In this document: piece by piece, positions 1-43,474 of the stretch
How the letters are laid out: each line of letters begins with the position of its first letter
Position numbering within the stretch: the first letter of the stretch is position 1
Source: Bacteroidales bacterium
GTDB lineage: Bacteria; Bacteroidota; Bacteroidia; Bacteroidales; VadinHA17
Direction of reading: 5' to 3'
DNA: 43,474 nt
Assembly: GCA_003141715.1 (NCBI GenBank)
Contig: PLNF01000037.1
Location: forward strand, 1-43,474
Notes under the pieces: generated by a model
Seen by the model: the letters and a program-made list of their open reading frames with translations, nothing else
Databases searched by the model: none
Told to the model about the DNA's origin: nothing
Position numbers and translations under genes: made by a program

Positions 1-600
1 ATCCTTCCTGACTGCCTGTGCCAATCCGGGGTCACCAAACACACCAACACCCAACAGGTCTTCTTGTTTCTTGCCAAAAAACTTAGCCCACATTTCGGCA
101 GCGCCACAGGCATCCGACCGGGTGTAAATATGAATGGGGGAGGCCGATTTAGCTCCAAATGCCTGAGCCCATGTTGTATATCTCCCTGTTATCCAGATAT
201 TATTTGCCGCATCTTTCTTTAATCCCTTTGTCATAATGTCGTTAAGTGCAGGATTTGACTCATTAACTACTGCTACTACCGCATCTTTTGTAACAGCAAT
301 CGGGAAAGCTCCTTTTTTCAGCTCTTCAGGGTATATCTCCCTCGATACCATACCTATTTCGACCATTCCGTTAAGAGCATCTGAAATACCCTTACCTGCC
401 CCTCCTGCGGAGATGTCAAACCGTACTCCGGGATTTATTTTTTTGTATTCATCAGCCCATCTTATCACCATCGGGTATAGTGCAAAAGCACCAGAAATAC
501 TTATCTGACCTGAATGCTTTTCCTGACTGTAAGATTTTGGAACTGCCAATGAGGAAAAAAGGAGAGCAATTATTAAAAAGGATCTAATTATTATTTTCAT
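1..600 (-). CDS. PstS-like periplasmic oxyanion-binding protein (C-terminus cut by window edge)
   Basis: About 200 codons are visible, starting at the ATG complementary to 598-600 and running off the left edge. The N-terminus is a signal peptide (MKIIIRSFLIIALLFSSLAV followed by a QEK-type mature start). It then reads like phosphate-binding PstS proteins: ISGAFALYPMVIRWADEY, an ISAGGAGKGISDAL loop where PstS has a GSGxGI loop, and IYTRSDACGAAEMW where PstS has RSDGSGT. These loops bind the anion in PstS, so the changes (AGGAG, SDACGA) leave the exact ligand open: phosphate is likely, another oxyanion is possible. It lies 18 nt downstream of an OprP-like porin in the same direction, so the pair probably forms an uptake operon. 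No PstCAB genes are visible; they may lie beyond the edge. Confidence 0.75.
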   Translation of the reverse strand, partial: MKIIIRSFLIIALLFSSLAVPKSYSQEKHSGQISISGAFALYPMVIRWADEYKKINPGVRFDISAGGAGKGISDALNGMVEIGMVSREIYPEELKKGAFPIAVTKDAVVAVVNESNPALNDIMTKGLKKDAANNIWITGRYTTWAQAFGAKSASPIHIYTRSDACGAAEMWAKFFGKKQEDLLGVGVFGDPGLAQAVRKD

Positions 601-618
601 TTTATATTTTTAAAATTT

Positions 619-1740
619 TCAGAAACCAATCTGGTATTGGACAGAAAGAAAATTATTCTTTACTGCAGTTCCCTCTTCCTGCCGGATAGTATAAAATGCC
701 TGTAGACGAGACCAATTGTTAAAATTGTAATTGGCGCCAAATACATAGTTTGTTGAAATGTTATCAGGCGTGAATGTATTTTGATCGTACACATCATATT
801 TACCGAGGACCTGAAGTTTCTGAGGAATTATAAAATAGCCGGTTTGCACATACCAACCCGCTCTGTTGGTCTTACCATCTTTCCCGGCGATATATTCGCC
901 TTTTAAAGAAAAGCGGGTCGTGATATAGCTGAATTCACATCCAATTCTGTTACGGGTCTGACTTTTACCGGGTACATCCGGTTTAATAGCCTTATCCCAT
1001 CCTTTGTAAAATCCTCCGCCAAATGAAAGTCCTTTGATTGGTGTGAAAATCAAACGTCCGACTAAATCTTTAGCATTATTTGCAGTGTCGGCAACATTTA
1101 TTCCGGAACCATTAAAGATTCCTAAACGATATTCAATGACAGGCATATCTTTGATTTTTAAGAATGATCCGCCAACCTGTATGCCGATGTCGCGACCGTT
1201 CTGGTTTCCTATTACATCTTTGCTTCGTGCGACAAGAGCCTCAACGACCTGTGAACGGTCAATCATTTCAAGCTTATTTGAAGATGTCAGATTCTCCATT
1301 GAAAAAGGAATTTTAAATTGACCGGCTGTAATTGAAAAGTAGTCGGCCAGCTTTATCTCGCCGTATGCATCAATCATTTTTGGTTTATCGACTAGATCAG
1401 CCTGCAGTCTATATGAGAAAATTGGAGTGACAAAACCCTTAAGATCGATTCTCGCACGGCGAATGTCAAAACAATTATGTTTTCCCGACTCCTGAAAAGC
1501 CTGGTATCTGATTTGAGAGTATCCCGTAAGTTGCATCTGCCTGGCTGCAGTAATAAAAAATGATTTACGTGAAGCATCTGTCTGCTGTTGCCCTAAAGCT
1601 GCTTCAGCTCTTATTGAATCAGCCTGGGATTGACTAATCGTTTTATTTAAGATCAGAAGGTTAAGGATATCATTTGTAGATTGTGAAAATGATTCTGCAA
1701 CAATTAACAGGAAAAACGAAAGTGAAAGGATAAGTTTCAT
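619..1740 (-). CDS. Phosphate-selective porin (OprO/OprP-like)
   Basis: An outer-membrane beta-barrel of 373 residues. A signal peptide (MKLILSLSFFLLIVAESFSQ) is followed by a short polar linker and then by the porin body, with GYSQIRYQAFQ, RRARIDLKGFV, a long run of alternating aromatic strands and a C-terminal aromatic residue (YQIGF) typical of outer-membrane proteins. I use the ATG at 1740 and not the upstream in-frame ATG at 1764, because only the former starts at a signal peptide and because a TACATTTG -7 promoter element overlaps the upstream ATG. It is co-directional with the binding protein at 1-600 and divergent from an Rrf2 regulator, which suggests joint control. Substrate is inferred from family only. 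Confidence 0.8.
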   Translation of the reverse strand: MKLILSLSFFLLIVAESFSQSTNDILNLLILNKTISQSQADSIRAEAALGQQQTDASRKSFFITAARQMQLTGYSQIRYQAFQESGKHNCFDIRRARIDLKGFVTPIFSYRLQADLVDKPKMIDAYGEIKLADYFSITAGQFKIPFSMENLTSSNKLEMIDRSQVVEALVARSKDVIGNQNGRDIGIQVGGSFLKIKDMPVIEYRLGIFNGSGINVADTANNAKDLVGRLIFTPIKGLSFGGGFYKGWDKAIKPDVPGKSQTRNRIGCEFSYITTRFSLKGEYIAGKDGKTNRAGWYVQTGYFIIPQKLQVLGKYDVYDQNTFTPDNISTNYVFGANYNFNNWSRLQAFYTIRQEEGTAVKNNFLSVQYQIGF

Positions 1741-1761
1741 AATGTCTACCGATTTTATGAA

Positions 1762-1769
1762 CAAATGTA
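1762..1769 (-). promoter_or_regulatory. Candidate -7 promoter element for the porin operon
   Basis: Read on the minus strand this is TACATTTG, an exact match to the Bacteroidota -7 consensus TAnnTTTG. It ends 21 nt before the chosen porin ATG. No good TTTG lies 17-21 nt further upstream, so only half of the promoter is supported. Confidence 0.35.
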
Positions 1770-1813
1770 ATGTTCTTTATGATGGTTATAATTGGCATAA
1801 AAACCACAATTGA

Positions 1814-1831
1814 TTAGGTATTAATACTTAA
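1814..1831. promoter_or_regulatory. Dyad operator candidate between porin and Rrf2 regulator
   Basis: An 18-bp dyad, TTAGGTATTAATACTTAA, pairs along its whole length except for one G/T position; its core GTATTAATAC is a perfect palindrome. It lies between the divergent porin and Rrf2 genes and overlaps a weak plus-strand -7 element (TAACTTTA, 1829-1836). Such placement suits autoregulation by the Rrf2 protein and control of the porin/binding-protein operon. Binding is inferred. Confidence 0.5.
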
Positions 1832-1858
1832 CTTTATCCAAAATAGTCCTGCACAAAG

Positions 1859-2275
1859 ATGATATTGTCAAAAAAGACCCGGTATGCAATTGTAGCTCTG
1901 GCGAGATTAGCCCGGGAATATGGTAAAGGACCAATACAGATCCGCGAAATAGCTGAGGGAGAAAAGATACCACAGAGTTTTCTTGAAAATATTCTGCTCG
2001 ATTTAAAAAAAATTGGTATCCTGGGTAGTAATCTGGGAAAAGCGGGTGGATATTATTTATTAAAAAGGCCGGAAGATGTAACCCTTGCTGATGTTGTTCG
2101 TCATTTTGAGGGTACGATCTCATTGATGTACTGTGTTTCAGAAAATTCTTACCGTCCTTGCGAATTCTGTAAGGATGAAACCACATGCCAGATACGAAAA
2201 GTATTTAAAGAAATACGCGATACTACCTTTGGCATTTTGACCAAAACAACTCTGAAAGAACTGATAAAGACTTAA
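1859..2275 (+). CDS. Rrf2-family transcriptional regulator
   Basis: A 138-residue winged-helix protein. Typical Rrf2 features run in order: LSKKTRYAIVALARLA at the N-terminus, the recognition helix region IREIAEGEKIPQSFLENILLDLKKIG (about residues 28-53), the wing GKAGGYYLLKRPEDVTLADVVR (60-81), and a Cys-rich segment. Cysteines 92, 101, 104 and 110 (C-X8-C-X2-C-X5-C) could ligate an Fe-S cluster, as the Cys of IscR do, although the spacing differs from that of IscR. The gene is divergent from the porin/binding-protein pair with an 18-bp dyad in the gap. The signal is probably redox, iron or sulfur status; I cannot tell which. Confidence 0.88.
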   Translation: MILSKKTRYAIVALARLAREYGKGPIQIREIAEGEKIPQSFLENILLDLKKIGILGSNLGKAGGYYLLKRPEDVTLADVVRHFEGTISLMYCVSENSYRPCEFCKDETTCQIRKVFKEIRDTTFGILTKTTLKELIKT

Positions 2276-2296
2276 AAGGCAGCTATCAGTCACTAA

Positions 2297-2376
2297 GACT
2301 TCAAGACTTCAAGACACCTCCTTCGCTAAAGCTTCGGAGGGCAAAGCCGCATGACTGCACGACTGCAAGACATTCA
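2297..2376. repeat. Degenerate octamer repeats (GACTTCAA, GACTGCAN) with a small hairpin
   Basis: Two GACTTCAA octamers (2297-2312) are followed by an imperfect hairpin around 2327-2340 (CCTCC/GGAGG flanking TTCGCTAAAGCTTC) and by GACTGCAC, GACTGCAA and GACATTCA (2353-2376). The array reaches the stop codon of the minus-strand decarboxylase remnant. The same GACTGCAN unit recurs at 34534-34573 and in diverged form near 29731. The CTCCTTCGCTAAA segment recurs in the element at 39712-39842. Confidence 0.6.
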
Positions 2377-3836
2377 GACAATTTTTCTGACTTCTTCCTC
2401 GCCAATCTCTGAAATCCTTATTAGAAGTGCTTTCAGATCATCCTCTGAAGTAACCGGATTAATTACTGTAAGCCTTAACCAGATTTTCTCATCGAGTTCC
2501 GTCTGGACAATATAAAAGGAACCCTCTTTTATAATCCTGCTCCTGATTTCAGAGTTTATCTGATTAAGAGCCAGGTCATTATATCCTTCAGGCGAAAACC
2601 TGAAGCATATAATATTACTCTCCGGTTCTGTTGCAAGCTGGAGTTTGTCGTCAGATTTGATTATAAGTGAAAAAGTGGCTGCCAGATCGTACCTGCTGTC
2701 GATATAATTCCTGTAGTAACTGTTACCGTAATATTTCAAGGCAGTATAGGCAATGATTCCCAATGCGCTTTTGGTGCACTCAATGGTCCTGATGGCGCTG
2801 TTATACCAGATATTTTTTTGTGATTTTTGAAACAAATATGATGCTTTCTGGGCAAAAGTCTCAAATGATCTCTCTCCATTCCTGAACATAACCAGTGTGT
2901 TAAGCGCCGGGACAAGAAGCATCTTATGGAAATCAATCACTACCGAATCGGCTCTTTCTATGCCCTTTACCCTATACTTGTATTTTTCAGAGAAAAGCAC
3001 ACCCATACCGTGTGCCCCGTCAACATGCATCCATTAATCATGTTTTTCACAGAAATCGGCTATAGCTTCCAGATCATCATAAGAACCTGTTGCCGTGGAA
3101 CATGAACTGGCAACTACTGAAATAATCCGGATACCTTTTTTCTCAGCCACAGTTTTTATTTCTTCCAACAGATCGGTTCTCATCCGGAAATGTCTGTCAA
3201 CCGGCACTTTGACAATAGATTCCTCACCCAGACCCATAATTTTAACATTTCTGCCGACACTGTAATGGGCCTGTTCTGATATCATATACCCGGGTCTTTT
3301 GATTTCCTTTACACCATCTTCCCATATATTGTAATCTGTCTTTACCTGCCTGGCTGCCAGCATTGCTGTGAGATTTCCTGCAGTACCGCCATGAGTAAAT
3401 ATGCCATCGCATCCGGTCGGATATCCGATAAGTGATCCAAACCTATTGATCACATTTCTTTCCATTGCCATATTTACCGGCCCCATCTCGTAAATCGCGG
3501 CGCCATTGTTAAGCAGAGTTGTACAGAACTGAACAAGCACTGCGGCAGGTAGGGGAGATGTGACCTGGTGACCGATATAATGCGGATGGTGTATATGTAT
3601 TGAATTATCAATAATCCTTTTAACAAAGGCATCCAGTGACTCTTTCTCCCCGCCGGCTGAATCGAATGAAAAAAATCCACGAGACGGTCGGGATCACTCC
3701 ATGGCAACACGGCCATTTCCTTTCCGGATAAAGCATCCTTGAGATAGTCTGATAACCTGTCTACAAGAATATGCCCTTCTTTTCTGAAATACTCAGGATT
3801 GAAGGGTGATGGTATTATTGATTTATTTTTAATCAT
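2374..3836 (-). pseudogene. PLP-dependent (group II) amino-acid decarboxylase, broken
   Basis: The reconstructed product is about 487 residues, close to full length for glutamate/diaminobutyrate-type decarboxylases. It has the family landmarks FTHGGTAGNLTAMLAARQ, MISEQAHYSV, VASSCSTATGSYDD, WMHVDGAHG and DFHKMLLVPALNTLVMFRNG, where the Lys of HKM would hold PLP. Two lesions break it. A frameshift falls at a 7-T homopolymer (3669-3675; one extra T restores the frame GDPDRLVDFFSFDSAGG-like). An in-frame TAA sits at about 3031-3033, just before WMHVDGAHG, where relatives carry a hydrophobic residue (TTA to TAA would do). The rest of the frame is intact, so decay is recent or partly due to sequence error. 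It follows the HD-domain gene by 16 nt. Substrate is not predictable. Confidence 0.82.
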
Positions 3837-3852
3837 ATTCAGTTTAATATGT

Positions 3853-4716
3853 TTATATATTCATACCCCGTAGGGGATAGACAACTGTATGCTCTACGAG
3901 CAATTCAGATGCTAGTTCACTCAAGTACCATAAAATAACTGGATCCTTAGAATATTTCTCCTGTTCTGTAAAGAAATTCTTCAATTGCAGCCCATTATTC
4001 ATCATAAAGTGAATAATTTCTATCACTCCGCAAAAGCCCGAGGGATTTGTACTGCCAAAACGATAGAATGGAAGCTGCTCATTATATTTGCTGAAGAAGT
4101 CATCAAGGATATTATATCTTTTTTTATGCTTCTGTACAATCTCACTATCTGATCCGAAAGTTTTAATAAAATTGCCGAATCTTTTTTCAGCATTTTCCCT
4201 GATCAGATGACCAATTTTTTCAGGATCAATTCCTCTGGTCAGATAAATTTCTGAGTACCTGAATATTCCGATTAATCCAAAGGCATCAAGATCATCAGCA
4301 ACTGATAGAATTGCCAGTAATTCATTTATGGATGTGTTGCCGGCATAATCTTTATTATCATGATTTTCTATGGCTTCCAGGACATCCTGCCAATCATTTT
4401 GCGGAAGATTATTTTTGACTAAAAATTGGGAGCATAAATCTCTGCTGTGTTTTCCATGCCTGACACCCGGATCAACTGACATACCGATATCATGCAGATA
4501 ACTTGCAATTATTAGTTCAGAAGCGAGTCGTGAGATTTGAACAGAGTTCTTTAAAGGAATCAGTTTAAGCATCTCCTTTGAATAGTTCCATACTCTCCTG
4601 TGATGATCAATTCCATGTGAAGAGAGAAATTTTTCATTAAAGACAGAGATGAAAAAATCTTCAAGGATCTGTTTAAACTGTTTTTCCGCAGATTCTATTG
4701 TTCCCGTAAGATTCAT
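3853..4716 (-). CDS. HD-domain phosphohydrolase-like protein
   Basis: A 287-residue soluble protein with an HD metal site: H38/H39 (GIDHHRRVW), H75-D76 (SYLHDIGMSVD), H90 (RHGKHSRDL), H119 (ENHDNKDY) and D141/D142 (VADDLDAFG). This spacing matches metal-dependent HD hydrolases acting on nucleotides or phosphoesters. The C-terminal 120 residues show no recognised domain. There is no signal peptide or membrane segment. The gene is co-directional with the downstream decarboxylase remnant (16-nt gap), so the two were probably one transcript. The substrate is unknown. Confidence 0.7.
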   Translation of the reverse strand: MNLTGTIESAEKQFKQILEDFFISVFNEKFLSSHGIDHHRRVWNYSKEMLKLIPLKNSVQISRLASELIIASYLHDIGMSVDPGVRHGKHSRDLCSQFLVKNNLPQNDWQDVLEAIENHDNKDYAGNTSINELLAILSVADDLDAFGLIGIFRYSEIYLTRGIDPEKIGHLIRENAEKRFGNFIKTFGSDSEIVQKHKKRYNILDDFFSKYNEQLPFYRFGSTNPSGFCGVIEIIHFMMNNGLQLKNFFTEQEKYSKDPVILWYLSELASELLVEHTVVYPLRGMNI

Positions 4717-4723
4717 AATAAAT

Positions 4724-4756
4724 AAAAAAAAGCAAAAGACAGAGCCTTTTGCTTTT
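4724..4756 (-). terminator. Rho-independent terminator downstream of the small HTH gene
   Basis: On the minus strand an 11-bp perfect stem (AAAAGCAAAAG at 4756-4746 pairing with CTTTTGCTTTT at 4738-4728) with a 7-nt loop is followed by more T residues. It lies 23 nt beyond the stop of the 81-residue HTH gene and just before the HD gene, so it would separate the two transcripts. Confidence 0.8.
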
Positions 4757-4778
4757 GAACAGGCTGTCAGATAATGAA

Positions 4779-5024
4779 TTAGTAGTTGATCATTTTCTGT
4801 GCCAGATCAAGTATGGTCGTATCGTCAATAGTAACTATACCACCATCCGGTCCCTGTTCAAAATGAATTCCAACACTTTGGCCCTTGTCAAAATTTCTCC
4901 CTCCGAAGTAGTTTCTAACTGTCTCTTCATTCAAATCCAGTTTTTCTGCAATCTGTCTCATACTACCGGAGGGCAACTGGTCTTTTATCTTCCGGAGTTC
5001 GTTAAAAGTGATTGTTTTAGCCAT
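4779..5024 (-). CDS. Small conserved HTH DNA-binding protein (81 aa)
   Basis: An 81-residue protein with a helix-turn-helix at roughly residues 18-42 (SMRQIAEKLDLNEETVRNYFGG), followed by a short tail with VGIHFEQGPDGGIVTIDDTTILDLAQKM. I recognise it as a small uncharacterised protein common in Bacteroidota, usually annotated only as DNA-binding. It is monocistronic: a -7 element lies upstream and a strong terminator downstream. The target and role are unknown. Confidence 0.75.
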   Translation of the reverse strand: MAKTITFNELRKIKDQLPSGSMRQIAEKLDLNEETVRNYFGGRNFDKGQSVGIHFEQGPDGGIVTIDDTTILDLAQKMINY

Positions 5025-5074
5025 GATATTTTTGCTTAGTTTATCAATTTAGTTGTTTGAATCGCATCAAGCCC

Positions 5075-5082
5075 CAAAGTTA
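5075..5082 (-). promoter_or_regulatory. Candidate -7 element for the small HTH gene
   Basis: The minus strand reads TAACTTTG, matching TAnnTTTG, 50 nt before the ATG. No TTTG at the expected spacing was found. The remainder of the 5025-5204 spacer is AT-rich and shows nothing else. Confidence 0.3.
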
Positions 5083-5204
5083 AACATTAAATAGACAACT
5101 TGAATAACATTTTTACAAATTTGAAACATCCCTGATTATATAAACATTATATTCCTCAGGTGTGCAAAGCCGAACTTCTTATAAAGATTAATAGGGTAAT
5201 TAAT

Positions 5205-5960
5205 TCAAAGTTTCCCCATCAATTCAAGAAATAACTTAAGTCCTGTTTTCTTCTCATCATTGAAATTAAAATCAATATTTTCTATAAGGTAAGTCCTGAG
5301 AATTTCACCGGTGATTGTTCCTGCTTGTCCAAATTTATCTACCACAGCATCAATATTATTTACTCCCAGCGCCAAAGCTTTGTTAAATTCTTTAATAAAG
5401 ACATTATCAAGTTGCTTATTGGATGCCCAACATGCGAAAACAAATGGAAGTCCGGAGAATTCCTTCCATTCATTTGCCAGATCAATTTGATACCTGAAGC
5501 TGTTTTCAAATTCAAAACACTGATCACCTATTAGTACCACAGCTTCATCGTGACCTATATTCCGGAAATCAAATGCTTTTGATGTATTGATCCACCTGAA
5601 TTCTCTTTTCCAACTGTTTTTTGCCAGTACTTTTGTGAGGTTAACTGATGACAGAGAGCGATAATCGAGGCATATATTTCTTATTTTTTTAAATGGACAA
5701 TTGCTTAATAGCATAACAGTTCTGACATTCCCGCAGGCACCAATGCAATAATCACTAATTATATGATGTTCCTTAACCAAAGGAAGAGCGGCTACCGGAA
5801 TAAGGCCGATATCAACTCTTCCATCAATCAGTTTTGCAGCGCAATCAGCCGGATGGTCAGTTTCGAGGATTACCTTCTTTTCAAATCCGCTTTCTATCAA
5901 TCCATAAATAAATGGATACGTGTTTGCATATTTAACGGCTGAAATTCTGATTTTATTCAT
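5205..5960 (-). CDS. mqnA: Chorismate dehydratase, futalosine pathway of menaquinone biosynthesis
   Basis: A 251-residue cytosolic protein of the MqnA/MqnD periplasmic-binding-like fold. Landmarks are ISAVKYANTYPFIYGL at the N-terminus, DIGLIPVAALPLV (about residues 49-61), CLDYRSLSSVNLTKVL (97-112), VLIGDQCFEF and DLANEWKEFSGLPFVFACWAS. MqnA removes water from chorismate to give 3-[(1-carboxyvinyl)oxy]benzoate, the first step of the alternative menaquinone route. The order of conserved blocks and the length favour MqnA over MqnD. The other mqn genes are not nearby. It is divergent from purB with a 77-nt gap. Confidence 0.85.
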   Translation of the reverse strand: MNKIRISAVKYANTYPFIYGLIESGFEKKVILETDHPADCAAKLIDGRVDIGLIPVAALPLVKEHHIISDYCIGACGNVRTVMLLSNCPFKKIRNICLDYRSLSSVNLTKVLAKNSWKREFRWINTSKAFDFRNIGHDEAVVLIGDQCFEFENSFRYQIDLANEWKEFSGLPFVFACWASNKQLDNVFIKEFNKALALGVNNIDAVVDKFGQAGTITGEILRTYLIENIDFNFNDEKKTGLKLFLELMGKL

Positions 5961-5965
5961 ACCCT

Positions 5966-5996
5966 TTTTTTTACAACATCTAAAATAGTACTTTTG
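5966..5996 (+). promoter_or_regulatory. Candidate purB promoter
   Basis: TACTTTTG at 5989-5996 matches the -7 consensus TAnnTTTG, and TTTT at 5966-5969 sits exactly 19 nt upstream where TTTG is expected. The start codon is 42 nt downstream of the -7 element. Confidence 0.45.
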
Positions 5997-6037
5997 TACA
6001 TATACTTATAACAAGTGAAACTCCAATCTGACAAATA

Positions 6038-7381
6038 ATGGAATTAAATTTTCTTACTGCCATATCTCCCATTGACGGAAGATACAGACAAAAAGTTGAT
6101 GAACTAGACCTGTATTTTTCTGAATTCGGGTTGATCAGATATCGTCTCATGGTGGAAATAGAATATTTCATTGCCCTGTGCGATATCCCTCTTCCTCAAC
6201 TACTTGATTTTAAAAAGGATAATTTCAAAGTTTTAAGGTCGATTTATGAAGACTTTGACTTAACAGATGCTGAAAAAATCAAAGAAAGAGAGAAAATCAC
6301 AAATCATGATATAAAAGCGATCGAATATTATCTGAAAGAAAGGTTTTTCCAGTCTGGTTGGGGAAAGTGGAGCGAATTTATTCATTTTGGACTGACCTCT
6401 CAGGATATAAACAATACTGCTATACCCTTATCCATTAAAGATGCACTGATAGATGTTTATTTCCCTGTTCTTTACGAGTTGAGAGAAACTCTGGCTACCT
6501 TTGCCGATGAGTGGAAGGATATTCCGATGCTTGCAAGGACACATGGTCAACCGGCAACTCCTACCAGGCTGGGAAAAGAAATTGAGGTTTTTATTTCGAG
6601 GATTGACGGACAAACAAAATACTTCGGACAAATTCCATATTCAGCCAAGTTCGGTGGTGCTACAGGCAATTTTAATGCCCATAAAGTTGCTTATCCTGAC
6701 ATAGACTGGCTCTCCTTTGCAAATAACTTTGTGAATGAAGAACTGGGACTCGAACGCTCCCAACCAACAACGCAGATCGAACATTATGATAATCTTGCTG
6801 CATTATTTGATAATATGAGAAGGATAAATGTTATACTGATTGATATGGCCCGTGATTTCTGGTTATATATTTCAATCGATTATTTCAGACAAAAAATAAA
6901 AAAGGGGGAGATCGGATCCTCAGCTATGCCTCATAAAGTGAATCCTATCGATTTTGAGAACGGTGAAGGTAATCTTGGATATGCAAATGCAATTTTTGAA
7001 CATTTTTCCATGAAGTTGCCAATATCCAGACTTCAGCGCGACCTGACGGATTCCACGGTCTTAAGGAATATCGGCGTACCGATTGGTCATTCGTTAATAG
7101 CTTTTAATTCTTTGTTGAAAGGTCTTAATAAACTGATTGTAAATACTGACAAGATAAACAGCGATCTGGAAAGTAACTGGGTGGTTGTGGCAGAAGCTAT
7201 CCAGACAATACTTCGAAGAGAGGGTTATCCAAATCCATATGAAGCACTTCTCGATCTCACACGTACTAATCAGAAAATAACTTCTGAATCAATATCGAAC
7301 TTTATTGAAAACCTGGACCTTAACGATAACGTTAAAGCCGAACTTAAGGCAATCACTCCATTCAATTACACAGGTTTTTAA
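6038..7381 (+). CDS. purB: Adenylosuccinate lyase
   Basis: A 447-residue cytosolic lyase of the fumarase/aspartase superfamily that splits SAICAR and adenylosuccinate in purine synthesis. It begins LTAISPIDGRYRQKVDEL, typical of the E. coli-like PurB group. It carries LTSQDINNTAIPL, ARTHGQPATPTRLGKE (catalytic His) and the superfamily signature GSSAMPHKVNPIDFENGEGN with the catalytic Ser loop. The length and all signatures are complete. An MsbA-like exporter follows after 15 nt and is probably cotranscribed, without obvious functional link. Confidence 0.95.
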   Translation: MELNFLTAISPIDGRYRQKVDELDLYFSEFGLIRYRLMVEIEYFIALCDIPLPQLLDFKKDNFKVLRSIYEDFDLTDAEKIKEREKITNHDIKAIEYYLKERFFQSGWGKWSEFIHFGLTSQDINNTAIPLSIKDALIDVYFPVLYELRETLATFADEWKDIPMLARTHGQPATPTRLGKEIEVFISRIDGQTKYFGQIPYSAKFGGATGNFNAHKVAYPDIDWLSFANNFVNEELGLERSQPTTQIEHYDNLAALFDNMRRINVILIDMARDFWLYISIDYFRQKIKKGEIGSSAMPHKVNPIDFENGEGNLGYANAIFEHFSMKLPISRLQRDLTDSTVLRNIGVPIGHSLIAFNSLLKGLNKLIVNTDKINSDLESNWVVVAEAIQTILRREGYPNPYEALLDLTRTNQKITSESISNFIENLDLNDNVKAELKAITPFNYTGF

Positions 7382-7396
7382 TCAAATAAAGGATAA

Positions 7397-9217
7397 ATGA
7401 AGAATATCAGATTGCTGCTTAAATATTTTGCACCTTACAAATGGTCAGCAGTTAAAAATATCATTTACAATATTTTAAGTGCATTATTTGCACTTCTTAC
7501 TTTTACATTGGTAAAACCTTTTTTAACGGTACTCTTCAGTGGTCAAGTGGCAGTAGCAAACCCCGGTCCATTTCAGTTAAATTCGGAATACATAGGAACT
7601 TTTAGCAAATACTATCTTTCAGTTTTTATTGAAAAAAACGGACAGTCGGGAGCGTTGATGTTAGTAGTGCTAATAGTGCTAGGTGCCAGCCTGTTTAAAA
7701 ACGGTTTCATTTTTCTGGCCAACAATTGCATGGCATTTATCAGATCAAGTACAGTCCGCGACCTTCGGAAAAAACTTTATCACAAGATCCTCAGACTGCC
7801 TCTGTCATTCTTTACCGATGCAAGGAAAGGTGATGTTATGACCAGAATATCGAATGATGTCCAGGAAGTTGAGATTTCTGTAATGTCTTCACTTACAATG
7901 ATGTTCAGAGATCCAATCTTGATTCTGGTATTTGTTATCTATCTTTTTATATCCAGTTACGAGTTAAGCCTGTTCGCCCTTGTTCTTCTTCCTGTAAGCG
8001 GCTGGCTGATTGGACGTGCAAGCCGTACCTTAAGATCATCTTCATTCGTCGGACAACAAAATCTTGGACGGATTCTTACCGTTGTGGAAGAGACACTTAC
8101 AGGTCTCAGGATAGTCAAAGGTTTCAATGCAGAAGAAAAAATGAAGGCTCAATTTTCGGAGTCAAATGAGAGATATGCAAAAGTTTTCAGGAGGGTAATC
8201 CGAAAAGCCTACCTTGCTTCACCTCTGAGCGAATTTCTTTCAACAATAGTTATTATGATTATCCTTTATGTCGGGGGAAACCTTGTTCTACATGGATCGG
8301 ATAATATGACACCAGCTAATCTTATTGTCTATCTGGTCGTCTTTTCCCAGATAATCCAGCCTGCAAAGAACATTACCACTGCATATTTTGCTATTCAGAA
8401 AGGGATGGCTTCAATCGACAGAATCGATCAGATACTCGATGCTGAAGAAACAATAACTGAGAAAGAAAATGCGGTCGCTATCAGCGAATTTAATGATTCA
8501 GTTGAGTTTAAAGGAGTATGGTATGCATATAACAACGAGCCTGTACTCAGGGATATTAACCTGAAAATAAAAAAAGGGCAGACTGTTGCAATCGTCGGCA
8601 AGTCGGGAGCCGGAAAATCAACTCTGGCAGATCTGCTTCCAAGGTTTATGGACTGTGATCAGGGAAGTATTCTGGTTGACGGTGTTGATATACGAGATCT
8701 GAAGATTAAGGACCTTAGGTACCTTATGGGAATTGTAAGCCAACAACCTATCCTGTTTAATACTTCGTTCAAAGAGAATATAGCTTTCGGAGTAAAAACA
8801 GCTGAGATGGAAAAAGTTGAATCTGCCGCCAGAATCGCCAATGCACACGAGTTCATAATGGAGACTGAACAAGGTTATGAAAACACTGTAGGAGAATCCG
8901 GAAATAAACTCAGTGGCGGACAAAGGCAAAGAATAAGCATTGCAAGAGCCATCATGGCTAATCCCCCAATACTGATTCTCGATGAAGCAACCTCTGCTCT
9001 CGATACAGAATCGGAAAGACTTGTTCAGGATGCAATACTTAAACTGATGAAAAACAGAACTTCGGTGGTAATTGCCCACAGGCTTTCAACAATACAAAAT
9101 GCTGATTTAATTGTTGTTCTTGATGAAGGAATGATTGTCGAGACAGGTACGCATACTGAACTGATGACAAAAATGGATGGATTTTACAGGAAATTGCACA
9201 GTTTTCAGGCTATATAA
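7397..9217 (+). CDS. ABC exporter, fused membrane and ATPase domains (MsbA/lipid-exporter type)
   Basis: A 606-residue half-transporter. Six membrane segments fill roughly residues 15-320, with the typical loop LRKKLYHKILRLPLSFFTDARKGDVMTRISNDVQEVE between segments. The ATPase follows with Walker A GKSGAGKST (401-409), Q-loop VSQQPILFN, signature LSGGQRQR (505-512), Walker B ILILDEATSALD and the H-loop VIAHRLST. It would act as a homodimer in the inner membrane. The closest general type is the MsbA/lipid A flippase group, but multidrug export cannot be excluded from sequence alone. It follows purB by 15 nt. Confidence 0.9.
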   Translation: MKNIRLLLKYFAPYKWSAVKNIIYNILSALFALLTFTLVKPFLTVLFSGQVAVANPGPFQLNSEYIGTFSKYYLSVFIEKNGQSGALMLVVLIVLGASLFKNGFIFLANNCMAFIRSSTVRDLRKKLYHKILRLPLSFFTDARKGDVMTRISNDVQEVEISVMSSLTMMFRDPILILVFVIYLFISSYELSLFALVLLPVSGWLIGRASRTLRSSSFVGQQNLGRILTVVEETLTGLRIVKGFNAEEKMKAQFSESNERYAKVFRRVIRKAYLASPLSEFLSTIVIMIILYVGGNLVLHGSDNMTPANLIVYLVVFSQIIQPAKNITTAYFAIQKGMASIDRIDQILDAEETITEKENAVAISEFNDSVEFKGVWYAYNNEPVLRDINLKIKKGQTVAIVGKSGAGKSTLADLLPRFMDCDQGSILVDGVDIRDLKIKDLRYLMGIVSQQPILFNTSFKENIAFGVKTAEMEKVESAARIANAHEFIMETEQGYENTVGESGNKLSGGQRQRISIARAIMANPPILILDEATSALDTESERLVQDAILKLMKNRTSVVIAHRLSTIQNADLIVVLDEGMIVETGTHTELMTKMDGFYRKLHSFQAI

Positions 9218-9227
9218 AAACTTTTAA

Positions 9228-9251
9228 CCACGGATTTCACGGAGTTACATA
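9228..9251. repeat. Degenerate octamer repeat before the GH35 gene
   Basis: CCACGGAT, TTCACGGA and GTTACATA form three loosely related octamers in the spacer between the exporter and the beta-galactosidase. The pattern resembles the other period-8 spacer repeats in this window but uses its own unit. Confidence 0.4.
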
Positions 9252-9312
9252 GTTTAAGATCGGATTAAAAACTCCTTAAAACTTCGGGTACTTGGTGGTA
9301 AATAAAAAAAAT

Positions 9313-11142
9313 ATGCGACATATTTTAAATTTAGCAGTAGTCATATTATTTATGACTTCGTTTTCTGCCCAGGCTCAGAAACCAAAACACAATTTTAAAT
9401 TAGGTTCATCGGAATTCCTTCTTGACGGACAGCCTTTTCAGATAATAAGCGGTGAAATGCACCCTGCACGCATACCTGTTGAATACTGGAGACACAGGAT
9501 CATGATGGCAAAAGCCATGGGTTGCAATACAATTTCAGCATATATTTTCTGGAATTATCATGAAACTGAAGATGGAGTTTTTGATTTCACATCGGGTAAT
9601 CATAATCTGGCTGAATTTTTCAAAATTGTGCAGGAAGAGGGTATGTGGCTGATCCTCAGGCCTGGACCTTATGTCTGCGCTGAATGGGACCTTGGTGGAA
9701 TTCCTCCATACCTGTTAAGGATACCTGATATTAAACTACGCTGTATGGATCCCCGTTACATGGCAGCTGCAGAACGATATATCGCAAAACTGGCTGAAGT
9801 GATCAAGCCATTTCTTATAACCAAAGGCGGACCATTGTTGATGTTACAGATTGAAAATGAGTATGGCAGCTACGGAAATGACAGGAATTATCTGTTACGG
9901 TTGAGAGAAGTCTGGGCTTCAAATGGTATTGATATACCCACATTCACTGGTGATGGGCCTACAACAAATATGCTGGAAGCCGGGTCTCTTCCGGGAAGTG
10001 CAGTTGGACTTGATTCCGGAAGTTCTCCAGATGACTTTGCACTTGCCAGTAAGATAAATCCGGGAGTACCTGTCTTCAGCAGCGAGACATACCCCGGCTG
10101 GCTTACTCACTGGGGTGAGAAATGGTTTAAAAAAGACACGGCAGAATTATTGAAGGAGGTGAAATTCCTTATGGACAACAAGAAGTCGTTCAATTTTTAT
10201 GTCATTCATGGAGGAACCAATTTCGAATATACTGCCGGAGCTAACTCCGGCGATAAAGGTTACGAACCTGATGTTACCAGTTACGATTATGATGCTCCAA
10301 TCAACGAACAGGGCCAACCTACTCCTAAATATATGGCTCTCAGGAAACTTATAGGCTCATATCTACCGAAAGGGAAAATGCTTCCCCAAATCCCTGACTC
10401 GGTCCCTGCTATTGTAATAACACCAATGGTAATGCAGCCATTTACTTCTGTCTGGGATAATCTGCCTCAACCTGTGAACTCAGTTCAAACTAAAACATTT
10501 GAAGCTTATGGTCAGGACCATGGTTTCATTTTATATAAAACTGAGCTTACCGGAAATAAAAACGGGAAGCTTACCGTGACTGATATTCATGATTATGCAA
10601 CGGTTTTTCTGAATGGCAATTACATCGGGAAACTCGACAGAAGAGAGGGAATAAACTCAATTGATATACCGGCAAGCAATGTAGAAGCGCCTGTCCTTGA
10701 GATATTAGTTGAAGCAATGGGACATATAAATTTTGGCAAGAATCTTATTGACAGAAAAGGCATTACTGACAGTGTGACCCTTAATGGAACGACATTGGTG
10801 AACTGGCAGTCATATAATCTTCCGATGGATAAAAAATTCATTTGGGATCTCAGATCCTCAGGAAAATCACTTAAGAAACCAGGGGTATTCTTCAAAGGCA
10901 ATTTTGTTCTGTCCAGAGGAGAAAGGGATTTATATTCTGACACTTTTATTGATGTTTCAAATTACACCAAAGGAATTGTTTGGATTAATGGACATAATCT
11001 GGGACGTTACTGGAATATCGGGCCACAAAAAAGACTTTATTGCCCGTCCCCTTGGTTAAGAGAAGGAATGAACGAAATCATGATATTTGATCTGCATCAA
11101 ACGGAGGCAAAAACGGTAAGGGGTGCTAAAACTCCGGAGTAA
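9313..11142 (+). CDS. Exported beta-galactosidase, glycoside hydrolase family 35
   Basis: A 609-residue GH35 enzyme. Signal peptide MRHILNLAVVILFMTSFSAQAQ. The TIM barrel starts with FLLDGQPFQIISGEMHPARIP and contains WEY/WNYHE, RPGPYVCAEWDLGGIP, IENEYGSYG with the acid/base E183, and SSETYPGWLTHWGE with the nucleophile E258. A C-terminal beta-sandwich region follows (HDYATVFLNGNYIGKLDRR, KGIVWINGHNLGRYWNIGPQ). I chose the ATG at 9313 over an in-frame TTG at 9292 because the signal peptide starts there. It would remove terminal beta-galactose from galactan or rhamnogalacturonan side chains in the periplasm. It converges on uxaE with only 6 nt between stops, at the edge of the pectin/hexuronate island. 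Confidence 0.93.
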   Translation: MRHILNLAVVILFMTSFSAQAQKPKHNFKLGSSEFLLDGQPFQIISGEMHPARIPVEYWRHRIMMAKAMGCNTISAYIFWNYHETEDGVFDFTSGNHNLAEFFKIVQEEGMWLILRPGPYVCAEWDLGGIPPYLLRIPDIKLRCMDPRYMAAAERYIAKLAEVIKPFLITKGGPLLMLQIENEYGSYGNDRNYLLRLREVWASNGIDIPTFTGDGPTTNMLEAGSLPGSAVGLDSGSSPDDFALASKINPGVPVFSSETYPGWLTHWGEKWFKKDTAELLKEVKFLMDNKKSFNFYVIHGGTNFEYTAGANSGDKGYEPDVTSYDYDAPINEQGQPTPKYMALRKLIGSYLPKGKMLPQIPDSVPAIVITPMVMQPFTSVWDNLPQPVNSVQTKTFEAYGQDHGFILYKTELTGNKNGKLTVTDIHDYATVFLNGNYIGKLDRREGINSIDIPASNVEAPVLEILVEAMGHINFGKNLIDRKGITDSVTLNGTTLVNWQSYNLPMDKKFIWDLRSSGKSLKKPGVFFKGNFVLSRGERDLYSDTFIDVSNYTKGIVWINGHNLGRYWNIGPQKRLYCPSPWLREGMNEIMIFDLHQTEAKTVRGAKTPE

Positions 11143-11148
11143 CGATCC

Positions 11149-12402
11149 TTATTTTAGATCGAATAACCTGCAGATGTGTCTGTTATAAATATTTTCATAA
11201 ACGCACTTCGAAACGATTTGCTCATTCGTTTCCAATAATCTGAAGTAATCCTTCATCTGTAAAGCTGCAAGTTTATATGCAACATGTATTAATTGCCTCA
11301 TGTTTGGATTATAATCAGAACTTCCGGGATTATGCTTTAATGAATCTGAAAACTTATCGCTGTTCCATTCAGAAATTTCCTGTTTTGAAGGGAGGGAAGA
11401 CACATTAATGTTAATAACATCGGCATACGGAGCGCATAACTCTTCGATTTTCTCCAGCGATTTAATATATATTTCTTTAACAAAATCGAGACCTTTACCA
11501 CCTGATTCAGCAAGACCAATCACTTCTTCAAGCCAGGTAGTACCGGCTGTTTTCAGATGTATTCCCTTGTTATATTTTTTAATTATTGAACCAATGTGTG
11601 AATAGAGAGAAAACTTATCCGATCCTGAATGAATGCTCATCTTCAGGTTCTCAGGCAGACCAAATTCCTTAGCAGCATAGTCAATAACCAAAAGATCAGA
11701 TTCAAATTCCTTAGCAAACAACAGAGGATCACCAACATAATCGACACCTTTGTTGAATCTTCCTGAAAACTTTGGAGCTATTGTCTGAACAGGTATGTTT
11801 TCAGAAGCCAGCATTTTAAGGATGAAAAAGAGTTCCACAGGAGTCTGGGGTTGAACCACTTCATCAATTGAAACTTCAGTGATAAAATTGCCATTCCCTT
11901 TAGCCTTTTCAATTTTCCTGTAAATATCCCGGGCCTTTATTGCAGCAAACAGGTACTTTTCTGCAATATGTTTTATCTGAGATATTGAAGATTCAAATGA
12001 TAATTTTGTTCCTGCTATTTTCAGCCCGCCATTGTATTTTTCAGCACCTGACAAGAATTCAAGTATATCTTTTTCATCGGCTTTCTTGCCAATATAAGAT
12101 GCAACATCAATAGTAAAAAAATCGGAACATTCGATAAAACGATCAACTGTATCAATGTTAATATGATCGGCATCAACGAAATATGGTTTTTTGAATCCGG
12201 CACCTTTTGTAACCGAATCTGCTTCAATCCTCACATCTAATGGTTGCGTGCCTATGGTAATATGTTCGCGATTTGACTTATTCCAGACAGGTGTTATGTC
12301 GATGCCTTTTTCAGATGCTGCAATAATTGCTTTTAATTGTGCACTTCCCTGGTGACCGAATCTGTCGCCCAGACCGATTGAATATTTAGCCAGTGTTTTC
12401 AT
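11149..12402 (-). CDS. uxaE: Tagaturonate epimerase (D-tagaturonate to D-fructuronate), UxaE family
   Basis: A 417-residue cytosolic protein. It matches the UxaE family known from Thermotoga, with YSIGLGDRFGHQGSAQLKAI at the N-terminus, FVDADHINIDTVDRFIE, IAPKFSGRFNKGVDYVGD, KMSIHSGSDKFSLYSHIG and IHLKTAGTTWLEEVIGLA; the Asp/His residues of these blocks are plausible metal ligands. It links the galacturonate branch (UxaC product tagaturonate) to the glucuronate branch (fructuronate), replacing the UxaB/UxaA altronate route. Its start overlaps the lacI stop by 4 nt, so the two are translationally coupled. Confidence 0.85.
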   Translation of the reverse strand: MKTLAKYSIGLGDRFGHQGSAQLKAIIAASEKGIDITPVWNKSNREHITIGTQPLDVRIEADSVTKGAGFKKPYFVDADHINIDTVDRFIECSDFFTIDVASYIGKKADEKDILEFLSGAEKYNGGLKIAGTKLSFESSISQIKHIAEKYLFAAIKARDIYRKIEKAKGNGNFITEVSIDEVVQPQTPVELFFILKMLASENIPVQTIAPKFSGRFNKGVDYVGDPLLFAKEFESDLLVIDYAAKEFGLPENLKMSIHSGSDKFSLYSHIGSIIKKYNKGIHLKTAGTTWLEEVIGLAESGGKGLDFVKEIYIKSLEKIEELCAPYADVININVSSLPSKQEISEWNSDKFSDSLKHNPGSSDYNPNMRQLIHVAYKLAALQMKDYFRLLETNEQIVSKCVYENIYNRHICRLFDLK

Positions 12403-13454
12403 AAAAAAAAGTCAACATTTTCAGATGTCACTATATCGACTGGGAGGTATTCAATTTTGTCAGGTATTTTATGCAGTGACAGGTATTCAAATAATTTCTT
12501 AATCCCCTTATATGTTTGTTCCTCAGGTCGCTGACCGATTAGAAACCTGGTAGTGCCGGATTTTAAAAACCTGACATTTGAATCAATAAGATCGTATCCG
12601 ATAAGATCGATTGATTTTAATCCTTTCTTTTCCAGGTATAAAGCAATGAGATATGATCTTGAACCAGTAATGAAAATTGAACCTATTCCCGGGTTTTCAA
12701 GAAACGCTTTATCGATAGCCCTTTCTACAATACTGGAAGAGGGGTTAGGAATATTTAGGATAATCTTCCTGCCTTTATTTTTACCTGATTTATGGAAATA
12801 ACTCAGAAATCCGTCAGTACGGTTGGTTAGGTGATGGACATTCTGGATATTTCTTGCGATGGTTACAACTAGTACGTCACTTTTTTCAGGAGTGACCATG
12901 TCAATAAGTTGTCCGGCGACTCTTCCGCTCTGAAAGATATCTTCACCGATATAGGCCAGAAAATCGGTATTTTCAATATAACCATCGATGAAAACGAAAG
13001 GTACCTTCTCTTTTTGGAGACGGGAACAAAATGTAACAGATTCTGCCTTAAAAATTGGTGCAAGAAGTACTCCATCAGGTTTGAGATCCAGAACAATACT
13101 GGTTCTCTTTTGAAAATCATCTTCGCTCTGCATATCAAAAGTTACCTGACTAAGTGTGACCGGAAAGGCATTGAGTTCCTCAATGGCCCTGATCATACCG
13201 AGTGGATGCTTTTTCCAGAAAGAATTGTCTTCTGAAGGTGCGGGAAGGAGTGACACAAGATGAAATCTTTTTTTTGATTTCAACGCCTGCGCCATTACAT
13301 TAGGGGAGTAATTGGTCTCTTTCAGTATTCGCTGAATCTTAAGCCTTGTTTTTTCAGCAACCTCGCCTCTGTTATGTATTACCCGGTCTACAGTACCAAT
13401 GGAAACTCCTGCCATCGTGGCGATATCCTTAATCCTTGACTTTTTTGGCGGCAT
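12399..13454 (-). CDS. LacI-family regulator of the hexuronate island
   Basis: A 351-residue repressor. The DNA-binding domain is at residues 5-55 (RIKDIATMAGVSIGTVDRVIHNRGEVAEKT), with GTVDRV where most LacI proteins have TVSRV, and a hinge helix NVMAQALKS. The effector domain follows, of the periplasmic sugar-binding type (HLVSLLPAP, DGVLLAPIFK, FVFIDGYIE, IFITGSRSYL, IDLIGYDLID). It sits between exuT (24-nt gap) and uxaE (4-nt overlap), so it most likely senses a hexuronate or an intermediate such as fructuronate or KDG and controls this island. The effector is inferred. Confidence 0.88.
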   Translation of the reverse strand: MPPKKSRIKDIATMAGVSIGTVDRVIHNRGEVAEKTRLKIQRILKETNYSPNVMAQALKSKKRFHLVSLLPAPSEDNSFWKKHPLGMIRAIEELNAFPVTLSQVTFDMQSEDDFQKRTSIVLDLKPDGVLLAPIFKAESVTFCSRLQKEKVPFVFIDGYIENTDFLAYIGEDIFQSGRVAGQLIDMVTPEKSDVLVVTIARNIQNVHHLTNRTDGFLSYFHKSGKNKGRKIILNIPNPSSSIVERAIDKAFLENPGIGSIFITGSRSYLIALYLEKKGLKSIDLIGYDLIDSNVRFLKSGTTRFLIGQRPEEQTYKGIKKLFEYLSLHKIPDKIEYLPVDIVTSENVDFFL

Positions 13455-13478
13455 GATTTATAATTATTACAGGAAGTG

Positions 13479-14777
13479 CTAATCGATATTCACTTTTTTT
13501 ACTTTGGGTGCAAACAGATTCATAATTATCCATGCCAGAATATAAGCGCAGGCGGCAATTGTAAACATTACGGTATATCCGGTTTCAATATGTCCGGTCT
13601 TTTTAAAGAAATTAAGGATGTGCCCTGCAAAAACTGAAACGAAAGCGCCACCTACTGCTCCAGCCATACCTCCTATGCTGGTAACTGAACTGACTACTCT
13701 CTTAGGAAAAGCATCGGAAACAGTAGTAAAAATATTGGCTGACCATGCCTGATGCGATGAAGCGGCCAGACTTATAAGAGCCACTGCTCCCCACGTACTG
13801 ACACCGCCTGACTGAGCGAAGAAGACAGGAATAACAAGGAGAGCAAAAATTAACATTGTGTATTTTCGTGCATTAAACGGTGACATTCCTTTTTTTATCA
13901 TAAATGATGAAAGCCATCCACCGCCTACACTTCCTATTGTAGTTGAAGAATAAATGACTACCAGCGGAAGGCCAAATGATTTAATATCAAGACCGGCTCC
14001 CCTTACTGTTGAGAGCCACCCCGGAATCCAGAAAAGGTAGAACCACCAGATGGGATCTGTCATGGCTTTCCCGATAAAGAATATCCATGTCTGACGATAT
14101 CTTAAAAGCTGAACCCATGTGATTGGTTTCACACTTTCGTTTTTTTCATCTAAATCGCTTTTAATTAATTCAAGTTCACTGTCTGATAGTTTTCTTTGCT
14201 TTTCAGGCAATTCATAAAAGACAAACCAAAGAATGATCCATACAAAACCTATACCCCCGGTAATGATAAATGCTGCCTGCCATCCCCATCTTATTACTAT
14301 TGCCGGAATTGCAAGAGGGGCGACTATTGCTCCGACATTGGCGCCGCTATTAAAGATTCCTGTAGCGAGGGCTCTTTCTTTTTTTGGAAACCATTCAGCA
14401 ATCGTTCTTATAGCTGCAGGGAAGTTCCCGGATTCGCTTACGCCTAATAAAGCTCTCCAGAATCCAAATCCGATAACCCCTTTGGCCAGTGAATGCCCTA
14501 TTGCAGCGAGACTCCACAGAAATACAGATATTCCATAACCGATCCTGGTTCCGAATTTATCAATCAGCCTTCCTGCCAGCAACATGGAAAAGCCATAGAA
14601 CAATTGGAAAATAGTAACAATATTTCCGTATTCTACTTCTCCGATTTTCAGATCACTTTCAAGCAATGGTTTAAGAATTCCGATTACCTGTCTGTCGAGA
14701 TAATTAATGGTCGTTGCAAAGAATATCAATGCACAGACAGTCCACCTGTAACTTCCAATCTTTTTATTTTCAGGCAT
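13479..14777 (-). CDS. exuT: MFS hexuronate transporter (ExuT type)
   Basis: A 432-residue inner-membrane symporter with 12 predicted helices. It belongs to the anion:cation symporter branch: RWTVCALIFFATTINYLDRQVIG in helix 1, LAGRLIDKFGTRIGYG in the first cytosolic loop, RALLGVSESGNFPAAIRTIAEWFPKKERALATGIFNSGANVG in the ExuT/GudP signature, and a central charged loop. I start it at the ATG at 14777 (MPENKK); a longer in-frame start at 14807 would overlap the gnd stop and adds no membrane segment. Its neighbours uxaE, lacI, uxaC and uxuB support galacturonate/glucuronate as substrate. Confidence 0.85.
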   Translation of the reverse strand: MPENKKIGSYRWTVCALIFFATTINYLDRQVIGILKPLLESDLKIGEVEYGNIVTIFQLFYGFSMLLAGRLIDKFGTRIGYGISVFLWSLAAIGHSLAKGVIGFGFWRALLGVSESGNFPAAIRTIAEWFPKKERALATGIFNSGANVGAIVAPLAIPAIVIRWGWQAAFIITGGIGFVWIILWFVFYELPEKQRKLSDSELELIKSDLDEKNESVKPITWVQLLRYRQTWIFFIGKAMTDPIWWFYLFWIPGWLSTVRGAGLDIKSFGLPLVVIYSSTTIGSVGGGWLSSFMIKKGMSPFNARKYTMLIFALLVIPVFFAQSGGVSTWGAVALISLAASSHQAWSANIFTTVSDAFPKRVVSSVTSIGGMAGAVGGAFVSVFAGHILNFFKKTGHIETGYTVMFTIAACAYILAWIIMNLFAPKVKKVNID

Positions 14778-14803
14778 GTCTATTAAAGATAAGCAGATTA
14801 ATA

Positions 14804-16258
14804 TCAAACATTATATGTTGAAGAAGCTGTTGTTCCGCCCCGACCTGTCCAGTTTGTATGGAAAAATTCACCTCGTGGTTTATCAGTCCTTTCGTAGGTA
14901 TGTGCACCAAAATAATCGCGTTGTGCCTGTAAAAGATTGGCAGGAAGTTTTTCACAACGGTAACCATCAAAATATCCCAGAGCTGATGAGATCGCAGGGA
15001 TCGCAACGCCATTCATTGCAGCTGCCGATACTACATTTCTCCAGCCACTTTGTGCCTGCTCTACTTTATCCTCAAAGAAAGGATCGAGAAGAAGGTTTGT
15101 AATGTAAGGATTGTTATCAAACGCTTCCTTAATTTTTCCCAGGAAAGCCGACCTTATAATACATCCACCGCGCCACATGAGAGCAATACCTCCAAAGTTT
15201 AGTCTCCATTTATATTCTTCGGCTGCAGCCTTCATCAGCTCATAACCCTGAGCATAAGAAACAATTTTTGACGCGTACAGGGCCTCTTTTATGTCATTGA
15301 TGAATTTAAATTTGTCACCGGTATAATCCGGAGCGGGACCATGTAATATTTTTGATGCTTCCACTCTTTCATCTTTTATCGCAGAAAGACATCTTGAAAA
15401 AACAGCTTCCCCGATTAATGTCAGGGGAATACCCAGATCGAGGGCAGTAACAGCTGTCCATTTGCCTGTTCCTTTCTGCCCTGCAGTGTCAAGGATCTTA
15501 TCCACAAGAGGTTTGCCGTCAGAATCTTTATAAGCAAGGATGTCTCGCGTAATTTCAATGAGATAACTGTTAAGTTCCCCCTCATTCCATTCTTTAAAAA
15601 TCATGTGCATCTCATCTGCAGTCAGGTGCAGGAGATCTCTCATAATCTGGTAAGCTTCCGTAATAAGTTGCATATCACCATACTCTATGCCATTATGAAC
15701 CATTTTTACGAAATGACCGGCTCCGTTCTCACCAACCCAGTCACAGCATGGAGTACCATCTTCGACCTTTGCTGCAATTGCCTGAAAGATTGGTTTCACA
15801 AATTGCCATGCTGCTTTTGATCCACCAGGCATGATTGAGGGTCCTAATAATGCTCCTTCTTCACCACCTGATACCCCGGTACCGATGTAAAGAAGTCCTT
15901 TGCTTTCTACAAAGGCAGTTCTCCTGTTTGTATCAGGAAAATGAGTATTACCGCCATCAATAATTATATCTCCCGGAGCAAGGTGAGGGATGAGCATATT
16001 GATCATCTCATCGACTGCATCTCCTGCTTTGATCATTAGCATTACCTTCCTGGGACGTTCAAGAGATCCGACAAGTTCCTCAATTGAATGAGTGCCAATG
16101 ATCTTCTTGCCACGGGCTCTTCCGGCGAGGAAATCATCAACTTTCTGTGTCGATCTGTTGAATACAGAAACCGCGTATCCCTTACTCTCCATATTAAGGA
16201 CAAGATTCTCGCCCATTACTGCCAGACCTATCAATCCGATATCTGATAATTTGATCAT
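14804..16258 (-). CDS. gnd: 6-phosphogluconate dehydrogenase, decarboxylating
   Basis: A 484-residue cytosolic enzyme converting 6-phosphogluconate to ribulose 5-phosphate and CO2 with NADP(+). The N-terminal Rossmann fold has GLAVMGENLVLNMESKGYAV and FNRST. GVSGGEEGALLGPSIMPGG and the catalytic K/N block HFVKMVHNGIEYGDMQLI follow. The all-helical C-terminal half contains GTGKWTAVTALDLGIP, IALMWRGGCIIRSAFL and the substrate tail HTNWTGRGG. It lies between a Gfo/Idh oxidoreductase and exuT. Full-length and intact; whether its job here is gluconate catabolism or the general pentose phosphate pathway is open. Confidence 0.95.
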   Translation of the reverse strand: MIKLSDIGLIGLAVMGENLVLNMESKGYAVSVFNRSTQKVDDFLAGRARGKKIIGTHSIEELVGSLERPRKVMLMIKAGDAVDEMINMLIPHLAPGDIIIDGGNTHFPDTNRRTAFVESKGLLYIGTGVSGGEEGALLGPSIMPGGSKAAWQFVKPIFQAIAAKVEDGTPCCDWVGENGAGHFVKMVHNGIEYGDMQLITEAYQIMRDLLHLTADEMHMIFKEWNEGELNSYLIEITRDILAYKDSDGKPLVDKILDTAGQKGTGKWTAVTALDLGIPLTLIGEAVFSRCLSAIKDERVEASKILHGPAPDYTGDKFKFINDIKEALYASKIVSYAQGYELMKAAAEEYKWRLNFGGIALMWRGGCIIRSAFLGKIKEAFDNNPYITNLLLDPFFEDKVEQAQSGWRNVVSAAAMNGVAIPAISSALGYFDGYRCEKLPANLLQAQRDYFGAHTYERTDKPRGEFFHTNWTGRGGTTASSTYNV

Positions 16259-16308
16259 AACTAAAAAATTATAATTATAATATTCTGATTTGTTTCAAGT
16301 TCTTTTTT

Positions 16309-17319
16309 TCACGCCATTGGGCCATTGGGCCTTTGCGCCATTCCTTTATAATACTCCGCAACTACCTCATCCATAACCTTGCTTGTTCTGGCTCCTGTTA
16401 TTCCGGTACTGGGAGAAGCTCCTTGCCCGTTGAGTGATTGAACTATTTTTTCAATAAGATAGTACTGAACATGCTCAGGGCGTTCATTGATGAATTTCTG
16501 ACGGCCTGATTCATTTGTAAGAACAATTGGTTCAAAACTAAATGTCGAAAATTTAATGGACCCTTTATCTCCTATAATCTCTATGGTATCTCTGCCGCTA
16601 TCAAGGGAAGCACTGAAAGACCATGTACCGGTTCCAATAATATTATCACAAAAGATAAATTCAGCTGAAACAAAATCTTCGGCTTTATATAGCCCTGCAT
16701 GATTTACTGCTATCGATTTGACTTTCTGAATTGGTCCGAAAAGAAAATCAAGATAATCAAGCTGATGGGAGGCCATATCGAAGAAATGTCCACCGCCTGA
16801 TATTTTAGGATCAACCCGCCATGATGGTTTTCCGGCTTTTTCATCTGCAGAAGGAGACTTGAATAGCTGTACCATTAAAAAACGTACTTTTCCAATACCA
16901 CCATTTTCAATGAGATTTTTAACTAAAAGGAAACCGGGAAGGGCTCTTCTGTAATATGCTACAAAAACCGGAACCCGGAATTTTTCAGCTGCTTTGTTTA
17001 TTTTAAGGCATTCGGAGTAGTTTACAGCCATTGGTTTCTCAATATAGACCGGTTTGCGGGCTTTAATAACTTCAATGGCATATTCAGCATGGCTTCCCGG
17101 GGGAGTGGCAATATATACAGCATTAATATCCTTGTCGTTAATCAGATCCGCAGCCTTTGAATAAAATTTTGGAACATTATGTCGCCGGGCATAATCCTCA
17201 GCCAGGATGGCATCTCTCCGCATAACGGCAATCAGTTGTGAATCTCTTACCTTATTAAATGCCGGACCACTTTTTACTTCAGTGACGTTACCACACCCAA
17301 TTATTCCCCAGTTTATCAT
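16309..17319 (-). CDS. Gfo/Idh/MocA-family oxidoreductase
   Basis: A 336-residue NAD(P)-dependent oxidoreductase. Rossmann motif GIIGCGNVTEVKSGPAFNKV at residues 5-24, AVYIATPPGSHAEYAIE, and the family signature YIEKPMAVNYSECLKI with the conserved EKP Lys. SGGGHFFDMASHQLDYLDFLFG carries the His/Asp active-site pair. The substrate is a sugar, sugar acid or inositol-like compound; I cannot say which. It follows the LarA-like gene by 22 nt. The last ten residues (MAQRPNGPMA) and the stop are encoded within or next to an octamer repeat (16312-16343), so the present C-terminus may be a by-product of repeat growth. Confidence 0.85.
   Translation of the reverse strand: MINWGIIGCGNVTEVKSGPAFNKVRDSQLIAVMRRDAILAEDYARRHNVPKFYSKAADLINDKDINAVYIATPPGSHAEYAIEVIKARKPVYIEKPMAVNYSECLKINKAAEKFRVPVFVAYYRRALPGFLLVKNLIENGGIGKVRFLMVQLFKSPSADEKAGKPSWRVDPKISGGGHFFDMASHQLDYLDFLFGPIQKVKSIAVNHAGLYKAEDFVSAEFIFCDNIIGTGTWSFSASLDSGRDTIEIIGDKGSIKFSTFSFEPIVLTNESGRQKFINERPEHVQYYLIEKIVQSLNGQGASPSTGITGARTSKVMDEVVAEYYKGMAQRPNGPMA
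16312..16343. repeat. Four CAAYGGCN octamers overlapping the end of the Gfo/Idh gene
   Basis: The minus strand reads GAATGGCG, CAAAGGCC, CAATGGCC, CAATGGCG in exact 8-nt phase and ends next to the TGA stop (16309-16311). The same octamer family recurs at 29654-29701. Confidence 0.65.
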
Positions 17320-17341
17320 CTTATGAATTTAATAATAATTT

Positions 17342-18613
17342 TTATGCCAACCGCTGCTTTGATGTCCATAATCCAAGTGCAGGATTTGAGATATAGTAGA
17401 CTTCCTCTCCGTCATCCATTTTATTAAAACCTTCTTTCAGTTTTTTTGGATTGAATTTCTTCAACATATCATTGATATCATGATATTTAAAGTTTACTGA
17501 TTCTATCTCTTTCCCTGTCAGGTATCCAGGGCAATAAGTTATTGAGAATCTTCCTTCTGAACTTCCATGAATCAGATGAGCAGCTGCACTCAGATTATTA
17601 TTAAGTTCTTCATTCTCCTTCAGAGATTTCAATGTGGCTGGTGTTCCTCGATAACCATACTTCCTGATCAACCGGTCTATCTCTTTGTCCTCACCAAACT
17701 CTTTTAAACCTGGTGCCAGAACAATCAACTCCCCATTATCAGCCATTGCCATACGGGTCCGGTAAATACTTTTGTTCCCGACCCATGTGCTTTTATACTC
17801 GGCAGGATCAAGATAGACAACAACTTTTTTCAGTGTTTTTTCAAGTACATTGAAGTTTACCTTAAGGGAAAGATCCGCTGCAAGCCTGAATACTTCTTCA
17901 TCATCGCCGACAAAAAGTCCTCTCACCACAAGTTTTCCTCCTTCATCGCGGCCTATGACAGTATGTACATAAACGATAGGTAAATGGCCCGTAAAATTAG
18001 CAGAGGCATAGTTCAGGAGAGACCTCACAGGATTATCCGCTTTTCCCATAATACGCTCCATGCCATAAACCGCTCCGATAAAATGACTTTTGTTAATACC
18101 TTCAGGTCCGCCTGTCCCGATAAACAGGTTCTTATTATAATTGGCCATGCCTATGACTTCATGTGGGACAACCTGTCCGACTGATAATATCAGGTCATGT
18201 CCACCATTGAAAACCAGTCTGTTAAGCTGGGCCGGCCATGAATAATTCAAAGCACCTGCAGTAATATCAGATACGAATTCTCCGGGTACTGTACCTACAG
18301 TCACGACATCATTTCTCCAGTCATGTACTCGAAAAAGTGATTTTTTCACTCCTTTATACATTTTGTCCAGCTGAGTGTCAGTCATTGGAGAGTGGGTACC
18401 AATGGCAGGGAGGATATCTTTCAGGCTATCCTTATAATATTGGTAAATATAAGTAGTAAGTTCCCCGGCTCTTGAATGAAAGCGGGTACAATCGGGAGGT
18501 ACAACCAGCACCTTCTTTCTTACACCGAGCTTTTTCAATGCAGAAAAAATGGCTGACTCAAGGTCTTTTGAGTTAAGGACTGTATTCTCTGAACCGGATT
18601 TGAAATATATCAT
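17342..18613 (-). CDS. LarA-family nickel-pincer racemase/epimerase homologue
   Basis: A 423-residue protein of the lactate racemase (LarA, former DUF2088) family. Catalytic landmarks are present: VPPDCTRFHSR (D41, T43, R44, H46), IGTHSPMT (H74), GQVVPHEVIG (H151) and MANYNKNLFIG (K161). The 10-residue spacing H151-K161 equals that of H174-K184 in L. plantarum LarA, where the Lys holds the nickel pincer cofactor covalently. Family members racemise or epimerise 2-hydroxy acids. The place between a HAD hydrolase and a Gfo/Idh oxidoreductase in a hexuronate operon suggests an aldonate or uronate-derived sugar acid as substrate and not lactate. The cofactor genes larB, larC and larE are not in the window. 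Function beyond the family is inferred. Confidence 0.8.
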   Translation of the reverse strand: MIYFKSGSENTVLNSKDLESAIFSALKKLGVRKKVLVVPPDCTRFHSRAGELTTYIYQYYKDSLKDILPAIGTHSPMTDTQLDKMYKGVKKSLFRVHDWRNDVVTVGTVPGEFVSDITAGALNYSWPAQLNRLVFNGGHDLILSVGQVVPHEVIGMANYNKNLFIGTGGPEGINKSHFIGAVYGMERIMGKADNPVRSLLNYASANFTGHLPIVYVHTVIGRDEGGKLVVRGLFVGDDEEVFRLAADLSLKVNFNVLEKTLKKVVVYLDPAEYKSTWVGNKSIYRTRMAMADNGELIVLAPGLKEFGEDKEIDRLIRKYGYRGTPATLKSLKENEELNNNLSAAAHLIHGSSEGRFSITYCPGYLTGKEIESVNFKYHDINDMLKKFNPKKLKEGFNKMDDGEEVYYISNPALGLWTSKQRLA

Positions 18614-18653
18614 AATTGACTTTTTTACTCATTTTGGCCCCCCAATCCCGCAA

Positions 18654-19535
18654 TTATTTCCAGTTCGGATGCTCCGGCAAATATGTCTCAAACTCTTCAA
18701 TCAGATTCTCCTCATATGCGCCTTTAAATTTTCCTGCAAAGAACCTGTTCAGACCTTCTATATAAAGTTTTTCCCATGATTCTTCTTCTTTTCCGGGATT
18801 GATGGGAAAGAAGAGGACTCCGTTTGATTTGGCAGCCTTGAGATCCCCGTTAGCATCCCCGATCATGAGAATCTTTTCATCTGCATACTTACCCTTAGCA
18901 GCATATTTAAGATGTTCTGCTTTAGTTCCATGTTCCTGCCCGGCTATCATCCTGAGAAAATGGTCGATTCTGTTCTCTTCCCATTCACGCTTCAATGCTT
19001 CAAATGGTGTCTGTGAAACAACCATGACATCCGCAGTTGACTTTATTTTCTCAAGGCATTCTTTGACAAATGGGAAGGGAGTCATTCCGAATACCATTTT
19101 TTCGATGTCCTCATTTACCTTCAGCGACCATTCAAGTGTCTGTGTAATGAAAGGATCATTTATGTCGTCTGCATATTTTTTTAATGTCGGATTCCCAAGC
19201 TTTGTCTCTTTCTTTATCCATTCTATAAGCGGAGCAGCTGAAGGAACGGTGAAATTTCTGGCTTTTATTTCGGGTCGGGTTGCCAGAAGTCTGAGCGTTT
19301 CATTTATTGCCAGGAACCGATTGCATCCCCTGTAAGTTGAATATAGATTCACAAATTCCCATGTCTCGCGGGCATACTTCGAAACAGGCTGCATCCTGAA
19401 ATACTTTATGAAGTTAGGGCAGAAACACTCTTTCTGTTTTATCTCCATTGTATCAAAAGCACAACCATCGGAATCAATTCCTATAAAAAACTCTTTCTCC
19501 GGCTTTAAGGCTATTAACTGTTCCTGTGGATTCAT
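18654..19535 (-). CDS. HAD-superfamily hydrolase
   Basis: A 293-residue cytosolic protein. HAD motif I is DSDGCAFD (D21 nucleophile, D23 acid), motif II is VMVVSQTP, and motif III/IV is KILMIGDANGDLKAAKSNGVLFFPINPG. A large helical cap lies between motifs I and II. The operon position (between PPi-PFK and the LarA homologue; gaps of 70 and 40 nt) suggests a phosphosugar or phospho-sugar-acid phosphatase in the uronate pathway. The substrate is not recognisable. Confidence 0.75.
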   Translation of the reverse strand: MNPQEQLIALKPEKEFFIGIDSDGCAFDTMEIKQKECFCPNFIKYFRMQPVSKYARETWEFVNLYSTYRGCNRFLAINETLRLLATRPEIKARNFTVPSAAPLIEWIKKETKLGNPTLKKYADDINDPFITQTLEWSLKVNEDIEKMVFGMTPFPFVKECLEKIKSTADVMVVSQTPFEALKREWEENRIDHFLRMIAGQEHGTKAEHLKYAAKGKYADEKILMIGDANGDLKAAKSNGVLFFPINPGKEEESWEKLYIEGLNRFFAGKFKGAYEENLIEEFETYLPEHPNWK

Positions 19536-19542
19536 GATATTT

Positions 19543-19577
19543 AAAAGTAAAAAGTAAAAAGTAAAAAGTTAAAAGTT
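19543..19577. repeat. Five AAAAGTA/AAAAGTT heptamers
   Basis: Three AAAAGTA and two AAAAGTT units run in strict 7-nt phase in the spacer between PPi-PFK and the HAD gene. The complement TACTTTT recurs as heptamers at 32560-32573. Confidence 0.6.
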
Positions 19578-19605
19578 CAAGGATCAAAGTTTAAAAGAAC
19601 GTTAG

Positions 19606-20907
19606 TTACTTTTTTTCATATGCTTCAAGTTTATATGCGGGTAGTTTCTTATCCACAAATTTCATTTTGAATCTTGCAAACCTCTGTCTCCCGTTAATGA
19701 TAGGCACTGATGGCCAGTCTTCACCAATCAGAGGTCTGGCGTATGCAAGAAATTCATCTGTAACATCGCAACGACTTTTGGCAATCCAATGTTCAGGAAA
19801 TGTTCTTTCTGAAAGTGCAACTTTCTCAAGCGGAACTTTATCGTACCTTACATTATATATAAACCCAGGTTCTCTCAGAATAGTGGCCATCCAGCCATTC
19901 CCTTCATATAAAGCTATCTCAACAGCTTTCTGTCCCACCTTATATGCTTCATCGAGGTCGACGATCGAGGCATAAGCAGCGGTATCCCGTTGATCAGTTC
20001 CCATAGACTGACCCCTGGCGGCACCTCTGGCTTTCAAACCCTTATTGTTAAGATAATTCACAACAGTCTGGAAGACAGAATTCTGACTCGATCCAAAAGA
20101 GGTATGACCAAAAGCATCCGTTACTTCTCCGATACTGACGACGTCAAATCCTTCGCTTACAACAACGATACATCTTCCATCTTTTTTCAACTGGTCATTG
20201 ACATTATCGACCAGATTATCGATAGATACCTTTGATTCTGCCATATAGATCTGCAGAGGCATATTCCTATCCGGATCGGCAAGTCTTGCAGCCGCAGGAA
20301 TATAACCAATTTTCCGTCCCATTGCCTGGATAACCAATACGGGATCAGCAGGAGCGGAGCCCATATTCTCTTCATTGGCATTCTGAATAATATGCGACCA
20401 GTATCTTGCCACACTTCCATATCCCGGAGTGTGATCAATAAGTTTGAATTCATTGTCACCCAAATCATTATCAATTGTTTTTGGAACTCCCACTGCAATC
20501 ATGTCAAGACCTTTGGTCTTTGCCATTTCACTGACTTTGAAAGCAGTATGTTGTGAATCATTACCGCCTATATAGAAAAAGTATCCGATATTATGAGCCT
20601 TAAACACTTCCATTATTCTCTGGAAATCTTTTTGCTGTGTATCTTTAAGTTTATATCGACAGGTACCTATACTTCCGGCAGCAGGTGTGTTTCTTAAAAG
20701 GGCAACCTCCTCTTCACTCTGGGCTGACAGATCAAGTAGCTCCTCATTCAGAACTCCTTCTATCCCATGCCATCCTCCATATACCTTCCCAAATTTGTCA
20801 GGGAACATCTTGCAGGTCTCGATAATCCCTCGCAATGAACTATTGATAACCGGCGAGGGTCCGCCTGACTGGGCCACTATTACATTCTTAGCCATAGTCT
20901 TTGTCAT
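19606..20907 (-). CDS. pfp: 6-phosphofructokinase, probably PPi-dependent
   Basis: A 433-residue PFK-family enzyme, longer than the 320-residue bacterial ATP-PFK and typical of the PPi-type/long clade. Nucleotide/PPi loop QSGGPSPVINSSLRG (13-27), IGGNDSQHTAFK (113-124) with Asp117 at the position that is Gly in ATP-dependent enzymes, and GVPKTIDNDL (140-149) with Lys143, the second residue associated with PPi use and with the catalytic Asp146. AMGRKIGYIPAAARL and SEGFDV follow. Asn116 replaces the usual first Asp of GGDD. It would phosphorylate fructose 6-phosphate reversibly. A promiscuous role on another sugar phosphate is possible given the operon. Confidence 0.85.
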   Translation of the reverse strand: MTKTMAKNVIVAQSGGPSPVINSSLRGIIETCKMFPDKFGKVYGGWHGIEGVLNEELLDLSAQSEEEVALLRNTPAAGSIGTCRYKLKDTQQKDFQRIMEVFKAHNIGYFFYIGGNDSQHTAFKVSEMAKTKGLDMIAVGVPKTIDNDLGDNEFKLIDHTPGYGSVARYWSHIIQNANEENMGSAPADPVLVIQAMGRKIGYIPAAARLADPDRNMPLQIYMAESKVSIDNLVDNVNDQLKKDGRCIVVVSEGFDVVSIGEVTDAFGHTSFGSSQNSVFQTVVNYLNNKGLKARGAARGQSMGTDQRDTAAYASIVDLDEAYKVGQKAVEIALYEGNGWMATILREPGFIYNVRYDKVPLEKVALSERTFPEHWIAKSRCDVTDEFLAYARPLIGEDWPSVPIINGRQRFARFKMKFVDKKLPAYKLEAYEKK

Positions 20908-20954
20908 ATATAATTGTTTTGTAACAGGTATTTGATTCGTTTGTTTTATAATAT

Positions 20955-21009
20955 GTTGCTCGTTGCTGATTACTAGTTATTTTAGAAATTTGATTTCAAA
21001 TTTTCAAAT
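20955..21009. repeat. Short tandem duplications upstream of PPi-PFK
   Basis: GTTGCTC/GTTGCTG (20955-20968, period 7) and two TTTCAAA units 8 nt apart (20994-21008) lie in the 105-nt spacer between PPi-PFK and the SDR gene. No promoter was convincing in this spacer. Confidence 0.4.
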
Positions 21010-21012
21010 TGC

Positions 21013-21855
21013 TTACACTCCGCTATATGCACTAAACCCCCCGTCAACCGGTATAACTACGCCTGTAACAAACTTTGACAAGTCAGAGACAAGGTATATA
21101 AGTGTGCCTGTTAATTCTTCAGGTACACAATAGCGTTCCATTGGTGTACCATTTATTATTTTCTTTCCTCTTGGCGTAAGGCCTCCGGTTTTTTCATCAA
21201 TTAAGAGGAATCTATTCTGATTTGTTAAAAGAAATCCGGGAGCTATTGCATTAACCCTGACACCTGTTTTTGAAAAATGAACCGCCAGCCATTGTGTGAA
21301 ATTATTAACCGCTGCTTTTGCAGCAGAATAAGCGGCAATCTTAGTCAGGGGCCTGTATGAGTTCATTGAAGAAATATTTATTATAACTCCTGATTTTTTC
21401 TTGACAAGGTCAGTCCCGAAAACCATGGATGGAATGAGCGTGCCTTTAAAGTTGAGGTCAAATACCTTATCAAATCCTTCGATTTGAAGTCCAAAAAATG
21501 TCTCTTCGAGGTTTTCGTCTTCAGTACCTTCCATTTTTTCGACCCTTGTGGTTGCTTCAGGAGAGTTCCCGCCGGCTCCGTTTATCAGTATGTCAATAGG
21601 GCCGAACCTCTCATGAATGTCTTTCCTTGCAGCCTCCAAAGATATCTTGTCGAGAACACTGGCTGAAACTCCTATGGATGGTGTATTAAACTCTTTTTCA
21701 ATCTGTTTCGCAACAACAGTTGCCCCATCTTTGTTGAGGTCGAGGATAACAGTTTTCACCCCATGCGCGGCAAGTGATCTTGCCATGGTTGAACAGATAA
21801 TACCTGCTCCCCCTGTTATGACAGCTATTTTATCTCTTAAATTTAAATCATTCAT
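21013..21855 (-). CDS. uxuB: SDR-type D-mannonate oxidoreductase (fructuronate reductase)
   Basis: A 280-residue short-chain dehydrogenase. Cofactor motif TGGAGIICSTMARSLAAHG (15-33), NGAGG, and the active-site block ISSMNSYRPLTKIAAYSAAKAAVNNF with Ser, Tyr and Lys. The insertion VEKMEGTEDENLEETFFGLQIEGFDKVFDLNFKGT and the C-terminal PMERYCVPEELTGTLIYLVSD are typical of the YjmF/UxuB-like SDR group and not of the long polyol-dehydrogenase UxuB of E. coli. It would reduce D-fructuronate to D-mannonate with NAD(P)H. It follows uxaC by 48 nt, consistent with this role. Confidence 0.82.
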   Translation of the reverse strand: MNDLNLRDKIAVITGGAGIICSTMARSLAAHGVKTVILDLNKDGATVVAKQIEKEFNTPSIGVSASVLDKISLEAARKDIHERFGPIDILINGAGGNSPEATTRVEKMEGTEDENLEETFFGLQIEGFDKVFDLNFKGTLIPSMVFGTDLVKKKSGVIINISSMNSYRPLTKIAAYSAAKAAVNNFTQWLAVHFSKTGVRVNAIAPGFLLTNQNRFLLIDEKTGGLTPRGKKIINGTPMERYCVPEELTGTLIYLVSDLSKFVTGVVIPVDGGFSAYSGV

Positions 21856-21903
21856 ATATAATGTGTTAGATCTTAATTCTTAATATGTTTTATGCTCTGG
21901 GGG

Positions 21904-23301
21904 TCAAAATGAGAAATACTCCTTCGCATTTCTGTATGAAATACCTTCAATTATTGATTTCAATAGTTCTTCTTCATCAGGAATGAGCCCTTTTTCAACT
22001 TCTTCCCCCACAAAATTACACACCAGGCGTCTGAAATATTCGTGCCGCGGGTAGGAGAGGAAACTGCGTGAATCAGTGACCATTCCTATAAACCTTCTTA
22101 ATAATCCGAGAGCTTCGATATCCTTCAGATGCTTTTCAATACCACTTTTCTGATCGAGGAACCACCAGGCAGCTCCATATTGGACTTTCGCTGCAGATGA
22201 ACCGTCATTAAAATTCCCGGCCATTGTTATCATCATCTCATTATCTGCGGGATTCAGATTATAGAGAATCGTTTTTGTAAGCTGATCCTTATTATCAAGT
22301 TCACTGAGAAACTTCGATATTTTCAGCGGATCTTGTGCAATTCCGATTGAATCCCAGCCTGTATCCGGCCCCATCTCTCTGAACATCCTGGCATTGCTAT
22401 TTCTCATTGCACCAACATGAAACTGTTGAGTCCAGCCTCTTTTATGATTCAATCTGCAGAGTTCAAGCATCACAGCTGTTTTATATTTTTCAGCTTCATC
22501 AGATGAAATGATCTCTTCTTTAATCAGTTTCTTAAAAATCCTGTTAATTTCCGGTGAAGTAAAAGGGACAAAATAAAAACGGTCAAGACCGTGATCAGAT
22601 AATCTGCATCCCATTTCATGAAAGAACCCGTGTCTTTTATCCAATGCCTCAAGAAGAGCATCAAAATTCCTGATCTCAGTTCCATTCACCAGTTCCAGTT
22701 TCTTTATGTATGCCTTGAATTTCTCAGGATCCTCAGTTTTAATTACATTATCGGGCCGGAAAGTTGGCAGAACTTGAATTTCGAAAGTGTCTTTCAGTTT
22801 CAGATGATGTTCAAGATTATCTGTAGGGTCATCAGTTGTACAGACGACCTCTGCTTTCATTTTTCGTAAAATAGATCTGGTACTGAATTCTTTCGTCTGA
22901 AGCAGGGTAGAAGCTTTTTCATAAATCCCCGTAGCTGTCGATGGCGAAAGGAGTTCAGTTATATTGAAATATCTTAAAAGTTCGAGATGTGTCCAGTGAT
23001 AAAGAGTATTTCCTGCTATGGCAGGGACTGTTTCTGCCCATTTTTTAAATTTTTCGATGTCTGAAGCATTCCCTGTGCAATATTTTTCGTTGACACCATT
23101 TGTTCTCATTGCCCGCCATTTATAATGATCACCTTCGAGCCAGGCTTGTGTAAGATTTGTGAATTGATAGTCTCCGTCAATCATTGCAGGTGACAGATGG
23201 CAGTGGAAATCAATAATAGGCTGATTCTCAGAATATATATGATAAAGTTTTTCAGCTGTTTTATTCCCTAAAAGAAAATTCTCATGAATAAATGGTTTCA
23301 T
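21904..23301 (-). CDS. uxaC: Glucuronate/galacturonate isomerase
   Basis: A 465-residue cytosolic amidohydrolase-fold enzyme that isomerises D-glucuronate to fructuronate and D-galacturonate to tagaturonate. It has the family start NFLLGNKTAEKLYHIY, the metal-site motif IIDFHCHLSP (about 30-39), AMRTNGVNEKYCTG, VVCTTDDPTDNLEHH, QFHVGAMRNSNARMF, the C-terminal VTDSRSFLSYPRHEYFRRLVCNFVG and the usual length. It is first in the ten-gene minus-strand run and divergent from the GH105 gene, with a shared regulatory gap. Confidence 0.95.
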   Translation of the reverse strand: MKPFIHENFLLGNKTAEKLYHIYSENQPIIDFHCHLSPAMIDGDYQFTNLTQAWLEGDHYKWRAMRTNGVNEKYCTGNASDIEKFKKWAETVPAIAGNTLYHWTHLELLRYFNITELLSPSTATGIYEKASTLLQTKEFSTRSILRKMKAEVVCTTDDPTDNLEHHLKLKDTFEIQVLPTFRPDNVIKTEDPEKFKAYIKKLELVNGTEIRNFDALLEALDKRHGFFHEMGCRLSDHGLDRFYFVPFTSPEINRIFKKLIKEEIISSDEAEKYKTAVMLELCRLNHKRGWTQQFHVGAMRNSNARMFREMGPDTGWDSIGIAQDPLKISKFLSELDNKDQLTKTILYNLNPADNEMMITMAGNFNDGSSAAKVQYGAAWWFLDQKSGIEKHLKDIEALGLLRRFIGMVTDSRSFLSYPRHEYFRRLVCNFVGEEVEKGLIPDEEELLKSIIEGISYRNAKEYFSF

Positions 23302-23328
23302 ATCTTTAAAAGAGAATATAAAATTATT

Positions 23329-23393
23329 TAAATTTGATAATTAATGTTTCGTTAACGATCACGAAATTATGAATTTCAAATCAATTAATCAAG
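23329..23393. promoter_or_regulatory. Divergent control region of the uxaC and GH105 operons
   Basis: The palindrome TCGTTAACGA (23349-23358) overlaps a wider inverted repeat TTTCGT-N8-ACGAAA (23347-23366). On the plus strand TAAATTTG (23329-23336) matches the -7 consensus; on the minus strand TAATTTCG (23369-23362) is close to it and has CTTG 20 nt upstream. The palindrome therefore falls near both predicted transcription starts, a usual place for a LacI-family operator. Binding by the LacI protein at 12399-13454 is inferred. Confidence 0.42.
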
Positions 23394-23486
23394 AAATTTG
23401 GAAAGATAAAAGGCAGAAGGAGAAAGGAAAAATTGGAATGATGGAATAATGTAATGATGGAAAACCCTGGATAAAAATCAATATAA

Positions 23487-24635
23487 ATGAATACATTCAA
23501 AAACATACCGATAATAATTCTTTTATTCATCTCTATTTCGGTTTTCTCACAGGTGCCGGCAACGACTTATTTCAGTACAGATTTAAAATTAGCGGATGTT
23601 AAAACAGTTCTTAAAGCAGTAGCCGACTGGCAGATCAGAACTCCGCTCACTCATGACCTTGCTGACTGGACAAATGGAGCACTTTATGCCGGTATGGTTG
23701 AGTGGGCGGGAATAGCAGGTGATAATTCATACTATGAATGGCTGAAAGAAATTTCAGAGAGAACAGGCTGGTCATACAGGGTCAGAGAGGATCCTCTTGG
23801 AAGGTATTATGCCGATGATTATTGTGTGGGACAGACTTATATTGAATTATATCGTAAATATAAGGAAAAGAGGATGATAGAACCGATGAGAAATTATCTG
23901 GATCAGATAATTAAGAATCCTGCAACAGGCGATCTTAAATTTGAAAATACAGATAATTACTGGTCGACTCAGCGATGGTCATGGTGCGATGCTCTTTTCA
24001 TGGGTCCTACAGTATGGGCAAAAATGGCCAATGTAACCGGCAAAAAAAAGTACCTTGATTTTATGTACAAGGAATATAAGGCAACCACAGATTATCTGTA
24101 CGATAAAGATGAAGATCTCTATTTCAGGGATTCTAATTATTTCACAAGAAAAGAAGCAAACGGCGCAAAAGTATTCTGGGGACGAGGTAATGGATGGGTG
24201 TTTGCCGGATTGCCAATTATCATAAGAGAACTTCCCGCAAATTATGAGCATAAAGATTATTTCGTGACTATTTATAAGAAAATGGCTGCGAAACTACTTA
24301 AATTGCAATCTATTGACGGGTTCTGGCATGCAAGCCTTCTCGATCCTGAAAGTTATCCAAATCCTGAGATGAGCGCGATTGCCTTTTTTGTTTATGGTAT
24401 GGCCTGGGGTGTAAATAATGGTTATCTTGACAGAACAACTTACCTTCCGGCGATAGTAAAAGGCTGGAAATCAATGGTTACATCTGTATTGCCCGATGGT
24501 AAGGTAGGATTTATTCAACCTATCGGAGCCGATCCCAAAAGTGTTACCAGTGAAATGACTGAAGTCTATGGCGTCGGCGGATTCCTGATGGCAGGTACGG
24601 AGATAACAAGGTTGATTGATAAAGGGATTCTTTAA
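23487..24635 (+). CDS. Unsaturated rhamnogalacturonyl/glucuronyl hydrolase, GH105
   Basis: A 382-residue exported enzyme. Signal peptide MNTFKNIPIIILLFISISVFSQ, then an alpha6/alpha6 barrel. Landmarks are LADWTNGALYAGMVEW with D60 and RWSWCDALFMGPTVWAKM with D168, corresponding to the two acidic residues of YteR; YCVGQTYIELY and FWGRGNGWVFAGLPIIIREL are also family-typical. It would remove the 4,5-unsaturated galacturonyl (or glucuronyl) residue left by pectate or rhamnogalacturonan lyases, producing 5-keto-4-deoxyuronate for KduI/KduD encoded downstream. It heads the plus-strand operon. A heptamer repeat starts at its stop codon. Confidence 0.9.
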   Translation: MNTFKNIPIIILLFISISVFSQVPATTYFSTDLKLADVKTVLKAVADWQIRTPLTHDLADWTNGALYAGMVEWAGIAGDNSYYEWLKEISERTGWSYRVREDPLGRYYADDYCVGQTYIELYRKYKEKRMIEPMRNYLDQIIKNPATGDLKFENTDNYWSTQRWSWCDALFMGPTVWAKMANVTGKKKYLDFMYKEYKATTDYLYDKDEDLYFRDSNYFTRKEANGAKVFWGRGNGWVFAGLPIIIRELPANYEHKDYFVTIYKKMAAKLLKLQSIDGFWHASLLDPESYPNPEMSAIAFFVYGMAWGVNNGYLDRTTYLPAIVKGWKSMVTSVLPDGKVGFIQPIGADPKSVTSEMTEVYGVGGFLMAGTEITRLIDKGIL

Positions 24636-24653
24636 TTTCTAATTCGTAATTTT
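24633..24653. repeat. TAATTYN heptamer repeat starting at the GH105 stop codon
   Basis: TAATTTC, TAATTCG and TAATTTT follow each other in 7-nt phase, and the first TAA is the stop codon itself. A related heptamer run is found at 32510-32530. Confidence 0.45.
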
Positions 24654-24660
24654 ATATAGT

Positions 24661-25863
24661 ATGAAACAAAAAGCTTTATTATTATTTGCAGCAACACTTT
24701 TTGTTGTTCAATTAGCTTATTGCCAGGGTTTTCTAAGAGCAAACGGGAAAGAAATCGTAAATAAAAAAGGCGAAAATGTTTTGCTCAGAGGAATTGGTCT
24801 TGGGGGCTGGATGCTGCAGGAACCTTATATGTTACAGCTCTCAGATGCAGCAGGCACCCAGACTGAAATAAAATCAAAGATCAGCGATTTAATCGGGCAG
24901 AAGAATTGTGAGGAATTCTACACTCGTTATCTGAATAATATGATAACTGAGAAAGATATTGATGCTCTCAAAAAATGGGGATTTAATTCAATACGGCTCC
25001 CAATGCATTACAATCTCTTCACTCTGCCAGTTGATAAAGAGCCAGTTAAAGGACAAAATACATGGTTAGAAACGGGTTTTAAATTAACTGATAACCTTCT
25101 TTCATGGTGTAAGAAAAACAAAATGTACCTGATTCTTGATCTCCATGCTACTCCGGGAGGACAGGGAAATGACCGGCCAATCGCAGACATAGATACACTT
25201 AGACCCAGGCTCTGGGAGAGCGAGGCAAATAAGAAAAAGACCATTGCGTTGTGGAAGAAGCTTGCTGAACGATATAAAGATGAAGAATGGATCGGGGGAT
25301 ATGACCTAATCAACGAAACCAATTATAAACTTGAGGGTAATGAATCTCTGAAAAAACTCTTTTCTGCAATTACCGGGGAGATTCGTATAGTTGACAAGAA
25401 ACATATTATTTTCATTGAAGGTAACCAGTTTGCAAATGATTATACCGGACTGACACCACCCTGGGATAATAATATGGTCTATAGTTTTCATAAGTATTGA
25501 AATCCGACCACTGTCGAGACAATTCAGAAGTATTTAGATATGAGAGAGAAATTTAATGTGCCCCTATGGATTGGAGAATCGGGTGAAAATACTAATGAAT
25601 GGTTCAGAGCCGCTGTGAATTTGTTTGAGACAAATAACATTGGCTGGTCATGGTGGACGATCAAAAAAATCGGTTCGGAGAGTAGTTTAATGACTATTTC
25701 AAAACCTGTGGGTTACCAGAAAATTATTGATTACTTGGCAGCCAAAGGGCCAAAACCAACTATTGAAGAGGCAAGGAAAACATTAATGGAATTGGCCGAG
25801 AATGTAAAGTTTGAAAATTGTAAGATAAATAATGAAGTGATGGAGGCGTTGTTTTTACGCTAA
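24661..25863 (+). pseudogene. Exported GH5 glycoside hydrolase with an in-frame TGA
   Basis: The frame encodes 400 residues with a signal peptide (MKQKALLLFAATLFVVQLAYC) and a GH5 barrel: LLRGIGLGGWMLQEPYM, WGFNSIRLPMHYNLF, YLILDLHATPGGQGND, DLINETN with the acid/base E219, and WIGESGENTNEW with the nucleophile E306. A TGA at 25498-25500 (codon 280) interrupts SFHKY/NPTTVE exactly where GH5 relatives have Trp; TGG to TGA is a single change. The truncated product would lack the nucleophile and be inactive. TGA serves as a normal stop in other genes here, so general recoding is unlikely. No other damage is seen, so the lesion is recent, a strain variant, or a sequence error. It lies between GH105 and kduI. 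Confidence 0.85.
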
Positions 25864-25880
25864 ACGCTAAACTAAATGTT

Positions 25881-26717
25881 ATGAAAGTAGAACTAAGATA
25901 TGCAGCTCATCCTGACGATGTAAAAAATTGGGATACAGCCAGACTTCGGAAAGAGTTTCTCATTGAAAACATCTTTATCCCAGATGAGATATCACTTGTC
26001 TATTCAATGTACGATCGTTTTATGGTCGGAGGCGCCATGCCGGTTAAGAAAAAGCTAATTCTTGAAAGTACGGATGAACTTAAATCTGAAAATTTCCTTG
26101 ACAGAAGGGAGATGGGAATTATCAATATTGGAGGAGACGCGGTGATTCATGCTAGTGGTAAGATATATAAAATCGGATTCAAGGAGGCTTTATACCTTGG
26201 CAAAGGTTCTTATGATGTCGTTTATAATTCGATAGATCCGGATAAACCAGCTAAACTATATATTAATTCAGCGCCTGCTCATCACGCATATCCTTCAAGG
26301 AAGGTTACACTCGCTGATGCAGAAGTAGTTATTATGGGATCTATGGAGTCTTCTAATCACCGAACAGTTAATAAGTTGCTTATTAACAGTGTCATCGAGA
26401 CTTGCCAGCTTCAGATGGGAATGACCGAACTTAAGACGGGCAGCGTTTGGAACACTATGCCGGTTCATACACATAAAAGAAGGATGGAAGCTTATTTCTA
26501 CTTTGAGTTGGCTGAAAAACAGACTATCTGTCATTTCATGGGTGACCCCGATGAAACAAGGCATATATGGATGAAGAATGAGCAGGCTGTCCTTTCGCCA
26601 TCATGGAGTATTCACAGTGCAGCAGGAACATCTAATTATTCTTTTATATGGGGTATGGCTGGAGAGAACCTCGATTACGGTGATATGGATATACGTCAAC
26701 CGGATACTTTAAAATAA
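25881..26717 (+). CDS. kduI: 5-dehydro-4-deoxy-D-glucuronate isomerase
   Basis: A 278-residue cytosolic double-cupin enzyme that isomerises 5-keto-4-deoxyuronate to 2,5-diketo-3-deoxygluconate. The zinc ligands fall at H196, H198, E203 (MPVHTHKRRMEAYFYF) and H245 (WSIHSAAGTSNYSFIWGMAGEN), the same numbering and total length as E. coli KduI. The N-terminal MKVELRYAAHPDDVKNWDTARLRKEFL is also typical. It sits 18 nt after the GH5 frame and 12 nt before kduD in the pectin operon. Confidence 0.96.
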   Translation: MKVELRYAAHPDDVKNWDTARLRKEFLIENIFIPDEISLVYSMYDRFMVGGAMPVKKKLILESTDELKSENFLDRREMGIINIGGDAVIHASGKIYKIGFKEALYLGKGSYDVVYNSIDPDKPAKLYINSAPAHHAYPSRKVTLADAEVVIMGSMESSNHRTVNKLLINSVIETCQLQMGMTELKTGSVWNTMPVHTHKRRMEAYFYFELAEKQTICHFMGDPDETRHIWMKNEQAVLSPSWSIHSAAGTSNYSFIWGMAGENLDYGDMDIRQPDTLK

Positions 26718-26728
26718 TAAATTATATT

Positions 26729-27517
26729 ATGAAAGATTTATTTGATCTTACCGGGAAAGTTGCACTTGTAACAGGCGGTACACAAGGGATAGGACTCGCA
26801 ATAGGATTATTATTGGGAAAAGCCGGAGCCAGAGTATGCGTTAATGGTCGCAATGATGAAAAGCTTCAGGGTTGTAAGGAGGCATTTAAAAATGAAGGAC
26901 TGGATGTTTTAACCCTGAATTTCGATGTTACCGATGAGCATGAAGTAGATAAAGGAATATCTCTGATCGAAAAAAGTGTAGGTTCCGTTGATATTCTTGT
27001 TAATAATGCCGGTATCATAAAAAGGATACCTATACTTGATATGGCCATAGCCGAATTCAAGCAGGTAATTGATGTTGATCTTGTTGCGCCTTTGATAGTT
27101 TCAAAACGGGTTGTACCTAAGATGATTGAAAAGCACAGCGGAAAGATCATTAATATGTGTTCCATGATGAGTGTATATGGCAGGAATACAGTATCGGCAT
27201 ATGCTTCGGCTAAAGGAGGACTGAAGCTTCTGACTCAGAATATGACATGTGAATGGGCAAAGTACAATATTCAGATCAATGGTATTGGACCTGGTTATAT
27301 TGCCACTTCACTAACAGCTCCATTACGTGAAAACGGGCACCCTTTTAATGATCTTGTTATGACACGCACACCAGCAGGCAGATGGGGTGAACCTGAGGAT
27401 GTGGCTAATGCAGCTCTCTTCCTGGCCTCAAAAGCCAGCAACTTTGTCAACGGACATATCCTGTATGTTGATGGAGGAATCCTTGCCAACTTCGGGTACT
27501 TAAAGGGGGAAAATTAG
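26729..27517 (+). CDS. kduD: 2-keto-3-deoxygluconate dehydrogenase (KduD-type SDR)
   Basis: A 262-residue short-chain dehydrogenase: cofactor motif TGGTQGIGLAIGLLLGKAGA (16-35), NNAG at about 91-94, active-site MCSMMSVYGRNTVSAYASAKGG with Ser, Tyr and Lys, and the KduD/gluconate 5-dehydrogenase tail TPAGRWGEPEDVANAALFLASKASNFVNG followed by DGG. Placement directly after kduI argues for reduction of 2,5-diketo-3-deoxygluconate to KDG. Gluconate 5-dehydrogenase is the alternative name often given to this clade. Its stop overlaps the stop of the convergent membrane-protein gene by 4 nt. Confidence 0.87.
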   Translation: MKDLFDLTGKVALVTGGTQGIGLAIGLLLGKAGARVCVNGRNDEKLQGCKEAFKNEGLDVLTLNFDVTDEHEVDKGISLIEKSVGSVDILVNNAGIIKRIPILDMAIAEFKQVIDVDLVAPLIVSKRVVPKMIEKHSGKIINMCSMMSVYGRNTVSAYASAKGGLKLLTQNMTCEWAKYNIQINGIGPGYIATSLTAPLRENGHPFNDLVMTRTPAGRWGEPEDVANAALFLASKASNFVNGHILYVDGGILANFGYLKGEN

Positions 27518-28440
27518 CCTTTCTTCTCCGGATTATCCGGATGATCATCTGAATAAGGTTTGGCATACAGGTCTTCAACTCTGACCCTGTTATTCTCAGT
27601 ATCTACAGTTGGAATGATCTGAATTTGCTCTTCTCCTGCCTTACCATGGAAATACAGAATACAGGCAAAGATTGGTATTACAGGAAGCGTAAGAGCACTT
27701 ACTATTGCTGACAGGATGATGAATAAAGGTTTGGTTGTAACATCAACCAGTTTCGAGGCATCATCCGGATTTACAATTGTCTTTATAAAATTTCCTGTGA
27801 AAGGAAGGAGTATAATTCCGGAAAGGATTACCGATATAACCAGCATAATTATAATAAAAACACTTACCCAGCCTATATTCGACCAGAAGTTTTTATGAGT
27901 AAGTTTTATAGTTCTTGAGATAGTAGAGCCAATATTTATTCCTTCAACCATCATTATAGGCAAGATGAAAAGGTAAAGTGTCACTACATATAACATCGCG
28001 AAGAATGCACCTATAATGAGTACAAAGATTCCCAGAATTATAGCTATTGTTCCTGCAAAGGCAAGAAGGACCATAATAATCAGATATGGGATAAAATACT
28101 TCAGAGATTTCACTATTGAAATTAAAACAGTATTCTCATTGTCCAGAGGGTTAAAGATTATATAGTATTGAAGAATAGTTGTAAAAAGAAGATTTATCAG
28201 AGAGATCACCAAAATAGGGATGAGAAAACCCTTTATCTTTTCGAGCAAAAGCATTGGATCAGTTATTGCAGACAATTCCTTAATATTCACCAGATTTGAA
28301 GCATATTGCATCACCAGAGACATGACAAATGACATTATAAATAATGGCAGGAATTTCTTTTTATAAAACGCCCACAACGAGTTCATAGCACTATCAATAT
28401 TATGTCTGTGGTAAAGAGGGTGGTTGCTGAACTGATCCAT
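27514..28440 (-). CDS. Multi-pass membrane protein of unknown function
   Basis: A 308-residue protein with about six hydrophobic segments (roughly residues 28-48, 70-95, 115-140, 142-165, 190-216 and 237-265). The block INIGSTISRTIKLTHKNFWSNIGWV between segments resembles the glycerophosphodiesterase-membrane/DUF975 type of integral proteins. A charged cytosolic tail (VEDLYAKPYSDDHPDNPEKKG) ends the protein. I do not recognise a function. It converges on kduD and is followed upstream (38-nt gap) by the alpha/beta hydrolase gene in the same direction. Confidence 0.65.
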   Translation of the reverse strand: MDQFSNHPLYHRHNIDSAMNSLWAFYKKKFLPLFIMSFVMSLVMQYASNLVNIKELSAITDPMLLLEKIKGFLIPILVISLINLLFTTILQYYIIFNPLDNENTVLISIVKSLKYFIPYLIIMVLLAFAGTIAIILGIFVLIIGAFFAMLYVVTLYLFILPIMMVEGINIGSTISRTIKLTHKNFWSNIGWVSVFIIIMLVISVILSGIILLPFTGNFIKTIVNPDDASKLVDVTTKPLFIILSAIVSALTLPVIPIFACILYFHGKAGEEQIQIIPTVDTENNRVRVEDLYAKPYSDDHPDNPEKKG

Positions 28441-28478
28441 GAAGAAATAATTTTAAATGTTTGCAAATTTAGACATTA

Positions 28479-29579
28479 TTACCTTCCAGCCTTTTGTTGT
28501 TCCAAAAGAATTTCCTTTAGTATCCTGTCAAATTTTTCAGGTTCCTCAAAAATAGGGGAATGAGCTGAATTCTCAAAAGAGTAAAACTTCTTCAAAGGTG
28601 CCTGCAGGCTGTCAAAGTATTCTTTCGCAATTGCATAGCTTGTCTCGTAATCAGATGTACCCTGCAAAATATAGACAGGAATCTGTTGCGATGGAATAGC
28701 TTTAAAGAGATTTGTTTTCATTATTGTATCCCATAAATAGTTTCTTGAAAACTTCATTCCTTTTAAATACCTGATCTTATCAGATAAACTGTATTCCTTA
28801 CAAAAAAGGATCGGTTTTACTGCCTGCGGATAAAAGTTCCCTTTTTTAACTGCACCTCCATACCTGATAACATACTTTCTCTGTGTCATCATTTTGTCAA
28901 TGGCCTCTTTGGGATCAGAGTAGGGAGGCGGACCTATTTCTTCAAGGGTCCGGATGGCTTTTTTATCCTTTAATTCTCTGGCTCTGAACAAAACAAAATC
29001 ATATGAAATTTTTTCGGAACGTTCCTGATTTCCAACCTGTCCGACTGATATGAAAGCATAATAATACTGAGGGAATTTATTCGCAGTAAATGCTCCCAGC
29101 ATAGATCCCCAGGAATGTCCTAGAAGATATATTTCTTTGCGGTTAAATCTATGGATCAGATATTCTGAAACCTTTCCGGCATCATCAACAAACTGAGATA
29201 GAGTCATCGTCTCGGGAGGAATATTTTTTGAATAAGAAAGCCCTGCACCACGCTGATCCCAATAACAAACAACAAACATATCCTCAATCCAGGGATTAAA
29301 CTTCCGTACAAAGGGGAACTCCGGATCCCCCGGTCCGCCATGAAGATATAACAGCACTGGCTTTGTGGTATCGCTGCCACGGATTATCATGCTTTGATCG
29401 AGGCTATTAATTTTTAAAGTTACAGTAACTGCAATACTTACCGGTGCCTTTTTCCCATCCTGGGTTAAAAATGGCCTTGAACTCCCCGGACTCTCAATCA
29501 TTACAAGAACGAAAAGGATAATCATCAACAGGATAATCCTTCCTGAAACTAACAGGCCATTATGCCGGATCTTTCTCAT
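28479..29579 (-). CDS. Membrane-anchored alpha/beta hydrolase, proline-iminopeptidase-like
   Basis: A 366-residue protein with an N-terminal hydrophobic segment (IILLMIILFVLVMIE, about 13-27) acting as signal or anchor. The hydrolase part has the oxyanion HGGPGDPEFP, CYWDQRGAGLSYS, nucleophile elbow LLGHSWGSMLGAF, the Asp in LQGTSDYETSY and the His in ENSAHSPIFEEPEKF. The HGGPG plus DQRGAG combination is that of prolyl iminopeptidase-like serine hydrolases (S33). Location is probably periplasmic. The substrate is unknown. It may be cotranscribed with the membrane protein downstream. Confidence 0.8.
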   Translation of the reverse strand: MRKIRHNGLLVSGRIILLMIILFVLVMIESPGSSRPFLTQDGKKAPVSIAVTVTLKINSLDQSMIIRGSDTTKPVLLYLHGGPGDPEFPFVRKFNPWIEDMFVVCYWDQRGAGLSYSKNIPPETMTLSQFVDDAGKVSEYLIHRFNRKEIYLLGHSWGSMLGAFTANKFPQYYYAFISVGQVGNQERSEKISYDFVLFRARELKDKKAIRTLEEIGPPPYSDPKEAIDKMMTQRKYVIRYGGAVKKGNFYPQAVKPILFCKEYSLSDKIRYLKGMKFSRNYLWDTIMKTNLFKAIPSQQIPVYILQGTSDYETSYAIAKEYFDSLQAPLKKFYSFENSAHSPIFEEPEKFDRILKEILLEQQKAGR

Positions 29580-29653
29580 TATTTATTATTTGCTAATATT
29601 TGATATTTAATTTATTACCCGCTCTATAGTTTTGAAAAAAGCAAATATAGGAA

Positions 29654-29760
29654 TAATGGCACAATGGCACAACGGCACAACGGCACAACGGCTCAAGGGC
29701 GCAGGTTACAGGGCAAAGAAGGACAACAAGACTGCAGGACAGCAGGACCGAAAGACTCCT
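29654..29760. repeat. Octamer arrays: CAAYGGCN, then diverged GACTGCAG-like units
   Basis: TAATGGCA, CAATGGCA, CAACGGCA, CAACGGCA, CAACGGCT and CAAGGGCG run in exact 8-nt phase (29654-29701). After diverged units come GACTGCAG, GACAGCAG, GACCGAAA and GACTCCTG (29731-29762), still with period 8. Both unit families occur elsewhere in the window (16312-16343 and 34534-34573). Confidence 0.7.
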
Positions 29761-29842
29761 GTACCGCATACCTGTTTTAAACATTTCAGCATTTTATTTG
29801 TTTAATTGTCTTATAAAAGTATCTACAGATTTAAATAATCAA

Positions 29843-29850
29843 TAATTTTG
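29843..29850 (+). promoter_or_regulatory. Candidate -7 element of the lipoprotein/rhodanese operon
   Basis: TAATTTTG matches TAnnTTTG, 31 nt before the lipoprotein ATG. No TTTG is found at the expected -33 spacing. Confidence 0.35.
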
Positions 29851-29881
29851 ATAATTAATTTAAACTAAAACAATTAAGAAT

Positions 29882-30946
29882 ATGAAATTGAGTAAGCTTA
29901 TTATTTATTTAATCCTGACAATAGCACTCGGGATTGGTATTGTTTCGTGTACCAGTACAACAACGAATAAAAATATACGCACTGGTATAGAATATTACAG
30001 GAACCTGCAATTCAGTGAAACACCTTATGATATTGAAAAAGGAACCCACCCGCTTACTGCTGATCAGGCAAAAAATATTAACAGCTATAAATTTTTCTAT
30101 GACAAATCAGGACGCCTTTTATCAGTAGAATTTGTACGGAATAATGTACTTCTTGGCTACTCTTCAATGCAGGGAGCTGCAAAAATTACCTATGATTATG
30201 TCAATGGTAAGCAGATAAAACATTTTTTTAACAAGGATAACGAACCGATTGAATCAGCAGGGATATTCGCTGCAGAATATGCACTTGATGCAAGTGGGAA
30301 CAGGGTAGGCTTAATGTTCTTAGGAAAAGACGGATCGATGGTTGAAAACAGGAATAAAATTCATTCATGGACATGGACAGTCCTACCTGATGGGATGGTA
30401 AGGGAACTCCGTTACAATCTTAAAGGAGAAGAAACTGTTATGAATCCTTTCTGCCCGTTTTATGAACTCAGGTTTACATACAATGACAAAGGGTATACGA
30501 CAAGAATGGCAAATTTTAAAGCCGATACACTTTATAACTGCACAGCGGAGAACTGCGGTGATATCGGAGTTTCTTATTTCACTTTCACTCCTAACCAGAA
30601 TGGCGATCTTGAAAGCTTCTCAGTTTTTAACGTGAGAGGGCAGATGTCAAATCTTTACTGGGGATGGTCAAAACGTATCAGCAAGTACGATGAAAATGGT
30701 TATGTTTTAGAGACTGTATTATATGACCAGGATAACGAATATGTTGGTGGTAAACTTGTTCCTGTAAATCAGAATACCTATGATAGTCATGGTGCTCTTA
30801 TTGAGGTCAAAAATATGGATAAGGACAGAAAATTAATAAATAGCCCCGAAAACGGCGTTGCTATTACTGAATACAAATATGATGAACTTGGTAATCGCAT
30901 CGAGACCCTCACGTTTGATAAGGACAAAGTTCCGGTAAAAGTTTAA
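29882..30946 (+). CDS. Lipoprotein with YD/RHS-like repeats, function unknown
   Basis: A 354-residue protein with a lipoprotein signal (LTIALGIGIVSC, lipid Cys23). The mature part consists of about eight repeats of roughly 35-45 residues with a Tyr-x-x-x-Gly-x-x core, for example FFYDKSGRLLSVEF, ITYDYVNGKQIKHF, SKYDENGYVLETVLYD, NTYDSHGALIEVKN and YKYDELGNRIETLTFD. These look like the YD repeats of RHS proteins but without an RHS core or toxin domain, and are more like the solitary repeat lipoproteins of Bacteroidota. It precedes the rhodanese lipoprotein gene by 22 nt and is probably cotranscribed. Role unknown; a scaffold or binding protein on the membrane is a guess. Confidence 0.6.
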   Translation: MKLSKLIIYLILTIALGIGIVSCTSTTTNKNIRTGIEYYRNLQFSETPYDIEKGTHPLTADQAKNINSYKFFYDKSGRLLSVEFVRNNVLLGYSSMQGAAKITYDYVNGKQIKHFFNKDNEPIESAGIFAAEYALDASGNRVGLMFLGKDGSMVENRNKIHSWTWTVLPDGMVRELRYNLKGEETVMNPFCPFYELRFTYNDKGYTTRMANFKADTLYNCTAENCGDIGVSYFTFTPNQNGDLESFSVFNVRGQMSNLYWGWSKRISKYDENGYVLETVLYDQDNEYVGGKLVPVNQNTYDSHGALIEVKNMDKDRKLINSPENGVAITEYKYDELGNRIETLTFDKDKVPVKV

Positions 30947-30968
30947 CAAGTTCTGAAATTGCATTTAT

Positions 30969-32003
30969 ATGAAGAAACAATACTTTTCATTATTCATTTT
31001 TATACTTTTTTGCGTCTTCTCTTTTACAGGATGCAAAGGAAAAAAAACGGAGAATAAACAGGAAGTGGTTCAGAAGGTTACCAAGCCTGTGGCAATCGGA
31101 AATGAGACTTTGCTCTTACTGAAGGATCTCAAGGAGAATGGTGATTATGTAAATAGTAAAGTATTCCCATCGCTGATCAAAGCCTCGATAGTAAATGAAA
31201 GTCTTGGCAATAATATTCTTGTTGTTGACCTGCGGTCTTCAAAACAGTATTCTGAAGGCCACATTAAAGGTGCAGTGAATAAGAAATTTGAAGAAGTTCC
31301 TTCCTATTTTGAAACCGGAATTAAACCATTTGAATATGACAAGATAATAATGGTAAGTGAAGATGGCCAGGTATCGAGTTATGCGACATGCCTGTTAAGG
31401 CTGATGGGATATGGTAATGTATATTCCATGAGATGGGGAATGAGTGCTTGGAATAACAAGTACGCTCAGGAGGGATGGCTTAAAGGAGTATCCGGAAAGT
31501 ACGAATCTAAAGTTGAAAATACTGTAAATGAAAGACCCTCTTTGCTTGGGATGCCCGAGCTCAAAACAGGTTTATTGACAGGATCTGAAATAGGAGCAGC
31601 AAGATTCCGGAAGTTGTTTGAAGAAGGAGCGGCAGACATACTTATAACAGCTGATGAGGTATTCAGCAATCCGCAGAAGTACTTTATAATAAATCTGGAC
31701 AGGAAAGACAAATATGAGGATGGACATATACCCGGATCTGTAAGATATAAACCGGAAGGTACTTTGGGATATACAGATGAGATGGCCTCTATTCCATTTG
31801 ATAAATCTGTAGTCGTTTATTGCGGAACAGGTCACAATTCAGGATTTGCAACAGCTTATCTGCGTCTTTTTGGTTATGATGCACATACACTTAAATATGG
31901 TAATAACGGTTTTATGTATGACAAAATGGTTAAACAAAGAACCGCTTTATCGTGGCTTCCTTTTACATCAGCAGATGTTAATAATTTTGAAGTGGTAAAA
32001 TAG
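30969..32003 (+). CDS. Lipoprotein with two rhodanese domains
   Basis: A 344-residue protein with lipobox FTGC (Cys22), so it is membrane-anchored outside the cytosol. Domain 1 (about 75-180) has VVDLRSSKQYSEGHIKGAVN but at the catalytic loop shows VSEDGQVSS without Cys. Domain 2 (about 215-325) has INLDRKDKYEDGHIPGSVRY and a complete active loop YCGTGHNSG with Cys. It could move sulfane sulfur between small donors and acceptors. It faces, across 33 nt, two more rhodanese-like genes and a YeeE/YedE transporter on the other strand, which suggests a sulfur uptake or trafficking system. Confidence 0.8.
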   Translation: MKKQYFSLFIFILFCVFSFTGCKGKKTENKQEVVQKVTKPVAIGNETLLLLKDLKENGDYVNSKVFPSLIKASIVNESLGNNILVVDLRSSKQYSEGHIKGAVNKKFEEVPSYFETGIKPFEYDKIIMVSEDGQVSSYATCLLRLMGYGNVYSMRWGMSAWNNKYAQEGWLKGVSGKYESKVENTVNERPSLLGMPELKTGLLTGSEIGAARFRKLFEEGAADILITADEVFSNPQKYFIINLDRKDKYEDGHIPGSVRYKPEGTLGYTDEMASIPFDKSVVVYCGTGHNSGFATAYLRLFGYDAHTLKYGNNGFMYDKMVKQRTALSWLPFTSADVNNFEVVK

Positions 32004-32036
32004 TTTTTCTGACTTTTCTGATACCAGTAATTCCAA

Positions 32037-32495
32037 TCAGTTCAATAAAGTATCTGACCGGAATTTGTATTTAAAGACCTCATTGTCAGCATTATTAGTG
32101 AGAATATAAAGATTCCTGCAACCCATCTGACTGAGTATCATCCATATCCTTGCCGACAAACCCGGTTCTGAAGAAAAAAGCAGTATCGGACCATCATGTT
32201 TCATGATCATAGTAACCTGTTTTTTACTCAGAACTGAATCTGCAGGGATGTTTTGTGCATCACTGGTTAGCTCCCTGATCAGGCTGACATCTTTATCAAG
32301 ATTGATTATCAGGTTTTTCCCTTTAAGGGATCCAACCTGTTCTATAGTTATTCTATTTGATTGTTTTAATGATGGTTCAGCCCATTTTTTTGCGTCATTT
32401 TTGAAATGGTTCAAACCTGATGATCTGACAATAATAAGGACCAATAATATCAGAACAATAGCAATTACTACTCTATTTTTTTTTATTAATTCCAT
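32037..32495 (-). CDS. Membrane-anchored, degenerate rhodanese-like protein
   Basis: A 152-residue protein starting at the ATG at 32495 (an adjacent TTG at 32498 is also possible). The N-terminal helix (VVIAIVLILLVLIIV) anchors a domain with NLIINLDKDVS, PILLFSSEPGLSARIWMILSQMGCRNLYILTNN. This last block matches the rhodanese active-loop strand and following helix, but the loop has Ser residues and no Cys, so sulfur transfer in the usual way is not expected. It lies downstream of the 203-residue rhodanese-like gene in the same direction. Assignment as rhodanese-like is by pattern and context. Confidence 0.6.
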   Translation of the reverse strand: MELIKKNRVVIAIVLILLVLIIVRSSGLNHFKNDAKKWAEPSLKQSNRITIEQVGSLKGKNLIINLDKDVSLIRELTSDAQNIPADSVLSKKQVTMIMKHDGPILLFSSEPGLSARIWMILSQMGCRNLYILTNNADNEVFKYKFRSDTLLN

Positions 32496-32509
32496 CAATT
32501 TTTATTCCT

Positions 32510-32585
32510 GATTTCTAATTTCTAATTCCTGTTGCCTTCGCCTTTACCCTGCTGCTTTCTACTTTTTACTTTTTGCCTTTTGCCA
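32510..32585. repeat. Heptamer repeats AATTTCT and TACTTTT in the rhodanese spacer
   Basis: GATTTCT, AATTTCT, AATTCCT (32510-32530) and CTACTTT, TTACTTT, TTGCCTT, TTGCCAC (32559-32586) run with period 7. GCAGTCTGGCTCC at 32590-32602 also occurs in the element at 39712-39842. No gene is seen between 32496 and 32644. Confidence 0.5.
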
Positions 32586-32644
32586 CCCCTGCAGTCTGGC
32601 TCCACCCTAAAATTTCCCACCGGGCAATTTCTTAACGATCGTAC

Positions 32645-33256
32645 CTACTCACATCCCCCGTCAAGCTTTTTCGCAGCTATATGTTTCGACTGGATGAATT
32701 TCAATTTCAGACTATCAGGCAAACTATTCATTTCGGAAAACATCTTTTTTGCTCTTGTCCTGGTTTCAAACAATGCGTTTTCCCTTGCTGAAATTCTTTG
32801 TCCGGAAAAGTTGCTGTTCATCACGGTGTAGAACCATTCATTCAGACCACCTTTCATTACATAAGTATTTTTAAGATTTAAACCCCTTGCAATTACAAGA
32901 GCATAATTTGAATCAAAATCACCATTAGAGTAGAATATATTTCTGGTTTTTCCATTATTCAGGATACTGCCGGGGTCATTATCAAGAAGTTTACTATAAG
33001 GAACATTTATTGAGCCCGGGATATTCACCGCACTGAATTCTTCACGTGTTCTTAGATCAATAATCTGAACAGAACTATCTTCAGATATTATGAACTTTGC
33101 TACCTGGTCAACCGTAAAATAGGTATTATCGTCGAGAACTTCAGACAGTAGTTTTTGAGGTCTGACCGTAAAAGACCTGCTTCCTGAAAGTGGCAACAAA
33201 GCAAGGATTAACCCCAAGACCAAAAGTCCGACTGAAAATTTTTCCCTGGTATTCAT
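32645..33256 (-). CDS. Membrane-anchored rhodanese-like protein with C-terminal GGCE
   Basis: A 203-residue protein. N-terminal membrane anchor or signal (FSVGLLVLGLILALLPLSG), then a rhodanese fold: FTVDQVAKFIISEDSSVQIIDLRTREEFSAVNIPGSINVPYSKLL, then NIFYSNGDFDSNYALVIARGLNLKNTYVMKGGLNEW. The catalytic loop has Ser (YSNGDFDS) where Cys is expected. The only cysteine of the whole protein is residue 202 in the tail LDGGCE, next to two glycines, which could act as a mobile thiol; this is inference. It follows the YeeE/YedE genes by 11 nt, so it is part of that operon. Confidence 0.75.
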   Translation of the reverse strand: MNTREKFSVGLLVLGLILALLPLSGSRSFTVRPQKLLSEVLDDNTYFTVDQVAKFIISEDSSVQIIDLRTREEFSAVNIPGSINVPYSKLLDNDPGSILNNGKTRNIFYSNGDFDSNYALVIARGLNLKNTYVMKGGLNEWFYTVMNSNFSGQRISARENALFETRTRAKKMFSEMNSLPDSLKLKFIQSKHIAAKKLDGGCE

Positions 33257-33267
33257 CTCTTTAATAT

Positions 33268-33870
33268 TTAAATTTCGCTGGTTATATCTGGTCGCGCAAA
33301 TTTCTTTTCTGCAACCTCTGCGAGCCAGAACATTGCAACTGCTGCAATTATAAGAAGAAAAGTGAAGAGTCCGGGTGAAATCCCCATTACCTCATTTATT
33401 TTAACAGGTCCCTTATATGACCCATTCGCCAGTTTCTGTATAAACGGATATGTTTCAGCAAAAAGGAATGCACCTGTCAGTCCGCCCAGGAAAAAGATCA
33501 TTGCGTCAATTTTCCCGATTGAAAGTGCACATAACCCTGTACCTGGGCAAAACCCACCCATAATAAAGCCGGCTCCCATTATAATTCCGCCAACGATTGA
33601 AGCAGCAACATAAAACTCATTGACAAATACAAGATTCAGATTAAGCAGTCCAAAGTAACTTAATAGCTGTGATCCTATAAGTGCAACAATTGCGGCAGTA
33701 AAAAAAACTTTAATTACCGTGGTATCATATCCATAAAACATTCCTGCAAGTTTACGGCTTGAAGAGAAACCGGCTTGTTCAAGTGAAAATCCGAAACCGA
33801 TGCCAATCAACAGTGCGATAAGCAAATCAAGCCATTCGGGCATTGATATAAGTGATGATATTGGTCCCAT
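33268..33870 (-). CDS. YeeE/YedE-family sulfur transporter, second half
   Basis: A 200-residue membrane protein. I start it at the ATG at 33870 (MGPISSLISMPEWLDL), 1 nt after the stop of the preceding gene; a longer reading frame upstream only overlaps that gene. Blocks typical of the family are IGFGFSLEQAGFSSSRKLAGMFYG and MGGFCPGTGLCALSIGKIDAMIFFLGGLTGAFLFAETYP, in which the Cys of GGFCPGTG is the residue implicated in sulfur-compound passage in YeeE. Together with the neighbouring gene it makes up one full YeeE/YedE unit, so the two likely pair in the inner membrane to import thiosulfate or a related compound. Confidence 0.85.
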   Translation of the reverse strand: MGPISSLISMPEWLDLLIALLIGIGFGFSLEQAGFSSSRKLAGMFYGYDTTVIKVFFTAAIVALIGSQLLSYFGLLNLNLVFVNEFYVAASIVGGIIMGAGFIMGGFCPGTGLCALSIGKIDAMIFFLGGLTGAFLFAETYPFIQKLANGSYKGPVKINEVMGISPGLFTFLLIIAAVAMFWLAEVAEKKFARPDITSEI

Positions 33871-33871
33871 A

Positions 33872-34381
33872 TTACAGCCAGTTTTTTCTGAAGAACCATG
33901 CAAATAGATAGGCAGAACCGAAAATTGCAACCATTGTAACAAATCCGGCAACTGAAAGAACGGCCATACCTGATAGAGCGGCACCACTTGTACATCCGCG
34001 TGCCAACTGGGCACCATATACAAAAAATATACCGCCCAGGAAAGCAAAGATCAATCGTCTGGTGTTGGAAATATTTGGAGATTTTTCAATTTTAAATTTC
34101 AGTCTTCTGGAAATTGCTCCCGATAAAAAACCTCCTGCAACTACTCCGAATATTTCAATTGTAAGCCAGTTCTTTAAAGGCTTCTTACCATCTTCAAAAT
34201 ACTTACTGTAATAGATTGATCCATCAGCATGTGGACGATCGACAGCTCCAACAATAGAGACTACGCAGTATTTGAGGCCACCGCTTGCACCCAGACCGCG
34301 ACCAGCAAGGAACATAGCCAGAAGCAGAACTATCCCCAACATAGTACCTGCCAGGTACGGATTCATGTATTTGTTTCTCAT
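33872..34381 (-). CDS. YeeE/YedE-family sulfur transporter, first half
   Basis: A 169-residue membrane protein, started at the ATG at 34381 (MRNKYMNPYLAG), 38 nt after an exact promoter. It has helix 1 PYLAGTMLGIVLLLAMFLAGRGLGASGG, a soluble loop with the block VDRPHADGSIYYSKYFEDGKKPLKNW, and the Cys-containing helix start GAQLARGCTSGAALSGMAVLS. The order is that of the first half of YeeE/YedE proteins. Its stop is followed after 1 nt by the second half, so translation is almost certainly coupled. Confidence 0.83.
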   Translation of the reverse strand: MRNKYMNPYLAGTMLGIVLLLAMFLAGRGLGASGGLKYCVVSIVGAVDRPHADGSIYYSKYFEDGKKPLKNWLTIEIFGVVAGGFLSGAISRRLKFKIEKSPNISNTRRLIFAFLGGIFFVYGAQLARGCTSGAALSGMAVLSVAGFVTMVAIFGSAYLFAWFFRKNWL

Positions 34382-34418
34382 ATAAAACAAATTCAATTTT
34401 TATTTTCTTGCTCAAATA

Positions 34419-34449
34419 CAAAATTAATAAATCTGTGGTAGCAGTCAAA
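34419..34449 (-). promoter_or_regulatory. Promoter of the YeeE/YedE-rhodanese operon
   Basis: The minus strand reads TTTG (34449-34446), exactly 19 nt, then TAATTTTG (34426-34419). This equals the Bacteroidota primary sigma consensus TTTG-N19-TAnnTTTG. The start codon is 38 nt downstream of the -7 element. It is the best promoter in the window. Confidence 0.75.
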
Positions 34450-34533
34450 CAGTCCGGAGGTAATAAAGTTCGAATACAGGGAGAGGAAGAGTTGTGGAAG
34501 AGGAGAGTGAAGTCAAAAGTCAAACAACGTAAG

Positions 34534-34573
34534 GACTGCACGACTGCACAACTGCATGACTGCAAGACTGCAA
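34534..34573. repeat. Five GACTGCAN octamers upstream of truA
   Basis: GACTGCAC, GACTGCAC, AACTGCAT, GACTGCAA and GACTGCAA in strict 8-nt phase, followed by a further GACT, in the 232-nt divergent spacer between the YeeE/YedE operon and truA. The unit is shared with 2353-2368. Confidence 0.7.
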
Positions 34574-34613
34574 GACTTTTTTTCGTACATTTACACAGTT
34601 TAATTTAAATAAG

Positions 34614-35390
34614 ATGGGCAGATTCAAATTGACGATAGAATACGACGGAACGCGTTACTCGGGCTGGCAGATGCAGAAGGGTGGCAAAACAATTCAGGGT
34701 GAGATTCTGGATGCCTGCAGGGAATTATTTAAAAATGATGAGATTGATATTTTCGGGGCAGGCAGGACAGACGGGGGTGTTCATGCTTCGGGACAGGTTG
34801 CCCACCTTGATGTTGAAACTGATCTGGTGCCACTGAAGATAAAATATGGTATTAATGACCGACTGCCGCCTGATATATGTATTATCAATGTTGAAGAGGC
34901 TCATCCGAAATTTCATGCACGGCATGATGCAAATGCGCGCAGTTATATTTATCAGATAAGCAGAAGGCGTACAGCATTTGGAAAGAAATTTGTGTGGTGG
35001 ATAAAAGATCAACTTGATATTAACCTGATGAACGAAGCTGCAAAACATTTTCCGGGACTGAAAGACTACAGATACTTTACAGACGAGGATGCAGAACAGT
35101 CATCAACAAAGGTTGAGATTTTACACGCAAAAGTTAACGACTTTGGAAATATGCTTGTTTTTCATGTAGTTGGCTCGCATTTTCTATGGAAACAGGTCAG
35201 AAGAATGACAGGTGTACTGGTTGAAGTAGGAAGAGGTAAACTCTCTCCTGCAGAAGTTGGTACATTTTTCAAAATAAAAACCGATATACCTGCAAAGCTT
35301 ACGGCTCCGCCGAGTGGGCTGTTTCTCGAAAAAGTATATTATAAGAAAGAAGAGATAAGCTACGAAACAAAACCTGTAATTAATATTTGA
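34614..35390 (+). CDS. truA: tRNA pseudouridine(38-40) synthase
   Basis: A 258-residue enzyme modifying the tRNA anticodon stem-loop. Landmarks are FKLTIEYDGTRYSGWQMQKGGKTIQGE at the N-terminus, the catalytic-Asp block FGAGRTDGGVHASGQVAHLD, FHARHDANARSYIYQI, and VGSHFLWKQVRRMTGVLVEVGRGKLSPAEV. Length and motifs are complete. It appears monocistronic: divergent from the YeeE operon and followed by a hairpin terminator at 35499-35524. Confidence 0.95.
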   Translation: MGRFKLTIEYDGTRYSGWQMQKGGKTIQGEILDACRELFKNDEIDIFGAGRTDGGVHASGQVAHLDVETDLVPLKIKYGINDRLPPDICIINVEEAHPKFHARHDANARSYIYQISRRRTAFGKKFVWWIKDQLDINLMNEAAKHFPGLKDYRYFTDEDAEQSSTKVEILHAKVNDFGNMLVFHVVGSHFLWKQVRRMTGVLVEVGRGKLSPAEVGTFFKIKTDIPAKLTAPPSGLFLEKVYYKKEEISYETKPVINI

Positions 35391-35419
35391 AATCACTTAT
35401 GCCCCTCAAACGTACTGTC

Positions 35420-35440
35420 ATCCTGAGCGTAGCGAAGGAT
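35420..35440. repeat. Short palindromic element with ATCCT/AGGAT ends
   Basis: A 21-bp imperfect palindrome containing GAGCGTAGCGA between ATCCT and AGGAT. Closely similar sequences are dispersed in spacers of many environmental bacterial genomes. A partial relative (TCCTGAGTCCC) lies about 60 nt further on. Confidence 0.5.
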
Positions 35441-35498
35441 CTCCTGCTAACATTTACCGATGCCGAAAAATATGTATCATTCCTGAGTCCCCTAAGCT

Positions 35499-35524
35499 AA
35501 GCGAAGTTTGTAACTTCGCTTTTT
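35499..35524 (+). terminator. Hairpin terminator after truA
   Basis: A perfect 10-bp stem AAGCGAAGTT/AACTTCGCTT with loop TGT is followed by T residues (35520-35524). It stands 108 nt beyond the truA stop and 11 nt before the stop of the convergent radical SAM gene, so it may also serve that transcript. Confidence 0.65.
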
Positions 35525-35534
35525 GCTTTCTTCT

Positions 35535-36482
35535 TTATTTATTACATTCACAATCGACAACAGCTGCTATTTTCTGGCTAAGATTCATTTCAATCAAACG
35601 ATCAGTCCTTTGATCAATACATTTTTTGCAGTTGGAAAAAAGAGCCAGATCCCAGACATCTGCAAATACACGTCCGGCTCTTAACCCTATTCCATATTCA
35701 AGAATCTTTTCCAGAGAGTGAATATCAGGCGGGTTAAAGTCACCTTTTTCCATTAAGAAATCCATTGCCCCATTTCCTGCCCTGACAGGAATGATAGTGC
35801 AACATTCAACTCCTGCATCGAATGCAAAATCGATAGATCTTTCAGCCCATCTAATGCCCTCTGATTCAGAGAGCATGGGAGGCCGCAACAGAATAAATGC
35901 CCTCGAACGTATATTATGTTTTGTCAGGAAACTGACGGAATTCCTGAAATCATCAACCGTCATCTGTTTATTAAGTTTCCGGAGAATATCAGGATGTACA
36001 GTTTCCAGTCCGAGAGCAATATTCAATTCAGGTTTCAGCATATCCCTGAAATTGAGACATTTTTTATTGATCATCCTGGGATGACTTTCAACTATAATTG
36101 TCTCGAAATCTTTTAGCAGTGATGCAATTCCTTTATAGTCATCCTCAGGAATAGCCCTGCTATCAAAGAAGCTTCCGCTGTTATAAAGCTTCAGATGTTT
36201 AACGTCAGGCATTTGCTCCAATGCCCATTCAATCTGTTTCGGAATTGAACCAACAGCAACAGATTCATCAGTTGTATTTTTCCACAGATCGCACATGAGA
36301 CAATGAAAGGGGCACTCCCTGTTAGTCAGAAAAATGATTCCTGTATCTTCAATCTTCCCTGAAATGGTGCGTTCTTTTTCTACAAGCCATCCATAGGGCC
36401 TTTGAGGGTCAACAGTATTTTTGTTTCCCCTCATGGAGACTATCCATTGGTCATTGATCAGTAAATCAGGATCTTCATTCAT
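35535..36482 (-). CDS. Radical SAM enzyme of unknown substrate
   Basis: A 315-residue protein. The 4Fe-4S motif is C57-X3-C61-X2-C64 in TNRECPFHCLMCDLW. The barrel continues with HLKLYNSGSFFDSRAIPE, TIIVESHPRMI, IALGLETVHPDILRKLNK and SRAFILLRPPMLSESEGIRWAERSIDFAFDAG, and IIPVRAGNGAMDFL. This run of motifs resembles the Elp3/RaSEA-like radical SAM group (archaeosine-type) but I cannot place it firmly. Additional Cys near the C-terminus (NCKKC, CEC) could hold an auxiliary cluster or zinc. Its start overlaps the end of the asparagine-synthetase-like gene by 8 nt, so the two proteins very likely act together. Confidence 0.78.
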   Translation of the reverse strand: MNEDPDLLINDQWIVSMRGNKNTVDPQRPYGWLVEKERTISGKIEDTGIIFLTNRECPFHCLMCDLWKNTTDESVAVGSIPKQIEWALEQMPDVKHLKLYNSGSFFDSRAIPEDDYKGIASLLKDFETIIVESHPRMINKKCLNFRDMLKPELNIALGLETVHPDILRKLNKQMTVDDFRNSVSFLTKHNIRSRAFILLRPPMLSESEGIRWAERSIDFAFDAGVECCTIIPVRAGNGAMDFLMEKGDFNPPDIHSLEKILEYGIGLRAGRVFADVWDLALFSNCKKCIDQRTDRLIEMNLSQKIAAVVDCECNK

Positions 36483-37803
36483 AACTTGAAAGAAACTCTT
36501 TCCTGTATGCTATCTCTTTCTCAGGGAAATGTTTGTTGAAGTCCTGATCAGATGCTGCTCCATGCTGAAAGCGTCTTTTCTGAAAAACCGGCATTTCCAT
36601 TCCGGTAACAGCTTTAACTCCTGCAGAAACTATTTGTCCCTTAAGATCATATAGTTTTTGATGATCCCAGTTGGTCATATCAATATATGGAATACCCTCA
36701 GATATTTCTATCACATTTGGTAGTGTATAAGGACTGAATCCTTTGAAACCCATCAGATCTCCAGTTGCAAATGTTCGCATGTATCCTCTGCTCAGTCCGC
36801 CGGAATAGGTCAAGGAGTGTTTGATTGATTCTACTCCCCAGCCTTCATGATATAGCATCAGGTTATTCAATACGCTTCGAATAGTTAATTCAGGATTTTC
36901 CTCAATAGGATAATCTTTCAGGTTTTCATCGCCACCATCGCCGTCAATTATATATTTCCATTCCGGGTAACGGGACCGGATTCCCTGCAGAAGAGATAAA
37001 TTCATTGTTGCGGACTGAATATCAAGAGCTTTATAATCTTCGACCACTTTCACGGCTTTTCTCCAATCCAATGATGAATAATTCACTTCAATGGGCTCAA
37101 GGAACAAGCCAAGATTTAATGCTTCCAGAAATTTTCTGGCCTGAAGTAAATCTGCGCCATCGCCGTCAATTGAAAGCGTAAAAGCTTTGAGTCTTGAAGG
37201 ACTCTCACCAAGTTCTTTAAGCGCATGGTAGGTAAGCAAGAAAACAGAACCACTGTCTATGCCGGCAGAAAAAGTAACTCCTATCGGACCCGATTTGGCA
37301 CGGAACTGAAGCCACTTTTTAATTTCATTGTACAAAGTTCCCATATATTTTTCACCTATCCATGCCGGATCCTTGCTGGCCAATTTATTGCGTTCAGGAG
37401 TGAAGAAGCGCTCATAAACCGGATTTGGATCAGGACAACCCAGAAGTTCAATTTTAGTAATGTAGTGGGCTGGAGCCATCCTTGTATAGGAGGGATGGAA
37501 CTGATGGTCAAGGCCCTCCTTTTTAAGATAATTATAAATTACATCTATACGCTCAGCGATAACCAGTTCGGGGCCTCCTGGTCGCTTGGCAATGAAATAA
37601 CGTATCGGTCGACCGATAGATCTTGCCATTCTGATTGTTTTACCATTCACTGAAACGAGAGAAAACTGCCCGTCGATCGTTCGAACAGCTTCGACATCAC
37701 CTGATCTTACAATACTAACAGCTTCTTCGTGTGTCATATTATAAATGACATTCTTCTCCGGATTTGTGAGGTCCGTAACATTACTTACATATTGGTTATT
37801 CAT
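36475..37803 (-). CDS. Asparagine-synthetase-like ATP pyrophosphatase
   Basis: A 442-residue protein of the class B asparagine synthetase fold. The N-terminal part (about 30-95) resembles the end of a glutaminase domain (VRTIDGQFSLVSVNGKTI, GRPIRYFIA) but lacks the N-terminal catalytic Cys, so it should not release ammonia from glutamine. The synthetase part has the PP-loop VTFSAGIDSGSVF (176-188), IDGDGADLLQARKF and DGDGGDENL, and a C-terminal helical region (PVFQKRRFQHGA). Such Cys-less relatives form amides or rings on other substrates, as in beta-lactam synthetase and lasso-peptide cyclases. Pairing with the overlapping radical SAM gene suggests a two-enzyme modification pathway. No precursor peptide gene was seen. 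Confidence 0.8.
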   Translation of the reverse strand: MNNQYVSNVTDLTNPEKNVIYNMTHEEAVSIVRSGDVEAVRTIDGQFSLVSVNGKTIRMARSIGRPIRYFIAKRPGGPELVIAERIDVIYNYLKKEGLDHQFHPSYTRMAPAHYITKIELLGCPDPNPVYERFFTPERNKLASKDPAWIGEKYMGTLYNEIKKWLQFRAKSGPIGVTFSAGIDSGSVFLLTYHALKELGESPSRLKAFTLSIDGDGADLLQARKFLEALNLGLFLEPIEVNYSSLDWRKAVKVVEDYKALDIQSATMNLSLLQGIRSRYPEWKYIIDGDGGDENLKDYPIEENPELTIRSVLNNLMLYHEGWGVESIKHSLTYSGGLSRGYMRTFATGDLMGFKGFSPYTLPNVIEISEGIPYIDMTNWDHQKLYDLKGQIVSAGVKAVTGMEMPVFQKRRFQHGAASDQDFNKHFPEKEIAYRKEFLSSYE

Positions 37804-37833
37804 ATTTTTTATTTTTAATTTTCTGTTTATTTA

Positions 37834-38046
37834 AAAGTGCCTAAAGTGCAACTTCAAAGTGCCTAGAGTTTGAAGTGCCTAAAGTACTTAAAGTTGAAAT
37901 ATTTCATTAATTAACTTTCATTTATGAATATTATTTCTTCAGTTCATTTTAACTTTAGTTCACTTTAGTTCACTCTAGTTCACTCTAGTTCACTCTAGTT
38001 CACTCTAGTTCACTCTAGTTCACTCTAGTTCACTCTAGGCACTCTA
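37834..38046. repeat. Decamer array CACTCTAGTT with an inverted, diverged arm
   Basis: AACTTTAGTT, CACTTTAGTT, six CACTCTAGTT and CACTCTAGGC run in exact 10-nt phase (37951-38040). The array ends in ACTCTA, whose CTA is the TAG stop of the FG-GAP gene. A diverged arm at 37834-37896 (AAGTGCCTAAAGTGC, AAAGTGCCTAGAGTT) is inverse-complementary to it, so the 240-nt spacer could fold into a long hairpin. No gene was found in the spacer 37804-38043. Confidence 0.8.
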
Positions 38047-39699
38047 TTCCGTTACAATTCCCTTATCCTCTAAAATTGTTATATAATGATTCGAATCAAT
38101 ATTCTTATATACTTCTTTTTTGCCATCTGACCATCTGATCTCAAGAAGGTCGATCATTTTTTGCTGACCAAGTCCGAAATGTATCCTGGGATCATTGTTA
38201 GAAAGATAGCTTGTCGCCCATTGATTTACCCGTACCTGCTTCTTTCCACCGGCTGTAATGGTCACTTTTGCACCTATTGCAGAAGCTGGCCCGTTCTTTC
38301 CTTTAAGTGTCAATCCCAACCAGTGATTCTTGTTGCCTCCATCGTTTCTTAACAGGACAGGTGTTCCCTGTTTGTCAAGATGAGAGATAATAATATCGAG
38401 ATCTCCGTCGTTGTCAAAATCCCATACGGCTAATGCTCTTCCTGAACGTTTCGTTGAGAAGTAAGCCCCATGTTCTTTTCCCACATCTTTAAAATGTCCA
38501 GTTCCATCATTCTCCAGCAATAGCGGATATTGCAGCACCAGTTCTTCTGCAGTTCCGTTTGCAGCCACTATATCGAGGTCGCCGTCGTTATCATAATCAA
38601 AAAGTTGTGCCCCCCAGCTGCCTTTACCTGCCATTGCAGCTGCAACACCGCTTTCTTCAGTAATATCTTTAAAAAAACCATTACCAAGATTCTTGTAAAG
38701 AGCTCCATAATCAAGGTCCGATACAAGGATATCAATCAATCCATCGCCGTCAACGTCACCAAGTGACGCATGCATAGAACCTGTCCCTTCGCCATGGCTG
38801 TTTGCTGCAACTCCGGTTTGCACTCCGACTTCCTTATAGATTCCATTGTCATTTCTGAAAAGAAAATTCAACTGGTGATCATTCGCCTGAAAAATATCAA
38901 GATCACCGTCATCATCATAATCATACACCGTAAGCCCCATGCATTTTGAATCGGGGTAATAAAGGTTATTTTTCCTGGTGACATCAATAAATTTTCCATC
39001 AGCTAGTTGTTGGTAAAGCATTGATGCCTGGCCCCGGTATTCAGTCGGACTTGGCATCGTATTTGGTGAACCCGGTGTAAAATAGGCAGGGTCAAAAGCC
39101 ATAAAGTTGCCAACCATGGCATCCAGTCTTCCATCATGGTTATAGTCCCAGAATGAGACACCAATACTCCACTTGGTAAAACCATTTAATGTATCAGGCC
39201 CCCTTAGACCCAACGAAGATGTAATGTCACTGAATGTTCCGTTGCCGTTATTATGGAAGAAGATATTTGGTCCGTAATTCAGAACATAAAGATCCTGAAA
39301 GCCATCGTTGTCGAGATCAATGGCCCCTGCAGCCATGCTCCATTGATGACCGCCTACTCCGGCAACTTCAGAAACCTCTGTAAAAGTTCCGTTACCGTTA
39401 TTTCTATATAGCTCGTTATGTGAATTCTTGTATATTTTTCCTTCAGGATCTGATATTCCTTCAAGGTACGTTCCGTTCATAAGGTAGAGATCCATGAACC
39501 CATCGTTGTTGTAATCAAAAATTGTAATTCCCGACCCGCTGCTCTGAAGGATATTCTTGTAAATGTCGTCGCCGTAGTTTAATTTGAAAGTAATTCCTGC
39601 TTTTTTTGTCACATCCGTGAATGTCACATTATTTTTCTGAGCAGAAGATGTAAAAGGAAAAGTTATCGTAAAAAGGCAACACAAAAACACAGTAAACAT
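38044..39699 (-). CDS. Exported CRTAC1-type FG-GAP/UnbV protein
   Basis: A 551-residue protein. I start at the ATG at 39699 (MFTVFLCCLFTITFPFTSSAQ, a signal peptide). An open frame extends to 39864, but that part is encoded by the structured element at 39712-39842. Seven FG-GAP/VCBS repeats follow, each with a calcium-loop DxDxDGxxDL core (DYNNDGFMDLY, DLDNDGFQDLY, DYNHDGRLDAM, DYDDDGDLDIF, DVDGDGLIDIL, DYDNDGDLDIV, DFDNDGDLDII). An intact ASPIC/UnbV domain (IGAKVTITAGGKKQVRVNQWATSYLSNNDPRIHFGLG) follows. It is a surface or periplasmic propeller of unknown ligand, 178 nt after a related TPR/FG-GAP gene. Confidence 0.85.
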   Translation of the reverse strand: MFTVFLCCLFTITFPFTSSAQKNNVTFTDVTKKAGITFKLNYGDDIYKNILQSSGSGITIFDYNNDGFMDLYLMNGTYLEGISDPEGKIYKNSHNELYRNNGNGTFTEVSEVAGVGGHQWSMAAGAIDLDNDGFQDLYVLNYGPNIFFHNNGNGTFSDITSSLGLRGPDTLNGFTKWSIGVSFWDYNHDGRLDAMVGNFMAFDPAYFTPGSPNTMPSPTEYRGQASMLYQQLADGKFIDVTRKNNLYYPDSKCMGLTVYDYDDDGDLDIFQANDHQLNFLFRNDNGIYKEVGVQTGVAANSHGEGTGSMHASLGDVDGDGLIDILVSDLDYGALYKNLGNGFFKDITEESGVAAAMAGKGSWGAQLFDYDNDGDLDIVAANGTAEELVLQYPLLLENDGTGHFKDVGKEHGAYFSTKRSGRALAVWDFDNDGDLDIIISHLDKQGTPVLLRNDGGNKNHWLGLTLKGKNGPASAIGAKVTITAGGKKQVRVNQWATSYLSNNDPRIHFGLGQQKMIDLLEIRWSDGKKEVYKNIDSNHYITILEDKGIVTE

Positions 39700-39711
39700 T
39701 TTATGTATTTT

Positions 39712-39842
39712 ACCCCCTTTCTTATTTCCCCCAAGGGGGAAATGACCATCGCGGCAGTCTGGCTCCTTCGCTAAACTTGCCCCCAAGGCAAGTTTTTTAC
39801 ACTCGGACCCCTTCCCCCCTGGGGGAAGGTTGGGAAGGGGGT
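39712..39842. mobile_element. Structured 131-bp MITE/REP-like element
   Basis: It begins ACCCCCTT (39712-39719) and ends AAGGGGGT (39835-39842), a perfect 8-bp terminal inverted repeat. Inside are three hairpins: TTTCCCCC/GGGGGAAA near 39725-39742, AACTTGCC/GGCAAGTT near 39773-39793, and CCTTCCCCC/GGGGGAAGG near 39810-39828. It separates two FG-GAP genes and extends an open frame without a stop. Segments GCAGTCTGGCTCC and CTCCTTCGCTAAA recur at 32590 and 2328. No transposase is present; mobility is inferred. Confidence 0.6.
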
Positions 39843-39876
39843 CTTTAAAACCATTAAATATCATTCATTCAGGATA

Positions 39877-42800
39877 TTAATATTTGTTTTTAATTGCATT
39901 ACGAAAATCCTCTGATGTTACAACTCTCGTGTTATATTCCTGAATGAATTTCTGAAGATCAGGATCTTTTGGATAAGAGTCATTCACAGACGGAGGATAA
40001 CTTTTCATTCCATGGAAAGGAAGCGGTAAAACAGTGCTTCCAAGAGCCGTGTTTATATCGCCATCCTTTACCCAGCCTACGCTGTGGATAAGGAAATCTC
40101 TTTTCCATCCCTTTTTTAATTCCGGTAATACTTTAGAATCAAACTCAATGGATGTTTCATCACCTGCATTTGAAATAATATATTTGTTATCCGATTCAGT
40201 AAGGAGAGGCAAGACATCACCGTAACGTGTATAATTTCCGGACAAATCGCGCCATTTCTTACTTTTATCAACGTTGGAATAATCAAACCAGTGAGGTCCA
40301 TACCGGCCGCCTTTTCTGAAGCTGTGCGAGAATCCCCTGTAGTGCAGGTCAGCAGAAACCGGACTAAGTACAGTTGAGATTAGAGGAGCGTGTGAACTAT
40401 TATCTGAAAAGAAGATATAATCCCAGTAAATCTCCATATTTGTCCTGATCCTTATCCTATGATCACCTGACAGGAATTTGCCTGTCAGATCGGCAATTAC
40501 AGTCTTATCCTTTCCCATTGGAAATCCCAGGTTCTCAATTACCGTTTCCCATTCACCTTTCCTGTTCATTACCTGAACATAAGGACGAATAACTTTCAGA
40601 CTGTCTGATTGTGAGATAGCTACATTAATGCTGGCATCGGTAGGAAATATCCATCCATTGAGAAAAAGTAACAGATTTTTGCTATTCCCGACTTCTCCCG
40701 GATCGAGGATCAGGTCGTGCATTTCTGTTACTCCCTGGTATTTCCCGGGATTAAAATCAGAGAGATACTTGTCGTCTTTTGCGGCAATAAAAGAAAGAAC
40801 ATCATTACCATGTGAATCTTTAGCTGAAACCGGGATATGCTTCTCTTTAACCTGGAATTGTTTGTCCCCCGGAAAAGGAGGGGGAGAAAACTGTTCCGGA
40901 ACAAAAACATCAACTGAATCGGGGTGATCAACAGCAACAAGTTCTACCTTGTCGTAGTACATCGTTTCCCATAATTCTGATGTAAGTTGAATAGAATATA
41001 ATCCATTCTTCGGTTTTAATAAATCACCCGGGATTTTCAGGTAGTCATCAGATGCATCCGGGAATGCGTATGCTGTGTTTCCTCCCATAATACCAAGAGG
41101 CATACCGAGTGCACTTCTCCACATAACATCCTTTACAAATACAAATTCAGTGCCATCCCAGGTGAAGAGAAACGGACATGATCCTTTCAGTGTCTGTGCC
41201 TCAATCAGCGCCTGATCGGTACCCGGTGAAAATATATTCTGTGGCACACCGTTTGTCCAGGTGATTCTTATTACATCCGCTTTTGAGCGGTTTCCCAGCC
41301 CGAAATGAACGGTTGGATCAGTCACAACCATGGATTGGTAAAGATCGCCCGCTCTCATTTCAACTTTTGCTCCGATCCCGAAATGATTATTCTTGGCACT
41401 TCCGGCTCTCAGCCCTACAAGTTTCATCGTTACATAATGGTTATTGTTGCCACGATCATTTCGTAAAAGAGTAACACCACCATTTAAACCGGCTATCAAC
41501 ACATCCAGATCACCGTCATCATTGTAATCGAATAAAGTAATCTGACTTCCTGATCTGGGTTCTTCCGGCAAAAGTCTGGATACATCTTCAAAATTACCTT
41601 TGCCGTCATTATGATAAAGAAACACACCGCGTCCGCCTTTCTCTTCTGATTCGCCTGCAATTATAAGATCCTGAAATCCGTCATTGTCAAAATCAAAGAA
41701 TTTAGCATCGTAAGCTTTAACATGCTTCATTGCAGCGAACATCTCCTTTGAGTTTTTTACCGGTTCAAAACTGCCATTGCCCTTATTGCGGAGTAGTTCT
41801 TGTTCTCCTCCGTTAATCGATGTAATGAAGAGGTCAAGAAATCCGTCATTATTGTAATCTCCAACAGCTACAGCGCCTGATCCTCCGTTACTTATAAGTC
41901 CGGATGCATCGGTAACATCTTTAAAAAATCCCTGTCGCTGATTTGAAAATAATTTATTGCCGTCATTCTCACTCACAACAAAAATATCAATGTCTCCATC
42001 GTCATCAAAATCTCCAAAAGCAGCTTCACGGCTATTTGAATTTTTACACGACAACCCCATTTTTTCAGCCATCTCCTGAAAAGTGCCATCACCATTATTC
42101 CGGAACATCAGATTTGAATTTGATCTTGTTTCATATAAGTCAAGATCTCCGTCATGATCCATATCGAAGAATAATGCCTTATTTCCTCCTGTTTTGCTTC
42201 CAATCTGTGCTTTGTCAGTGACATCTTCAAAAACTCCTTTTCCGGCATTTCTGTAAAGTATATCACCTCCTTCTTTCACAATATAGAGGTCGAGAAAACC
42301 ATCGTTGTCATAATCGGCAAATGCAGCCGAAGATTCCTTCCCTGAATGTTTCAGCCCGGCTTCTTCGGAAACATCTTTAAACCTGCCCATATCATTATTA
42401 AAGAGCCAATGCTTGTAGGTCGAAGATGCCTGATCATAGCTCCCAACGTAGAGATCCACATCTCCATCGCTATCATAATCAGCTGCTTCCACATGAGTTG
42501 AATACTTGAATTCAGGATTCTTGCCTTCAGTATTAACCGGAACAACATTCAAACCCGCAGATGCTGTAGCATCGGTGAATTTGATTACATCGAGGATTGA
42601 TTTATTTTCACCTGTCAGAGAAGTGGGCTGCTGATCATAAGTAATCAGCGGAAAACCGATCAACGACCCGCCTGGTCCTTTTAGCTCCATAATACCTGCC
42701 TGGTATGGTGAAGTAACCTTCAGATAATTATGAAAAATAGTAAATTGTATAATCGCATTTTCCTTATCCGGTTTTTTTAGTAATGAGAGGGTTTTATTGT

Positions 42801-43443
42801 AATAATCAACGGCTTCCTTTGGAAACTCAGGGAATTGTTTATGAATTATTTCCAATTGTTCCGTAGCTTTATCGTTCTCTCCGTTACGGATGTATATATC
42901 GGTAAGACTAAGTTGCGGAACAAGATTATCCGGAGCTTTTTCAACCAGCTGAAGCAGGAAATTCTTTCGCTGTTGTTGGGATTCCTCATCTGTTGCTGCA
43001 GAATATAACTCAGTAAGATCATATAGTATTTTAACGTGGTCAGGAGCAAATTTAAGAGCCTCTTTAAGTTCAGAAATAGCCTTTTCACGTTCATCATTCA
43101 TCTGGTAAACTGTTGCCAGTAACAACCTTATATCCGGATCTTTAGGATCAATTTTAATAGCTTCAAACAACTGTTTTTTTGCCTCTGGATATTTACCCAT
43201 TCTTAAATATGCCAATCCCAGGTTTGCATATCCAAGTTTTTCATGGGGTGCAAGTTTGATAAACTTTAAAAATTCTTTTTCGGCTTCATCAAGTTTAAAC
43301 TCTTCAAGATACGCAAGACCCATAGTTAGAGTCGTCATTAATTCAACTGATTTTTGTTTGCTCTCTTTTGCACTTTCCCTGCAGCTGAATAGAAAAGAGG
43401 AGCAAAGGATTAATAATAATAATAGAATGTTATATTTTTTCAT
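39877..43443 (-). CDS. Lipoprotein with TPR, FG-GAP and reduced UnbV domains
   Basis: A 1188-residue protein. Lipobox LFSC (Cys21). At least three TPRs lie in residues 35-145 (MGLAYLEEFKLDEAEKEFLK, YANLGLAYLRMGKYPEAKKQ, LLLATVYQMNDEREKAISEL), with further helical repeats to about 220. Seven FG-GAP repeats with DxDxDG loops follow (DYDSDGDVDLY to DYNDDGDLDVL). A shortened UnbV segment (IGAKVEMRAGDLYQSMVVTDPTVHFGLG) lacks the middle part present in the neighbour. The last 430 residues (from GSCPFLFTWDGTEFVFVKDVMW) form a beta-rich region often found in such TPR/CRTAC1 proteins, without known function. It is upstream of, and probably cotranscribed with, the smaller FG-GAP gene. Confidence 0.85.
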   Translation of the reverse strand: MKKYNILLLLLILCSSFLFSCRESAKESKQKSVELMTTLTMGLAYLEEFKLDEAEKEFLKFIKLAPHEKLGYANLGLAYLRMGKYPEAKKQLFEAIKIDPKDPDIRLLLATVYQMNDEREKAISELKEALKFAPDHVKILYDLTELYSAATDEESQQQRKNFLLQLVEKAPDNLVPQLSLTDIYIRNGENDKATEQLEIIHKQFPEFPKEAVDYYNKTLSLLKKPDKENAIIQFTIFHNYLKVTSPYQAGIMELKGPGGSLIGFPLITYDQQPTSLTGENKSILDVIKFTDATASAGLNVVPVNTEGKNPEFKYSTHVEAADYDSDGDVDLYVGSYDQASSTYKHWLFNNDMGRFKDVSEEAGLKHSGKESSAAFADYDNDGFLDLYIVKEGGDILYRNAGKGVFEDVTDKAQIGSKTGGNKALFFDMDHDGDLDLYETRSNSNLMFRNNGDGTFQEMAEKMGLSCKNSNSREAAFGDFDDDGDIDIFVVSENDGNKLFSNQRQGFFKDVTDASGLISNGGSGAVAVGDYNNDGFLDLFITSINGGEQELLRNKGNGSFEPVKNSKEMFAAMKHVKAYDAKFFDFDNDGFQDLIIAGESEEKGGRGVFLYHNDGKGNFEDVSRLLPEEPRSGSQITLFDYNDDGDLDVLIAGLNGGVTLLRNDRGNNNHYVTMKLVGLRAGSAKNNHFGIGAKVEMRAGDLYQSMVVTDPTVHFGLGNRSKADVIRITWTNGVPQNIFSPGTDQALIEAQTLKGSCPFLFTWDGTEFVFVKDVMWRSALGMPLGIMGGNTAYAFPDASDDYLKIPGDLLKPKNGLYSIQLTSELWETMYYDKVELVAVDHPDSVDVFVPEQFSPPPFPGDKQFQVKEKHIPVSAKDSHGNDVLSFIAAKDDKYLSDFNPGKYQGVTEMHDLILDPGEVGNSKNLLLFLNGWIFPTDASINVAISQSDSLKVIRPYVQVMNRKGEWETVIENLGFPMGKDKTVIADLTGKFLSGDHRIRIRTNMEIYWDYIFFSDNSSHAPLISTVLSPVSADLHYRGFSHSFRKGGRYGPHWFDYSNVDKSKKWRDLSGNYTRYGDVLPLLTESDNKYIISNAGDETSIEFDSKVLPELKKGWKRDFLIHSVGWVKDGDINTALGSTVLPLPFHGMKSYPPSVNDSYPKDPDLQKFIQEYNTRVVTSEDFRNAIKNKY

Positions 43444-43474
43444 TATAATAAATCATTAGTGTCCATTTAAATAT

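Follow-up and report, generated by a model that had tools for sequence, protein, structure and literature searches.

A group 18 LarA homologue, a predicted nickel-dependent hexonate epimerase, in a hexuronate operon of a Bacteroidales bacterium

Results

A hexuronate operon with a LarA homologue

The window, that is, the whole stretch of DNA analysed here, comprises 43,474 nucleotides of contig PLNF01000037.1 of a Bacteroidales bacterium (assembly GCA_003141715.1). On its reverse strand, ten co-directional genes run from position 23301 to position 11149, never more than 105 bp apart and overlapping twice by 4 bp (the starts of the open reading frames were set mechanically), in the order uxaC, SDR, PFK, HAD, LarAH18, Gfo/Idh, gnd, MFS, LacI and uxaE. 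The gene uxaC (21904-23301) codes for a glucuronate/galacturonate isomerase (NF002794, 597.1 bits with a cut-off of 387; PF02614) and is followed by an SDR gene (21013-21855), whose product scores as a D-mannonate oxidoreductase, a fructuronate reductase with uxuB function (NF006132, 389.3 bits, cut-off 281). A PfkA-family phosphofructokinase homologue with a PPi-type signature (19606-20907; NF010675, 379.9 bits, cut-off 273) and a HAD-family phosphatase-like protein (18654-19535; PF13419, 32.1 bits, cut-off 23.8) are encoded between the SDR gene and the LarAH18 gene (17342-18613). Downstream of the latter lie genes for a Gfo/Idh oxidoreductase (16309-17319; PF01408 and PF22725, with none of eight NCBIfam matches over its cut-off) and for a decarboxylating 6-phosphogluconate dehydrogenase, gnd (14804-16258; TIGR00873, 772.3 bits, cut-off 426.7). 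The MFS transporter (13479-14807; PF07690) is perhaps of the exuT-like hexuronate or aldonate type; its nearest NCBIfam model is TIGR00893 at 235.5 bits, under the cut-off of 395. The run ends with a LacI-family regulator (12399-13454; PF00356 and PF13407, no listed NCBIfam model over cut-off) and uxaE, coding for a tagaturonate epimerase acting between tagaturonate and fructuronate (11149-12402; PF16257, 179.8 bits, cut-off 27.1, and no NCBIfam match at E 0.001). Upstream of the operon and divergent from it, with two further open reading frames between, lies a forward-strand pair of kduI and a kduD-like SDR gene of the unsaturated uronate branch (25881-27517; NF002091, 426.1 with a cut-off of 250), of which the kduD-like SDR scores as PRK07097, a gluconate 5-dehydrogenase (421.7, cut-off 369).

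A preliminary description of this DNA had placed the LarA homologue between a HAD and a Gfo/Idh gene, two genes away from gnd and in one run with uxaC, uxuB, exuT and uxaE, and the coordinates given above agree with this arrangement throughout. The PFK gene of the same run was left out of that description and proved to matter.

LarAH18 is a predicted hexonate 2-epimerase

The LarAH18 open reading frame codes for a protein of 423 amino acids with an ATG start. The match to the Pfam Lar_N model is weak (29.0 bits, cut-off 23.3), and the NCBIfam model NF052594, named "nickel-dependent putative hexonate epimerase" (NPN_18_hexonate) and standing for LarAH group 18, is matched over residues 10-417 with 653.5 bits against a cut-off of 500. 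The malate racemase models NF052593 and NF052595 give 32.1 and 20.5 bits (cut-offs 500 and 462), and no lactate racemase model is found among the NCBIfam matches at E 0.001. An alignment of 77 of the 81 LarAH18 homologues, that of the window included and four dropped by a length filter, shows residues D41, R44, H74, H151, K161, H177 and K281 to be invariant; the preliminary description had named H74, H151 and K161 as the retained catalytic set. D41, R44, H74, H151, K161 and H177 align to like residues in 4nar, and H177 corresponds to H200, the nickel ligand of LarA, the numbering being based on the 4NAR alignment and on the residue list in the sections of PMC7583248 used here. The E152-V153 loop and W277, which a count from K281 places at Y294 of LarA, are likewise invariant among the homologues, and an E-V/S loop together with a tryptophan is described as the signature of LarAH groups 18-20 (PMC7583248, text in part).

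An AlphaFold2 model of LarAH18, built from 25 sequences, reached a pLDDT of 88.8 and a pTM of 0.85. A fold search with this model returned 19 PDB matches at E≤0.001, every one of the LarA type, with 4nar at the top (E 3.1e-26, TM 0.76, 25% identity), followed by the malate racemase 7s91 and then by lactate racemases. 4NAR is GntE2, a D-gluconate 2-epimerase of T. maritima (PMC7583248, text in part). Model scores, residues and predicted fold thus support a sugar acid, rather than lactate or malate, as the probable substrate of LarAH18, as the preliminary description had favoured.

Cofactor, UxuA and kinase genes elsewhere in the genome

The genome is 94.4% complete and 4.98% contaminated in 148 contigs, and the absences reported for it below are therefore weak. 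A single larC gene was found over cut-off (481.7 bits, contig C113), larE follows it (TIGR00268, 306.6 bits, cut-off 150) and a larB-like gene adjoins the two; the larB assignment is by AIRC domain (37.5 bits on a partial open reading frame, cut-off 30, the whole frame being present there) and by place. Looking for larB, larC and larE had been proposed in the preliminary description, where their absence would have counted against the idea; with all three at hand, this organism is probably able to make the nickel-pincer cofactor.

Canonical UxuA is not over cut-off in this genome (63.4 bits against 199.55). One UxuA paralogue with a signal-like N-terminus reaches 63-113 bits depending on the model (cut-offs 191-200); the broad Pfam model gives it 127 bits (cut-off 23.7). 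In the absence of a canonical UxuA over cut-off, no ordinary exit for mannonate was found here. Across 47 genomes searched (see below), UxuA is over cut-off in 13, and in none of the 27 genomes G000-G024, G033 and G036; it is encoded beside LarAH18 in 9 of the best 80 loci from at least 557 relatives. This coexistence excludes the simple view of LarAH18 as a stand-in for UxuA.

The operon gnd, the single PF00393 match, is the only 6-phosphogluconate dehydrogenase gene found in the genome, and zwf and a pgl-like gene lie on another contig, so that gnd may also serve the ordinary oxidative pentose phosphate pathway. The P-loop gluconokinase model TIGR01313 is over cut-off in none of 20 genomes and has no match in that of the window at E 0.01; in 14 control genomes it matched in ten and was over cut-off in two. 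In the window's genome, none of the five FGGY matches is listed over cut-off for the FGGY gluconokinase model TIGR01314. These include a glycerol kinase, a fuculokinase, a ribulokinase and a XylB-like protein, which scores 308 bits, under its cut-off of 380, and 145 bits against a required 649 for the FGGY gluconokinase; the fifth was assigned to no family at the 1e-40 limit and adjoins a gene read as rhamnose isomerase.

Conserved gene context of LarAH18

A scan with one genome per species gave at least 557 confirmed relatives, and the best 80 (64-89% identity) were kept, a choice that biases the set towards close kin and metagenome assemblies. Among the matches listed, LarAH18 relatives occur in records titled Bacteroidetes, Ignavibacteria and Verrucomicrobia. 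The core shared by the best 80 loci consists of fructuronate reductase, an optional kinase, LarAH18, an optional Gfo/Idh protein, and 6-phosphogluconate dehydrogenase. Wherever more than 4 kb of flanking DNA was available in this set, gnd lay within 4 kb downstream of LarAH18 in 45 of 52 loci, and 50 of 62 had the SDR gene at most 4 kb upstream, a linkage that at these frequencies is not due to chance. Homologues of uxaC are present in 45 and of uxaE in 38 of 81 loci (the best 80 and the window), and in some cases they lie far off or on the opposite strand. Eight of the best 80 loci are from Verrucomicrobiota; in seven of these a PfkB kinase gene lies directly upstream of LarAH18, and neither gnd nor uxaC is found in the fetched DNA of those seven, gnd being present only in L072.

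Two kinds of kinase in the same slot

The recognised gene directly upstream of LarAH18 in the best 80 loci codes for the SDR (24 loci), a PfkB-family kinase of subcluster 0 (23) or subcluster 2 (12), the HAD protein (10), UxuA (2), PFK (1) or another protein (5), and three loci end at a contig edge. PFK precedes HAD in seven of the ten HAD-preceded loci, and the contig starts at HAD in the other three. We searched 47 genomes, 46 from the best 80 loci and that of the window, with PfkB0, PFK and HAD queries. The operon-type PFK (at least 72% identity) is present in 11 of them, and row HK_L098 of the comparison is the operon-type PFK of G045. No PFK-bearing genome has PfkB0 or PfkB2, whereas 34 of the 36 others do: PfkB0 in 31 (74-84% identity, in one case in two fragments) and the PfkB2 type in three (G035, G037 and G042, identified by a 33-34% match to the PfkB0 query together with a PfkB2 gene occupying the kinase slot). 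In the window's genome itself the PfkB query has no match at E 0.001. The two exceptions with neither kinase are G001, in which a HAD gene (86%) stands at the contig start and PFK was not found, and G016. Matches of 27-30% to the PfkB query in G001 and G009 were taken for KDG-kinase-like proteins. All 24 loci with the SDR gene directly before LarAH18 belong to the 47-genome set, and 23 of these genomes carry PfkB0 elsewhere, G016 being the one that does not. PFK lies inside the LarAH18 operon in 9 of the 11 PFK genomes and at a contig end in G033 and G045. HAD orthologues (at least 66% identity) were found in 11 of the 47 genomes, ten of which have the PFK orthologue as well, and HAD paralogues of 52-55% identity in seven; the predicted model of the HAD protein is poor (pLDDT 54.3). 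By eye, a gene reading as transketolase is adjacent in locus L122, and one lies about 1.1 kb off in L124.

The mutual exclusivity of PFK and PfkB has a Fisher p of 4.5e-9, a value that ignores kinship. On a LarAH18 tree with 75 labelled rows, 12 in the PFK state (HAD or PFK in the locus) and 63 in the PfkB state (assigned by locus or by genome search), with six rows left out, the PFK state requires at least three changes judged by well-supported branches and six in the best tree. A kinship-aware pair test, underpowered by construction, had three independent pairs on well-supported branches to work with, of which an average of 2.9 were opposite (p 0.25). The kinase slot thus alternates between a PfkB-family kinase and PFK with HAD, which is newly seen here. 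Residues that cleanly separate PFK loci from the others were found in none of SDR, LarAH18 and Gnd (6, 12 and 10 rows from PFK loci and 51, 60 and 40 from others, respectively); the best case, SDR position 226, is leucine in 6/6 PFK loci and also in 12/51 others. The lack of a clean difference suggests that both versions of the operon handle the same intermediates.

Neither PfkB0 nor PfkB2 passes the cut-off of any NCBIfam model listed at E≤1e-10. KDG kinases are among the solved structures nearest to PfkB0, which, by counting, retains two arginines at the positions of R105 and R167 in the T. thermophilus KDG kinase; we take these arginines to bind the carboxylate. The operon PFK carries the motifs GGNDS and PKTIDND, a PPi-type signature whose positions we take to be D104 and K124, and also MGR and SEGF. 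With the E. coli PFK numbering and with the roles of R162, R243, H249, R252 and E222 as we assume them, the operon PFK retains its counterparts of R243, R252, E222 and TIDND, while in the anion site R162 is replaced by proline and H249 by threonine and five extra residues follow TIDND (aligned together with L128 and L129, two shorter PFK homologues from this genome). The E. coli pattern at these anion-site positions is not followed by the C88 paralogue either (402 residues; the PFK of this genome closest to the operon copy, at 34% identity), and taken by themselves such changes are therefore no sign of a new substrate. To judge from the aligned residues, the pocket could accept a carboxylate instead of a phosphate, as it could an ordinary sugar phosphate. 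As there are four other PFK-like matches in the genome, the operon PFK is unlikely to be the housekeeping enzyme. By eye, a gene reading as transketolase is adjacent in locus L122, and one lies about 1.1 kb off in L124.

Discussion

We propose that LarAH18, quite probably, carries the nickel-pincer nucleotide and interconverts mannonate and gluconate, or their 6-phosphates, so that hexuronates are fed to ribulose-5-phosphate. LarB, LarE and LarC would make the nickel-pincer nucleotide, which would be loaded onto LarAH18. With H74 and H151 as acid/base residues and K161 and H177 holding the cofactor, the enzyme would invert C2 of the hexonate by proton-coupled hydride transfer. Galacturonate and glucuronate would be converted by UxaC and UxaE to fructuronate, which the SDR would reduce to D-mannonate. 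LarAH18 could then turn D-mannonate into D-gluconate, from which a kinase would give 6-phosphogluconate, or the two steps could occur in the reverse order through 6-phosphomannonate. Finally, the operon Gnd would decarboxylate 6-phosphogluconate to ribulose-5-phosphate. Since the C2 epimer of mannonate is gluconate and the 6-phosphate of the latter is the Gnd substrate, an epimerase of the LarA type fits as the missing link. From these comparisons we infer the reaction and its direction, as well as the phosphorylation state of the substrate, the order of the steps and the donor used by the kinase. Several observations count against this proposal: UxuA and LarAH18 coexist in 13/47 genomes, and LarAH18 is therefore not simply its substitute; GntE2 is just 25% identical in the structural alignment; 7/8 Verrucomicrobiota loci are without gnd or uxaC in the fetched DNA; and, according to passages of PMC7583248, genome context was right for only two of the activities found in that study.

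The preliminary description had suggested an undescribed epimerisation step, and this part does not stand, because LarA homologues had already been shown in 2020 to interconvert D-gluconate and D-mannonate by 2-epimerisation (PMC7583248, text in part) and NCBIfam names the group. The epimerase is a new member of the named and predicted group LarAH18, to which it conforms in its score over cut-off and in its signature, with no difference found at the protein level; what is added here beyond the group as known is the operon, the cofactor genes and the pathway context. Group 18 appears as a predicted hexonate epimerase that was not assayed in the consulted text of Desguin et al. (2020), and it is not among the enzymes of the assay table in the available part of PMC7583248. 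A further paper on the LarA superfamily adds more gluconate 2-epimerases and, in the portion consulted, does not use the name LarAH18 (PMC11770544). GntE2 of T. maritima (LarAH20, 4NAR), the best fold match, resembles LarAH18 in its aligned catalytic residues, E-V/S loop and tryptophan, and its context is also a hexuronate locus (PMC6978723, text in part), but it belongs to another LarAH group.

The pathway is a variant of the route proposed for Thermotoga. For T. maritima, Rodionova et al. (2012) proposed that mannonate is linked through gluconate to the pentose phosphate pathway, as cited in passages of PMC6978723 and PMC7583248; that route includes a gluconate kinase (PMC6978723, same limitation), whereas none was recognised in the genome of the window. 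Lactobacillus suebicus is alike in having UxaC, UxaE, UxuB, a conversion of mannonate to 6-phosphogluconate and Gnd, and differs in that, by extract assays, the kinase precedes the epimerase, with the genes unidentified (PMC6978723, text in part). A reconstruction of hexuronate loci in an Algoriphagus includes a LacI regulator and a TRAP transporter (PMC5507952), and the section of that text on these loci names no mannonate epimerase. Our literature search, with subscription papers outside its reach, found no description of a group 18 pathway or of such a kinase replacement, and a search by kinase names found no sugar-acid kinase of the PFK type.

How the kinase slot is filled is the more tentative part of our reading. 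PFK, together with HAD, may stand in for the PfkB-type kinase found in the same slot of many relatives. That a PfkA-superfamily enzyme with a PPi signature, usually accompanied by HAD, should be a sugar-acid kinase that replaced a PfkB-family hexonate kinase in several lineages, with gluconate, mannonate or C1 of fructuronate as substrate, is a possibility that we rate somewhat below even. Such a kinase would, to our knowledge, be a new activity for that superfamily. Compared with the PPi-PFK enzymes of the PRK14072/NF010675 type (3k2q, 3hno), the operon PFK is alike in model score, GGNDS and PKTIDND, but it has an altered anion site, shares 34-37% identity with the nearest other full-length PFK in genomes that have one of that type, and lies inside the LarAH18 operon in 9/11 genomes. 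Carrying a similar weight is the idea that it is a plain 6-phosphofructokinase or a sedoheptulose-7-phosphate kinase serving sugars on their way out of the pentose phosphate pathway, with an unrecognised hexonate kinase elsewhere. This would accord with the NF010675 score, with the catalytic motifs and two of four anion-site positions looked at, all of which it keeps, and with the C88 paralogue, which departs from the E. coli anion-site pattern as well. It sits poorly with the four other PFK-like matches, the replacement of R162 by Pro and H249 by Thr and the five residues added after TIDND, with the exclusivity towards a PfkB that is KDG-kinase-like, and with the lack, in this genome, of any P-loop or FGGY gluconokinase found over cut-off.

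The order of the steps allows a version of our favoured pathway, not exclusive with it, in which phosphorylation comes first: a kinase would make 6-phosphomannonate and LarAH18 would convert it to 6-phosphogluconate, or the PFK-fold enzyme would make fructuronate 1-phosphate, to be reduced by the SDR to 6-phosphomannonate. We hold either form to be possible but would sooner expect the opposite order. Chemically, the furanose form of fructuronate is fructose with a carboxylate at C6, and a PFK fold could therefore phosphorylate C1, the operon PFK having kept the positions of E. coli R243, R252, E222 and TIDND. Against this order, GntE1 and GntE2, which share the group 18 signature, act on free mannonate (PMC7583248, sections used here); and for PFK acting before the SDR, the failure of any residue to separate the PFK loci cleanly is mildly unfavourable, with no sign of a different SDR substrate. 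Alternatively, LarAH18 might epimerise another sugar acid, such as altronate or allonate, an aldarate or a uronate, with gnd linked for some other reason. The NCBIfam name says just "hexonate", and for GntE1 of group 19 a very high Km for mannonate led to the suspicion of another native substrate (PMC7583248, text in part). We nevertheless consider this unlikely, as UxaE and an SDR of the mannonate type lead to fructuronate and mannonate, the C2 epimer of which is gluconate, as gnd follows in 45/52 of the best-80 loci with sufficient flank, and as no gene in this run of ten matches an altronate dehydratase model of Pfam or NCBIfam. Least probable by far is an ordinary lactate or malate racemase inside a sugar operon: superfamily and fold are shared, but the malate models reach only 32.1 and 20.5 bits against 500 and 462, the hexonate signature is present, and model scores and fold ranking together rule out that identity.

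If the favoured pathway is correct, LarAH group 18 would gain a concrete substrate and pathway across records from Bacteroidetes, Ignavibacteria and Verrucomicrobia, and the handling of mannonate by users of pectin sugars without canonical UxuA would be explained. Acids from pectin would enter the pentose phosphate pathway by way of LarAH18, with the PFK-like gene maybe coding for the missing kinase. It would also provide candidate genes for a mannonate/gluconate kinase step like that measured in L. suebicus (PMC6978723, text in part). Following an argument made in the same part of that paper, the conversion of hexuronate to ribulose-5-phosphate would be redox-neutral provided that the SDR and Gnd use the same cofactor.

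The PdxB-like gene and the pentose phosphate genes

In nine of the 80 loci, which are the best 80 of at least 557 confirmed relatives, a gene for a PdxB-like 2-hydroxyacid dehydrogenase is inserted between LarAH18 and gnd, adjoining the latter (L036, L043, L065, L073, L075, L078, L079, L082 and L083). The L043 copy scores 440 bits against the model NF001309, for which the cut-off is 434. As 4-phosphoerythronate is an inhibitor of Gnd, it is possible that the PdxB-like dehydrogenase has a role in metabolite repair. The sole 6PGD found in the window's genome is the copy in the hexuronate operon, and zwf and a pgl-like gene sit together on a contig other than that of the operon; the contigs concerned are C26 and C77.

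Paralogues and other genes of the window and its genome

Paralogues of the operon HAD protein, with 52-55% identity, are encoded on contig C9 of genome G000 (L121:5888-6769) and at L122-L125. Judged by eye, genes resembling hydrogenase/NADH-module subunits lie near these paralogues, as does a gene resembling transketolase at L122 and L124. The window's genome also codes for a UxuA-like TIM barrel protein with a signal-like N-terminus (L003:1474-2601, contig C64); the product of an adjoining gene resembles the enolase superfamily and likewise starts with a signal-like stretch. The kduD-like SDR of the window (26729-27517, plus strand) passes the gluconate 5-dehydrogenase model PRK07097 with 421.7 bits (cut-off 369) and remains below the KduD model, scoring 220 against a cut-off of 339.

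The window's GH5-like ORF at 24661-25500 (plus strand, 279 aa) stops early and is possibly truncated; in the roughly 380 bp downstream of it, no ORF of at least 150 aa is listed. On the minus strand, two overlapping ORFs in different frames (33268-34396) look by eye like parts of a single YeeE-like membrane protein, possibly split by a frameshift or an assembly error. Two adjacent minus-strand ORFs (2374-3540) look by eye like pieces of a single, possibly broken gene for a PLP-dependent decarboxylase.
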